DNA of 64,000 bases from Panopea generosa (lineage: Eukaryota; Mollusca; Bivalvia; Adapedonta; Hiatellidae): contig CM055905.1 of NCBI GenBank assembly GCA_029582155.1, positions 64,061,452 to 64,125,451 on the forward strand. The letters run 5' to 3'. Made by a program: the position numbers and the translations under genes. Below are positions 1-64,000 of this stretch, in pieces. Below the pieces are notes generated by a model. That model saw only the letters and a list, made by a program, of their open reading frames with translations. It did not search any database and had not been told where the DNA came from. How positions within the stretch are numbered: the stretch's first letter is position 1; each line of letters opens with the position of its first letter.

Positions 1-573
1 ACACTGTAAAACCCGCATGAGCTATGCTTAGAAACGGCTTTAGCAACGGACGGGCATTCAAACATCAATCATCTCAGTTTTCATTGTAGCTCCACCAAGA
101 GTTACATAAACTGTCAATCAAATGACGTTTAACGCTAAGCCAGTTAGTTTCCCAATAAAAAAAATGAAGAAACTCTGGCAAAAATGATAAAACACTCGGC
201 TGATCCTTGAATGATATAAAATTATCTTTGCCAACTCGTTTAATAAATTCAGTTATAAATGAGCACTCATGAAACATCCTCTATAGGCATGCGATACTAT
301 TCCACTATATCGAATCTTTACTGTCGTATCATTTTTGCCCACCAATTAAAAATATTATACGCATTAATGCAAATAAGTAAAATCAGTACATATAGAAGAA
401 GTATTGACAGGTGTCAACACTAAATATGGATACAAGATACGAGAAACTTTATTTTGTGTCGGATATACAAATATAAAACACTAGCTGTAAAGCCATTTGC
501 CGTCAGTAACAAAGATACATAACATGTTGACATTTTTTTATTATTATTTTAACTTAAATGCATATGGCATAAG

Positions 574-575
<2 letters not shown>

Positions 576-622
<47 letters not shown>
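576..622. repeat. (CA)n microsatellite
   Basis: About 47 bp of CA repeats interrupted by CGCGCG near 586-591, in the ABAT intron upstream of exon a. Confidence 0.95.
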
Positions 623-624
<2 letters not shown>

Positions 625-766
625 TTATACACACATGCATACACATGGACCATGTATAATGGCGTTACGTGTATACCGTTTTATTACAAGTAGTGACGAT
701 AGCAGACATACTAAATAGATATGTGTATGCATGCTACATGTACACCGTTTTATGACAACCTTTCAG

Positions 767-893
767 AGAGACCAAAGAGGTGGTGCAACCCCTACGACTG
801 AAGATCTAGAATCCTGTCTCCTGAACCAAGCCCCAGGGTCGCCACCACTCACTATTCTTTCATTCAAAAACTCCTTACATGGAAGGACTTTGG
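767..893 (+). CDS. ABAT: ABAT exon a (first in window)
   Basis: The acceptor is CTTTCAG at 760-766 and the donor is GTAAGA at 894. The exon reads from codon position 1, starts with Arg-Asp-Gln-Arg, includes the NQAPGSP and HGRTLG motifs typical of this enzyme, and ends after one base of the Gly codon (phase 1). The upstream exon lies outside the window, and I see no other ABAT coding sequence in bases 1-766. Confidence 0.9.
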
Positions 894-3800
894 GTAAGAT
901 ATTATTAAGAATTTAAAGCATAATTTTGGCTAGTTAAATGTTAGTGCAGCCCAAAAGCTTCTCGGCAACATTAAACTAGCCCATTTTTTCTCATCAAAAT
1001 TGTGCTTTTATTACTTTTATTAAGTAAAACGTTATTTTTTTCTAACCGTTCTATTACCTTTTTGATATTTTTTTAAATATAAAGAAGTTTACGCATTCCT
1101 ATCGAATGTTATGAACAGTGACGACGTCAACACACTGTATTATTGATGTTTTTTAAACCCCTATATTAGCATAATCATTGGTAAACAGTAACTTTAAGTC
1201 ATTTTGCTTTAAAATGCTTCTGTGATTATAGGGGCCCTATCGTGTACCCATTACAAATGGAACATGAAGATAGACATCCCATCCCCTGACTGGCCCATCG
1301 CCTCTTTCCCTGACCTAAGGTATCCACTGGAGGATAATGTAGAAGAAAACAAAGCCGAGGAACGTCGGTGTCTTGAAGAGGTAGGTGATGACCTAATAAT
1401 TGATGACAAGATTTCACTACATGTTGCGTTTTTAATTTATCACATATCGTTGTTTAATTTTGAAATTTTAAAAAAATACAACATGTTACATAAAATTACT
1501 CGTTATGCACCTTGCATTTTCACAACACAACCAAAATTTTGTATTTCTTCAATATAGCTGTATTTACATTTCACTTTCATCACAACCTGTGATTTAGGAA
1601 TTGTATGCTTTCACACGATGTAGCCATGTGTTACACCTTATTTTCAAGACCACCTAGGATTTGTATTTCTTCACACGCTATAACTTTGTGTCACACCTTA
1701 TTTTCAAGACCACCTAGGATTTGTATGCCTTCACACGATGTAGCAATGTATTATACCTTATTTTCAAGACCACTGTAGTATAACCAACTCAACATGATTG
1801 TTTTATATAAGTAATTTATTCACATATTTATATATTTCGCATATAGGTTCAAAGTCACAAAGCTAACATTTTAAACTCGCTTTCGCTCGCCTTAACTAAA
1901 CCTAGTCTAACTGACATGTTACCAGTTTCGCATCTACTTTCTAACTGACTGACCTGTCTTCTCTAAAATCTGTCTCTGACTGAATAACCAACTATGCTAT
2001 GATTGGTCAATTCATTGCTACCTTTCAGTTGGTCATTTTTTTTTAATTTCGGACCTTAAAACCTCACCCAAATCATATGACAGAACCTAATGTCAACTAC
2101 ACATCAAGATAAACCTAAGGCTATTATTTATCTCCAGTAGCCTGTCATCCTATCTTATTAGTGACATGGCTGACTACAAATAATTTCTCCACATCTAAAA
2201 CATAATTTAAGATTCTCTCTAAAAATCTCAACTACTATAATATAACACCATGTGTATGCCTTCACACAGGGTGGTTATGTTTATTATTTCATTTTCAATA
2301 CAAGCTAGGAAATATATACCTTTACACAGTTTGGTTATACTAACATTCCATTTTCAATACAACCTAGGATTGGTAGTGCGTCACACATAATAGCTATGTG
2401 CTTACACTTCAAGTTTAACACAACATAGGACATGAATATATTCACAGAGCGTGACTGTGTTTTCTCTTTTTTCAATGATTTAATTTTTATTTGTATTGAA
2501 TCACACATTTGTAGCTATGTGTTAACACAGCCGCCTAGTATTTGTATAACTTCAAACTATGTGGCCATGTTTGCAGTATAACTTCTTTGAGTTGTATATC
2601 TTTATGAACGGTAACGGTAATAGGGTTCACGAAAAAATACCTCCCTGACATGACGGTAGCAAGATTCTTACGCCAATGAAAATGGAGTTGTGTAAAGCGG
2701 TTGGCATAGATGAAGCTATAACAGTTTAAAGATACGTAGTGATATACTGCAATGAATTGTCAAAAATGAAGGGTGCCATCAAACCATCAAAATCGTGAAA
2801 AAGCAACCTGGTCAACCCCATGTTTTATTCTGCATAATTAGACCAACAGATGACTATCTATGGAAACAAGTCACTCTTAGAACCATTTGTAATGTACCCA
2901 GTGTTCCAGAAGTGCATTTCTCTATATGTAGAATAGTACAAAATTAATAGTTGTGTGAGGCGTAATACCACTTCATTTTTAACGCAACCGTCTTAACAAA
3001 ACGTAACTGAGTGTTCCATTTCATTTTCAACTCAATTTCTTCACACAACGTAGCTGACTGTTACACATCATTTTAAAGACATACATATATTTTGTATATC
3101 CTCACGAAATTTAGCTGTGTAAAGAGTACTTAACGATGAAATAGTTAAAATGCACAAAAATACCTCAGAACATGTTAATAATTGTGTTTTATTGTCTGGT
3201 CAGGTTGAAGACAAAATGGCTTCGTATAACAAGAAGGGTACACCGGTAGCGGGGATTATTATAGAACCAATACAAGCAGAAGGGGGAGACTTCTACGCCT
3301 CTAGTGATTTCTTTCAATCGCTACGTGATATAACAAAAAAGGTAATAATTAAAAAAAAAAATATAATTGTTCGATTTCGATTTTGTCTTATTGTAATATT
3401 ATTGAACGAATCATCCTTAATTCATAGAAAAAGTTTAAATCTCGTCTTGATTATACACTCTAGCAACTTTAAAAATACATTATCAAAATTAAAATATAAT
3501 TTACATACTGGATAACTTAAATTTACTATCACTAGTAACTTTAAGTTTTCTTATGATGACAAGTGGTTAGTAATACATTCATTACCATTTTTTATTTGAT
3601 TTTCCAAAGAACATTCATATTTTGCATATGTGTTTTAACGATGATGACATTTAAATCGCCTTATATTTACAAGTTGCAGCACAATAAGTGCAATAAAAGA
3701 CGAGCGTCTGCACCCCCTTGTCGTGCTCTTGTTTATAAATATTATCTAAAGGTGTCTGCGATGATTCAGTACAGTGTATTACCATTGATCGGTACGCTTG

Positions 3801-6800
3801 CATTCAAAAAGCAAAACGTTACCACCACTGCCATAGTCATAATTTTATTGAATGGTGTTTAAAACCATTTTCAACATATGACATGAAACCCATAGAACTG
3901 TTATCCTTCCAGATGTAACTGGCACTTTTTTCAATATTAGGACATATAGCAGAGTTTGGCCCGATACCATGCCTTCGCGGTAAGAGATTAATGACCTTGA
4001 AACCACAGGCACACGAATGATTCTTTGCTCATACACTTTGTTCATACACTTTGTTCATACACTTTGTTCATACACTTTGTTCATATATTTGTTCATACGC
4101 TTTGTTCATATATTTGTTCATACACTTTGTTCATACACTTTTTTTCATATATTTGTTTATATATTTGTTCATACACTTTGTTCATACACTTTGTTAATAT
4201 ATTTGTTCATACACTTTGTTCAAACACTTTGTTCATACACTTTGTTCATACACTTTGTTCATATATTTGTTCATACACTTTGTTCATACACTTTGTTCAT
4301 ATATTTGTTCATATATTTGTTCATACAAATCATTAATTAAACTTGATTTCTAAGTATCTACTTCTTTTATTTCAGTATGGTATCGGTTTTCTAATGGACG
4401 AAGTGCAAACAGGGGGCGGGGCGACAGGCAAGTTCTGGACTCACGAATATTTCAATCTTAAAGATGCCCCTGATATAGTTACCTTCAGCAAGAAGATGCT
4501 CACAGGAGGTTTCTACTGCAATGATGAGTACAAAGCAACAGAGGTATAGTTAATAGAACATAAGTCATTAAATACATAAAGAAGACTACAGGTCATTTAA
4601 TACATAAACAAGACAACAGTGGTGTGATTAACAGAACAAAAGTCATTAACTATACACACATGGCAACATCGTTAGAATTAACAGAACAGAAGTCATTAAA
4701 TATACACACAAGGCAACAGAGGTATGATTAACAGAACAGAAGTCAATAAATAAACACACAAGGTAACAGAAGTATGATTAACAGAACAGAAGTCATTAAA
4801 TATACACACAAGGCAGCAGTGTTATGATTAACAGAGCAGAAGTAATTACATATACACACAAGACAACAGAGGTAGGATTAACAGAGCAGAAGTAATTACA
4901 TATACGCACAAGACAACAGAGGTAGGATTAACAGAGCAGAAGTCATTAAATATACACACAAGGCAACAGTGTTATGATTAACAGAACAAAAGTCATTAAA
5001 TATACACACAAGGCAACAGTGTTATGATTAACAGAACAAAAGTCATTAAATATACACACAAGGCAGCAGTGTTATGATTAACAGAACAAAAGTCATTAAA
5101 TATACACACAAGACAACAGTGTTATGACTAACAGAACAAAAGCCATTAAATATACACACAAGACAATGATGTTATGACTAACAGAACAAAAGCCATCAAA
5201 TACACACACAAGACAACAGTGATATGATTAGCAGAACAGTAGTCATTAAATATACACACAAGGCAAAAGTGATATGATAAGCAGAACAGAAGTCATTAAA
5301 TATACACACAAGGCAACAGTGTTGTGATTAACAGAACAAAATCCATTAAATATACACACAAAGCACCAGTGTTATGATTAACAGAACAGAAGTCATTAAA
5401 TATACACACAAGACAACAGTGTTGTGATTAACAGAACAGAAGTAATTAAATATACACACAAGGCAACAGTGTTATGATTTACAGAACAAAAGTCATTAAA
5501 TATACACACAAGGCACCAGTGTTATGATTAACAGAACAGAAGTTCCATAGGAGAAAAAGAGGGCGACAATGTTATCATTATTATAACCAATGGATATTGA
5601 CTCATTTAATAGATCAATTTCTCAGTATAAAAGTTAAGACAAAAATAAAACCAAAAGCAATTGTAATATTGTTCATTTTATTCTGAATTGTAATTCTAGG
5701 TATGGTCGATATATGAACTGATCAAATGAAATAAAAAAAATAATAATATGGACCAACCTATAATTATGACAGAACATGCAAACAGAATCACTGACAACTG
5801 AATAATATGACACTGGAACGGCCATTTACTTAACGCCCCTAGAAGCTTACATCAAATATATCTTTTCACCGCCAAAACATTTTCTAACAGGTCTCACTTT
5901 ACAGTTTAATTGTAGTCTTTGTTTTATTTAAAATAAGTTCTAGGGTTTCCTAGATAACAACTTAATATATATATATATTAAAGTATTTTTCCCAGAGCAG
6001 GAATGTATCCGAATATAATAATGCAATATAATTGGTATGTTAAACAGCAGTTTATTTTCATTTTCCTGAAATATACGAAACGTCTCCAAGTAACCACTAC
6101 AATGTGTTACATTGTATTTACTTGGATAAAAAACGTCACGAGGACAGTGGGCGAAGTAATTGTTTTGATTTAATTCCTTTTGTTTTAGCCGAGACTAATA
6201 CTAATGACATTCCATTACTTATGTCGGCGTGATCAAGCTTTGCAATTTTGATCACCGCCAGCATGTCCATGCATAATGAGAACATTTAAATTTTGGTCGA
6301 ATTTGATTTTTTTTTTGTATTTCATATATCCAACAAATCGAACAATAGAAATGTATCGTAGACATTGTATTATGTATTTTTAAAACAAATGAATAGAATA
6401 AAGCACACGCTACAGCAATATCAATCAAATTTGAAATATCTATTAAAGTCCGTCTGTCAGGACATCCAGTGCTTTGATTATATTTTGAAAAAGTAAACGG
6501 TTTATATTTACCAGGGAAACCGAATATTCAACACATGGCTCGGGGAACCAGGCAAGGTGATTTTCATAGAAGAAGTTGGCAACGTTATAAAAAGAGACAA
6601 TCTTCTTGAGCATGTCAAGGTCACAGGAGAATATTTCTTATCAGGACTGAAAGAGATGCAGGTACGTGTAGTTTTATCAAACATTAGTCTGAAGAACGGA
6701 CCAAGCTCTCTCGACTGAGCGCGTTAAATTAATGTCTCACTACACAGTTGAATTGCTTTCGTTGTTCTATATTAAATAAGGTCTAGGATTTCCATGGTAA

Positions 6801-9800
6801 GAAAAGAAATCCACATAGATTTTTTTTTAAGTTTTTGTTTTAATAGCAGGAATGTATACACACAATAAAATGCACAATAACTGGTATATTGACCAGGGTT
6901 TTTTTTTAAAGAGGGTACAGTGACACCCTGGGATTTTATGAAAGAAGTTTTAACATTTACTTTTTTAACACCAGTGATGTCTTGTTGCAATATATGCTAT
7001 GTCAACTTTTGCTCTACTCATCTGCAGCAAGCATTTTTTCTTAAGACAAAAATTCACATGTACGTTGGTAAATTGCAACTTTGATCACACTTGTATCTAT
7101 ATTATAGATTTTTAAAAGAATTACTTTAAAATGTTATCCATCCAATTTCATATACTTGTTATACAAACAATATCGGTACTATCCAATAAGACGACCGCCT
7201 GATAAAGACTTCAACAAATATGGAAAATACAGAGTAGAAATTACTGTATTAAACACAGTATCGTATTTTATTTTAAGATATACTCTTAATACGTTTCAGA
7301 TAAAATATCCAGGACTTTTTGAAAAGGCAAGAGGTCTTGGTACATTTTGTGCTGTAGATTTCTTTGACGCTAATGTACGAGATGGTGTGATACAGAGACT
7401 TAGACAACGAGGTAAGAACATTAGAGACAGACACAAACTGTTTAAATTATGAATAGACTGAAGCACTAACATACATATAAGGTATTACACAGAAAGTGAG
7501 CTATAGATAGACCAAGAGTGATTCGGTTATAACAAAGAGTTGAAGAGAAGTCTAAAATACCGTTCAAACGTCGTGACAACATTTACCCTCGTTACGACTT
7601 TGTTTTAGTTTCGTAATTTCAAAGTTGCGTTTAACCTTAAAGACTTACATATGCTCCGTAAATGCGGGTGCTTAAAATTAAGTGTTAAATAGCGGTGACA
7701 ACATGAAATGGAGTACACGAATGTATATAAAACAATATCGTCTTGCTTATATATATGTTTATCAATTAAGGATTAAAAGCCGAATTTTGAGTTTTAATCG
7801 GGTGATAAAAAACATTAGGCCAGTTTAATGTTCGTGAAGCCCATAAAACTAGCCAAATGTTTTTCATCACCCGAGACTATTACGTTATTTTTGTAATTTT
7901 GATATTCAAAAAGCAAATAACACGCATTAAACAGCAAAGCCAATGTAATGAATGTAACGCTGACATTGTCAACATACTGAATAAGTGCACGCATTTGTAG
8001 GACAACTTACGGCAAACGTTACGTGAAACTACCAGCAAAACAAAATCGTGAAATCAATGAAATGCAAACTGGTCCTTTTAACTCCTCCCAGATGTAAGTG
8101 TTTTTCATGATAGGATTAAATTCATTTTTTCTAGTTTTTATGCATATGTAAAGAATGACGAATCACGCACAAATCTAACATTAAGTCCTTTGGACGTTAT
8201 TTGATTTGTGCGTGATTCGACATTCTTTACACATGCATAAAAAACAGACAAAAATGAATTTAATCCTTATAATTCCAATCCTGATGATTATATTTAATTT
8301 GAGACTCCTCAAGTGAATGAAAAAAACTAAACAAAAATAACTATACGCTGCAAAGTAAACGTGTAAGAATACGTCACCTCTGTCCTGATTGGCATCAAAT
8401 TCTCTACATCTTATATCCAATAATATCGTAACGGCTATGGTTTCCATTATCAGATGAACTCTGTAACATTAGTTGGTTTATTGTAAAATGACGAAATGTT
8501 TTGCGGTGAAAAAATTAAACCCCCCTCCTTTTATCTCTCGATTTAGACAAATAAAAAAATCAATAATTCCAGGAAATACCCACACAGTGTAGACGCTAAC
8601 GTTATTGTTTAGGGTTTGTCTACACGCTTGTTTTTCAAAAATGTGTTAATATTTACGAACGTTATATAAATCCACGCTCATTTATGGAGAATCCGAATTT
8701 GGAATTTTACGTGCAAGGTTTGTGTATTTACATTGTCTCACGATCGTCTGCTTCCGAACTTCAACTACATGTTTTTATTTCATTTTTCAAGGCTATAGAA
8801 TAAATTGGTCTGTGGAAATTTTTGTCAACAACTAATATTCACGTTCGGTAAACCAGGGTTGTGTTCAACGGTATACTGTATATCTCAAATATGAACATTT
8901 TATGACCTATTTCATTGTTTCTCAAAACAACTTATGGTCTGATTGTGGCGCCTATTTAAATCACTGAACCAAAGAAATCTATAAAACAATAAACCGATGA
9001 AACCGCTAGGACTAGATCTAACATTTGTTTTTGTTGTATTTTATTAATAAATAAGCGTGGAACCGTAGTGAACGTCATTTAAGTTCGTATATTGTTAAAC
9101 CGACCCTCAAAATGTCGATGCTTCTTTGTTACGCGAGAAACGTAAAAATAGTCCGGTTCCAGGGTTTTATCGAAACATAAAAGTCTTTAAAAAATTGACG
9201 TTGTCTAATGAAAGTGCTTTAAATACATATATGATAATGAGATTCGAATTAGTGGGAAATGAAATGCAGTGAATCTATATAGTAAATTTAGGTCAATTAC
9301 AGTGGGAATGTAAATATGTTAGCATAGATTATCGTTTTACTATGGATACAAACCACCTTATATTGCTGTGCTATTCAGAGGCAATTTCGGTAATGTTTTA
9401 TATTAAAAAATTACAAAATTGCAGAGAACACCATATAAATATATACAATAATATCAATATGTTAGTATCGGATGTTGACGTATATCACTTAACACTTAAA
9501 AATGTCGCATCTTTAATCCATTCAAAACGAAAATCCCCATAGGATGAAATTCTAAAGAACAATTTAAAGCATTGTTTTATTGCTATATTTGAAAATGATG
9601 AATAATGTTAACTCTTCATTACAATGAACGTAGTACAACTTTATGAGTTTTTAAGAAAATACTTAATAGTAATATATATATCATATGTGTATCATGCCAA
9701 CTATACTGGTTTTGATTTTGACTCATATGATTTACTTCCTAATATAATATAAGTTATAAAATAAGATTTTTTTTCATTTATTGAATGCACTATAAATTAA

Positions 9801-10711
9801 GCATTTATTGATAATTTAATATCTAGTTGTAATAAAAATTGACGGTTAAAATTTAATGAATAATTCATAAAGGATGCAGTATGTATGTTGTATTGGTTAT
9901 ACTTCATTAACGATTAGGATTTGAAATCGTTTTTTAATTTAAAATTGTAAAATCCCTATTACACAAATGCTGTTCCAAATTGCTATGCAAATCATATCCA
10001 TTATAAATATTCATAGCCCTCATTTGTGAAGGAACAAATCTATATATTACCATTGTTCTATTTATGTTGAAGGTGTGAATACGGGAACCAATGGTTACAG
10101 AACCTCATTTGTGAAGGAATAATTCTATATATTAACAGTTTTCGATTTATTTTGAAGGTGTGAATACGGGAACCAGTGGTTACAGATCCTCATTTGTGAA
10201 GGAAGAATTCTATATATTAACATTTTTCTACTATTTCAAAGGTCGGAATAAATACGGGAACCAGTGGTTACAGAACCTCATTTGTGAAGGAATAATTCTA
10301 TATATTACCATTGTTCCATTTATTTTGAAGGTATGAATACGGGAACCAATGGTTACAGAACCTCATTTGTGAAGGAATAATTCTATATATTAACAGTTTT
10401 CGATTTATTTTGAAGGTGTGAATACGGGAACCAGTAGTTACAGAACTTCATTTTTGAAGGAATAATTCTATATATTACCATTGTTCCATTTATTTTGAAG
10501 GTATGAATACGGGAACCAATGGTTACAGAACCTCATTTGTGAAGGAATAATTCTATATATTAACATTTTTTCCATTTATTTTGAAGGTGTAAATACGGGA
10601 ACCTGTGGTTACAGAACACTGAGATTTCGACCGACCTTGACCTTACAGAAGCATCACGTGGATATGTTCATGGAGAGATTTGATTCTGTTCTTTCACAAA
10701 CAAAGAATTAG
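767..10711 (+). CDS. ABAT: 4-aminobutyrate aminotransferase (GABA transaminase), 3' two-thirds, 7 exons
   Basis: This mitochondrial class III PLP-dependent aminotransferase moves the amino group of GABA to 2-oxoglutarate, giving succinate semialdehyde and glutamate. Coding exons are 767-893, 1232-1380, 3204-3341, 4376-4543, 6515-6661, 7300-7411 and 10587-10711. All have AG/GT borders and matching phases, and join into 966 nt (321 residues plus TAG). The N-terminal part, including the transit peptide and the metal-cluster cysteines known in mammals, lies upstream of the window. Family landmarks appear in order: [42 protein letters not shown] (its Asp contacts the pyridine nitrogen), [10 protein letters not shown] (contains the PLP lysine), [15 protein letters not shown] and LRFRPTLTL (its Arg is expected to bind the substrate carboxylate). 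The identity rests on remembered similarity to vertebrate ABAT over the whole stretch. A second copy of the last three exons follows in a tandem duplication. Confidence 0.93.
921..1008. mobile_element. Short foldback element
   Basis: AGCATAATTTTGGCTAGTT faces AACTAGCCC...CAAAATTGTGCT as an imperfect inverted repeat of about 88 bp. It shares the GGC-AGTTTAATGTT core with the element at 7799-7872. It is probably a small MITE in the ABAT intron between exons a and b. Confidence 0.5.
1232..1380 (+). CDS. ABAT: ABAT exon b
   Basis: The acceptor is TTATAG at 1226-1231 and the donor is GTAGGT at 1381. The first two bases complete the Gly codon opened by exon a. The exon encodes the conserved [12 protein letters not shown] block and an acidic helix ending in RRCLEE. 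It finishes in phase 0. Confidence 0.9.
1585..3115 (+). repeat. Degenerate ~60-bp tandem repeat, interrupted
   Basis: Copies of a TTCACACGATGTAGC / TTATTTTCAAGACCACCTAGG unit occur at 1585-1778, about 2246-2580 and, more decayed, 2940-3115. A block of about 465 bp (1779-2245) with no such units lies between them and is flanked by TATAAC on both sides, suggesting an inserted element of unknown type. The array fills most of the intron between exons b and c. Confidence 0.6.
3204..3341 (+). CDS. ABAT: ABAT exon c
   Basis: The acceptor is GGTCAG at 3198-3203 and the donor is GTAATA at 3342, phase 0 on both sides, 46 codons. It carries [15 protein letters not shown], whose Glu and Gly residues line the active site in this family, followed by YASSDFF and SLRDITKK. 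Confidence 0.9.
4027..4327 (+). repeat. 12/13-bp minisatellite upstream of ABAT exon d
   Basis: About 24 units alternate between TTCATACACTTTG (13 bp) and TTCATATATTTG (12 bp). The open frames through it are repeat artefacts. It ends 48 bp before exon d. Confidence 0.92.
4376..4543 (+). CDS. ABAT: ABAT exon d with PLP-binding motifs
   Basis: The acceptor is ATTTCAG at 4369-4375 and the donor is GTATAG at 4544, phase 0, 56 codons. It carries [17 protein letters not shown] and [12 protein letters not shown], the cofactor-binding Asp and Lys region. The exon is boxed in by repeats: a 12-13-bp array ends about 50 bp upstream, and a 50-bp array starts inside its last codons and runs into the intron. 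Confidence 0.93.
4530..5545 (+). repeat. 50-bp minisatellite that begins in the end of ABAT exon d
   Basis: About 20 units of a 50-bp motif (GATTAACAGAACAGAAGTCA, then TTAAATATACACACAAGGCAACAGTGTTAT). The first unit overlaps the last 14 bases of exon d and its donor (AAAGCAACAGAG/GTATAG), and early intronic units keep ACAGAG/GTATG or ACAGAG/GTAGG. Confidence 0.9.
6515..6661 (+). CDS. ABAT: ABAT exon e (copy 1)
   Basis: The acceptor is TTACCAG at 6508-6514 and the donor is GTACGT at 6662, phase 0, 49 codons. It starts [14 protein letters not shown] and continues through an [13 protein letters not shown] helix. It lies about 240 bp inside the left end of the 6258-bp tandem duplication and has a twin at 12773-12919. 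Confidence 0.9.
6733..7032 (+). mobile_element. Truncated copy of the GTCTCACTACACAG-end element
   Basis: It starts GTCTCACTACACAGTTGAATT and matches the element at 28912-29360 over about 300 bp, but lacks the right terminal repeat. It is duplicated at 12991-13290. More diverged relatives are at 5889-6060 and, inverted, at 56500-56710. Confidence 0.6.
7300..7411 (+). CDS. ABAT: ABAT exon f (copy 1)
   Basis: The acceptor is GTTTCAG at 7293-7299 and the donor is GTAAGA at 7412. The exon starts in phase 0 and ends in phase 1. It encodes [20 protein letters not shown] and a RLRQRG end, matching the RGRGTFCSFD region of vertebrate ABAT. Its twin is at 13558-13669. Confidence 0.9.
7799..7872. mobile_element. 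Short foldback element (also at 14057-14130)
   Basis: GGGTGATAAAAAACATT faces AATGTTTTTCATCACCC, with inner GGCCAGTTT/AAACTAGCC, making a 74-bp hairpin. It is related to 921-1008. The 14057-14130 copy is part of the 6258-bp duplication. Confidence 0.6.
8111..8272. mobile_element. Foldback element with ~63-bp arms (also at 14369-14530)
   Basis: The left arm AGGATTAAATTCATTTT through ATGACGAATCACGCACAAAT is mirrored by ATTTGTGCGTGATTCG through AATGAATTTAATCCT, around a 25-bp loop. A diverged relative lies at 19823-19967. It is a probable palindromic MITE. Confidence 0.7.
10018..10608 (+). repeat. 85-bp minisatellite built from the ABAT terminal-exon acceptor (copy 1)
   Basis: Seven occurrences of a unit that contains TTTTGAAG/GTGTGAATACGGG, AACCAGTGGTTACAGAACC, then CTCATTTGTGAAGGAATAA; the seventh is the start of the true terminal exon. 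In the decoys the ABAT frame runs [15 protein letters not shown] and stops. Confidence 0.92.
10587..10711 (+). CDS. ABAT: ABAT terminal exon g (copy 1)
   Basis: The acceptor is TTTTGAAG at 10579-10586, and the first two bases complete a Gly codon. The exon reads [19 protein letters not shown], then a [11 protein letters not shown] helix, and stops at TAG 10709-10711. It is the only copy of the motif that continues into RFRPTL. Six upstream copies of its first 35 or so bases diverge and stop early. AATAAA at 10831-10836 is a candidate polyadenylation signal. Confidence 0.9.
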
Positions 10712-10858
10712 CCCAAACACCGTAGTTTTAAATATTTTACACTAAGGTCAAGATTAATTTCTTGCGCTGTGATGTTTGAACTATCAGTAACCGTGTATTT
10801 CGTCTTTAAGGAGATTACGGTTAAAAAAATAATAAAGCTAAAGTTGTTATTCAATGTG

Positions 10859-11187
10859 ATTGCAGGGGTCGTGAGTTCGAATACCCCGCCCGGCAACAGT
10901 CTCCGTGATGATTGATATACGACATTGTGTCTCATTATCATTCGTCTCTCACCACTGATTCAAGTGGGAATATTATCAGTTACTTGGGATCCTAAATGAT
11001 TAACAAATACGCGAGCAAACCTCATCTTCGCAAGCAACTGATAACTTTCCCACTTGAATCACGAATGATAATGAGACACAATGTCGTCTATCAATCATCA
11101 AGGCGACTGGTCCTGGCGGGGATTCGAGCTCACGACCCCTGGATTGATATTCAGTCGCGTAACCGACTGATCTAATCGGGCCCGAAT
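10859..11187. mobile_element. Inverted pair of tRNA-derived SINE fragments (also at 17117-17445)
   Basis: A 5'-truncated plus-strand copy (10859-10989, starting in the B box GTTCGAATACCCC) faces a minus-strand copy (11012-11187). The minus copy includes the tRNA-like head, whose complement reads TAGATCAGTCGGTTACGCGA and then a B box. Both contain the CATTATCATTCG and CAAGTGGGAAAGTTATCAGT body seen in 20484-20773. Confidence 0.75.
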
Positions 11188-12772
11188 GGTTGTATATCTT
11201 GTTCCTACTTATTGGCGTTTGCAGTTACAGTCACGGAGCAGGTATTATTTTGTGGTAAGCAAAAGAAAATGTCTCTTTAGATAGCTTCATATCATAGCGC
11301 AAACTTCATCGTATTATTTGTGTATCTATAATGTTGAATCATATAGTAACATTATAAAAAGTGAATGAAACATTTAATGTTATGGTTTTAGTTTATTCAA
11401 ATCCATTACGCTTTATCGAGTGTACATATATTACAACAAGGTACGTGTATCTAACAGCAAATCTCCAATTAAACTTACTTTCATATCAGGGTAGATCTTT
11501 TCGACAAGTTAATTAAATCAATTCTGAATGATGGGAGTGAAGTCTGCAGATTTGATAACGGTTAACCTGTTGAAAGAGTACATTTACAGTTTTTAAAAAG
11601 AATAATATGTGTTAAAAACAACGCAGAATGATTGTGTGTATGATGGATTTGGCAGACTTTTATTTGTCAACGGTATATAACTATTATTAAATATTGGTTA
11701 AAATACTGAATGCAATCGATATATTAGAATTGTATTAATATGCTTTTAATTGATTTGAAACTATATCTGAATAAGACTACTTGGGTTTCTTTGTTGAATA
11801 ATCAAATTGAGGCTTTAATGACAGTGTGGCTACATCAAGGTGCTGGATCATCGGAACTATTTATTTAAACAGTAAAACAAATTAGTGATCGATTTATTCA
11901 AAACTGGCATAGTCGTTTAACTGAGTCAACATGTGCTGTCTTTTACAATGGTATTACTAGTTTTAAAATTTTAGTCTTTCTCAAATTTTATCAAACGTGA
12001 TAAATTCATTAAAACTTTTGCAAAGTTGCATCAATAGAAGTAGAGGCAGACCGTTGCACATGGCCAGTTAGAACACCACGAACGGAAGTGCAGAGTATGT
12101 ACTACATAGTAATGCAGGATGAATAACATTATATTATTAAATATGTGCTATATTCCGATCTGTGAAAAGTATATATAAATAAATATTATTGGAAAATACC
12201 CAGCATACCTCAGTTTATTTGTTAAATTCCGAAAACAACAGTATAATAGAAAAAACTGTTATACTAAATGCTTTTCAAATAAGGAATATAGCCATATATG
12301 TATGACACACATATATTTTCAATTAATATTTTAATGTTAAGTAAGATCATATTGCAAAATATATAGTTTCTGACATGATTTTTGAAAATTATTACTATTA
12401 GCATAACACCTTGATCAATTTATTCGATACGATTTATACCGTGAAACTAACATTGTAATTGTAAAATTTTACTAAACCATTATCTGTCCTATTTAATATA
12501 TGCGTGTGTGTATCATGTAACAGATGGGCCATAATGAGAACATTTAAATTTTGGTCGAATTTGATTTTTTTTTTGTATTTCATATATCCAACAAATCGAA
12601 CAATAGAAATGTATCGTAGACATTGTATTATGTATTTTTAAAACAAATGAATAGAATAAAGCACACGCTACAGCAATATCAATCAAATTTGAAATATCTA
12701 TTAAAGTCCGTCTGTCAGGACATCCAGTGCTTTGATTATATTTTGAAAAAGTAAACGGTTTATATTTACCAG

Positions 12773-12919
12773 GGAAACCGAATATTCAACACATGGCTCG
12801 GGGAACCAGGCAAGGTGATTTTCATAGAAGAAGTTGGCAACGTTATAAAAAGAGACAATCTTCTTGAGCATGTCAAGGTCACAGGAGAATATTTCTTATC
12901 AGGACTGAAAGAGATGCAG
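12773..12919 (+). CDS. ABAT: ABAT exon e, duplicated copy 2
   Basis: This is an exact offset copy (+6258) of exon e with the same acceptor, donor and reading frame. It lies downstream of the first ABAT stop and polyadenylation signal, so it is used only if the transcript reads past copy 1 or if exon d splices directly to it. Exon d to this exon is phase-compatible (0/0), whereas exon f of copy 1 to this exon is not (1/0). Confidence 0.75.
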
Positions 12920-13557
12920 GTACGTGTAGTTTTATCAAACATTAGTCTGAAGAACGGACCAAGCTCTCTCGACTGAGCGCGTTAAATTAATGTCTCACTA
13001 CACAGTTGAATTGCTTTCGTTGTTCTATATTAAATAAGGTCTAGGATTTCCATGGTAAGAAAAGAAATCCACATAGATTTTTTTTTAAGTTTTTGTTTTA
13101 ATAGCAGGAATGTATACACACAATAAAATGCACAATAACTGGTATATTGACCAGGGTTTTTTTTTAAAGAGGGTACAGTGACACCCTGGGATTTTATGAA
13201 AGAAGTTTTAACATTTACTTTTTTAACACCAGTGATGTCTTGTTGCAATATATGCTATGTCAACTTTTGCTCTACTCATCTGCAGCAAGCATTTTTTCTT
13301 AAGACAAAAATTCACATGTACGTTGGTAAATTGCAACTTTGATCACACTTGTATCTATATTATAGATTTTTAAAAGAATTACTTTAAAATGTTATCCATC
13401 CAATTTCATATACTTGTTATACAAACAATATCGGTACTATCCAATAAGACGACCGCCTGATAAAGACTTCAACAAATATGGAAAATACAGAGTAGAAATT
13501 ACTGTATTAAACACAGTATCGTATTTTATTTTAAGATATACTCTTAATACGTTTCAG

Positions 13558-13669
13558 ATAAAATATCCAGGACTTTTTGAAAAGGCAAGAGGTCTTGGTA
13601 CATTTTGTGCTGTAGATTTCTTTGACGCTAATGTACGAGATGGTGTGATACAGAGACTTAGACAACGAG
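13558..13669 (+). CDS. ABAT: ABAT exon f, duplicated copy 2
   Basis: This is the +6258 copy of exon f with identical coding sequence and splice sites. One substitution separates the copies just inside the following intron (C at 7428, T at 13686). Expression is unknown. Confidence 0.75.
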
Positions 13670-16275
13670 GTAAGAACATTAGAGATAGACACAAACTGTT
13701 TAAATTATGAATAGACTGAAGCACTAACATACATATAAGGTATTACACAGAAAGTGAGCTATAGATAGACCAAGAGTGATTCGGTTATAACAAAGAGTTG
13801 AAGAGAAGTCTAAAATACCGTTCAAACGTCGTGACAACATTTACCCTCGTTACGACTTTGTTTTAGTTTCGTAATTTCAAAGTTGCGTTTAACCTTAAAG
13901 ACTTACATATGCTCCGTAAATGCGGGTGCTTAAAATTAAGTGTTAAATAGCGGTGACAACATGAAATGGAGTACACGAATGTATATAAAACAATATCGTC
14001 TTGCTTATATATATGTTTATCAATTAAGGATTAAAAGCCGAATTTTGAGTTTTAATCGGGTGATAAAAAACATTAGGCCAGTTTAATGTTCGTGAAGCCC
14101 ATAAAACTAGCCAAATGTTTTTCATCACCCGAGACTATTACGTTATTTTTGTAATTTTGATATTCAAAAAGCAAATAACACGCATTAAACAGCAAAGCCA
14201 ATGTAATGAATGTAACGCTGACATTGTCAACATACTGAATAAGTGCACGCATTTGTAGGACAACTTACGGCAAACGTTACGTGAAACTACCAGCAAAACA
14301 AAATCGTGAAATCAATGAAATGCAAACTGGTCCTTTTAACTCCTCCCAGATGTAAGTGTTTTTCATGATAGGATTAAATTCATTTTTTCTAGTTTTTATG
14401 CATATGTAAAGAATGACGAATCACGCACAAATCTAACATTAAGTCCTTTGGACGTTATTTGATTTGTGCGTGATTCGACATTCTTTACACATGCATAAAA
14501 AACAGACAAAAATGAATTTAATCCTTATAATTCCAATCCTGATGATTATATTTAATTTGAGACTCCTCAAGTGAATGAAAAAAACTAAACAAAAATAACT
14601 ATACGCTGCAAAGTAAACGTGTAAGAATACGTCACCTCTGTCCTGATTGGCATCAAATTCTCTACATCTTATATCCAATAATATCGTAACGGCTATGGTT
14701 TCCATTATCAGATGAACTCTGTAACATTAGTTGGTTTATTGTAAAATGACGAAATGTTTTGCGGTGAAAAAATTAAACCCCCCTCCTTTTATCTCTCGAT
14801 TTAGACAAATAAAAAAATCAATAATTCCAGGAAATACCCACACAGTGTAGACGCTAACGTTATTGTTTAGGGTTTGTCTACACGCTTGTTTTTCAAAAAT
14901 GTGTTAATATTTACGAACGTTATATAAATCCACGCTCATTTATGGAGAATCCGAATTTGGAATTTTACGTGCAAGGTTTGTGTATTTACATTGTCTCACG
15001 ATCGTCTGCTTCCGAACTTCAACTACATGTTTTTATTTCATTTTTCAAGGCTATAGAATAAATTGGTCTGTGGAAATTTTTGTCAACAACTAATATTCAC
15101 GTTCGGTAAACCAGGGTTGTGTTCAACGGTATACTGTATATCTCAAATATGAACATTTTATGACCTATTTCATTGTTTCTCAAAACAACTTATGGTCTGA
15201 TTGTGGCGCCTATTTAAATCACTGAACCAAAGAAATCTATAAAACAATAAACCGATGAAACCGCTAGGACTAGATCTAACATTTGTTTTTGTTGTATTTT
15301 ATTAATAAATAAGCGTGGAACCGTAGTGAACGTCATTTAAGTTCGTATATTGTTAAACCGACCCTCAAAATGTCGATGCTTCTTTGTTACGCGAGAAACG
15401 TAAAAATAGTCCGGTTCCAGGGTTTTATCGAAACATAAAAGTCTTTAAAAAATTGACGTTGTCTAATGAAAGTGCTTTAAATACATATATGATAATGAGA
15501 TTCGAATTAGTGGGAAATGAAATGCAGTGAATCTATATAGTAAATTTAGGTCAATTACAGTGGGAATGTAAATATGTTAGCATAGATTATCGTTTTACTA
15601 TGGATACAAACCACCTTATATTGCTGTGCTATTCAGAGGCAATTTCGGTAATGTTTTATATTAAAAAATTACAAAATTGCAGAGAACACCATATAAATAT
15701 ATACAATAATATCAATATGTTAGTATCGGATGTTGACGTATATCACTTAACACTTAAAAATGTCGCATCTTTAATCCATTCAAAACGAAAATCCCCATAG
15801 GATGAAATTCTAAAGAACAATTTAAAGCATTGTTTTATTGCTATATTTGAAAATGATGAATAATGTTAACTCTTCATTACAATGAACGTAGTACAACTTT
15901 ATGAGTTTTTAAGAAAATACTTAATAGTAATATATATATCATATGTGTATCATGCCAACTATACTGGTTTTGATTTTGACTCATATGATTTACTTCCTAA
16001 TATAATATAAGTTATAAAATAAGATTTTTTTTCATTTATTGAATGCACTATAAATTAAGCATTTATTGATAATTTAATATCTAGTTGTAATAAAAATTGA
16101 CGGTTAAAATTTAATGAATAATTCATAAAGGATGCAGTATGTATGTTGTATTGGTTATACTTCATTAACGATTAGGATTTGAAATCGTTTTTTAATTTAA
16201 AATTGTAAAATCCCTATTACACAAATGCTGTTCCAAATTGCTATGCAAATCATATCCATTATAAATATTCATAGC

Positions 16276-16866
16276 CCTCATTTGTGAAGGAACAAATCTA
16301 TATATTACCATTGTTCTATTTATGTTGAAGGTGTGAATACGGGAACCAATGGTTACAGAACCTCATTTGTGAAGGAATAATTCTATATATTAACAGTTTT
16401 CGATTTATTTTGAAGGTGTGAATACGGGAACCAGTGGTTACAGATCCTCATTTGTGAAGGAAGAATTCTATATATTAACATTTTTCTACTATTTCAAAGG
16501 TCGGAATAAATACGGGAACCAGTGGTTACAGAACCTCATTTGTGAAGGAATAATTCTATATATTACCATTGTTCCATTTATTTTGAAGGTATGAATACGG
16601 GAACCAATGGTTACAGAACCTCATTTGTGAAGGAATAATTCTATATATTAACAGTTTTCGATTTATTTTGAAGGTGTGAATACGGGAACCAGTAGTTACA
16701 GAACTTCATTTTTGAAGGAATAATTCTATATATTACCATTGTTCCATTTATTTTGAAGGTATGAATACGGGAACCAATGGTTACAGAACCTCATTTGTGA
16801 AGGAATAATTCTATATATTAACATTTTTTCCATTTATTTTGAAGGTGTAAATACGGGAACCTGTGG
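16276..16866 (+). repeat. 85-bp acceptor minisatellite (copy 2)
   Basis: This is the +6258 twin of the array before the first terminal exon, with the same seven units and no visible change. Confidence 0.9.
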
Positions 16867-16969
16867 TTACAGAACACTGAGATTTCGACCGACCTTGACC
16901 TTACAGAAGCATCACGTGGATATGTTCATGGAGAGATTTGATTCTGTTCTTTCACAAACAAAGAATTAG
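16845..16969 (+). CDS. ABAT: ABAT terminal exon g, duplicated copy 2
   Basis: This is the +6258 copy of the terminal exon, intact through its TAG, with AATAAA at 17089-17094. It is again preceded by the six-unit decoy array (16276-16866). It would give the same C-terminus as copy 1. Confidence 0.75.
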
Positions 16970-18788
16970 CCCAAACACCGTAGTTTTAAATATTTTACAC
17001 TAAGGTCAAGATTAATTTCTTGCGCTGTGATGTTTGAACTATCAGTAACCGTGTATTTCGTCTTTAAGGAGATTACGGTTAAAAAAATAATAAAGCTAAA
17101 GTTGTTATTCAATGTGATTGCAGGGGTCGTGAGTTCGAATACCCCGCCCGGCAACAGTCTCCGTGATGATTGATATACGACATTGTGTCTCATTATCATT
17201 CGTCTCTCACCACTGATTCAAGTGGGAATATTATCAGTTACTTGGGATCCTAAATGATTAACAAATACGCGAGCAAACCTCATCTTCGCAAGCAACTGAT
17301 AACTTTCCCACTTGAATCACGAATGATAATGAGACACAATGTCGTCTATCAATCATCAAGGCGACTGGTCCTGGCGGGGATTCGAGCTCACGACCCCTGG
17401 ATTGATATTCAGTCGCGTAACCGACTGATCTAATCGGGCCCGAATGGTTGTATATCTTGTTCCTACTTATTGGCGTTTGCAGTTACAGTCACGGAGCAGG
17501 TATTATTTTGTGGTAAGCAAAAGAAAATGTCTCTTTAGATAGCTTCATATCATAGCGCAAACTTCATCGTATTATTTGTGTATCTATAATGTTGAATCAT
17601 ATAGTAACATTATAAAAAGTGAATGAAACATTTAATGTTATGGTTTTAGTTTATTCAAATCCATTACGCTTTATCGAGTGTACATATATTACAACAAGGT
17701 ACGTGTATCTAACAGCAAATCTCCAATTAAACTTACTTTCATATCAGGGTAGATCTTTTCGACAAGTTAATTAAATCAATTCTGAATGATGGGAGTGAAG
17801 TCTGCAGATTTGATAACGGTTAACCTGTTGAAAGAGTACATTTACAGTTTTTAAAAAGAATAATATGTGTTAAAAACAACGCAGAATGATTGTGTGTATG
17901 ATGGATTTGGCAGACTTTTATTTGTCAACGGTATATAACTATTATTAAATATTGGTTAAAATACTGAATGCAATCGATATATTAGAATTGTATTAATATG
18001 CTTTTAATTGATTTGAAACTATATCTGAATAAGACTACTTGGGTTTCTTTGTTGAATAATCAAATTGAGGCTTTAATGACAGTGTGGCTACATCAAGGTG
18101 CTGGATCATCGGAACTATTTATTTAAACAGTAAAACAAATTAGTGATCGATTTATTCAAAACTGGCATAGTCGTTTAACTGAGTCAACATGTGCTGTCTT
18201 TTACAATGGTATTACTAGTTTTAAAATTTTAGTCTTTCTCAAATTTTATCAAACGTGATAAATTCATTAAAACTTTTGCAAAGTTGCATCAATAGAAGTA
18301 GAGGCAGACCGTTGCACATGGCCAGTTAGAACACCACGAACGGAAGTGCAGAGTATGTACTACATAGTAATGCAGGATGAATAACATTATATTATTAAAT
18401 ATGTGCTATATTCCGATCTGTGAAAAGTATATATAAATAAATATTATTGGAAAATACCCAGCATACCTCAGTTTATTTGTTAAATTCCGAAAACAACAGT
18501 ATAATAGAAAAAACTGTTATACTAAATGCTTTTCAAATAAGGAATATAGCCATATATGTATGACACACATATATTTTCAATTAATATTTTAATGTTAAGT
18601 AAGATCATATTGCAAAATATATAGTTTCTGACATGATTTTTGAAAATTATTACTATTAGCATAACACCTTGATCAATTTATTCGATACGATTTATACCGT
18701 GAAACTAACATTGTAATTGTAAAATTTTACTAAACCATTATCTGTCCTATTTAATATATGCGTGTGTGTATCATGTAACAGATGGGCC

Positions 18789-19290
18789 TATTGGATATTG
18801 GAAATAACAAATTTCAACTAAGTAGCGAGACCTGAATAATGTCAAACGAGAGTAATTACAATTGTTGGCCGCATGTTATGCGGATAAAGCAACACGTGTC
18901 AAACTATGTTCAATACCGAAAACAGCAGACTGAATTTGATTTGAATATTAAAAATAGAGTTTGATTTTGATTAACTGTTTTATCATTAAAAACTAAATGA
19001 GGAGCAGCGCATTCTGGGAAAAAAATTATTCAATTTAATGTACTGGTTGAACATTCTTTCTAAGAGGTAAATATAAATTATTCATTTTTCAAAATCAGTT
19101 TTAAAGTGTGTTTTTTTTTTATCACAAACATGTTTATTTTGGTTGAATGACAATTTGCAATACAAACGTTTGATTGATGGAAATTGGGAAATAAATTTCA
19201 GAAATTAAAATTTGATTTAATGTGTGCAAAATGACTATATTATATAAAATGCTGAATATTTTATCACAATATATCACGAAGTTGTAATTA
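18789..19290. other. AT-rich spacer after the duplication
   Basis: No coding frame, RNA gene or repeat that I can name. It links the end of the 6258-bp right copy to the MITE at 19294. Confidence 0.5.
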
Positions 19291-19293
19291 AGG

Positions 19294-19476
19294 TATACTG
19301 TCAAACCTGTCTTAAGCAGCCAGTAAAGGAAAGAAGCAAAATCGATCTTTAAATACAGGTTGTCGCATACAAAAGTTTAAATGGCTTTGAAAGTATAGTA
19401 ATGGGAAATAGCAAATGTGGCTGATTAAGACAAGTGGCTACAAAATAGAGGTGACCGCTTATACAGGTTTAACTTT
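19294..19476. mobile_element. MITE with CAAACCTGTCT termini (copy A)
   Basis: TATACTGTCAAACCTGTCTT faces ACAGGTTTAACTTTA over about 183 bp. It matches 40177-40360 along its length, including AAGCAGCCAGT, AATGTGGCT and GACAAGTGG. This copy is the more decayed one. Confidence 0.65.
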
Positions 19477-19730
19477 AATTTGACATGCTCCTTTTGGCAA
19501 TTTTGTAATTAAGAATATTAATTACCAATCCGTGCATTGCCTATGAATATCACATCAATAACATGAAGCAGTATGTATAGAGAATAATAAAAGATTCAAC
19601 TGTGCTAACCTAACTAGAAACTATAAACAATACGATATCGTTTAAGATATATGCTAAAACTGTGTATTTGATCGCATGTTGCTATCGACATTTAAATTTA
19701 CTGTTTTGTCACCTGCTGTTGCGGCGGAAG

Positions 19731-19760
19731 GAGGGGGAGGGGGGGGGGGGGGGGGGGGGG
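19731..19760 (+). repeat. Poly-G tract
   Basis: About 30 bases, almost all G (GGAGGGGGAGG followed by an unbroken run). Its true length is uncertain because homopolymers are assembled poorly. Confidence 0.9.
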
Positions 19761-19822
19761 GATCAATTATCATAATTATGCATGCACATGGTAGTTATTA
19801 TTCATATTTTAATGTATACATG

Positions 19823-19967
19823 ACTTTTATTTTCAACATTGGATTTCTTTTCTGTTTTTTTTGGCATGTGTAAAGAATGTAAAATCACGCACAAATAAAA
19901 AAGTCCGTCATTCTTTGCACATGCCAACAAAAACAAAAAAAAATCAATTTAATCCTTATAATTCCAA
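19823..19967. mobile_element. Diverged foldback element related to 8111-8272
   Basis: GGCATGTGTAAAGAATG and AATCACGCACAAAT face CATTCTTTGCACATGCC. The right flank AATTTAATCCTTATAATTCC is shared with the 8.1-kb element. Confidence 0.6.
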
Positions 19968-20140
19968 TCATGACGATAACCCTTTTTTAGTTAGAGACGC
20001 ACCTAGTTTAAAGTATAGCAATGAAAAGTTAGACTATCTGTGGCATAGTCAATGCATAGGAATATATAATAACCAGGTAGGTAATAAGAAGTCCGGTTTA
20101 AGGGTTTTTATTGAATAAAAATGCTTAACATATATGATTG

Positions 20141-20172
20141 CGGGGGCGGGTGGGGGGCGAGGGGGGAGGGGA
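20141..20172 (+). other. G-rich stretch with quadruplex potential
   Basis: GGGGGCGGGTGGGGGGCGAG is followed by GGGGGAGGGG: at least four G runs of three or more with short loops. No promoter context is apparent. Confidence 0.6.
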
Positions 20173-20483
20173 CTTTTAAAAAATTAAACAAGTTCTATCG
20201 GGATTCAAATCTGGTACCTCTCATGCACTGAAAATCCATACCCCCACCCCTTTAAAATTTGAGTGAATTAATCATGTGTAACTTGTACACATTATACTGA
20301 TATTTTACTTCCGATAGTGTTTATACAGGCACACTTATTATTCATGGCGGCCGCGATTCCAGTGCTTGTGATACTGTATACAATTGCGTATGAATGAATT
20401 TCAGACAACCATTCATTAAATGGATTGTTTTGACAGGGTAACATATTTTAGATTTTTGGTATACCCATACATAGGATTTGTGT

Positions 20484-20773
20484 ATTGATTGATTGATTGA
20501 TTGAACATTTAGCGTCATTTTTATGCCATCGAGGGCTAACAGACGATCAGTTAACCTAACCATTGTTTCCTGGGATTAACCAGTACTCGAGCACATCCCG
20601 TTTCTGCAAGTAACTGATAACTTTCCCACTTGAATCAGTGGTGAGAGACGAATGATAATGAGACACAATGTCGTATATTAATCATCACGGAGACTGTTGC
20701 CGGACGGGGGATTCGAACTCACGACACCTGGATTGATAGTCAGGCGCGTAACCGACTGAGCTAATCGGACTCG
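20484..20773 (-). mobile_element. Full-length tRNA-derived SINE with ATTG tail
   Basis: On the minus strand it has a tRNA-like head (A-box-like TTAGCTCAGTCGGTTACGCG, B box GTTCGAATCCCC), a body with CATTATCATTCGTCTCTCAC, a GGTTAACTGATCG segment and a (CAAT)n tail. About 290 bp. Another full copy is at 62717-63023. Confidence 0.8.
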
Positions 20774-21385
20774 TTTATATAATTCTAACTAGAACTTAAA
20801 GAACAGTATAAAATAATAAATATTTAGATATCTTTTTATATTTTAACCAAAAAAAGATTGAATAATACTATAAGCTTAGAACAAGGATTCCTTGTCTAAG
20901 ACCAAGTTAATAATACAAACAGATAGCCAGCCCTTCATTACCATGTATTAGATAAAATTTGTCAGTTTGGCGGGAAAATAACAAGAGGAGTCCATAATGG
21001 AAGGGGATTTATATCCACTAACAACTATGGCATATTTAACTGCGTTTTGAAATAAACAACAGACGTATCGTCTGCACATCAAATACAAAGACATCTTTAC
21101 TTACTTTACCTATATATTTCACATAAAAGATGCTTTGAAATTTTCACTAGCAGAACGATGATAACCTGTTTATATTAAATAGACGAGTTCGCATATATTT
21201 CGTGGTCTTCGAAACTTTCTTTTCTATAAGATAACAGTCCTATCACGACCGTTCCATATTGCTGTTATGGTATATTTATAAAAAAATAAGTAAGTTAAAT
21301 GTAGGATATATGATTTGATAATCTTAGATAAATAAGACAAACATACCTTTCAGAATTTTCATCAAGAATTATCCGGCTTTTATAG

Positions 21386-21436
21386 TACCCTGCACCTTAT
21401 TGCATTGTTTGACTTGTTTCATCTTGTGCAGGGTAC
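21386..21436. other. Perfect 11-bp stem hairpin
   Basis: GTACCCTGCAC and GTGCAGGGTAC are perfectly complementary across a spacer of about 29 bases. It lies about 1.3 kb upstream of the GALNT-like start. Function unknown. Confidence 0.55.
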
Positions 21437-21547
21437 CTAACAGTATATCAAATGTTATCCGACCTCCGTATAGGCAAGCCAAAGTGAGACAATTTTCAAA
21501 ATCGCTTGGGAATCCTATTCAATGAAAAAGGATGTTAACAGTCCAAA

Positions 21548-22510
21548 ATTCAACATACAGTATCTCGCGAATCCGGTCTATTAAAACCCCAATGAAAATG
21601 CAGGGAATTCTATACCTGTCCAACAGTTCATAGGAATTGAACGCCTACTAAACTATTACGCCATTTAAAGTTTCCTTGACTCAGCTGACCAATCAACGTG
21701 ATCAAAAGTTCTGCTATTTAACGGACCCAATCGGAAGAGTTTGGTCTATTCTACAGACTAACGTGTAACCCTTGTGAACTAAATACAACCTTTGCATGTG
21801 TAACACATCTACAAAGTATCCAGCAATTATCATCAGGGAATGTGAAAATATGTGAAGTACACGTCATATCAATAACATAACTACAAGGGAAGTATATATC
21901 AAAAGTGTGTCTAGAGTCAAGACCCTTGTCATCTGCCACCTCGTTTTACCATATAAATATACAAGCGTTCAACAATAATTTGAGATAAACATCCAAGAGG
22001 ACACCAAGCATTCAAAAATATACCACTTGGTAAAAAAATGAAGTTTAAATAGGGGTGAACATATGTATACTATATAATAAACACTTTTGTTTGGTACAGC
22101 TACCGTGGTAAAGAAAGTATGTACAAGTAAAACACAATCATCAATTTAAAGACTAAAATTACAAACATCAAATTGTAACAATATAATTGTGGGTTCGGTG
22201 TTTCTCGAAAACGGAGTATTGCTGAAACCGTTAGACGTTATGGAGTGTTGCATGTTGTATTACTCTTCATCAACTAGTCCGTACAACGGACCCAGCTCTC
22301 CTGAATGGTTCCCGTTAAATAGTTATGTTGGGAAAACCTCATTTACGCACGTTGATTGGCCACTTGTTTCAACTGAAAGTTTGAGTGACGTCATAGTTTG
22401 ATATGCGTCCAATTGCTATAAATTGTGAAACAGGCATAGAATTCCTTGCTTTTTCATTGGGGTCAATAGACCTGATTCGGCCGACATCATGTTCCAGGAT
22501 AATTCATCTA
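21548..22510. repeat. Long imperfect inverted repeat upstream of the GALNT-like gene
   Basis: The left arm (about 21548-21745) with CGAATCCGGTCTATTAAAAC, CCCAATGAAAATGCAGGGAA and CCAATCAACGTG is mirrored by the right arm (about 22262-22510). About 500 bp lie between the arms. It ends about 250 bp before the start codon, so it may be a transposon with long terminal repeats or an inverted duplication of promoter DNA. Confidence 0.65.
22386..22393. promoter_or_regulatory. Consensus cAMP response element TGACGTCA
   Basis: A perfect palindromic CRE 365 bp upstream of the GALNT-like ATG, inside the right arm of the inverted repeat. The matching left-arm position reads TTACGCCA, so it is not kept there. 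A chance match is possible. Confidence 0.3.
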
Positions 22511-22757
22511 AAGACTCAGTAAAACTGAGACTGCTATTTTCGTCTTCTGATGACATAGTGTGCTAACACGGGATAATTTACACAACTGTTTTTTTTATAG
22601 ATTGTGTATCATTTGTTTGCAGACGTTGTGATTCGTTTAAATGAAGAAAACATTGGTACAGAATATACAAAAAAACATCCAACCACCTGTGACAGTGCGA
22701 TTAATTATAAATAAAGCTATCTTTTCCAATGTAACGAGAACAATATAGACACTTAAA

Positions 22758-23135
22758 ATGTTTTTCAGAAGATTAACAGTTGGACGAGTAATTGTTGTCA
22801 CCTTCATTTGCTGGACAGTTTGTATCTTTTTGTTATTTCACCATCTTAAAACTGATGCAAACTATAACACTATAGGAAGTAAAGCGTTAACGACGTCCGA
22901 AGTAGAAAACCGTCGTGCTACATTTGAATTGCTTAAAGCTGTACATTTCTTGTTGAAGTTAACTGATGGCAAGTCAGTTAGAGAAGTGAATACGACTAAA
23001 GATGCTTTAGACTTGATTTATCTAAATAATGAAGATGCACTTAGGAAGAAGGACAGAAACTTCATATTGGACAAGACAGCTCTTATAGACAGTATAAAAG
23101 AAATGAATATTAAACTAAGCCGAAACGCGTATCAG
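22758..23135 (+). CDS. GALNT-like exon 1: start, membrane anchor, stem
   Basis: The ATG is in AAAATGT context. The exon has 126 codons and ends Tyr-Gln before donor GTAAGA (23136), phase 0. The basic FFRR start and the hydrophobic run [17 protein letters not shown] form a signal anchor, giving type II topology. The rest is a charged helical stem. TATAAAT at 22706-22712 could be a TATA box, which would mean a very short leader. Confidence 0.85.
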
Positions 23136-26100
23136 GTAAGATAATCACAATATTGTATTAGCATACAAGTCGATATACAACCCAAAATACTAAGTCTGAT
23201 TCGATTACGCATTTCGACAATTGTGTATTATAGTTATACTACTTTCAACTAATTTATATGTTTACACTTATGAATAAAATCTAGATATTAATGTATATTA
23301 TTTGATCTTGGTATGTATGTTTTGGTATTGGACATGAACACATGGGTATATGTTTTACCTACAAACTCATATTGCATGACTTGTATGTTAAGTCTAATAA
23401 TATACATTTTGTCATAGTTTTATTATCTTTATAAATTTGTATAATATATTTGTACAGCCGAACAAAGCCTGAAACTCCAATCTTTATAATTGATTATGAT
23501 ATCATATATTCAGTGCTTATAATATCATTTATAATTATGTTATATGATTTTTATTAAAATTTGTCGCCATATTTATAATAATATATATATGTGACTATTC
23601 CTCATGGGTCTCAGACCTTCTGGAAATAGACTTGTCAAACTTGTCATGTAATGTCTTTGCACCTGCGAACAACTAAACATATGATAATGAATATATTTGG
23701 AATAGTATATATCACGATCTTAATCACAATTTGTATTTTTTTGGCAAAGGTGAAAGTGGCATTTGAAACACTTTGAATATGCGGAAGATACAAAACTTGC
23801 GCGTACGGACAAACACTCAGACTGATATTGTTTTTGATATAGAATTATATAATAATTAGAGTGATTGCTGAATTAGCAAAATAGTATAATGACGAACAAC
23901 CAGTTTGTCAATGGTCACATTTTTTTTCGGAATAAATCAAATTCCTTATTGATAGAATATACAATATCAGTCCCGAGAGATAATCATATTTTATTTTCAG
24001 TTTCAAAAGGGATGGTCAGCCATTGTTTGGTCTTACTATAGAATAGAGAACAGAAAAATAATAATGAAATATTTCAGCGTGAAGTCGGTTCCAAAATGGC
24101 GCGGAAACACAAATAGGGGAGTGGTCATACTGATGCTCTGGAAATGAATTCAATAAAACATGTTCTAAAATATTAAGAGTTCATACAACTTTATTCATTA
24201 TAAACATAGGCTATACGAATCAAAGGGAAAAACTCTAAAACTGTTAAAGGCTTTTTATTTATAAATGATATTAACACATAATAACCCTTATATTTCACTT
24301 AATGGCCTACAACTATTTAATTGTATAATATGATTTAAAGCCGTGAGTCGAGATTTGCTAAATTTGTGTCATTTTGTTCCTGCACAAAATGCACCGCAGC
24401 ATTTTATCGCCATGTTTAGATGTGTTATAGTATCACGTGCTCTTTAGTGTTTACACTTCTTTATCTTTCAATTTTTAATCTTTCTTTATATTTTGATATC
24501 GTTATTAATACAGGACCAGAACCGTAATGCTGTAACTACTTCAAAGACAATTGTACAACAAACGTTAACAAAGAAGCGTCAAGATGCAATACCAGTGGCA
24601 ATGGAGCAGGGTGTTTTAAACGCAGAACTTCACACGGATTCTTCAAAGATGCATGAAGAGTAAGTGTGCTATTGTTTTCCAGTTCATGCAATTGACTTGA
24701 CGCGAGAACGATTTTCGAAGCCCTATGGTCACGTGTAGTTGTGGGCCACGTGTAGTTGTTGTCCACGTAAATACATTGTAGTATTTACTTAGATATCGAC
24801 AGTTTGTCTAAGGAAAATGACGGCACTGGAAACAATATCGTTTGCTGATTTGAGTATCGTCTTATTCGACTGGCAACCTGCGTTAGGTCAACTGATTAAC
24901 TGTTTTGGCAAATTAAGATTTGTATTCAATTATTAATTGTTAAAGCGATTTGAAGATCGTAAACATACTTCACAATACTTCCTTTGTATAATTGTTGTAT
25001 TTTATGTACACACATTCATCATTGACAGTGCATAACGACTTGAAGATCGTTAACAATACTTCACAATACTTCATCTGTGTAAATGTTGTATTTTATGTAC
25101 ACACATTCATCATTGAAAATGCAAAGCGACTTGAAGATCGTTAACAATACTTCACAATACTTCATCTGTGAAATTGTTGTATTTTATGTACACACATTCA
25201 TCATTGAAAATGCAAAGCGACTTGAAGATCGTTAACAATACTTCACAATACTTCATCTGTGTAATTGTTGTATTTTATGTACACACATTCATCAATGACA
25301 ATGCATAGCGACTTGAAGATCGTTAACAATACTTCACAATACCTCATTTGTGTAATTGTTGTATTTTATGTACACACATTCATCATTGAAAATGCATAAC
25401 GACTTGAAGATCGTTAACAATACTTCACAATACTTCATCTGTGTAATTGTTGTATTTTATGTACACACATTCATCATTGACAATGTATAACGACTTGAAG
25501 ATCGTAAACATACTTCACAATACTTCATCTGTATAATTGTTGTATTTTATGTACACACATTCATCATTGACAGTGCATATAGACTTGAAGATTGTTAACA
25601 ATTCTTCACAATATTTCATCTGTGTAATTGTTGTATTTTATGTACACACATTCATCATTGAAAATGCAAAGCGACTTGAAGATCGTACACAATACTTCAC
25701 AATACTTCATCTGTGAAATTGTTGTATTTTATGTACACACATTCATCATTAAAAATGCAAAGCGACTTGACGATCGTTAATAATACTTCACAATACTTCA
25801 TCTGTGTAATTGTTGTATTTTATATACACACATTCATCAATGACAATGCATAGCGACTTGAAGATCGTTAACAATACTTCACAATACCTCATTTGTGTAA
25901 TTGTTGTATTTTATGTACACACATTCATCATTGAAAATGCAAAGCGACTTGAAGCTTGTTAACAATACTTCACAATACTTCATCTGTGTAATTGTTGTAT
26001 TTTATGTACACACATTCATCATTGAAAATGCATAGCGACTTGAAGATCGTTAACAATACTGCACAATACTTCATCTGTGTAATTGTTGTATTTTATGTAC

Positions 26101-29100
26101 ACACATTCATCATTTACAATGCAAAACGACTTGAAGATCGTTAATATACTTCACAATACTTCATCTGTGTAACTGTTGTATTTTATGTACACACATTCAT
26201 CATTGACAATGCAAAACGACTTGAAGATCGTTAACAATACTTCAAAATACTTCATCTGTGTAATTGTTGTATTTTATGCACACACATACATCATTGACAA
26301 TGCATAACGACTTGAAGATCGTTAACAATACTTCACAATACTTCATCTGTGTAATTGTTGTATTTTATGCACACACATTCATCATTGACAATGCATAATG
26401 ACTTGAAGATCGTTAACAATACGTCACACTACTTCATCTGTGTAATTGTTGTATTTTATGTACACACATTCATCATTGACAATGCAAAACGACTTGAAGA
26501 TCGTTAACAATACTTCAAAATACTTCATCTGTGTAATTGTTGTATTTTATGTACACACGTTCATCATTGACAATGCAAAACGACTTGAAGATCGTTAACA
26601 ATACTTCACACTACTTCATCTATGTAATTGTTGTATTTTATGCACACACATTCATCATTGACAACGCATAACGTTTTGAGGATCGTTAACAATACTTCAC
26701 AATACTTCATCTGTGTAATTGTTGTATTTTATGTACACACATTCATCATTGACAATGCATAACGACTTGAAGATCGTTAACAATACTTAACAATACTTCA
26801 TCTGTGTAATTGTTGTATTTTATGTACACACATTCATCATTTACAATGCAGAACGACTTGAAGATCGTTAATATACTTCACAATTATTCATCTGTATTAC
26901 TGCTGTATTTTATGTATACACATTCATCATTGACAATGCAAAATGACTTGAAGATCGTTAACAATACTTCACAATACTTCATCTGTGTAATTGATGTATT
27001 TTATGTACACACATTCATCATTGACAATGCAAAACGACTTGAAGATCGTTAACAATACTTCACACTACTTCATCTGTATAACTGTTTTATTTTATGTACA
27101 CACGTTCATTATTGACAATGCTAAACGACTAGAACATCGTAAACAATACGTCACACTACTTCATCTGTGTAATTGTTGTATTTTATGTACACACGTTCAT
27201 CATTGACAATGCAAAACGACTTGAAGATCGTTAACAATACTTCACAATACTTCATCTGTGTAATTGTTGTATTTTATGTACACACATTCATCATTGAAAA
27301 TGCAAAACGACTAGAAGATCGTTAACAATACTTCACAATACTTCATCTGTGTAATTGTTGTATTTTATGTACACACATTCATCATTGAAAATGCAAAGCG
27401 ACTTGAAGATCGTTAACAATACTTCAAAATACTTCATCTGTGTAATTGTTGTATTTTATGTACACACATTCATCATTGAAAATGCAAAACTTAAAGGGAT
27501 TATATTGGCAAGTAACACAAAAACGCTGTCAATCCAGACTTTCCTTGTATGCAGTGTGCACACAATATTGCTTATGTATTGACGTATAACCTTTATGTAC
27601 TTGAAACTTATCAAATTAACAGTAATTGAATATTGGCCAAAACTTTAATACGTCCCGGAATAAAGTATAGCGCAATGTTTACATTGAACTCCGTAAACTT
27701 CCCGAACAAAGCCTCGAAAACGAGATCGGGAACGAGTCTTCGGAAACCCGAAAGCGGTTCGTTAAAAATGGCAAATGTAAACAAAAACAAAAACGTGGCT
27801 TCAAAAACCCGATGTTTGTAATAAAGATGTTATGCAATTACACACATTAGACGCGTATATCTCTAAGTTATAAGTGTATCTTCATGCTGGGCGTGTGTAT
27901 TTAGGACAGGGAATTGACGGTAATATGCCAATATAATTCCTTTAAACAACTCTAGCGTTCTGTGAATGTATTGGATAAATTGCATATTTAAATGTCATAA
28001 TACGCCACTTGTGTAGTTGTAACGTTCAACAAAAGTACTGTATATTTACACCAGTGACAATATTTGACTCGTACAATTGTCGGGTTTTTTTTCGTAAAAA
28101 TTTTGAAGAATTTTAATAATTTGTTCTGTGTTATTGTAGCATTGTTAAGTATCTTGCATTAGCAGACGAAGTCGATCTGGAGAATGTACAGCACCCGGAT
28201 GTAGTGTTACCGCACGCTGTATACGAACACATGGGTCCTGAGGCACCAGGTTATGTCAATAATATTTACTACCAATAAATATGTGCCTCCGTCAATGTAA
28301 GTTACGAAGTGTACCTTAGATCGCCAAAATATGCACGTTGTAACGTATAAAGAAATCATTTTAAATATCTGATTAATAAATGTAATTGAATAATAAATAA
28401 TAAAAAAGTAAAATAAAAGTGATTATCTGTCGTAGTAAACAAAAACATTGATCATATTGTTTAATACAATTTTAAAATCCAGTGTTAGCACATATTGCCT
28501 CATTAGTACAATGTGCTATGTACCTTCTTATTTCATTGATATTTGAACTCATTTTGCACTAATGGAACCATATGTTATTTTATACAATTTTCTGTAATAA
28601 TTTGACTCATTCGACTTTGATGTATGTTATTCGTCATTGACAACCGATTATTTATAAAGTAATATGAAAACAAAGCATGGATATTTTACGACCCTTTAGT
28701 AGTCTCGGTAGCATTGAATCGCGACAGGGGATGAAAATGAGAATAAATAACACAGCACTTTAAGATGATTACCGATTTGAAGTTTTAAATTCAAATCCTA
28801 GTCAATAGTTGAACCCAAGACTTCCATATTATGACAAGGCTTTACATGTACGACGTCAATATCTCACTGACACAAACATGTACGGACCATGGGTATGGTA
28901 ATTTTATCTAACGGTCTCACTACACAGTTGAATTTTGTTCTTTGTTCTATATAAAATAAGGTCTAGGATTTCCATGTTAAATAAAGAATTCCACATAGAA
29001 TTTTTTTAATTTTTTTCCACAACAAGAATGTAAACTCACATAAAATGTTCAATAACTGGTAGGTTGACCTTATAAAAGGGTGCAGTGACACCCTGAGATT

Positions 29101-32100
29101 CTTTGGAAAAAAGAAGTCGTCAAATGCTCATAAATACATACATATGTTGAAATCCTATATAAGTAATTGTTTTAACACGAGTAATGTTTTATTGCAGTAA
29201 ATGCTAAAACAACTTTTGCTCCACTCATTTGCAGCAAGAAATCACAACTACTATGAACCATTTTGAAAATATATCAAAACCAAATTACATAGGCCTTGTT
29301 TTTAAGCGTTAGAATCATGTTACCGTGGGAAAAAAGGGGGTATAACTGTGTTGTGAGACGTTTATACTAATCCAATACTTGAGGATATACGTATATAAGA
29401 GTTGATATAGTTATAACACAGAGGACGTTATTCAACTGAATGAAACCTCATAACAGAAAGTTTGCAAAAAGATGCAAATTTGTAAAAACATGACATATCA
29501 CTAGTTGACCTTAATGCCGACCAGCAAATAGCAATAAAAGAATTAGGACTGTAAGCATGATGTTTAAGCGTAAAAACCTGCTCTCGAAATTCAGCTATGT
29601 AAATTTATATGCAAAAGGATATTTTTTATTGGACAACTTCATCAAGTTTGATGAAATATTCGGGTATCCCCGTTAGATTCACATCCAAACAAAAACATGC
29701 ACTTGATTCATGGAAATCCAACATAACATGTATGTTCATGAAATAAGTGTCGCACAAACACTCGATAGCTTATTAGATATAAATCAAAATTGATCACGAA
29801 CATGTGTATCTGCAGGAGAGCTGGGGAAACCTGTACAGATAAACGTATCGTCTCTCACCAAGGAAGAAAAAATTAGATACGATGAAGGAATGAACACAAA
29901 TCAATTTAACCAGTACGCAAGTGATATGATATCTATACACAGGGCACTACCTGATATCACGACAAAAGGGTAAGTGTTTGTTTTAAAGGGATTTTATGGC
30001 ATACACTATGATGTTTTCTTATCGGCAGTATGACCAAACAGCGTATTTTAATCGTGGTAAGTTATTTTTTTATTTTGATGACTGGACATAAAGGGGAAGT
30101 TGACCTCCATCTGGTGTATTTTAACAGAAGGTAGGCGGATACTAAACCGATATATGGTTATAAAAAAACTAGTGGTCCTTTATAACGAATAGGGTCCTTT
30201 TTTGTAAGTGAGTAATTATCTCATCGATGTTCATGACCAAGGGCAATTGTCTACTATCAAGGGTTTAGTACCAGAAGGTAACTGCATACTTATCTAATGT
30301 GTGGTCATGCGGGGAAATTGTCAATTCTATGATAACAGAGTATTATTGTTTGCTTAGCAGATGTAGGACCATAGGTGGGAATCGCTCTCAGTCTAATATG
30401 ATAACAGAGGAACATGGTTTGTATATTTATTTTATGTTTAACTGGAAAGTATTTTTATGCATAGTTTCACATGTAGTACCAGAAACGAATCTAATACATG
30501 TCCATAAACGGAAATTGCCCTCGATCAGAGGTAATTGTGTATATTGTTTTATGGAAGGTCATTCGTGACGAGTGTACATTACAAACGCTACACTAGCAGA
30601 TGGTAGTTGTTTATAGTAATAAGGAGGATTCATTTTATGAACAAGGTGTGATAACGTTAGGTAATTATTAACTATGTGAAGATTATTCATCTGTCAACAT
30701 TGATGGGTATTATGTATATGGTAATACAGGGTTATTGTTTCCAATATATATACAGTTTAACAACATTGAACTTCATAATTATTAATTGAATTTATTGTAT
30801 TAGTCGTGTTTTTCAGTTGCCCCAGCACGTTTCGTTCCAATCTCCCTGAGACAAGCGTTGTGATTATCTTCACCAACGAGGGTTGGAGTGTCTTACTCCG
30901 GACAGTCCATAGCGTGATGGAAAGGTCACCACCGCATCTTCTGAAGGAAATTATTTTAGTGGACGATTACTCAGATCTTGGTGAGTGATTATTAATAATT
31001 ATCCTTTCTACTGCGGTCGGTTAAAATAAACTATATATATTAACTGCATCTCACTCCCCAATTAAAAATACTTGCAGGCGGGCATTAGTCTTCGGGTTTC
31101 ATCAATATCTAAATAGCCAAATATATTCCACCACCCGCTGAAAATTCAAACATAATGTCTTAATCAGTAAGTGTAACGATACCTTTTTTTTATATTTTAT
31201 CGGAAATGCCTGGACTAATTGAGGTAAAAATTTTGAAAATAAAATATCACTGGACCATGCAATTTTTATACGGTAACATAAGCTGTGATAATCGGTGCCT
31301 TCAAATTAAGAAGAAATTATTTTGATGTAAGTATATGACTTAATTCATTATATTATTTTGTTATTGACTTTTAGCTAAAGTGAAGTGATTTTATATTAAA
31401 ATGACATATACAAATACTTGGTATTTGTTTATTCAATTTTATTCCAATATCAAATAGCTCTTATGATGGTTTTGAATAACCAAGAGGAAAGATTAAGCAA
31501 CATATATGAATACCTTGTCGAAACAAAATACAACATTCTAAACATACATACACATGTGTGTAATATCAAACTTTATAAAAGTATAGTTTTAAGGGACAGC
31601 GGGCTTCATTATATTAATTTTCATCTATATTAGACTATTGTAATAGTAAATATTATGACATTTTTTAAATATTATTATCATTATTTCTAGTGTTTCGCAT
31701 ATTACGATACACGGCATCCACATATCTAACTTTTTTATTGTTATTACTATTTATTAATTGTTACGCATGCTACGACATACTACAATATGCGTAGTCCACA
31801 TATGAAACTTTTTTTATTGTTATTACTATTTATAATGTTGTACACATGCTACGGCATACTACGATACACGGTGTAAGAATGTTAGTTAAATTGTCATGCA
31901 TATAACATTCTATGCACATTATAATACGATGTAATCGATTATATACTGAATCAAAAAAGAAACTTTCGCTAAATTTGAATGTGAATATTTTGTTAAAATT
32001 AAACTTAATTTGGCTGAAATTTTCTGTTTGTTGTATAATTATGTCTTATCAATCTATTGAAATAGTTAAATTGGACAGAAATTATCAATTTTATTGTTTG

Positions 32101-35100
32101 ATTTGAATTTAAAACAGGAAGAGATAGATTTCAAAATCGGGTAATCAGTAACGTGTTCGGCCGCCGCGTGCGATGATGACTGTTTGACAGCGACGCTGCA
32201 ATGAGAGCACAAGCTTGTTTATGTCAGCTTGTGCGATATTATCCCACTCTTCAAGCAGTGTTGCTCGCAGCTCATTCACGTTGCCAGGCGGGTTTGGACG
32301 TGGGCGTACGCGTCGGTCAAGATTATCCAATAAATTAAAATCCGGGCTTTTCGGGGGCCAATTGTCGATTCATCGCTAAAAATATTGCCCGGCGCTGTCT
32401 TGTCTAATTTATGTGTCCCTGGGCCCATTGATCTCTGTTATCGCGATGACGGCGTACGAAACCGTTCCGACGAACGGACGACGTCCGTGCAAACCGTTAT
32501 CAGCTAAACGAATCCCCACAGTCTGGTGAAAATCCGGGCGTTGTGGTTACCAGGTGTAACAGCAGATGTAGCTGTTTCGATCTCGAAGGTGCTGGTTTAA
32601 GATATAGCGGTCTTGGGCTCGAGTCGTGACACGCGGTCTGCCACTCCGTGGTAAGTCCGCGATACTTCCGGTCTGCATAAATCGCATTTGGAGGCTCCTC
32701 ACCGCCTGCAAAAATGACCCAATTCGTGCTGCAACCTCTGCAGTCGGAACACCAGCCTCAAGCATGCCGACGACTCTATCCCGTAAATTTTGCGGAATTC
32801 GTGGCATTGAAATACCGATGAACGTTTTTTTTTTCCATATGTTTTCGACTTATGCAGTATTTTGAAGTGGACAAATATCAAACACCCATCCAGCCAGTCC
32901 ACGTGGAAATCGGACTTTGAGCTGAATAAACTGACCTCAAATTTATCTATTGATTAACTGACCGATTTTGCAAATAAGAACGATTTTATAAACTACCACA
33001 TGTGTATAGATGTACACATTTCATAGGTAAGCTTGAAAATTTTGCATGTACTTTACGAAAGTTTCTTTTTTGGTTATTTCAGTCATTTTATTGTAAACGA
33101 AGATGAAATGTTCACATATCATGGTATTTGTGTATCTTTTGATTCCCATTTGCAAAACAAGCTGCATATTGATGTAGTTGGATACTTAAGAGAGCTGCAT
33201 TAACCAAGCACAAATATCATTATTATTATTTATTAGATTTGATTATTTATAACATTTAACTGATATTTTAAAGTGTAATTTCTATGTGGCATCATCGACT
33301 TCAGTTTTGGTTTAAGTTGTGTCGTTCAATTTGTGCATTCGAGCCCGGGCTCAAAATATTTATTTAATGGTTGTTGCTGGAGTACAAAGTAGTATTCAGT
33401 GCATCTAATGCTTTCTGTCATTTGTGCAAACAGACAAATCGTATGAAAATATTGTGTTTAATCAGATTGAACAATTTGATTACTACCTGTAACGGCTTTT
33501 TCTTATCAATTTCAGAACATCTTAAAGCACCGCTGGAAAAGTACATGAGGACATTGAAAAAGGTTCGAATTCTGCGTTTGAAAAAGCGCGAAGGTTCGAT
33601 GATGGCACGGACGGTGGGGATGGCAGCCGCCCGCGCATCTATTGTCACGTTCCTGGATTCGCATGTAGAATGCTATCCTGGTACTTCTAAATACTTTTAT
33701 GTGGTTTTGAAAATAAGTGATACAAAATAAGTGATACAAAATAAGTGATACAGTAACATAATTAAGAATGAGCTTGTAAAGTATATAGAAATATAGAAAT
33801 GTCACCGATTATAGTTTCAATTACATGTTTATTAAAGTATCTGTGGACTGATAAGGTAACGATCCAGATTTGCATACACGTCTCACTACACAGTTATGTC
33901 CCTTTTTTCCCAAGGTAACACGATTCTTACGTTTAAAAACAAGGCCTATGTCATTTGGTCAATTAAGCGTAATAATCATGTTCCCGTGGGGAAAAAAGGG
34001 TCGAAACTGTGTAGTGAAACGTACACCTTATTGAAACTGTGCTGAAGATTCAAACTGTTCAACGTTAGGTTAAGATCACGTGGTATTGTCAATTTTCGAA
34101 AAAATACAGTTATTAATACATACTTTGCAGGTTGGCTAGAGCCCCTACTGGACAGGGTGTCTATTGACAATCGTACTGTGGTACAAACCATCATTCCTAT
34201 CATTGACTACACTACCTTTGGAATAACACCTGCTGTGACCCATTTGGTTGGTGGATTTCAGAATTTGAACAACCCAGAATACTCGTGGTTTGAAACCCCT
34301 AAGGAAGTTATGGATATTAGAAAATCGGAAACGGAGCCATTAAAGTAAAGTGTTTCTTTGCCAACATTATATGTGGTGTGATGTTCAAGCTTTTTTCCAT
34401 CTAACGTGTTTACGCATAGTACCGCCATCGGAAATGCCTCCGCGGTGTTGTCGTAAAATGGCGGTTATAAATAACCCATTGTTCTTTCTTCTTAGTAGTA
34501 TTTTGAACATTTTAAAAGCATTTTCATCAGTGTTTAAATTGTGAAATTAGACAAAAAGTGATGCTTAGAAACTGGAGTATGAATACATGATTTCCGAAGT
34601 CTACTTTCACTTGTGTACATGTGCACACTGAACCGAAAGAAAAACTCTTATATGACACATGACACCTACTTTTCCCATCATGCTTTGGTAGTGCAAATGT
34701 TGACAAACAATGTAAGTTTCCCTTCTTTCATTTGGGTCTCTCTCTATGAATGACAAGCGTTCAAACTCTTTCATTTACTATAGAATAAAATACAATAATC
34801 AACGGCGGTTTACACCTTTATCTATATAACGTTTGTAACAGAGTTTATTGATATAAAAGTATTATTCTATACCTGTAACTGTATAGCCAATCACCTCCTC
34901 CAGATGTTACCACGTGACCGTACAGACTATCTTAATTACAATATGTGACGTCTGCTCTTTCAAACGCAGATTATCTTTATTACAATATGAGACGTCTGCT
35001 CTTTCAAACGCAGAATATCTTAATTACAATATGTGACGTCTACTCTTTCAAACGCAGACTATCTTTATTACCATATGTGACGTCTGCTCTTCCAAACGCA

Positions 35101-38100
35101 GACTATCTTTATTACCATATGTGAAGTCTGCTCTTCCAAACGCAGACTATCTTAATTACAATATGTGACGTCTGCTCTTTCAAACGCAGACTATCTTTAT
35201 TACAATATGTGACGTCTGCTCTTTCAAACGCAGACTATCTTTACTGCCATATGTGACGTCTGCTTTTCCAAACGCATACTATCTTTATTACAATATGTGA
35301 CGTCTGCTCTTCCAAACGCAGACTATCTTTATTACAATATGTGACGTCTGCTCTTTCACTTTACCAAACTTATCTGAAACACAGAATACATCAATTATTT
35401 TATAGATCTTACAACAAACTAGCACAGACTTGCACTAATACACAATATGATTATAATCCTTGGAACGTAAGCTGTTCGACACTGGCTAGTCTGTACAAAA
35501 CTGTGATGTCACGGCACATGCAATTAACAATAACATTTCCTAAAGACTAAGCATATGGTGTATCGTTCAATACCGGTTTTCGCCTATACGTTGAATATAT
35601 AATAAACCTTTGTTATGCCACAGATCCCCTACAATAGGAGGCGGGTTGTTTGCCATGAACAGAGAGTTTTTCTTCAAAGTCGGGGCATACGACCATGGCA
35701 TGGGTCTCTGGGGTTTTGATAACACCGAGCTGTCTATTCGGGTAAATGTTCTATACATTTTAAACTAACTTAAATTAGTGAAAATAATAAAATTACTACA
35801 CATGTAGCATATAATAGTTTTGATAATGATAACTATGATGAAATATATGATTATAATTACATTAATAAGATCGATGATAATTATAATGATAATAATAATG
35901 ACAATTATTATAATGATAATGCTATTAGTTATTTACTTATGACTAACTTTAAGGTCATTTATGCCCTATCAATGTTAACACAATGCAAACATACAGACAA
36001 AAAGTACAATTTTGATTAAAGGATAGGTTTATAACATACCGGTTGATATATACATAGTACATATAAATTGTTTTGCATTTCTATCAATATAAATTGTCGA
36101 TTCTGTAAGTAATTTTTCTAAGTGCAAACATCTCATGAACCTAATGTGTTCCCAGACTACACCTAGCAACAGTTCTAATCGGTTACATGGTTTTGATGAT
36201 ATTTTGTCAATACGAGTTAATAAATTCAATATTTTTACTAATTCAATAAAAAGACACATTGTGCATACATTTCAAACATTTTATTTAAATTCATAAAATA
36301 GATTAAACTGACATGTACATGGGCGTAGGAGCGTTTCAATTGTTTGGGGTTGGGGGAAGGGGTGCAGCGTGAGAAGAGATTGTATGAGGGTGTTCTTTCA
36401 GAAACCTGAATACTGTGGGCCCAGTCCCGTTGGCCACCGGCTCCTACGCCTACGAATATAACAGCGTTAAGACATGCATAACACGCAAAATCATAATCAG
36501 TATCGTATATGTCCACCTTTTGCAATGATTACCTTCTCGCCATTTATTACGTTTACCAGTTTTAGTTATTGTTACTGACCCGGCTCAAAAAGTTGTGTAT
36601 ATTACTTAACTTTCGCACAGGATGCACGAGCTTTTGATTGAAAATAGCCGTTCCACCCGAATGAATGCAGGTTAAATGAAATAAGAATTGCTTGAAGAAG
36701 ATATCCATGTAACTCTATATACCAACTTTCATACCGATCTGTACCGATATTGTATTTTTAAAAAAAAATCATATTCTATAGGCTGTCCGATTAGAATTTT
36801 GGCTAATTGCATTGTGGACGTGTCCACGTATCATATAACATATATATATTTGTAAAGATCGCTATTATATTCGGGGTATGTATGTATACAGTTTCTCCTA
36901 TTTCAATCAGATCTGGATGTGCGGGGGATCTCTAGAAATACATCCGTGTTCCCACGTGGCACACGTGTTTCGGGTAAAATTTGCTTGGAAATGGACAGGC
37001 GGTGATGTGAATACTATTCTTCGTAAGAATTCGGTTCGACTGGTGGATGTGTGGTTTGACGACTACAAGCATTATTTGTATGAGAATATCGCTTATAATT
37101 TGGTAAAATAATTATTTTGTGTTTCTTCTCATTTTGTAGTTAGGTGACAATATTTTTACCAGAACCTTTATTAAACTTTTCAATTTAGATAATACTGATT
37201 TACTTTACATTTATTGTTTTAACAGCTTGTTCAATATTTAGTTGTCCCTATAATTTTACCAAGTTTGTTGCCATAGCAACCAAAATATTTTGTTCGCTCA
37301 AACATTAATAAAAGAATCTACCCGATGTCCTGATTTATCTCTATCCTCATATAAAAATTCCAAAAAAGTAGCTTGGATACATGTGTTATCACATGATCCA
37401 GGTTGTATCTGTAATTTTACTTATTTTGTTATTTTGTTATGTAACCTAATTTTTGCCCACTTAACGAATAAACTAACCTGCATTATATCTTCTCTATCCA
37501 CATGCAAAGTTTTTATTTTTTTGAGAAAAAGTTCCAGACAGACGAACGGACGCCGGACGGACGGACGGAGAGTAAACCAATAGTCCCATCCGGTGAAACT
37601 GGTAGTGGACTAACAAGCCATTAGATATACTCTCTTAAAACACATTTAATTGCATGATATAATTCATCGAACAATATATATTTAATTTAAATATGTTCGT
37701 GCCATTTCCACCAGGGTGATTACGGCGATGTATCAGAGAGAAAGAAACTACGTGAAAAATTAAAGTGTCATTCCTTCAAATGGTACATCGACAACGTTTA
37801 TCCGAGCATGAACATCCCTCCAAGACGTATATTTATAGGAGAGGTAAGTGTATGACACCTTTAAAGTGTCATTTCTTCTAATGGTTCATCGACATCGTTT
37901 ATCCGAGCATGAACATTCCCTCAAGACGTTTATTTATAGAAGAGGTAAGTGTATGACAACTTTAAAGTCTCATTTCATCCAATGGTACATTGTTGAAATG
38001 TTGAAATCGATATATATATAGGAGAGGCAAGTGCATGTCAGCGTTAAAGGGGCATACACCAATATCGAAAGCAATATTTATAGGAGAGGCAAGTGTATGG

Positions 38101-41100
38101 TTTAGTTTAGCTGCATCAGGCAACCATGAAATCGATATAAGAGTTCATGTATATAATATTTATAGGAACGGTAAGTTGATGACAAATTTAAAGGGGCATC
38201 TGATAGTGTTAAAGTCGATATTTATAGGAATTCTTGGTGTACGACAGCTTTAATGAGGCATATGACAGTATTGGAATCGATATTTATATTTGCCATCTTT
38301 TAATTACACATTTAAATACATCAACGAAATTATGTATAAAACGTATATTCTATAATCCAGCCAAGAGGTAAGGTAATTATAATTAATAAAACGTATATTC
38401 TATATGACAGCACAGCGGTAAGGTGCGACAACTTATAGAAATTTAATATATAGTCGGAGCCATAGTTATGTGTGAGCCTTAATATAACGTATATTCTATA
38501 ATACAGCACAGCGGTAAGGTGCGACAACTTATAGAAATTTAATATATAGTCGGAGCCATAGTTATGTGTGAGCCTTAATAAAACGTATATTCTATAATAC
38601 AGCACAGCGGTAAGGTGCGACAACTTATAGATATTTAATATATAGTCGGAGCCATAGTTATGTGTGAGCCTTAATAAAACGTATATTCTATAATACAGCA
38701 CAGCGGTAAGGTGCGACAATTTATACATATATAATATATAGTCGGAGCCATAGTTATGTGTGCGCCTTAATAAAACGTATATTCTATATGACAGCACAGC
38801 GGTTAGGTGCGACAACTTATAGATATTTAATATATAGTCAGAGCCATAGTTATGTGTGAGCCTTAATAAAACGTATATTCTATAATACAGCACAGCGGTT
38901 AGGTGCGACAACTTATAGATATTTAATATATAGTCAGAGCCATAGTTATGTGTAAGCCTTAATAAAACGTATATTCTATAATACAGCACAGCGGTTAGGT
39001 GCGACAACTTATAGATATTTAATATATAGTCAGAGCCATAGTTATGTGTGAGCCTTAATAAAACGTATATTCTATAATACAGCACAGCGGTAAGGTGCGA
39101 CAACTTATAGATATTTAATATATAGTCAGAGCCATAGTTATGTGTAAGCCTTAATAAAACGTATATTCTATAATACAGCACAGCGGTAAGGTGCGTCAAC
39201 TTGTACATATTTAATATATAGTCGGAGCAATAGTTATGTGTGAGCCTTAATGAAACGTATATTATATAATACAGCACAGCGGTAAGGTGCGACAACTTAT
39301 AGATATTTAATATATAGTCGGAGCCATAGTCTGATAAATCTTTTTTCATCTTAGATATTCAATAGTTTCCTTTGATTTATCTTAAATCAACATTTTCATC
39401 TGTTTTTTTTTTTTTTAAAGTAAATTAATAAGTGACAATAAACAACATCTTATTTTTTCTTCTTGTAAATGAGAAAAAATTATAACCAGTATGAACGTAG
39501 TCCACAACGACCAAAGTAGCACAATAACACAATTAATATGTAGAATGATTATAATAAGTACAATAGATGCTTAGAAAGGAAGTGAGAAAATGGATTGGAA
39601 CGGTCATTAACAACGTTTTTACCTTGATCACGATGCATCCAACAACCTCGCTCTTCCCAAATGCCACATCAAAACATTATGACTGTGTAAATAGTTGTAC
39701 CCCCATCAGGTTATCATCTAACAAATGTGACAGATTGTATTATTGAACAATAGTACTTCGATGGCTCGAACCCATTGGGATTGGACAAAATTGTTCGAGT
39801 AAAAGATTATTCGAATCAACTATTGTTAAACATCATAATACCATACATGCAGATGTTTAGGAAATATGAATGTTTAGGAACATGTAAGTGGTTAAGGTGG
39901 TCCAGCCATCTGTGTATGAGACAACGAAGTTATATTGTATATTATAAAATACAGAAATGCCCAGGTAAAAGATAAAAAAAACAACAATTATACAATAATT
40001 CAGAGGTCAACGAAACGGAAATAAGGTCGAGTATCCATTTAGTTACATATGCATGGTTCCGCTACTGTAGGATCAAAATAAGTATAAATTAAAGCATCAA
40101 TAAAACTGAACAAACATCCTGTTTCTGAGATGTAAACGTTACCCTGTATATGTATCAGCCTATATTATACACATTATACAGTCAAACCTGTCTTAAGCAG
40201 CCAGTCAAGGGAATCAACAAAAGTGACCGTTTAAGACAGGTTGTTGCTTAATACGGGTTAATTTACTCTGACAGCATAGAAATGGTAAAAAGCTAATGTG
40301 GCTTCTTGAGACAAGTGGTTGCTTAAAAGAGATGGCCGCTTACACAGGTTTGATTGTACATAGTTTTTCTGATATTTCAGATAAAAGTTCAGGCTAACTC
40401 AGCAATGTGTTTAGACAGTGTCGACAGCTTGCCACTTGGTAACGCAGTGAGGGCAGTTCCCTGTCATGGACAACTGGGATGTCAGGTACATTACATACTG
40501 ACATTACACGACTAAGTGTAGTCAACAAAAGTAACTCATGAACCATGTTTTTTAAATTTACTTAAAATAAAAAGGAAAAAAAAATAACAAGTAATATCAT
40601 TTATGTATTTCATTTTAGTTTTGCGGTGTCAGTTATGATTGCGAATTGAATTTTAAAAAAATCCGGAGCGCGTGGTACAGTGGTAGAGCATCAGCCCCCC
40701 CCCCTCCCCCCCCCCCCCCCCCCCTGATAGGAGGGCCGTAGGTTTGATCCTTAGCCACGTTTGTATGTGGTGTCCTAGAACAAGACACATTTTCTGCATA
40801 TGCTAAGTACTGGTTCTACCCAGGAAGACTTCGAGCATGATTTGAAGAAGTCGTAATAACTTGTTTCACAATCGATGTAAAATAAGTAAGCTTAAAACAA
40901 TTTAGATAAAATTAAAAGAACTCTTTTAAAGCATGGTTCACAGTCCTGCTACATATACTTGTTGCTGTCTGCAGATAGATTGAACGCTTTTTATCTATTG
41001 TTTTTCAGCTATGGCGATGGACGGTCAATGACGACATAAGAGTATTCGGTAGCTGTCTTAACTACGAAGCAAACACGAAAAGAATTACGGTCCAACAATG

Positions 41101-43024
41101 TGACTCCTCAAACAATCAGAAATGGAAGACAGATCAGGTACACCGTCGACACGCCTTAACGAGATTTAATATCATTATGTTTATATAATACTCCAGTTTG
41201 ATTGGTAAAGCAAGACGTTTAGACGGATCTGAATAAAATCTTCGTCTTTCCGTCAGTAACAAAAATGATTTCAAATAAAATATTTAGATGGAACTGGGAT
41301 TGAAACCACGTCTATGGTATTTTTTTCTTGACCAAATATTAATTACCTCCCGAATTATGGATGTAATTAACATGAATCCAAAATTATGGACATAATTAAT
41401 ACAAATCCAGAATTATAGATGTAATTAATGAAAATCCAGAATTATGGATGTAATTAAAATTCGGTGTGTAGCTTTGTAATTATCAAGGTCAAGTTCGCTA
41501 TTTCTCAATGTTGATCAATTTTTACTCGAGTTAAGGTCCTTTTTCAACTTGTTGTTTAGTAAAATTAACTAACTCCTAGCGAATGTATCCGTGTCATAAT
41601 GACACATTTCTAGTTATAATTTAAAACTTACATGTAAGTTCTACAAATGTCAGTCAGTTTAATCTTCATGTATCCGTACATAAAATACTAGCTTACAACA
41701 CAGAGGGTTCTTCGTGACTGAGTCATCTAAGGCGCCGTCTCAAGATCATTTACCTCCCATCGCTTAGGCCGTAGGTTCGAGTCCCGCTCCTACAAAACAC
41801 TTTATGTGAGAAAGTTTGCCAGTTACTTGCGGAAGAACGGTGGTTCTACTCAGATCATTCTGAGGTCTTCCTTCACCAATAAAACTAAATATGCAATATA
41901 TAACCGTCTCAAAATCACTTACCTCTCTATCACCGCTAAGGTCGTAGGTTCGAGTCCCGCTAGTTCCAAACAACTTTGGGAGAATGTTTGCCCGTTACTT
42001 GCGGAATGACAGCGATTGTACTCATTCATTCTGGGGTTTTCCTCCACCAATGAAAACTGGATATGCCCTATATAACCCGAAATGTGTTGAAATGGTGTTA
42101 AACCCCATTCAAAAAAATATAACATAGACAGTCCAAGTGCTATTGTAATGAACTACGCTCTGGAGACGTTACCGTGCCAATACACGCAGCTATACACGTG
42201 CCTGTAATACCTAATTTAACAAAAAATAAATCAGTTAAAGTTTGGCATATACTATTTCTCTGAATAGTAGATCTATGTATGCATCTTCACATATGCTGGC
42301 ATGGTGTACTATCGAGATACGTGCCGATGTGACACAAGTTTTGTATATGTTGACGGAAGACAGACTATCTCTCGGTATACCAATATCAAACTTAGCATTT
42401 TAATCATACCTTGCTCTAACAAGGGACTTCACTCTTAAAATAATGTAATACATGACAGACTGAGTTGTCCTTCTTTCTATACTAGCATAGACTGGCTACA
42501 TGTAAACTACAAGTGCCTACACACGCACTTGTAGATAAATGATAAAACAAATTCAAAAGATTCAAAATAATCAATATTATTGTAATTTTGGCATGATAAT
42601 TGCCTAAAACTATAAACTATTCCATAGGTATAATATTTCACTGAAAAGTAGACCGATGTGTGCTTAGATTCGTGATAAACTACACTAAGTGATATACCAT
42701 GAATCAGAGTAATTTTTCGAGTTGAAACAAGTGCAGAACGACAAAAGCCAAGTACTACAAGTACTTAATATTGAAATAGTTCCAACATTTCGAAAATTAA
42801 AATCATAACTTTTAGAAATTTAAATTATATATTTTGGAAACTTAAATTATAAACGAACATTTCTTATAATGATTTTTTCTTTATTTCAGAATGGCCATAT
42901 TATTCACACTCTCACAGACCTTTGTATTGAACAAGCTAGTGACATGACAGTTACCCTACAACCGTGCTCAGGCGTTTATACGCAGCTCTGGCAATTTGTA
43001 AAGGCGACTTTTGACAAAATATAA
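22758..43024 (+). CDS. Polypeptide N-acetylgalactosaminyltransferase-like protein, complete, 13 exons
   Basis: Family enzymes (GT27) transfer GalNAc from UDP-GalNAc to Ser/Thr in the Golgi lumen, starting mucin-type O-glycans. Thirteen exons join in frame into 2139 nt (712 residues plus TAA). Order: short basic cytosolic tail, one membrane segment at about residues 11-28, a stem of about 230 residues, GT1-like half ([12 protein letters not shown] from 276, VDD at 311-313, DSH at 365-367), Gal/GalNAc-T half ([17 protein letters not shown] at 473-477, CSHVAHVFR at 496-504), then a ricin B-type lectin domain at about 591-705 with three QxW motifs (625, 662, 700). The DxH metal site is kept. The usual WGGEN reads WGFDN, the usual RARxxGA Arg-rich loop reads MMARTVGM, and the F-H-N start reads F-T-N. 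It is therefore a divergent GALNT or a pseudoenzyme; I do not assign a number. Confidence 0.9.
24514..24659 (+). CDS. GALNT-like exon 2: stem region
   Basis: The acceptor is AATACAG at 24507-24513 and the donor is GTAAGT at 24660. It encodes 48 codons plus two bases (phase 2) of low-complexity stem with no recognised motif. Frame continuity on both sides is the support. Two CACGTG motifs follow the donor at about 24729-24752. Confidence 0.75.
24948..27490 (+). repeat. 91-bp minisatellite, ~28 units
   Basis: The unit begins GACTTGAAGATCGTTAACAA, then TACTTCACAATACTTCATCT, GTGTAATTGTTGTATTTTAT and GTACACACATTCATCATTGA, and ends AAATGCAAAGC. Units differ at scattered sites. It fills most of the intron between GALNT-like exons 2 and 3. 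It ends exactly where the TTAA-flanked element at 27491 starts. Confidence 0.95.
27491..27945. mobile_element. TTAA-flanked non-autonomous DNA element
   Basis: TTAAAGGGATTATATTGGCA at the left is mirrored by TGCCAATATAATTCCTTTAA at the right. A 455-bp element with TIRs of about 25 bp and TTAA at both ends, as expected for piggyBac-type insertion. No transposase. The internal short frame at 27633-27821 has no recognisable similarity. Confidence 0.75.
28140..28249 (+). CDS. GALNT-like exon 3: stem region
   Basis: The acceptor is TTGTAG at 28134-28139 and the donor is GTTATG at 28250. The first base completes an Asp codon from exon 2, and one base of a Gly codon is left over. The exon ends in an EAPG block that leads into the GELGKPV motif common before GALNT catalytic domains. 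Confidence 0.8.
28912..29360. mobile_element. 449-bp element with CGGTCTCACTACACAGTT termini
   Basis: The left end CGGTCTCACTACACAGTT mirrors the right end AACTGTGTTGTGAGACG. The right inner part (CATGTTACCGTGGGAAAAAA) matches the shorter element at 33879-34021. No coding capacity; a MITE in the intron between exons 3 and 4. Confidence 0.75.
29816..29969 (+). CDS. GALNT-like exon 4: pre-catalytic linker
   Basis: The acceptor is CTGCAG at 29810-29815 and the donor is GTAAGT at 29970. It reads [11 protein letters not shown], then [19 protein letters not shown], which matches the conserved NQFN...ASD.I...R.LPD segment of the family. It ends two bases into a Gly codon. Confidence 0.9.
30817..30980 (+). 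CDS. GALNT-like exon 5: start of GT-A fold
   Basis: The acceptor is TTTTCAG at 30810-30816 and the donor is GTGAGT at 30981. It encodes [19 protein letters not shown], then [20 protein letters not shown] and EIILVDD. This is the nucleotide-binding start of the GT-A fold. Thr282 replaces the His that normally precedes NE. Confidence 0.92.
31650..31876 (+). repeat. ~100-bp tandem repeat, about 2.3 copies
   Basis: TACGATACACGG or TACAATATGCG followed by TCCACATATNNAACTTTTTTTATTGTTATTACTATTTAT-type units recur with about 100-bp spacing in intron 5 of the GALNT-like gene. Confidence 0.6.
31946..33082 (-). mobile_element. Decayed, internally deleted Tc1-like transposon
   Basis: Terminal repeats CTGAATCAAAAAAGAAACTT and AAGTTTCTTTTTTGGTTATT face each other across 1137 bp. 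The minus strand carries an N-terminal transposase HTH segment ([18 protein letters not shown], 32807-32547). After damaged sequence with stops comes a C-terminal segment (32330-32145: [29 protein letters not shown]). PKSPDFN just before it is the decayed PDMNPIE-type motif. Most of the DDE catalytic core is missing. Confidence 0.85.
32145..32807 (-). pseudogene. Tc1-like transposase remnant
   Basis: Tc1/mariner transposases cut and paste through a DDE core after HTH binding to the terminal repeats. Here the first HTH (AEVAARIG, then [15 protein letters not shown]) and the C-terminal tail survive in different segments, while the middle is shortened and stop-ridden. It cannot encode an active enzyme. 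It lies opposite to the host gene in intron 5. Confidence 0.85.
33516..33680 (+). CDS. GALNT-like exon 6: DxH metal motif
   Basis: The acceptor is ATTTCAG at 33509-33515 and the donor is GTACTT at 33681 (weak). Two bases complete Glu318. It encodes [19 protein letters not shown], then FLDSHVEC. Asp365-Ser-His367 is the metal-binding DxH. The Arg-rich loop before it lacks the usual leading Arg. Confidence 0.9.
33879..34021. mobile_element. 143-bp palindromic MITE with TACA target-site repeats
   Basis: CGTCTCACTACACAGTT faces AACTGTGTAGTGAAACG, with inner arms CCCTTTTTTCCCAAGGTAAC and GTTCCCGTGGGGAAAAAAGG also complementary. TACA is present on both sides (33875-33878 and 34022-34025). It ends about 110 bp before exon 7. 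Confidence 0.8.
34131..34344 (+). CDS. GALNT-like exon 7: GWLEPLL block
   Basis: The acceptor is TTTGCAG at 34124-34130 and the donor is GTAAAG at 34345. It starts [10 protein letters not shown], the invariant block after the DxH motif. It then carries [10 protein letters not shown] and a VGGF block that differs strongly from the usual GGFNWKLNF region, and ends two bases into a Lys codon. Confidence 0.9.
34911..35355 (+). repeat. 44-bp minisatellite with a hairpin in each unit
   Basis: About ten units of GTGACGTCTGCTCTTTCAAA, then CGCAGACTATCTTTATTACAATAT. GTCTGC and GCAGAC within each unit are complementary around a 10-nt loop. Each unit also carries TGACGTC. It lies in the intron between exons 7 and 8. 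Confidence 0.92.
35624..35741 (+). CDS. GALNT-like exon 8: altered WGGEN motif
   Basis: The acceptor is TGCCACAG at 35616-35623 and the donor is GTAAAT at 35742. It encodes [16 protein letters not shown], then [21 protein letters not shown]. The family catalytic motif WGGENxE appears here as W473-G-F-D-N477-T-E479, so Gly becomes Phe and Glu becomes Asp. Confidence 0.92.
36321..36450. mobile_element. Short element with GGCGTAGGAGC termini
   Basis: GGCGTAGGAGC at 36322-36332 is perfectly mirrored by GCTCCTACGCC at 36440-36450. The 130-bp element is GC-richer than its surroundings and has a purine-rich interior. A small MITE. Confidence 0.6.
36911..37102 (+). CDS. GALNT-like exon 9: end of catalytic domain
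   Basis: The acceptor is TCAATCAG at 36903-36910 and the donor is GTAAAA at 37103, phase 0, 64 codons. It encodes [20 protein letters not shown], then [20 protein letters not shown] and DDYKHY. The second His of CSHVAHVF is in the metal-ligand position known for the family. Confidence 0.92.
37262..37616 (+). mobile_element. Dispersed element with GGACGGACGG stretch and 3' hairpin
   Basis: It starts near GTTGCCATAGCAACCA, carries CAGACGAACGGACGCCGGAC, then GGACGGACGGAG, and ends AGTCCCATCCGGTGAAACTG, GTAGTGGACT, which folds into a terminal hairpin. The layout resembles non-autonomous repeats I know from bivalve introns; no coding capacity. The class is uncertain. Confidence 0.45.
37715..37843 (+). 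CDS. GALNT-like exon 10: catalytic-lectin linker
   Basis: The acceptor is TCCACCAG at 37707-37714 and the donor is GTAAGT at 37844, phase 0, 43 codons. It encodes [18 protein letters not shown], then [10 protein letters not shown], as in the family, and ends IFIGE. A partial copy of its last 75-80 bases plus donor follows at once in the intron. Confidence 0.92.
37862..38330 (+). repeat. Degenerate copies of GALNT-like exon 10 end plus donor
   Basis: 37862-37947 repeats the last 75-80 bases of exon 10 and its GTAAGT with about 10 changes. Shorter, more decayed copies of TATTTATAGGAGAG/GTAAGTGTATG-like sequence follow near 38020, 38085, 38160, 38220 and 38280. The first copy lacks a nearby acceptor-like AG at the right place. 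Confidence 0.8.
38335..39335 (+). repeat. 96-bp minisatellite, ~10 units
   Basis: The unit runs AAAACGTATATTCTATAATA, CAGCACAGCGGTAAGGTGCG, ACAACTTATAGATATTTAAT, ATATAGTCGGAGCCATAGTT, ATGTGTGAGCCTTAAT. Because 96 is a multiple of three, the minus strand stays open for 339 codons with a 32-residue period; this is not a gene. ACGTATATT..TATA..AG..GGTAAG resembles the exon 10 donor region, so the array may come from it. Confidence 0.92.
40177..40360. mobile_element. MITE with TACAGTCAAACCTGTCT termini (copy B)
   Basis: TACAGTCAAACCTGTCTTAA faces ACACAGGTTTGATTGTACA over 184 bp. It is the better preserved copy of the 19294-19476 element and ends 20 bp before GALNT-like exon 11, so its right end lies in the acceptor region. 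Confidence 0.75.
40381..40485 (+). CDS. GALNT-like exon 11: lectin alpha repeat
   Basis: The acceptor is GATATTTCAG ending at 40380 and the donor is GTACAT at 40486, phase 0, 35 codons. It has an intact CLD motif (Cys600-Leu-Asp602) and the PCHGQLGCQ end that begins the first QxW motif. Confidence 0.88.
40663..40895 (+). mobile_element. tRNA-derived SINE with poly-C insertion
   Basis: GGAGCGCGTGGTACAGTGGT AGAGCATCAG is a tRNA-like 5' half and GGCCGTAGGTTTGATCC is a decayed B box. About 30 bases of nearly pure C (40695-40723) sit where the anticodon loop would be. The tail includes TCGAGCATGATTTGAAGAAG and ACAATCGATGTAAAATAAGT. Confidence 0.65.
41009..41137 (+). CDS. GALNT-like exon 12: lectin beta repeat
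   Basis: The acceptor is GTTTTTCAG ending at 41008 and the donor is GTACAC at 41138, phase 0, 43 codons. It encodes [19 protein letters not shown], then NNQKWK. The second CLD reads CLN (641-643), so this repeat may not bind sugar. Confidence 0.88.
41335..41462 (+). repeat. ~34-bp tandem repeat, 4 units
   Basis: Units of AATCCAGAATTATGGATGTA plus ATTAATxxxA recur four times in the intron between exons 12 and 13. Confidence 0.75.
41715..42120 (+). mobile_element. Two tandem tRNA-derived SINE copies
   Basis: Each has a B-box-like GTAGGTTCGAGTCCCGC, a TTTGCCxGTTACTTGCGGAA body and CCTCCACCAATxAAAACT. The second ends TGTTGAAATGGTGTTAAACC, the usual end of this kind of molluscan SINE. A minus-strand fragment of the same family is at 62525-62605. 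Confidence 0.7.
42890..43024 (+). CDS. GALNT-like exon 13: lectin gamma repeat and stop
   Basis: The acceptor is TTATTTCAG ending at 42889, and the stop is TAA at 43022-43024. It encodes a third repeat with CIE in place of CLD (680-682) and QLW at 700-702. AATAAA at 43191-43196 is a candidate polyadenylation signal. Confidence 0.88.
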   Translation, partial: NGHIIHTLTDLCIEQASDMTVTLQPCSGVYTQLWQFVKATFDKI

Positions 43025-43367
43025 CTTTCATAGTTTGTTTTCATTAAAATATGTTATAAAACAATTTCGATATATGTTTATCAATTGATTTGTTAATTGA
43101 TGATGATTAATTGAATGATAATTTTGATTGATTGATCGTGAGTAAACGCCATTTTGAAACATAATATTTTATCTTCCAATTTTAAATCAAAATAAACTAC
43201 TTTCCACGTGCAATTAAAGTATCCGCTCATGATTTTATTTTATTTAAAGAAAAGAAAAGCACGTGGCATCAAGAAAAGAAAGTGATTTTTTTAAAAAAGA
43301 GTTGACCGAATTCATTGAGTCTATTTAAGTGAATTTAAGATAGTTTGGATTTATACGCTTTGGACAT

Positions 43368-44535
43368 AATTATGTTATATCAGTTAGTGATTATTACGCT
43401 TTGGACACAATTATGTTATAACAGTAAGTGATTTTTACGCTTTTGACATAATTATGTTATATCAGTTAGTGATTATAACGCTTTGGATACAATTATGTTA
43501 TAACAGTAAGTGATTTTTACGCTTTGGACATAATTATGTTATAACAGTTAGTGATTATTACGCTTTGGACATAATTATGTTATAACAGTTAGTGATTATT
43601 AAGCTTTGGACATAATTATGTTACAACAGTTAGTGATTATTAAGCTTTGGACATAATTATGTTACAACAGTTAGTGATTATTAAGCTTTGGACATAATTA
43701 TGTAATAACAGTAAGTGATTTATACGCTTTGGACATAATTATGTTATATCAGTTAGTGATTTTTACGCTTTGGACATAATTATGTTATAACAGCTAGTGA
43801 TTATTACGCTTTGCATATAATTATGTTATAACAGTTAGTGATTATTACGCTTTGGACATAATTATGTTATAACAGTTAGTGATTATTAAGCTTTGGATAT
43901 AATTATGTTATAACAGTTAGTGATTATTACGCTTTGGACATAATTATGTTATAACAGTTAGTGATTATTAAGCTTTGGACATAATTATGTTATAACAGTT
44001 AGTGATTATTAAGCTTCGGACATAATTATGTTAAAACAGTTAGTGATTATTACGCTTTGGATATAATTATGTTATAACAGTTAGTGATTATTACGCTTTG
44101 GACATAATCATGTTATAACAGTTAGTGATTATTACGCTTTGGATAAAATTATGTTATAACAGTTAGTGATTATTGTGCTTTAGACATAACTATGTTATAA
44201 CAGTAAGTGATTTTTACGCTTTGGATATAATTATGTTATAACAGTTAGTGATTTTTACGCTTTGGACATAATTATGTTATAACAGTTAGTGATTATTACG
44301 CTTTGGATAAAATTATGTTATAACAGTTAGTGATTATTGTGCTTTAGACATAACTATGTTATAACAGTAAGTGATTTTTACGCTTTGGATATAATTATGT
44401 TATAACAGTTAGTGATTTTTACGCTTTGGACATAATTATGTTATAACAGTTAGTGATTCTTACGCTTTGGACATAATTATGTTATAACAGTAAGTGATTA
44501 TTACACATTGGATAAAATTATGTTATAATAGTAAG
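43368..44535 (+). repeat. 41-bp minisatellite, ~28 units
   Basis: The unit is GTTATAACAGTTAGTGATTA, then TTACGCTTTGGACATAATTAT. It starts about 340 bp after the GALNT-like stop and downstream of the AATAAA at 43191, so it is probably outside the mature mRNA. Confidence 0.95.
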
Positions 44536-45148
44536 TGAGTAATACTATTGTTAGAGTGGGTTTATTTAAGGTTAACTTGACTTGCATCCATGTTTGTCCA
44601 AATTTGTATTCTTGGATTCCAGGATGGTTTATTTTTTCTATTTCTCATTGTTTATGCTATCGTTCACATCTTCATTGAGCGTTTTTATTTAAAAAAAAAA
44701 ATCTGAAAAATTTATTTCTTACTAAACTACATGATGCAAAACTGAAATCACCCCAATGTGATCCTTATTGCTATGCTTTTTGGGCAAAGTGACACAACGC
44801 TGATAAATTGTTGAAATACCTCTCTATTCCCTAATGTGTGATCAGTTGTTTTTTTTTTATTTAAAAATTACATAGAGTCGCCTAAATAAAACATATTTGG
44901 TAAAATTGTTTTTTTGTTTTTTTTTGTAAATGCACGTCAAAATTGAAGTTAACATGATACCAAAAATGTAGTTTTTATTTGCATAGTATGCATTTTCTCA
45001 GTAGAAACATGACAAATCGTTCGCGTGATTTTCTTCAAATTTCAGTCAAAATGTATTACTACTGTAGTACGTGAGTTTTGATATTCCTAATAGAATAAAT
45101 GCCATAGAAACATGTAGCTGAGTTTCAGTAATACACACAGGAACTTTA
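44536..45148. other. AT-rich intergenic sequence
   Basis: Several poly-A and poly-T runs; no gene or named repeat that I can support. Confidence 0.5.
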
Positions 45149-45584
45149 AAACGCACCACCTACATACAGGTAATTTTAGTGCAGAAAATGGCATCATATG
45201 AACCATTGGTCTTGATACATTCACTGGTTATTGACTGTGAGTTTTACTTTTGGGGGTAGCTTCGAAAAATGGAGATAAAAAAGAGTTGGCACTCTCAACG
45301 TATTATTTAGATTTTTTATGCATTATTTTCCATTTTTCGAAGCTACACCTAAATGTGAAAATTCACAGGCGTCAATAACGACGTGTATGAACCATCCGCA
45401 GGATATATGCACTCGTTTTTGAAGCTTCGAAAAAACTTACAAAATTGCATCAAATATTCAAGTCTCAGCCATGAACTTTTAACAGTAGAAGACAGAGATA
45501 GCACTTTTAACGTATATACACTTTCTTTGATATTAGATGACATTTTCTGCACTATAATTATCTGTATGTAAGTTGTGCGTTTTC
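45149..45584. repeat. Long imperfect inverted repeat
   Basis: Left-arm pieces ACATACAGGTAATTTTAGTG, CAGAAAATGGCATC, TATTGACTGTGA and TAGCTTCGAAAAATGGA are mirrored in order on the right. The right arm carries about 100 extra bases. The small frames on both strands here are by-products of the symmetry. Confidence 0.65.
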
Positions 45585-47265
45585 ATATTCCCCACATATG
45601 ATCAAAAATGAAATAGATGTTTATAATAATGAAACCTATCAATAGTTAGCTGAATTCTAGAATGAAATCTAATAACAATCAAGTATAAAAATATGCAATA
45701 TATGTGTCACTTTGTACCATTATGTTTGAGTATATTTCCATGTTTAGCACAAATGCTATGTTTTTATCTGAAATGCCAGTATAATGAATTTGCTTCTTCT
45801 GTTTAAAAAAGTTCTGATGTCAGTCACACTTATCAACACCAACTTGTAATAACCCCGTACTTTCAGAATCAAAGGTTTGTTCAAGTTCGGCTTTTCAAGT
45901 AATGGTACACCAACTTGTAACAACCCCGTACAGTCAGAATCAAAGGTTTGATCAAGTTTGGCACTACGAGTTCACTTTCTGGAAATATTAAACTAAGTGT
46001 TTAAATGTAACTCAGTATTTTAAAAGTACCGTTCAGGATAGCTGACACCTCTGGTATAATTTTAAGATAAGTCAGAATCCTTAGGTACTCTTTGATTTGA
46101 GTGTGAGACTTCGTTTTTATATCAAATAACATGCTTACATCCTTATGCAGTGATGTATTGAAATAATGAAACAACATAAAGTTGGGTTCAACTCAAATTT
46201 ACTTCAAATTGTTCAATTATTATTAACTTCCAATTTCTAAAATTTAATGTTATTATCCAGGCAAAAACTATTACTAATGTATATATAATGTAAGTTCTCT
46301 CAACAACAATAAGTCTTGGTTAAATATCAAATTATGTTATTTGGACTGAGCATAAAATTCATATTCTGCACATGATTCTACCTTAATTTATTGATTGACA
46401 AACACTGACACTAGTAATTTGGATAACAAAACTGAACTAAATTCCTTTAATGGCACTGTTCATACTTATTATCAAAAACAAAAGTGTAAAATAAAACAAA
46501 TTTTTATCTGTTCTTTTACTATATTCCTGAAGTTTTTTTACAAGTCCAAAATAAATAATTTCCTGTTTAATTAATTATCTAAATCAATTCAACCGTAGTT
46601 TAGAAGTACAAAATGTAGAGTGTGTAGGAGAATGATTAACTGCCAATTATCTCTCTATTTATAGGTATCAGCATCTTTATAGATGTGTTCTGATTGGTCA
46701 ATAAATATATCAATGAAAGCAAAACAATGCAAACTAGTCGTACACAATAGAGTACGACAAAATAATCTTTAAAATATCAAATACATTATATAAATATATT
46801 AATGAAAAGAAGTAAAAAGGGCTTTTAACACCCCTATATCTAATGTTAAATAAACATCAATATTGGCTCCCTAAACAAATGGCAGCTGTATTTAAGGAAA
46901 TATCATTTAAACATTACAAACTAATTATATAACAAGTATATGACAACATATAAAAAACTACACTAAATTGAAGCTTATATACAAACAAAACAATTTACAT
47001 TAAATGTTTCATGAGATTAAACAATAAAAAGCTTTAAAATAAGTATTTCCAGTGTTGACCCCTTTTTGATAGAGAGCATAGAGCTACCAAATGTTAATAA
47101 AATAAGTTTTCCAGCAATACTTCAAAAATACCTCCAAAATACTAAATGTCATTTTGAAACTTTGCCTAATGCTGACTAATTCTATAGACTGTAGTTTCAT
47201 TTTTCAAGTAGGTAAATTATCATAAAAATATAAGAGAGCTATTAGAAGAATTGGTTTTCCTTATA
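45585..47265. other. Intergenic sequence without identified genes
   Basis: It holds a short direct repeat (ACCAACTTGTAACAACCCCG-like, at about 45838 and 45910). Nothing else is recognisable. Confidence 0.5.
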
Positions 47266-47459
47266 TATAGTAGAACTTCGTTGGCTCGAACACGGGTGGC
47301 TGGAACACCAAATATAGCTCGAACCGGCTTAATTCCTATTTCGATGTATCCATATGTAGATGTATGGTGTAATGCTGAACATTACTTGGCTCGGACAACC
47401 CTTAACTTGACCTATATTGTCCAGTCCCGTCGGGTTCGACCCATCGAAGTTCAACTGTA
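47266..47459. mobile_element. MITE with TAGAACTTCGTTGGCTCGAAC termini
   Basis: TAGTAGAACTTCGTTGGCTC at the left mirrors GGTTCGACCCATCGAAGTTC at the right over 194 bp. A single end (TAGTACTTCGATGGCTCGAA) is present at about 39749-39800. Confidence 0.7.
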
Positions 47460-47895
47460 ATCTTAAGGACATTTTCTATATTTTTTGTCATTTCTTTCCT
47501 ATGGATAGACTGATATGAACCTTTCCAGTATTTAAATTTAATGAATGTGCATGCAATGTCAGAAATAAAAAACAACAACATGTTACCGTACATATATTTT
47601 GGTATTATCTCCTAATAAACATACCCGTCCTCGAGATTTGGAGAACACAAATGTAGATTTTACAAGCAATATGAAAAAAATATTTAAAATTGTTAACATG
47701 TAGTATTGAATCAAAACTAATACATACTATTAAATGCATGCATATAAAAATAATGGAAATTGTAATTATAAGCTTGAATCAAACTGTCCACAATAATATA
47801 TTGTATTTCGTCAGTTTTATCTATTTTAGGACACGGACTTGGATTAATAATCATCAATGAATACTAATAAAATAAAACATTTTATTAATCTTGAT

Positions 47896-48279
47896 CATAT
47901 GCGACGCTTGCTTATCTAAAAGACAAACGTCTTGACAAGTTTGAATCTGGAAGTACGATCTGATTGGCTGAAACAAACACACCTCTGCACTGGTTATGTT
48001 ATAATAAGACTTAAACATATTTATTCGGACGGAAGTCATGGCAGTTATCTTGTACAATAATTTTGTCGTAGAAAATATCTAGTTATATAAAAATAATCAA
48101 TATAGAAATAAACATCCAAACGATACTGTTTTAAAATACTATGGACATCTCCAAGGTAGTCCGATTAGTTGAATCAAGCAATAAAAACGGAATCCAATTA
48201 TTGCTAATAATATTCTACTTTTATTCTTGGTCGAACTTGTCAAGACGTTTGTCTTTTAGAACGGCAAGCATCGCATATG
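47896..48279. mobile_element. MITE with ~50-bp terminal inverted repeats
   Basis: CATATGCGACGCTTGC, then TCTAAAAGACAAACGTCTTG, ACAAGTTTGA is mirrored by TTGTCAAGACGTTTGTCTTT, TAGAACGGCAAGCATCGCATATG. The 384-bp element has no coding capacity. Confidence 0.75.
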
Positions 48280-48369
48280 GACAAGACTAACATTTCCTAC
48301 ATATTGACAAGAAAATCAAAGTATTATGCATATATAAAAGTTCAGGTAAATACTTATTGCATTGTTCGT

Positions 48370-49890
48370 GTACTTGTCACTGAAGTATGACATTATTTTA
48401 CACATAGCTATTTAAGTATAATATTATTTTCTGACATGGTTACTGAAGAATGACATTATTTTATAACATTGTTATTTAAGTATGACATTATTTTATGACA
48501 CAGTTATTGAAGCATGACATTATTTTATGGCATTATTACTGAAGTATGACATTATTTTATGACCTAGTTATTTAAGTAGAACATTATTTTTTGACTTGGT
48601 TATTTAAGTAAAACATTATTTTATGACATATTTACTGATGTATGACATTATTTTTTGACATGGTTATTGAAATATGACATTATTTAATGACACAGTTATT
48701 GAAGTATGACATTATTTTATGACATGGTTATTTAAGAATGCCATTAGTTTATGACATTGTTACTGAAGTATGACATTATTTTATGACAAAATTACTGAAG
48801 TATGACATTAATTTATGACATGGTTATTGAAGTATACATTAGCTTATGATATGGTTATTTAAAAATGCCATTATTTTATGACATTGTTACTGAAGTATGA
48901 CATTATTTTTTTACTTGGTTATTTAAGTATGACATTATTTAATGACATGGTTATTGAAGTATGGCATTATTTTATGGCATGGTTATTGAAGTATGGCATT
49001 ATTTTATGACATGGTCATTTAAATTTGACTTTATCATAACTATGACATTGTGAGTGAAGTATGTATTAGTATCAACATTGCAAAGGGATATGACGATTTA
49101 TTTATGACATTATTATATGACATGGTAACGTAAGTATGACATTATTATATGACATGGTTATTTAAGTTTTACATTGTTTTATGCCGTTGTTTCTGAAGTA
49201 TGACATTATTTTATGTCATTGTCACTGAAGTATGACATTATTTTATACATAGCTATTTAAGTATAATATTATTTTATGACATGGTAACTGAAGTATGACA
49301 TTAAATTATAACATATTTACTGATGTATAACATTATTTTATGACACAGTTATTGAAGTATGACATTATTTTATGACATGGTTTTTGAAGTATAACATTAG
49401 GTTATGACATGGTTATTTAAGAATGCCATTATTTTATGGCATTTTTACTAAAGTATGACATTATTTTTTGACATGGTTATTGAAGTATGACATTTTTTTA
49501 TGGCATGGTTATTGATATATGGCATTATTTTATGACATGGTTATTTAAGTATGGCATTATTTTATGACATGTTCATTTAAATTTGACTTTATCATAGCTA
49601 TGACATTGTGAGTTAGTATCAACATTGCAAAGGAATATGACGATAGAATTATGACATTATTATATGACATGATAACGAAAGTATGACATTATTATATGAC
49701 ATAGTAACGGAGTATGACACTATTATATGACATGGTAACGGAAGTATGACATTATAATATGACATGGTAACGGAGTATGACATTATTATATGACATGGTA
49801 ACAAATTATGACATTGTTATATGACATAGTAACGGAGTATGACATTATTATATGACATTGTACCGGAAGTATGACATTATTATAAAATAA
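48370..49890 (+). repeat. ~32-bp diverged minisatellite
   Basis: The unit is GAAGTATGACATTATTTTAT, then GACATGGTTATT, with many variants and a higher-order block of about 600 bp repeated (the TTTAAATTTGACTTTATCAT segment occurs at about 49018 and 49584). Confidence 0.9.
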
Positions 49891-50357
49891 GGACGAAACA
49901 TGATTTAATTATGCTATTTTATAGCATTTTCCCAAGAAGGTAACTCTGGTTTAGAATATGCAGTATATTCAGAAGATTATAAATGTTTTGGAATATAATA
50001 AATCTAGTAATAATATTATGTTACAAGTTATACTTTATCATTAAGTACAGAGGTGTTATGACTGTATGTGGTAATTTAACTCTGAAGTATTTCAAATAAT
50101 AATTAAAAGAGAAACTTCAAAATAATTGTGCTTGGGGAAGATTTCTGTTTGAACATTTTTATTAATTACGATAAAACGACCCTTGCGATTTAAACTACAC
50201 AAACAAACTATCTGGATTTAGTGGGCACTGTTTGTTACTCATTCAATTCCAACACAACAGACAGTGAGACACTCAATGGCTATTAGATATTTCTAAATGT
50301 ATAATTGTCATGAACTATTTTTTATCAATATGTCTGTTTTTGTAAAACAAAATTGAA

Positions 50358-50388
<31 letters not shown>

Positions 50389-51234
50389 TTTCTACTCTTG
50401 TATTAACTATGGATTATATGATAGTTTTCTAATATAAATATATTACTAATAACATACAATTACAAATAATATAAATATATTGTAAATAATAAACAATAAA
50501 AAAGAGTAACAACATTGTGAAAAAAACATTTAAAGATACATTTTCTCTGGAAATATATGCGTGAAAATTAAAGATAGATATTTAAATCAAATTCAAACCA
50601 TATTTTCATTTATAGTATTTAATATGATCAACAATAAAGCAAGATACAAAATATAAACATAATAAAAAAGTACTCAAGACAATAAACACGTATTTGGATT
50701 AGATATCACACTAAAAAATAAACGTTTTTATGAGACTATGATAATACTTCAGTTATAACAAAAATAACACTCACTCAATTATTCATTCACTCACTCAATC
50801 GTTCACTCACTCACTGACTCTAGCAATTACTCACTCAGAAAGTGCTTGAAAGTTTATGAGAATACATAGTATGTGATCTCATAATGATTGTTTTATTACA
50901 GCATTATAAGGAACGCGTTACACATAATAACAACAATTATAGGTAAAAGGACAACATGAATTTATCTTAAGGGAGTCTTTAAAATGTTTAGAATAAATAA
51001 AACCAATGAATATAAAACTGTAATATTCTAAAATCGCAAAGGCATTCAATGTGTTCGTTGAAGACGGCAAAACCGTCGAGTTTCAGAATATAATAAATAC
51101 ATATTTTATCAATACATTTATTAAAAACTGTTTCAAAACATTTTGGACAACCCTCGTAGATAAATTCGCTACCAATCAAAATTTTAAAAAATTACATGCA
51201 TTATAATTTTTGATGACCACCTTAAAAGATAAGA
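49891..51234. other. Gene-free stretch downstream of the BIR gene
   Basis: It contains a (TA)n tract at about 50364-50389 and a TCAC-rich stretch at 50769-50838. The BIR gene 3' UTR probably occupies its right end down to about 51100. Confidence 0.55.
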
Positions 51235-51353
51235 TTAGAGCATTTGCCTTGTATGCCGCCAACACGTACTATCTGTTTCCATATGTTCCTGGTAAACGTG
51301 TGAAATCTTCTTCTTTGTAGCGCAGTGGACACAGCAAATGTTGTTTTCAATAC
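51235..51353 (-). CDS. BIR protein exon 6: shortened BIR2 core and stop
   Basis: The acceptor is TTATCAG, and two bases complete Gly222. It encodes IENNICCVHCATKKKISHV, then a YQEHMETDSTCW segment, and ends at TAA 51237-51235. Zinc ligands are present but spaced Cys-x2-Cys-x12-His-x6-Cys. AATAAA on the minus strand at 51122-51117 is a candidate polyadenylation signal. No RING coding follows. Confidence 0.75.
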
Positions 51354-54300
51354 CTGATAATGAAATAATAAACTAGTTTAATACTCTTTTACAAAGCCAA
51401 CAAACTTGTAAATTTTAATATACGTAAGATATATTCTATGTGCTACATAACTCTTTATTACATAATTTACAGAGTAGGAATAGAATAAACCATTATCTAT
51501 ATCCGTATAACTGCGCTCCCGAACGTAAAATGCCGAAGTGCTTTCCGACTGGCTCGAAATTGTAAATGACGTGATTTGTCATGATACAATGTTTTTTTTC
51601 AGACGTTACATCATATGATGACTGATTGAAACTACTATGCCCGTTGTTTCCCCATTCTTTATAGAGATGATCTGAAATCTACTAATTTGCTGAGTTACAT
51701 GTATGTGATAAAAAACTTACATTCATACTAATTGATTATTAAATATGTTAAACTCGTTGGCAAAATTGTTATGATGTTCGGCTGAGCCTTGCATACTATA
51801 TTTCGTTTTGTACATAAATGTTTATGAACTATGACTGTCTTTGGTACACACATATTAATTTCAATGGTCAATAGCTTTAAATGTAATTTGTATTCTTCTG
51901 GCGAGTGTAAGAAAGGTTATAAATGCGAGCCTATGGTGAGTATTAATTTCTTTTTGTCACAAGCCAAAGTACAGCCGAAATTCTAAGCTACTAACCATGT
52001 AATTCATTTATCATAAAAAAAAATCCCGCTTTCCGCTAAAATGGTAAAATTAATTTATATTTTGTCATCGGACTTCCCCTTTTTAAAAAAACGGCAGTTA
52101 GCGGATGAATGTTCATTCAGACATAGTGTGCTAGCGAAACATCAACAGCAAAGAAATAGTTCAATAATCGAACCAATTACAATGGCGGTTTTTAATTAGT
52201 TTTTAATGTTTCTATCATAAAATGTATTGTATTACCTAAAGAGCCAATCAAAATATTTCTTTGCAAATACTGCATTAATTAAATTCTAGAAACAGATCAG
52301 GGGCCAAAGTAGTTCCGGCTTCAATTATAATACAGCTTGGAAAATATCAATCAGCTATAGGTTAAAAGCTGAATGATAAAACACGTTGATTATATGTTCA
52401 ATGTTAGAAATGTATATTAGTGGCTGATCTTTTTTTAACCTATTCTCCAATAGAATAGTCATTTATTGAGCACTGTAAGGAAAAAAACACAAAGAAAAAC
52501 AAGTAAAATGAGCCAAAATAAACCAAAATGTCGTGGGATTCAAACCCAAATTACCAGGGGAGACTATCCGCTCTCTACCCATTGCGCTACGTAAGCTGTT
52601 ACATGATTCAACATATAATTATGTTGATACTTTGACCTTTAAACTAACCCATATGATTACTGGAATGAATATTAAATATATAAGTAATTAATCGAATACA
52701 CAATGAATGAACGGAGATACTAAAATAGTTCCAAGATAACTAGTATTTATCACCGAACTTAATTAGTATAATTGGCGATTCGGAACTCAACTAATTTTTC
52801 ACTGGTATAATTTCATTGCGGTCCTTCTGTTAGTGAATGTATTTAATTTTTAAAGAACATTTTTCGCTTTGAAACGCGATTACTAAATCTAGACAAATTT
52901 GCCCAGGGGTAAAACTGTTATACGCACCTGTGTAGTAGTACCCATGCTCGACGAGCTTATCAATGCACGTGTCACTCAGAAAACTCTTCCAGTCATCTAG
53001 TGAACTCCTTCGGGCGTCTTTTGATTTGTACTTTACGCTGATGAATATTTCTAAAACAACAGTGTAAACGTAAATAATTCTCGTAAATAAATAAAAGTAT
53101 GCTATTGATAATCGGGTTGGCAGTTTTTAATACTAATTAGTATAAATAGCACATTGGCTATTGATCAAATTACATGATTTACCAGTAGTACATTGTGATA
53201 ACTTAGTGATTAACTTTAACTACAGATGAAATGTCTGCTCCTATTGAATCAACCAACATTTATTCATTACTTCCCATCGGTTTGATTGTCTTAAATATGC
53301 CAACATCGTTTATTTTATTAACATATTAAGAAACGGAAAGGGGGATAATTCAAATGATATTAATCAGTTTGAAGTAGTGAAAAAGTTATACATAAATGAG
53401 GGTATACTTATTATAATAAAACATACACATATTAGGTATTGCTTTAAAACAGAAAAAAAACTCTAATGCCAGTGCTTCATATAGGCGGTCCGAATCCTTT
53501 TGTCGTATAAAATAATGCTTACCTCCATTTGTATTTTCGTGTTGGCAGTGAGTATTCGTTTCGTTATAAGCTGTCTGAAATCAAAAACATAAAAAAATTA
53601 AATTTTAAATTTTAATTTTTTAAACTTATATTCGAATGGAATGTTTTAATTGTCACATGATCAATATTCAGCACATAAAATTGTAGCTATAACTATCTAA
53701 ATCATTCTTGCAAGAGGTTGATATCTGAAATGTTTAACTTAAATTCAAATACCTGAATCATTTTGATTTCTTCGTGTGTCAGTTTATCCCTCACCAAGGG
53801 ACAGTTTGGACTGAAACGAGCATGTTGTATAAGTGGGTCTGCATCATTATCGCGCCAATCTTTCAAACCGATATAACAAAGGTAGCAACGTAAAAAGTCC
53901 TTTATTCCTGTATAGAAAACGGTATATTTATTCATGATTAAAAGCAAACATTGTACATCATATTTTTTTTAAAAAAAAAAAATATTTAAAAAAACCTGCA
54001 GCCAGTGTTCAATGAGCACATTATGTCTAAATGCAAAAAAAAAATGCAATCAACTTCTTGGTATTATACTATATATAAAATAAGCATCACATAAATGTTA
54101 TATTAGAAAAAAAAACGATCAATATTCTAAGAGTTTTATTAACCGTTACTTTTCAGTTTTACTGAAAGGTTTTAAGGTGATTTTAAAATCAAACTGTCAA
54201 AAGTCACTGTTTTAACAGACATTCCTGATCTAAGATTATACCTCAACCAGATATGATTACTTTCAATACGTTTAATTTTGTATGTTCACCACATAGTTGA

Positions 54301-55293
54301 TATTTGAACCAAAATCGGAACTAGTTGACTTCTCATAAATAAGATGGTTCTGTTCAGAAGCTGAGCCAGGAACCATCACAAGCCTAAGATTTTCGAATGA
54401 ACAATGCAGATGCCTATAGACATTTCATAACAACACATATATAAACGATGTGTTTAACGCCGCACAACGTTTCAGTCATATCGTGAAGTTGTCTACGTAA
54501 GACAATATTTTGAGTACTGACACTTTGAAGTATCATGCCACATTGTCACATCATACTTACACCAAGCTTACCAGACCAAGAAATACCCTATAAATACTCA
54601 GAGCAAAGTGATGAATCTTTTTTAATTATATAGCATACAGAACATTTCTCACTTAATATATCAAAACATAAAGTTAAGGAATAGCGTAAATATTTGTAAA
54701 CTTTGTTCATTCTGGAATAAATATCAAACTAAAGATATATGTTGGTTTGTTTCAATTGATTTCTTTGAATCCATAATTAAATATGTTTTATCATACCACG
54801 TATTTGTGAACATTATACTATTTTTTCACATTAAAATCTTACCAGTGTAATAAAATCCGTTGACCACATAGCTAAGTATTGCAAAACAAAAATATTGTCT
54901 ATCACATGTGAATGTTCCTTCTCTGTCATTTTGATCTGAATAATTCTTCGAATATTGTGCTTAATATTCCGACCGATCGTTTGTCAGTTGACTTTCCACT
55001 CTGTGAATCAGGCTTCTTGTCGAATTTTGTGTTGGACATTGCTGATGATTACCTTCTGATATTCCATTTTGACTTTCAGTATAATCTTCTGTTAAACGAT
55101 TTGCCTGTATTTCAGTTTCATTTTGCTGTTGATTTCGGTTTTGTACGTGTAGCACAGTCTGGGACAGATCTTCTGTTTGATGTATGTCATGGCTTAGGGT
55201 TTGAATTCCCATTGGGCGATTGAGTGGAAGGTCATATTCAAAGAGTGTGAATATTAATTCAACAGTACCAAACTTTTTTATTGTAACGTCCAT
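51235..55293 (-). CDS. Two-BIR, RING-less IAP-like protein, 6 exons
   Basis: BIR domains are zinc folds of inhibitor-of-apoptosis proteins that bind caspases or their regulators. Exons in transcript order are 55293-55053, 54935-54843, 53907-53753, 53574-53523, 53050-52928 and 51353-51235. Phases agree at every junction and sum to 783 nt (260 residues plus TAA). Residues 1-80 are polar and Gln/Asn-rich. BIR1 (about 86-150) has GFYYTG, then ligands Cys119, Cys122, His140 and Cys147, with LKDWRDNDADP between. BIR2 (about 196-255) has GYYYTG and ligands Cys229, Cys232, His245 and Cys252, but the Cys-His spacing is 12 rather than 16 and the W..DDP turn is missing. No RING follows. ATG 55293 is the first in-frame Met after a stop 18 nt upstream. 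The first intron (117 nt) is the weakest part of the model; without it an in-frame TAA at 54961-54963 ends the frame. Confidence 0.75.
52538..52598 (-). other. tRNA-like fragment
   Basis: The minus strand reads CGTAGCGCAATGGGTAGAGA and GGGTTTGAATCCCACGAC, with A- and B-box character. The acceptor arms do not pair, so it is more likely a tRNA-derived SINE head than a working tRNA. It lies in the last intron of the BIR gene. Confidence 0.4.
52928..53050 (-). CDS. BIR protein exon 5: N-terminal part of BIR2
   Basis: The acceptor is GTTTTAG and the donor is GTGCGT. It encodes EIFISVKYKSKDARRSSL, then DDWKSF and KLVEHGYYYTG, the first half of a second BIR. The exon break after the TG codon start is at the same place as in BIR1, consistent with internal domain duplication. 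Confidence 0.8.
53523..53574 (-). CDS. BIR protein exon 4: short linker
   Basis: A 52-nt exon between acceptor ATTTCAG and donor GTAAGC. It encodes TAYNETNTHCQHENTNG plus one base. Its phases (0 in, 1 out) fit its neighbours exactly; there is no domain match. Confidence 0.65.
53753..53907 (-). CDS. BIR protein exon 3: zinc-binding core of BIR1
   Basis: The acceptor is CTATACAG and the donor is GTATTT. It opens by completing Gly112 and reads IKDFLRCYLCYIGLKDW, RDNDADP, then QHARFSPNCPLV. This is Cys-x2-Cys-x17-His-x6-Cys, one residue longer than usual because of an extra Ala in the DDP turn. It ends in phase 0. Confidence 0.88.
54843..54935 (-). CDS. BIR protein exon 2: N-terminal part of BIR1
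   Basis: The acceptor is TTATTCAG (54936-54943 on the minus strand, pyrimidine tract weak) and the donor is GTAAGA. Two bases complete an Asp codon. It encodes QNDREGTFTCDRQYF and ends NGFYYTG, the standard first half of a BIR. Confidence 0.7.
55053..55293 (-). CDS. BIR protein exon 1
   Basis: It starts at ATG 55293 and ends at donor GTAATC (55052 downward), after GAAG, in phase 1. It encodes 80 residues, MDVTIKKFGTVELIF followed by a polar Gln/Asn-rich stretch with no recognised domain. If the donor is skipped, the frame continues to a TAA at 54961. Confidence 0.6.
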
Positions 55294-57780
55294 TATTATG
55301 TTCGTACGTTATAATGTGACTTCGTTATTCTAAAACAGAAAAAGCAGCATTTTATAATTGCATAACGTATACTGAACAGCTAACACACCACTTCTGTGTT
55401 TCCGCTATTTTCGCCAAAATATGGAGCAGCGTTATAAAAATGGGTATAGGACATTAACAGGCAATTATGTACTTTTGACATACCCATAACGTTCTTTAAG
55501 TTATTCAAGTTCAAAGTTCAAGGAAATTGATGTGTCTGTTTTTGAGAAAATACTTATAATATCAGGTTCATAAAATATCAGTTGGCGGGGTAGCTGTTCC
55601 GTTCAGTATATATATATCAAATTTGAAATCAGACACGTAATTATATTATTTGATTATAATTATCTTATTTAATGAACTATAAATATAAACTGTATTAAGT
55701 ACAGTCTTGCTTTGTTCATCATATAATATGGACTTATACTGCCTTTATCTCAGAAATAAGACTTCAAAAGTAAAACTGTTGCTTGTTCCTATGTCTAGCT
55801 ACACGTTTCTCACATGTGTTTTGATACTTGAGAGGCAGCCTTATATTGTTTGTTAAGCAATATTTTCATACTTTGTATGTTTTGTATAAGTTTATAGTTA
55901 TGCAGATAAGTCAACAAGCGGATCTGAAATAGCAAGAAATTAGACATAATTGGTTCCATATATATTTAAATTGTATATTAACTATTGTTTTATGTTCTAT
56001 AATGACGAGTTTTTTTGTTCTGAGACGGTACGTTATACGACGAATGACGGAAACAAATACGCCGTTACACTTTTTCTCGTTCCCTATAGACATTATATGT
56101 TAAATAAATGTTAAATGTTCTATTTCGTTGAGTTCTGTGATAAAAATAATCTTACATTCGTGTCCATTTATTATTTAATTTATCAAACCGGTTGGTAAAA
56201 AAATTATAACGCACGGCAGAGCCTCGCATAATATATTATTGCTAACTTGTTTAATAAATTCAATTACAAGTGAGCATTCATGCAATACCTTTTATTTATT
56301 TAAGAGTCACATTGTCAAGTACAATACTATAGACGTTATAAGCCTTGACAAAACTTAGAAAGACACAGATGTAATAGCTATATAAACTGGAATATATAGA
56401 AAAACAAGTAAATACTATAGTCTATTTTCAATTTAAAGTTAAGGTTTGAAATGATATACCAGACTTTTTGTTGCTAGGGTGATTTTTCAATGGAATCATT
56501 TGATCTGAAAAAAAACAATGTTATGGTGTCACTGTAACCTCTTTAAAAAGTCAAGCTGGTCAACCTACCAGTTATTTTGCACTTTTATGTGGGAAACATT
56601 CCTGCTATGAAAGAAAATACACTTTGAAAATAATTTTATGTGGAAGATTTTTACCATGGGAATCGTAGACTTCTTTTTATAGAAGAAAGTGCATTGTGAG
56701 ACTTTCATCTTTTCAATGTTATTTATGTTATTCAACTTTATACCAGTTGAATTGTATGACGTTAAACTTGTTTACTACTAAATCGTTCAAATTGACACGC
56801 ACAAACAGAGATAAATATTGGATATGAGGTCCAAGTTATTTATATACACACTATATTCGTTGGTTATAGTTTATAAGAAGGAAGTACAACCATAGTTAAC
56901 ATTTGTATATTTGACAGTGGATTCATCTGACTCATACGGTTAAATATTTTGTATTTGTGTTTATTTAAATGCAAAGGTGAGTTTGTGGTTATATTCAATG
57001 GTGATTGATTGTTTGTTTCTTTCATAATTGATTTATAAGTGATACATTAGTGTAGTATTTCTTAAAACACGATTAAGACTTTATCATACAATCAAACAAA
57101 AACTAAAACTTATCTTTACACTCACATTTAATTACACTAATTGCATATTTTTAAATGAGTTAATCAACGTTTAACTGAACTATATATTTACGTTCACTGC
57201 AAATTTGGAAATATGCATTTTTTTATATCCACTGCTTCTGTATATTTATTTAGATACTTTACATCATTAAGGCGTTTCGTTAATTTATATAGTTTACTAT
57301 AAATTGTTTAGTTTTCAATTTAAATAAAATATCGTAGCATATATTTATCGAAATTAACTTTACGATTAAACTTTCTGGATCTTTAATCATATTTTAATAA
57401 GGGTACCGAATAAAATACATGTCAATGATTTGATTTATCACTTTGTTAGAGATGTACATTTCATTGTACTTCCTTGTTTACGCTAAATTTTGGAGTAAAG
57501 CCAATTCAAATCAGATAAATAAATATTTATGCGCGTATTATTTTTTAAAAAAAAGCAGTACTAGTAGCTGTGACATAAATTGTCAGTTTCAATATTTGTT
57601 GAACAATGATATTTCTACCTTTCACTACATAAATGATATAATAACGATAGAAGTAGAAACTGCGACTATGCTTTGAAAAACCTAACTAACATAACGATTT
57701 ACCACTTAGTTTACGGTGCAGGAGTGTAATAAACATACCTTTGTATTAACCTAGTGTTATATCACTTTCGATTCATAAAT
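55294..57780. other. Upstream flank of the BIR gene, no further gene
   Basis: It holds a GAGCCTCGCATAATAT repeat copy (about 56183-56300) and an inverted diverged copy of the GTCTCAC element (about 56500-56710). No conserved coding frame was seen. Confidence 0.5.
56183..56300 (+). repeat. Dispersed GAGCCTCGCATAATAT repeat
   Basis: GCAGAGCCTCGCATAATATA then TTTAATAAATTCAATTACAA, GTGAGCATTCATG. Relatives are at about 190-290, 51745-51830, 58785-58880 and 59610-59630. The family is unidentified. Confidence 0.55.
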
Positions 57781-57781
57781 A

Positions 57782-58050
57782 GACAAAAAAACTCACCGTT
57801 TATTAAATTCTTATATATGATAAGTAGCCATGTTGCAAATGTGTTTAAAATGTGTTATACTTCTCCTTTATACCTACACCATACGTTGTCAGTTACTTCA
57901 GTTTCATTTAAGTGACATAAATTTTGTCATAGTAATATATGTGTATTCTATCCTTTATATTAAATCCACATTCACAACGTTTAAAACCATGTGCCCTGTA
58001 AAAAATAATCAACCAATAATCAGATTAGTGCACTCAATGCAACAACACGC
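57782..58050 (+). repeat. Dispersed repeat, intact copy
   Basis: It runs from CACCGTTTATTAAATTC through ATGTTGCAAATGTGTTTAAA, CATTCACAACGTTTA to GTGCACTCAATGCAAC. Its two halves recur at 59040-59125 and 60609-60803. The short open frame in it is not conserved between copies. Confidence 0.6.
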
Positions 58051-60462
58051 GTCAGGCACGCAATATCTCTAAGTAACATATGCGTTACGATATAAAACTT
58101 GATAAACTGTCAGCGCTAAAATTAAAGACATGCAATGGTTAATTCATACTACCAAGTTATGGCTGAAAAGTTTACTAAGTACATTATTTAGAATGCTGCG
58201 CGTCCATGCGTCATATTAAACAATATTTGTTATGTATTACCAATATTAATGAATGATGTAGACGGATCATTTATGAAACATAAACATAAATGCTAGACTT
58301 AGTGCAAACTCACACTTAAACAGTCTGAGTTCACTGTGTATTCCTTATATGGCAAAATAGGTCATGTTTGTTTATATAGTGTTGTGCATAACCACGTATA
58401 AAAATTTGAAATAACATCATTCTGTTTATAGTTAGACTCGTCCAATACAGGTAACACATTAATATTGAATCTATTGTATTGTATAGTTCATGTTACAGAT
58501 ATATGTGCTGTCATCCCTAATACGGTAAGTTCCATCTAATAATAGAATATAATTTGGGTGTATACCTCGCAAATAGTTCATTGGTGTAGGTATTGGCATT
58601 GTTTTGGTTTCGGTCTAACAATATAATACTGTGTAAACTAATGTGGTAATAGGTATAACGTTTTGCGTCATTATTTACAGCAGTTGCGACTATGTTTGCA
58701 GATGCATTACATTTCACAGGGCTCTAAATGTACAGCATATATAGAGGATCTTACATGAGTGATTATTTATGAATTTTTAAAACCCGATTGAGATAATTAT
58801 ATAAAGCTCTGCGGAGTCTCGCATAAAATATTTCGTTTAATAAATTCAATAATAAATAAGCACTCCTGTAAGATCCCCATTTTGTATAATAAATACTCGT
58901 TTATGCCACGACTATGATATAACTAATCATCTTGTTATATTAGATATTTATTTAGAGCAGTGACAAATGCAATGTATGTTTTCCTTCCTTGACGTTAATG
59001 GTGTTAATTGGTTTAAACTTGTAACAGGGTTTGCAGATAGTCAGAAATAGACAAAACAACACCGTGTATTAAATTCGTATAATACGATCAGTAACCATAT
59101 TGCAAATGTGTTTAAAATGTGTTATAATTATGAATTTTTAGTTTTAAGATACTATTGGACTTCGAGTAACACCATTATATGTTCTCTGATAAGGAAATGT
59201 TACTTAATTTTATTTGTTATATTTTGACTATTTTATTCAATCAATATGATTTTAAAATTAAAAATGATCATATTGATTTATTTTATTTTTTTATTTTTCC
59301 TTCACCATACTAATATATTTCAAAATTCCACCAAGTTATATCTGATAACACATATATGCAAACAGTGTAAACATAATCGTGTTAATGCATTTATTTCTAT
59401 TGATAAACTGCTATGTTTATCACGCCATGCACAGGACGTCATTATGTACAATTATACATTTTTATCTAGACGGAATCTCTATAGGATGTAACAAACATTT
59501 AAAGCTGATTTTCAATTTCACGAAAGTGACAAATTAGAAATATTGATATGATAAAGAGAAAACCATATTAGTGTCTTATATTATCATGATTGGTACGATA
59601 AAAACAAAATCTTGACAGAGCCTCGTCGTGTTTTTTTCTAAACTTCACCTGATAAAGTTGATAATATCAGGCACTAACATGGTATTCTCTATATATACGT
59701 CTTTTTAATATATGATGATAAGGAGGTGATATTTATAAGTACATATTCGGGGCAATTAAAATAAAACTGATAGGCACAATTTCTTAAAATGTGATCCAAC
59801 GTTTATTGCTACGTTAATTTCAAAAACGGAGTGTTTGAAAGGTATGTCGTTACTTGAACATTAAAAATATCACATGATGTCATTACTAATTAATAAGAAA
59901 ATACACCTTAAAATATACCTTTGTTAATTGGTTTGTTCAAAATTACATTCATACTTTTAAGACAACCTAATTTGCATTATGGGATTGTCAAGCTTTAAAT
60001 CATAGGAACTTAAAATGAGTAAAGCACACATGTAAGTTAACATTTATTTAATTCATTATCAATATAGAAAAAGTGGTTTATGTAAGTCATTTGAAAGATT
60101 ACGTTTGATAAATACGTGTTGTTTTTTTGTAAACGTTATACTTCATTCGGCTTTGTTTTTTTTAAATGTTTCAATCATTTTTCAATCAATACATAACTAC
60201 CGCTTGTTGTCTTTCAAAATGAACCAGTGACCCGCATACTGCTAGTTGAAAAAATCCGAATTTTCTATGTTTATGAAACCTATTATGATAATAGGAACTG
60301 CCAATGTTTATTTAGTCTCTATATTGTTACTTATTACGAACATACAGGCGATGAGATTAAACTACCTTACGCTTATCACTGATAAACAGTGTACAATTAC
60401 ATCAGATCTAAAATAAATCCATGTAACTAAATAATTGTACTTGAACAGGAATGAGCATGTGT

Positions 60463-60463
60463 G

Positions 60464-60500
<37 letters not shown>

Positions 60501-60581
60501 CGCGAGAGAGAGAGATGGGAGAGAGAGAGTGAGAGAAAGGGGCGAGAGAGAGAGGGAGGGAGGAAGAGAGAAGAGAGAGAG
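60463..60581 (+). repeat. (GA)n microsatellite
   Basis: About 120 bp of nearly pure GA/GGGA repeats. The frames on both strands are simple-sequence artefacts. Confidence 0.95.
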
Positions 60582-60809
60582 ATCATATCATCATTTCTGG
60601 CAAGACAGTGATAATCCTACCTCTCCTTTTCTGTCTATAAACTAATACCATAGGTTATCAGTTAGTTTTATTTAAATGACATACATTAAGTCACAGTAAT
60701 ATATTCTTTCCTTCATATTTAATCCATATTCACAACGTTTATAAAAGTAATCAAAAAATAATTAACAAATAAGCAGAGTTGTGCCCTCACCGAATGCAAC
60801 AAAACGATA

Positions 60810-62520
60810 GCATTTGTAGTTGAGTTTATTTATGAGAAATTTGTTAAAACACATATCAGCATTTATTGAACAGAATACCCTTAATAAATGGTGTTTGATA
60901 TAAACGTGCAGTTTTACTGCTGCGGTTGGATACAATATCGGCGTTATAGGTGAAGCCTCTTTGATATAAGTTTATCTGTAAAAAAAACGTGTTGTCTAAA
61001 TGCACAAATCAGTTTTACTCTATAGTTGTAAATTATTTTAAACTCTTTATTTAACACGGTGCATTATGCTTCACTGAACATTGATTAAGGTATACGGCAC
61101 GCACACAGTTACAGTAGCGGATTTAACAGAAATAATGAATCTATTTAATTCCCACGATTTCAAATTGTGAATCATTAATCAAAATATAAAGATATATCAT
61201 TAACAACGAAGCACCTGCTGCTTTTTGACAAATCTAAGAGTAAATCTCTCAATTGTAAGATTTCTAACCTAACCAATGACTGCTATGATAAATTCGGAGT
61301 ATGGTATTTTTACAACCACTACAATTATTCCATGATGATCAGGTGATGCACTTTCCGCCAATCGAAATCATTGCTCTTGACGTAAACAAGTTATATATGA
61401 TTAATACGAGAATATGATTTTACGATCTTTACATATGTATACCAAAGTGTAATACGATAGAACTGATACTAGTATAAATATTATCGTGTTTTATGCGTAG
61501 CGCCTCGTGAAGTTACGCAGAGATCAAACCATGACCTATTGATGCTTCAGATAAAAACACGAGAATATTAATAATATCTATAGCTTACCCTTTTTGGATG
61601 TTTCCGTTTATAAATGTCCCTTTAATGATTTCCATATGATAGCAAACTTTTAGATTAAACTTTGTCAATTCACTCAACAAAAACTATGTACACGTGATAA
61701 AACGTGTGACGTAAATGTAATAAAACCAGTTTTGTTATTCTCAAAATACTTCGCAGTTACACATAATGTTAAGTATGCTGCTGTTTATAGTAACATTCTT
61801 GGAACACTTAATTTAGCTTGAATATTGGGTTAGCATGTGTACACATGAACGAATACTTTGTAATTCACCGCATTCGATAGAGGACGTTGACTCAAAATGA
61901 AAGTAAAATGATTTTGTTAATCCATTAAAAAAACATATTTATTGTTATCTAAGATGAAATTAATGCCGAAAAAGGTATCTTACAACGCTCATTTTTGTGC
62001 TATTTCATTTTTAAAAGGATATCTACGTCAATATTTTGTTAATTTTGATAAAAATGAGGTCATTTAGATATTGTTCTATTATAATTTTGAAATGGAAATA
62101 TCATTATAGAAATTGTCTTAAAAAAAACACTGAAATTTAAGTTTTTCTTAAATATATTTATGGCTATACTCCACCCACTTGGGTATAATAGGACATTTTT
62201 GTCATCACTTTAATTGCTATATGTAGATTTTAAATAAATGTAAATATAAGCAGTTAATATTGACAATTGACAAGCATATTTCTTAAAATATGTATATTTT
62301 ATACAACATATATATTAACAGTTTTTATTGTTTGAAAACGGAATGTTTTTTTCTTAATATGAAATGTTTGCCATTAAGGTTAAATATTGTGCATTGTGTA
62401 TCATAATCAGTTAATAAGCAAAATTAATAAAACTTACAAATATAATTGCCTTAAATTTTCAGTCAAAATTATATTAAAATTATTATTTTTGTGAATGGGT
62501 TCAATACAATTGTTAACTCA
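60810..62520. other. AT-rich sequence without identified features
   Basis: Read in both directions; no exon-like conserved block, RNA gene or repeat recognised. Confidence 0.5.
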
Positions 62521-62524
62521 TTTG

Positions 62525-62605
62525 AGGTTATATACGGTATATCCAGTGAAACTGGTGGAGGAATACCTAAGAATGAATGTGAGTAGAACCACCGTCCTTC
62601 TGCAA
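62525..62605 (-). mobile_element. SINE fragment
   Basis: The minus strand GGACGGTGGTTCTACTCACA, then CCTCCACCAGTTTCACTGGATAT matches the body of the SINE pair at 41715-42120. Confidence 0.6.
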
Positions 62606-62715
62606 TACAACCTACTTTGCATCATGGGACTGTGGAACTTTAAATTAAAGTGAAATAAAATGAGTAGCCCAACATATGTAAAATAAATATTCATATAAGT
62701 CATCATCATAATAAA

Positions 62716-62716
<1 letters not shown>

Positions 62717-62751
<35 letters not shown>

Positions 62752-63023
62752 TATTGAATATTTAGCGTAATGTTATGTCATCGAGGGCTAACAGACCACA
62801 GTTAACCTAATCACTGTTTTCTTTGATCGTGTAAGGTTAACCAAAACTCGAGCCCACCCCATCTCCGCAAGTAAATGATAACGTTACCACTAGGATCAGC
62901 GTTGAGAGACGAATGATAATGAGACATAATGTCGTATATCTATCATCACAGAGACTGTGGCCCGCCCAGAATTCGAACTCACGACCCTGTATTGATAGTC
63001 AGGCGCTATTGACTGAGCTAATT
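62717..63023 (-). mobile_element. tRNA-derived SINE, second full copy
   Basis: A (GATT)n tract at the left and a tRNA-like end at the right (complement TTAGCTCAGTCAATAG, B box GTTCGAATTCTG). It shares GCCATCGAGGGCTAACAG-type and AATGATAATGAGACA segments with 20484-20773 but is more diverged. Confidence 0.78.
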
Positions 63024-64000
63024 ATACAGAAAAGCGGTTTGTGTTTCACATCTGTATTCTCTGAAAAACAGGTATATATTTTAAAGATATATATATCTTT
63101 AAAAAAATCATAGGGGGAATTTGCCAGAAAAATGGTACCAATTATTTGTTTAGCTTACGGCCCATCGATTGTTAAATGTAATCAGAGAGAAAGTCAATTC
63201 TTAAACCTAACTTTCACTGCCATACAAAAGCAGCTTTCTGTTCCTGTCTCTCACATTTCATTGTGTTTAAATACAAGTTTAACATTGAATGGCTGTCGAA
63301 GCTATCATGTATATACAGAGATGCCGTTTAAGTCCTCAAAAAAGCATTTTAAAAAACACATTTTAATTACCGAAACGTTAGTAATGCAATGCCATGACAA
63401 TCTAGACACAACATATAGACAGAAGTATTATTTAAGCATATTAATAATTCAAAAAGGACATATTCTCTGTATCATCAATCATTGTCTCTTTAACTGAACA
63501 TTTGATTTATACTAATCTATATAGCTAATTTGTTCAATGAGCTCAGAGCTTTATATATGATTCGCGCTGAGGTCCGTTAATTGAGATTAAGAGAAGTCAT
63601 CGGGTCGAGACTGGCCTCAAATCTGCGACCTCTGACGCAAGAGGCCAACACTATCTATTGGTCGTTACCGCATTGCATTAACGAATATTAACCTCAGTTT
63701 TCAAATGCTTCACTGTTTTTTGTTCTTTTAAATACACAGCTACTGGTTGGTATTTTAATATTCACACGAACTAGTGACCTGCTAATTTGAATAAAAGCGG
63801 GATTTCCGATAGATACCAGGGATAGTCCAACGTTTCGGTAAGTGTTACTTTTGTCTCTGTATTGTGACGTTTATAACAAGTAAACACTTGTGCTGGGTCT
63901 CGTCATTTCTAGTTTGACGTAAATTTAAACTACTGTACGCTTTAAATTGGCACTTAACTAATTAAAAAACTGCGTAGAATAAAAGCAGAGCTAAAAATAG

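Follow-up and report, generated by a model that had tools for sequence, protein, structure and literature searches.

Tandem copies of the terminal-exon acceptor in a Panopea generosa GABA transaminase gene

Repeated exon edges in other genes

The closest described counterparts of the arrangement reported here are the "mirages" of lancelet genes, a described class of tandemly repeated intron-exon boundaries. In the globin gene BflGb6, the unit consists of an intron end and an exon start, and two haplotypes carry 6 and 3 units. RT-PCR data on globin genes and Adh3 suggested that regular splicing is undisturbed; the Adh and troponin C mirages are said to yield no aberrant mRNAs, and the same was suggested for PGBD5. 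The authors also cautioned that the repeated AG/GT signals could serve as cryptic sites. Among the matches listed in the open-licence literature, the mirage type was found for lancelets only.

Related behavior has been described elsewhere. In human genes lying in segmental duplications, exon-intron boundary repeats can give rise to novel introns and to alternative transcripts (PMC2812944), and in human polyubiquitin UBC a tandem array of dual-specific AGGT sites is spliced in variable unit numbers, as seen by RT-PCR (PMC10809524). Recursive splicing, in which a site is used as acceptor and then as donor, has been reviewed (PMC5126111). In potato, a new intron arose from a tandem duplication spanning an intron-exon boundary, and for one C. 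elegans minisatellite over-representation near regions of alternative splicing has been reported (PMC4039745).

The 85-bp array and its genomic setting

The window, by which we mean the whole stretch of 64,000 nucleotides that was analysed, has a GC content of 31.9%, which is below the ~41% of lancelets. It contains the 3' part of a gene for GABA transaminase (ABAT), with ABAT exons that, going by homology and splice signals, start at 1232, 3204, 4376, 6515, 7300 and 10587, and a gene for a polypeptide N-acetylgalactosaminyltransferase (GALNT). Translations of the last five ABAT exons, joined to 229 aa, matched pig 4-aminobutyrate aminotransferase (4y0h, 1ohv) over 226 residues with E ~2e-76, and a 327-aa join of GALNT exon pieces (~29816-37843) had GALNT9 as its best solved relative (E 3.5e-100). 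ARAGORN with bacterial settings found no tRNA genes within the window, and no Rfam family reached its gathering threshold there. Two foldback elements were observed, one within the last ABAT intron (8112-8267) and one just 3' of the candidate ABAT poly(A) signal (10853-11151), the latter looking by eye like a tRNA-derived SINE, yet one without an ARAGORN tRNA.

TRF placed an 85-bp unit, repeated 7.0 times with 88% matches and a score of 931, at the junction of the last ABAT intron and the terminal exon (Table 1). The seven units lie in one register, with a mean column identity of 89% (pairwise 81-99%) and acceptors spaced 84-89 bp apart, and AAG/GT is kept at the same place in every one of them. 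Whereas each of units 1-6 is followed by the intron part of another unit, unit 7 leads into the coding remainder. The exon part is identical in units 4 and 6 and the intron part in units 2 and 5, and this sharing of whole parts gives the patchwork expected of tandem-repeat turnover. A profile built from the seven units, which favors them, scored them at 74-90 bits; a scan of the window outside this array and its duplicate found no further units or relics above 6.2 bits, so the array is not a chance resemblance. The array is real and constitutes an exon-edge minisatellite within ABAT. The initial annotation had described an 85-bp unit with six upstream acceptor copies, and only the final copy as leading on into the RFRPTL segment, and both statements were borne out. 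As a separate observation, a hexamer resembling a poly(A) signal, AATAAA, lies at 10247 within the rearranged unit 3.

Table 1. Coordinates of the features discussed, in positions of the window.
Feature	Position	Strand	Remark
ABAT (GABA transaminase), 3' part	in window	+	homology and splice signals
50-bp array	4530..5543	+	first degenerate unit is end and donor of ABAT exon 4376-4543; parallel case
6.26-kb block, first copy	6272..12530	+	last three ABAT exons and array
Penultimate ABAT exon (IKYPG...RQRG)	7300..7411	+	phase 1 end at CGAG/GTAAGA
Last ABAT intron	7412..10586	+	array at 3' end
85-bp x 7 array	10018..10617	+	per unit ~54 bp intron end and 31 bp terminal-exon start
Unit 1	10018..10102	+	decoy, first exon base 10073; stop within own copy
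Unit 2	10103..10186	+	decoy acceptor 10158; local TAA gone (GAAGAA), frame runs into later units
Unit 3	10187..10275	+	decoy acceptor 10242 (AAAG/GTCGG); extra bases, frameshift, lowest acceptor score of seven
Unit 4	10276..10360	+	decoy acceptor 10331; AAG/GTATGA donor-like
Unit 5	10361..10445	+	decoy acceptor 10416
Unit 6	10446..10530	+	decoy acceptor 10501; AAG/GTATGA donor-like
Unit 7	10531..10617	+	true acceptor; sole unit continuing into RFRPTL
Terminal ABAT exon, coding part and stop	10587..10711	+	starts within unit 7
AATAAA, candidate poly(A) signal	10831..10836	+	
6.26-kb block, second copy	12530..18788	+	one mismatch, 7428 C / 13686 T
Second 85-bp array	16276..16875	+	6.26-kb duplication
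Second terminal ABAT exon	16845..16969	+	6.26-kb duplication
GALNT gene	3' of ABAT; candidate limits ~22749 and ~43024	+	limits read from ORFs
101-bp array	37760..37990	+	repeats end and donor (37844) of GALNT exon; parallel case

By its anatomy, as far as this can be read from the DNA, the array fits the mirage class. As in the lancelet genes, the unit spans an exon edge in the layout of BflGb6 (AAG/GT with ~31 exon and 54 intron bases, in 7 copies), there are several units, many with AG/GT, and the authentic section is distinct, unit 7 alone being joined to the authentic remainder of the exon. 5' edges are affected in lancelets too, which compares with the 50-bp and 101-bp arrays found here. 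The differences lie in the gene, ABAT, and in the unit length, which is 85 bp here and, in lancelets, 150-160 bp in BflGb6, 157 bp in BflGb9 and 10-72 bp in Adh3. The human repeats likewise are minisatellites at exon-intron boundaries, and the array described here also lies within a duplicated block, but their units are shorter and fewer on average (~30 bp x 4; PMC2812944). With UBC, the array shares regularly placed AG/GT sites that are potential acceptors or donors, so that whole units are removable in principle; the UBC units, however, are complete coding monomers of 228 nt in frame (PMC10809524), whereas the ABAT units are mostly intron, 84-89 nt long, and would cause a frameshift or a stop if retained. 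As in the potato case, a duplicated boundary could supply donor and acceptor from adjacent copies, although here in an array of seven units. Splicing in lancelets and dual use in UBC come from RT-PCR, some of the human repeats reportedly form novel introns in transcripts and the potato intron was detected, whereas for the ABAT array dual use and intron formation are potential.

The annotation was silent on a tandem block of 6.26 kb, and hence on the fact that array and terminal exon occur twice. The two copies of the block lie head to tail and differ by one mismatch in 6259 bases, with no gaps and a 1-base overlap at the join, and their 85-bp arrays are identical. The repeated block may be a tandem duplication of very recent date; the alternative is an assembly artefact. 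We regard it as quite possible, if somewhat doubtful, that the block, and perhaps the unit count as well, was created during assembly, a reading that is compatible with the others discussed below. An identical 600-bp array within 6259 ungapped bases is odd for an unstable minisatellite, and a lancelet globin mirage was judged by its authors to be aberrantly assembled in the draft genome. Against an artefact, the window is free of N and the join is clean; its 1-base overlap is of the kind left by ordinary end joining. The 85-bp array itself is unlike an artefact, its units sharing one register and being 81-99% alike. The surrounding duplication needs checking ahead of any functional claim.

Acceptor strength, computed products and other exon-edge arrays

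The local matrix used for scoring splice sites drew on 16 acceptors and 14 donors, assigned to ABAT and GALNT by homology; the terminal acceptor was not among them. This small matrix carries large errors, with one real acceptor scoring -3.6 when left out. As acceptors, decoys 1-6 scored 7.75, 7.60, 4.84, 8.14, 7.60 and 8.14 compared with 7.85 for the true site, and 12 of the 16 real acceptors fell below 7.6 when left out singly. Because five of the six decoys score like the true site, the acceptor itself gives no reason for the true site winning, and a stronger true acceptor as the cause of the decoys losing was not found with this local matrix. An AG at 8857, in the same intron outside the array, scored 8.1. 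By eye, copies 1, 4 and 6 carry TTACC and copies 2, 3, 5 and 7 TTAAC, which matches the branch-point consensus better, an observation that carries little weight.

The products of decoy use were computed by joining exon 7300-7411 to each acceptor in turn. Products of decoys 1, 4, 5 and 6 terminate before the copy is over, with ..SFVKE or ..SFLKE as their last residues. Decoy 2 has GAAGAATTC where the others have GAATAATTC, so that the TAA is lost and the product is 43 residues longer, while in decoy 3 the ATACGGG lies four bases further from the junction, which puts it into another reading frame; both stop further downstream. The loss of the stop in copy 2 and of the frame in copy 3 indicates that the decoy reading is not strictly kept. 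None of the six products reaches RFRPTL, the first Arg of which corresponds to position 445 in the 1ohv chain, as counted in the alignment with the ABAT join. This Arg presumably forms a pair with Glu270 and has its role with the other substrate, glutamate/2-oxoglutarate; a literature search on the role of this ABAT Arg returned no paper. The initial annotation had taken all six decoys to be plausible acceptors, each with its own early stop. The first part is supported by sequence, five of them scoring 7.6-8.1 and copy 3 scoring 4.8 compared with 7.85 for the true site; the second holds for four, copies 2 and 3 being the exceptions. Its further statement, that a decoy used as the final acceptor removes RFRPTL and everything after it, agrees with the computed splicing of all six.

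Two more arrays in the window begin at an exon edge (Table 1). The 50-bp array comprises 19 copies, and its first stretch, 4530-4591, aligns with the unit at a score of 59 compared with a maximum of 33 in 20 shuffles. The consensus unit is without the donor GT; within the 952-bp array, AGAGGTAT occurs once and AGGT four times. The 101-bp array at the GALNT exon is followed, within 37760-38200, by degenerate donor-like relics at 38011-38055, 38074-38099 and 38156-38199. On the minus strand, an open frame of 342 aa (38330-39358) runs across a 96-bp array with a period of 32 codons, and its openness can stem from the repeat.

The number of such coincidences was compared with random placement in 20,000 trials. 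Twelve arrays within 1232-43024 were chosen by hand from 45 TRF rows after setting aside microsatellites and homopolymers, rows nested in others, rows that were short or low in copy number, the duplicate of the 85-bp array and anything beyond that span; they were set against 31 exon edges (17 at acceptors and 14 at donors, with part of the GALNT edges unassigned), an edge within one unit of either array end counting as a match. Three of the 12 arrays matched compared with 1.94 expected (P 0.31), and a looser variant that allowed exon edges inside arrays gave 2.31 expected (P 0.42). Since arrays fill 6909 of the 35535 bp of gene span (duplicate removed), exon-edge matches are to be expected. 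Enrichment of arrays at exon edges as the mark of a special mechanism was thereby ruled out, and because the matches occur at chance frequency, special targeting is not needed.

Inert repeat, ratchet or switch

We think it probable that the array is a mirage-like exon-edge minisatellite, nearly inert, whose six upstream acceptors are rarely used or tolerated. Selection would hold the last unit because only unit 7 joins the remaining coding exon, and the spliceosome would mostly take the last acceptor because only there does an acceptor lead straight into the whole terminal exon and a poly(A) signal. The decoys would then be seldom used, or their products tolerated, and the arrangement would correspond to the mirage of lancelet genes. 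This reading is supported by the seven units in one register, the patchwork of tandem turnover and the loosely kept decoy reading; by analogy, the two further arrays that start at exon edges of ABAT and GALNT, together with lancelet splicing that is reportedly undisturbed, also point to it. Against it stand the five decoys that match the true acceptor in score, the lower GC content of the window, the lancelet authors' own caution about cryptic sites and the ability of human exon-edge repeats to make new introns (PMC2812944). By analogy with the same survey, an effect of the array on splicing is possible in principle.

The annotation left aside that the decoys are also donor-like, which means that the use of a decoy could be undone by a second splice. 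Each AAG/GT would act as an acceptor and then as a donor, as in dual-specificity or recursive splicing, the intervening sequence would be removed in multiples of the unit, and the mRNA would be correct from any point of entry; we consider this very improbable. In all seven units the acceptor AG is directly followed by a donor-like GT, of moderate strength in copies 4 and 6 and otherwise weak. As donors, decoys 1-6 scored 4.58, 4.58, 3.27, 6.87, 4.58 and 6.87, compared with 3.13 for the true copy; position +5 is A in the true copy and G in every decoy. Copies 4 and 6 (6.9) exceed 7 of the 14 real donors, but decoys 1, 2, 3 and 5 exceed only 1-2 of them, and GTs of the same intron outside the array, at 7668 (7.2) and 8094 (6.8), score like copies 4 and 6. 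Nor is the true copy clearly protected, given that a second GT two bases on, at 10589, scores 4.9 and thus higher than four of the six decoys; the +5 G is possibly one inherited change, and a step of 85 nt is short. Enumeration of splice paths through the array gave 377, of which 64 yield the full-length protein. As 64 paths that use decoys only as zero-length ratchet points are possible, the direct path included, and all of these must be full-length, we deduce that the 64 are exactly those. In its favor, the tandem AGGT array of human UBC is spliced in variable unit numbers (PMC10809524). We hold it to be very improbable that such a self-erasing ratchet lets the gene tolerate a growing array, in which case the failed fraction would be truncated ABAT at a level set by the unit number.

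Also very improbable is a regulated choice of decoys that would switch off GABA breakdown through a C-terminally truncated, inactive enzyme, as the initial annotation had proposed. In its favor are six upstream acceptors, five of them scoring like the true one, whose products all lack RFRPTL, together with the human boundary repeats (PMC2812944) and the C. elegans minisatellite (PMC4039745). There was no sign of it, however: the local stop is gone from copies 2 and 3 (even if every decoy product remains truncated), the AG at 8857 outside the array scores equally high, exon-edge arrays occur at chance level and lancelet mirages reportedly leave splicing normal without aberrant mRNAs. The switch is thus possible but unsupported, and a nearly inert array is more likely.

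Were the decoys used, the unit number would act as a copy-number dial on ABAT, a key enzyme in breaking down GABA. If splicing is normal, as the nearly inert reading has it, the array would be another case of exon-edge minisatellites arising readily, and being tolerated, in genes dense in tandem repeats, with three in ~42 kb here. It would also extend the mirage type beyond the lancelets, while repeats at exon boundaries are known more generally from human genes too.
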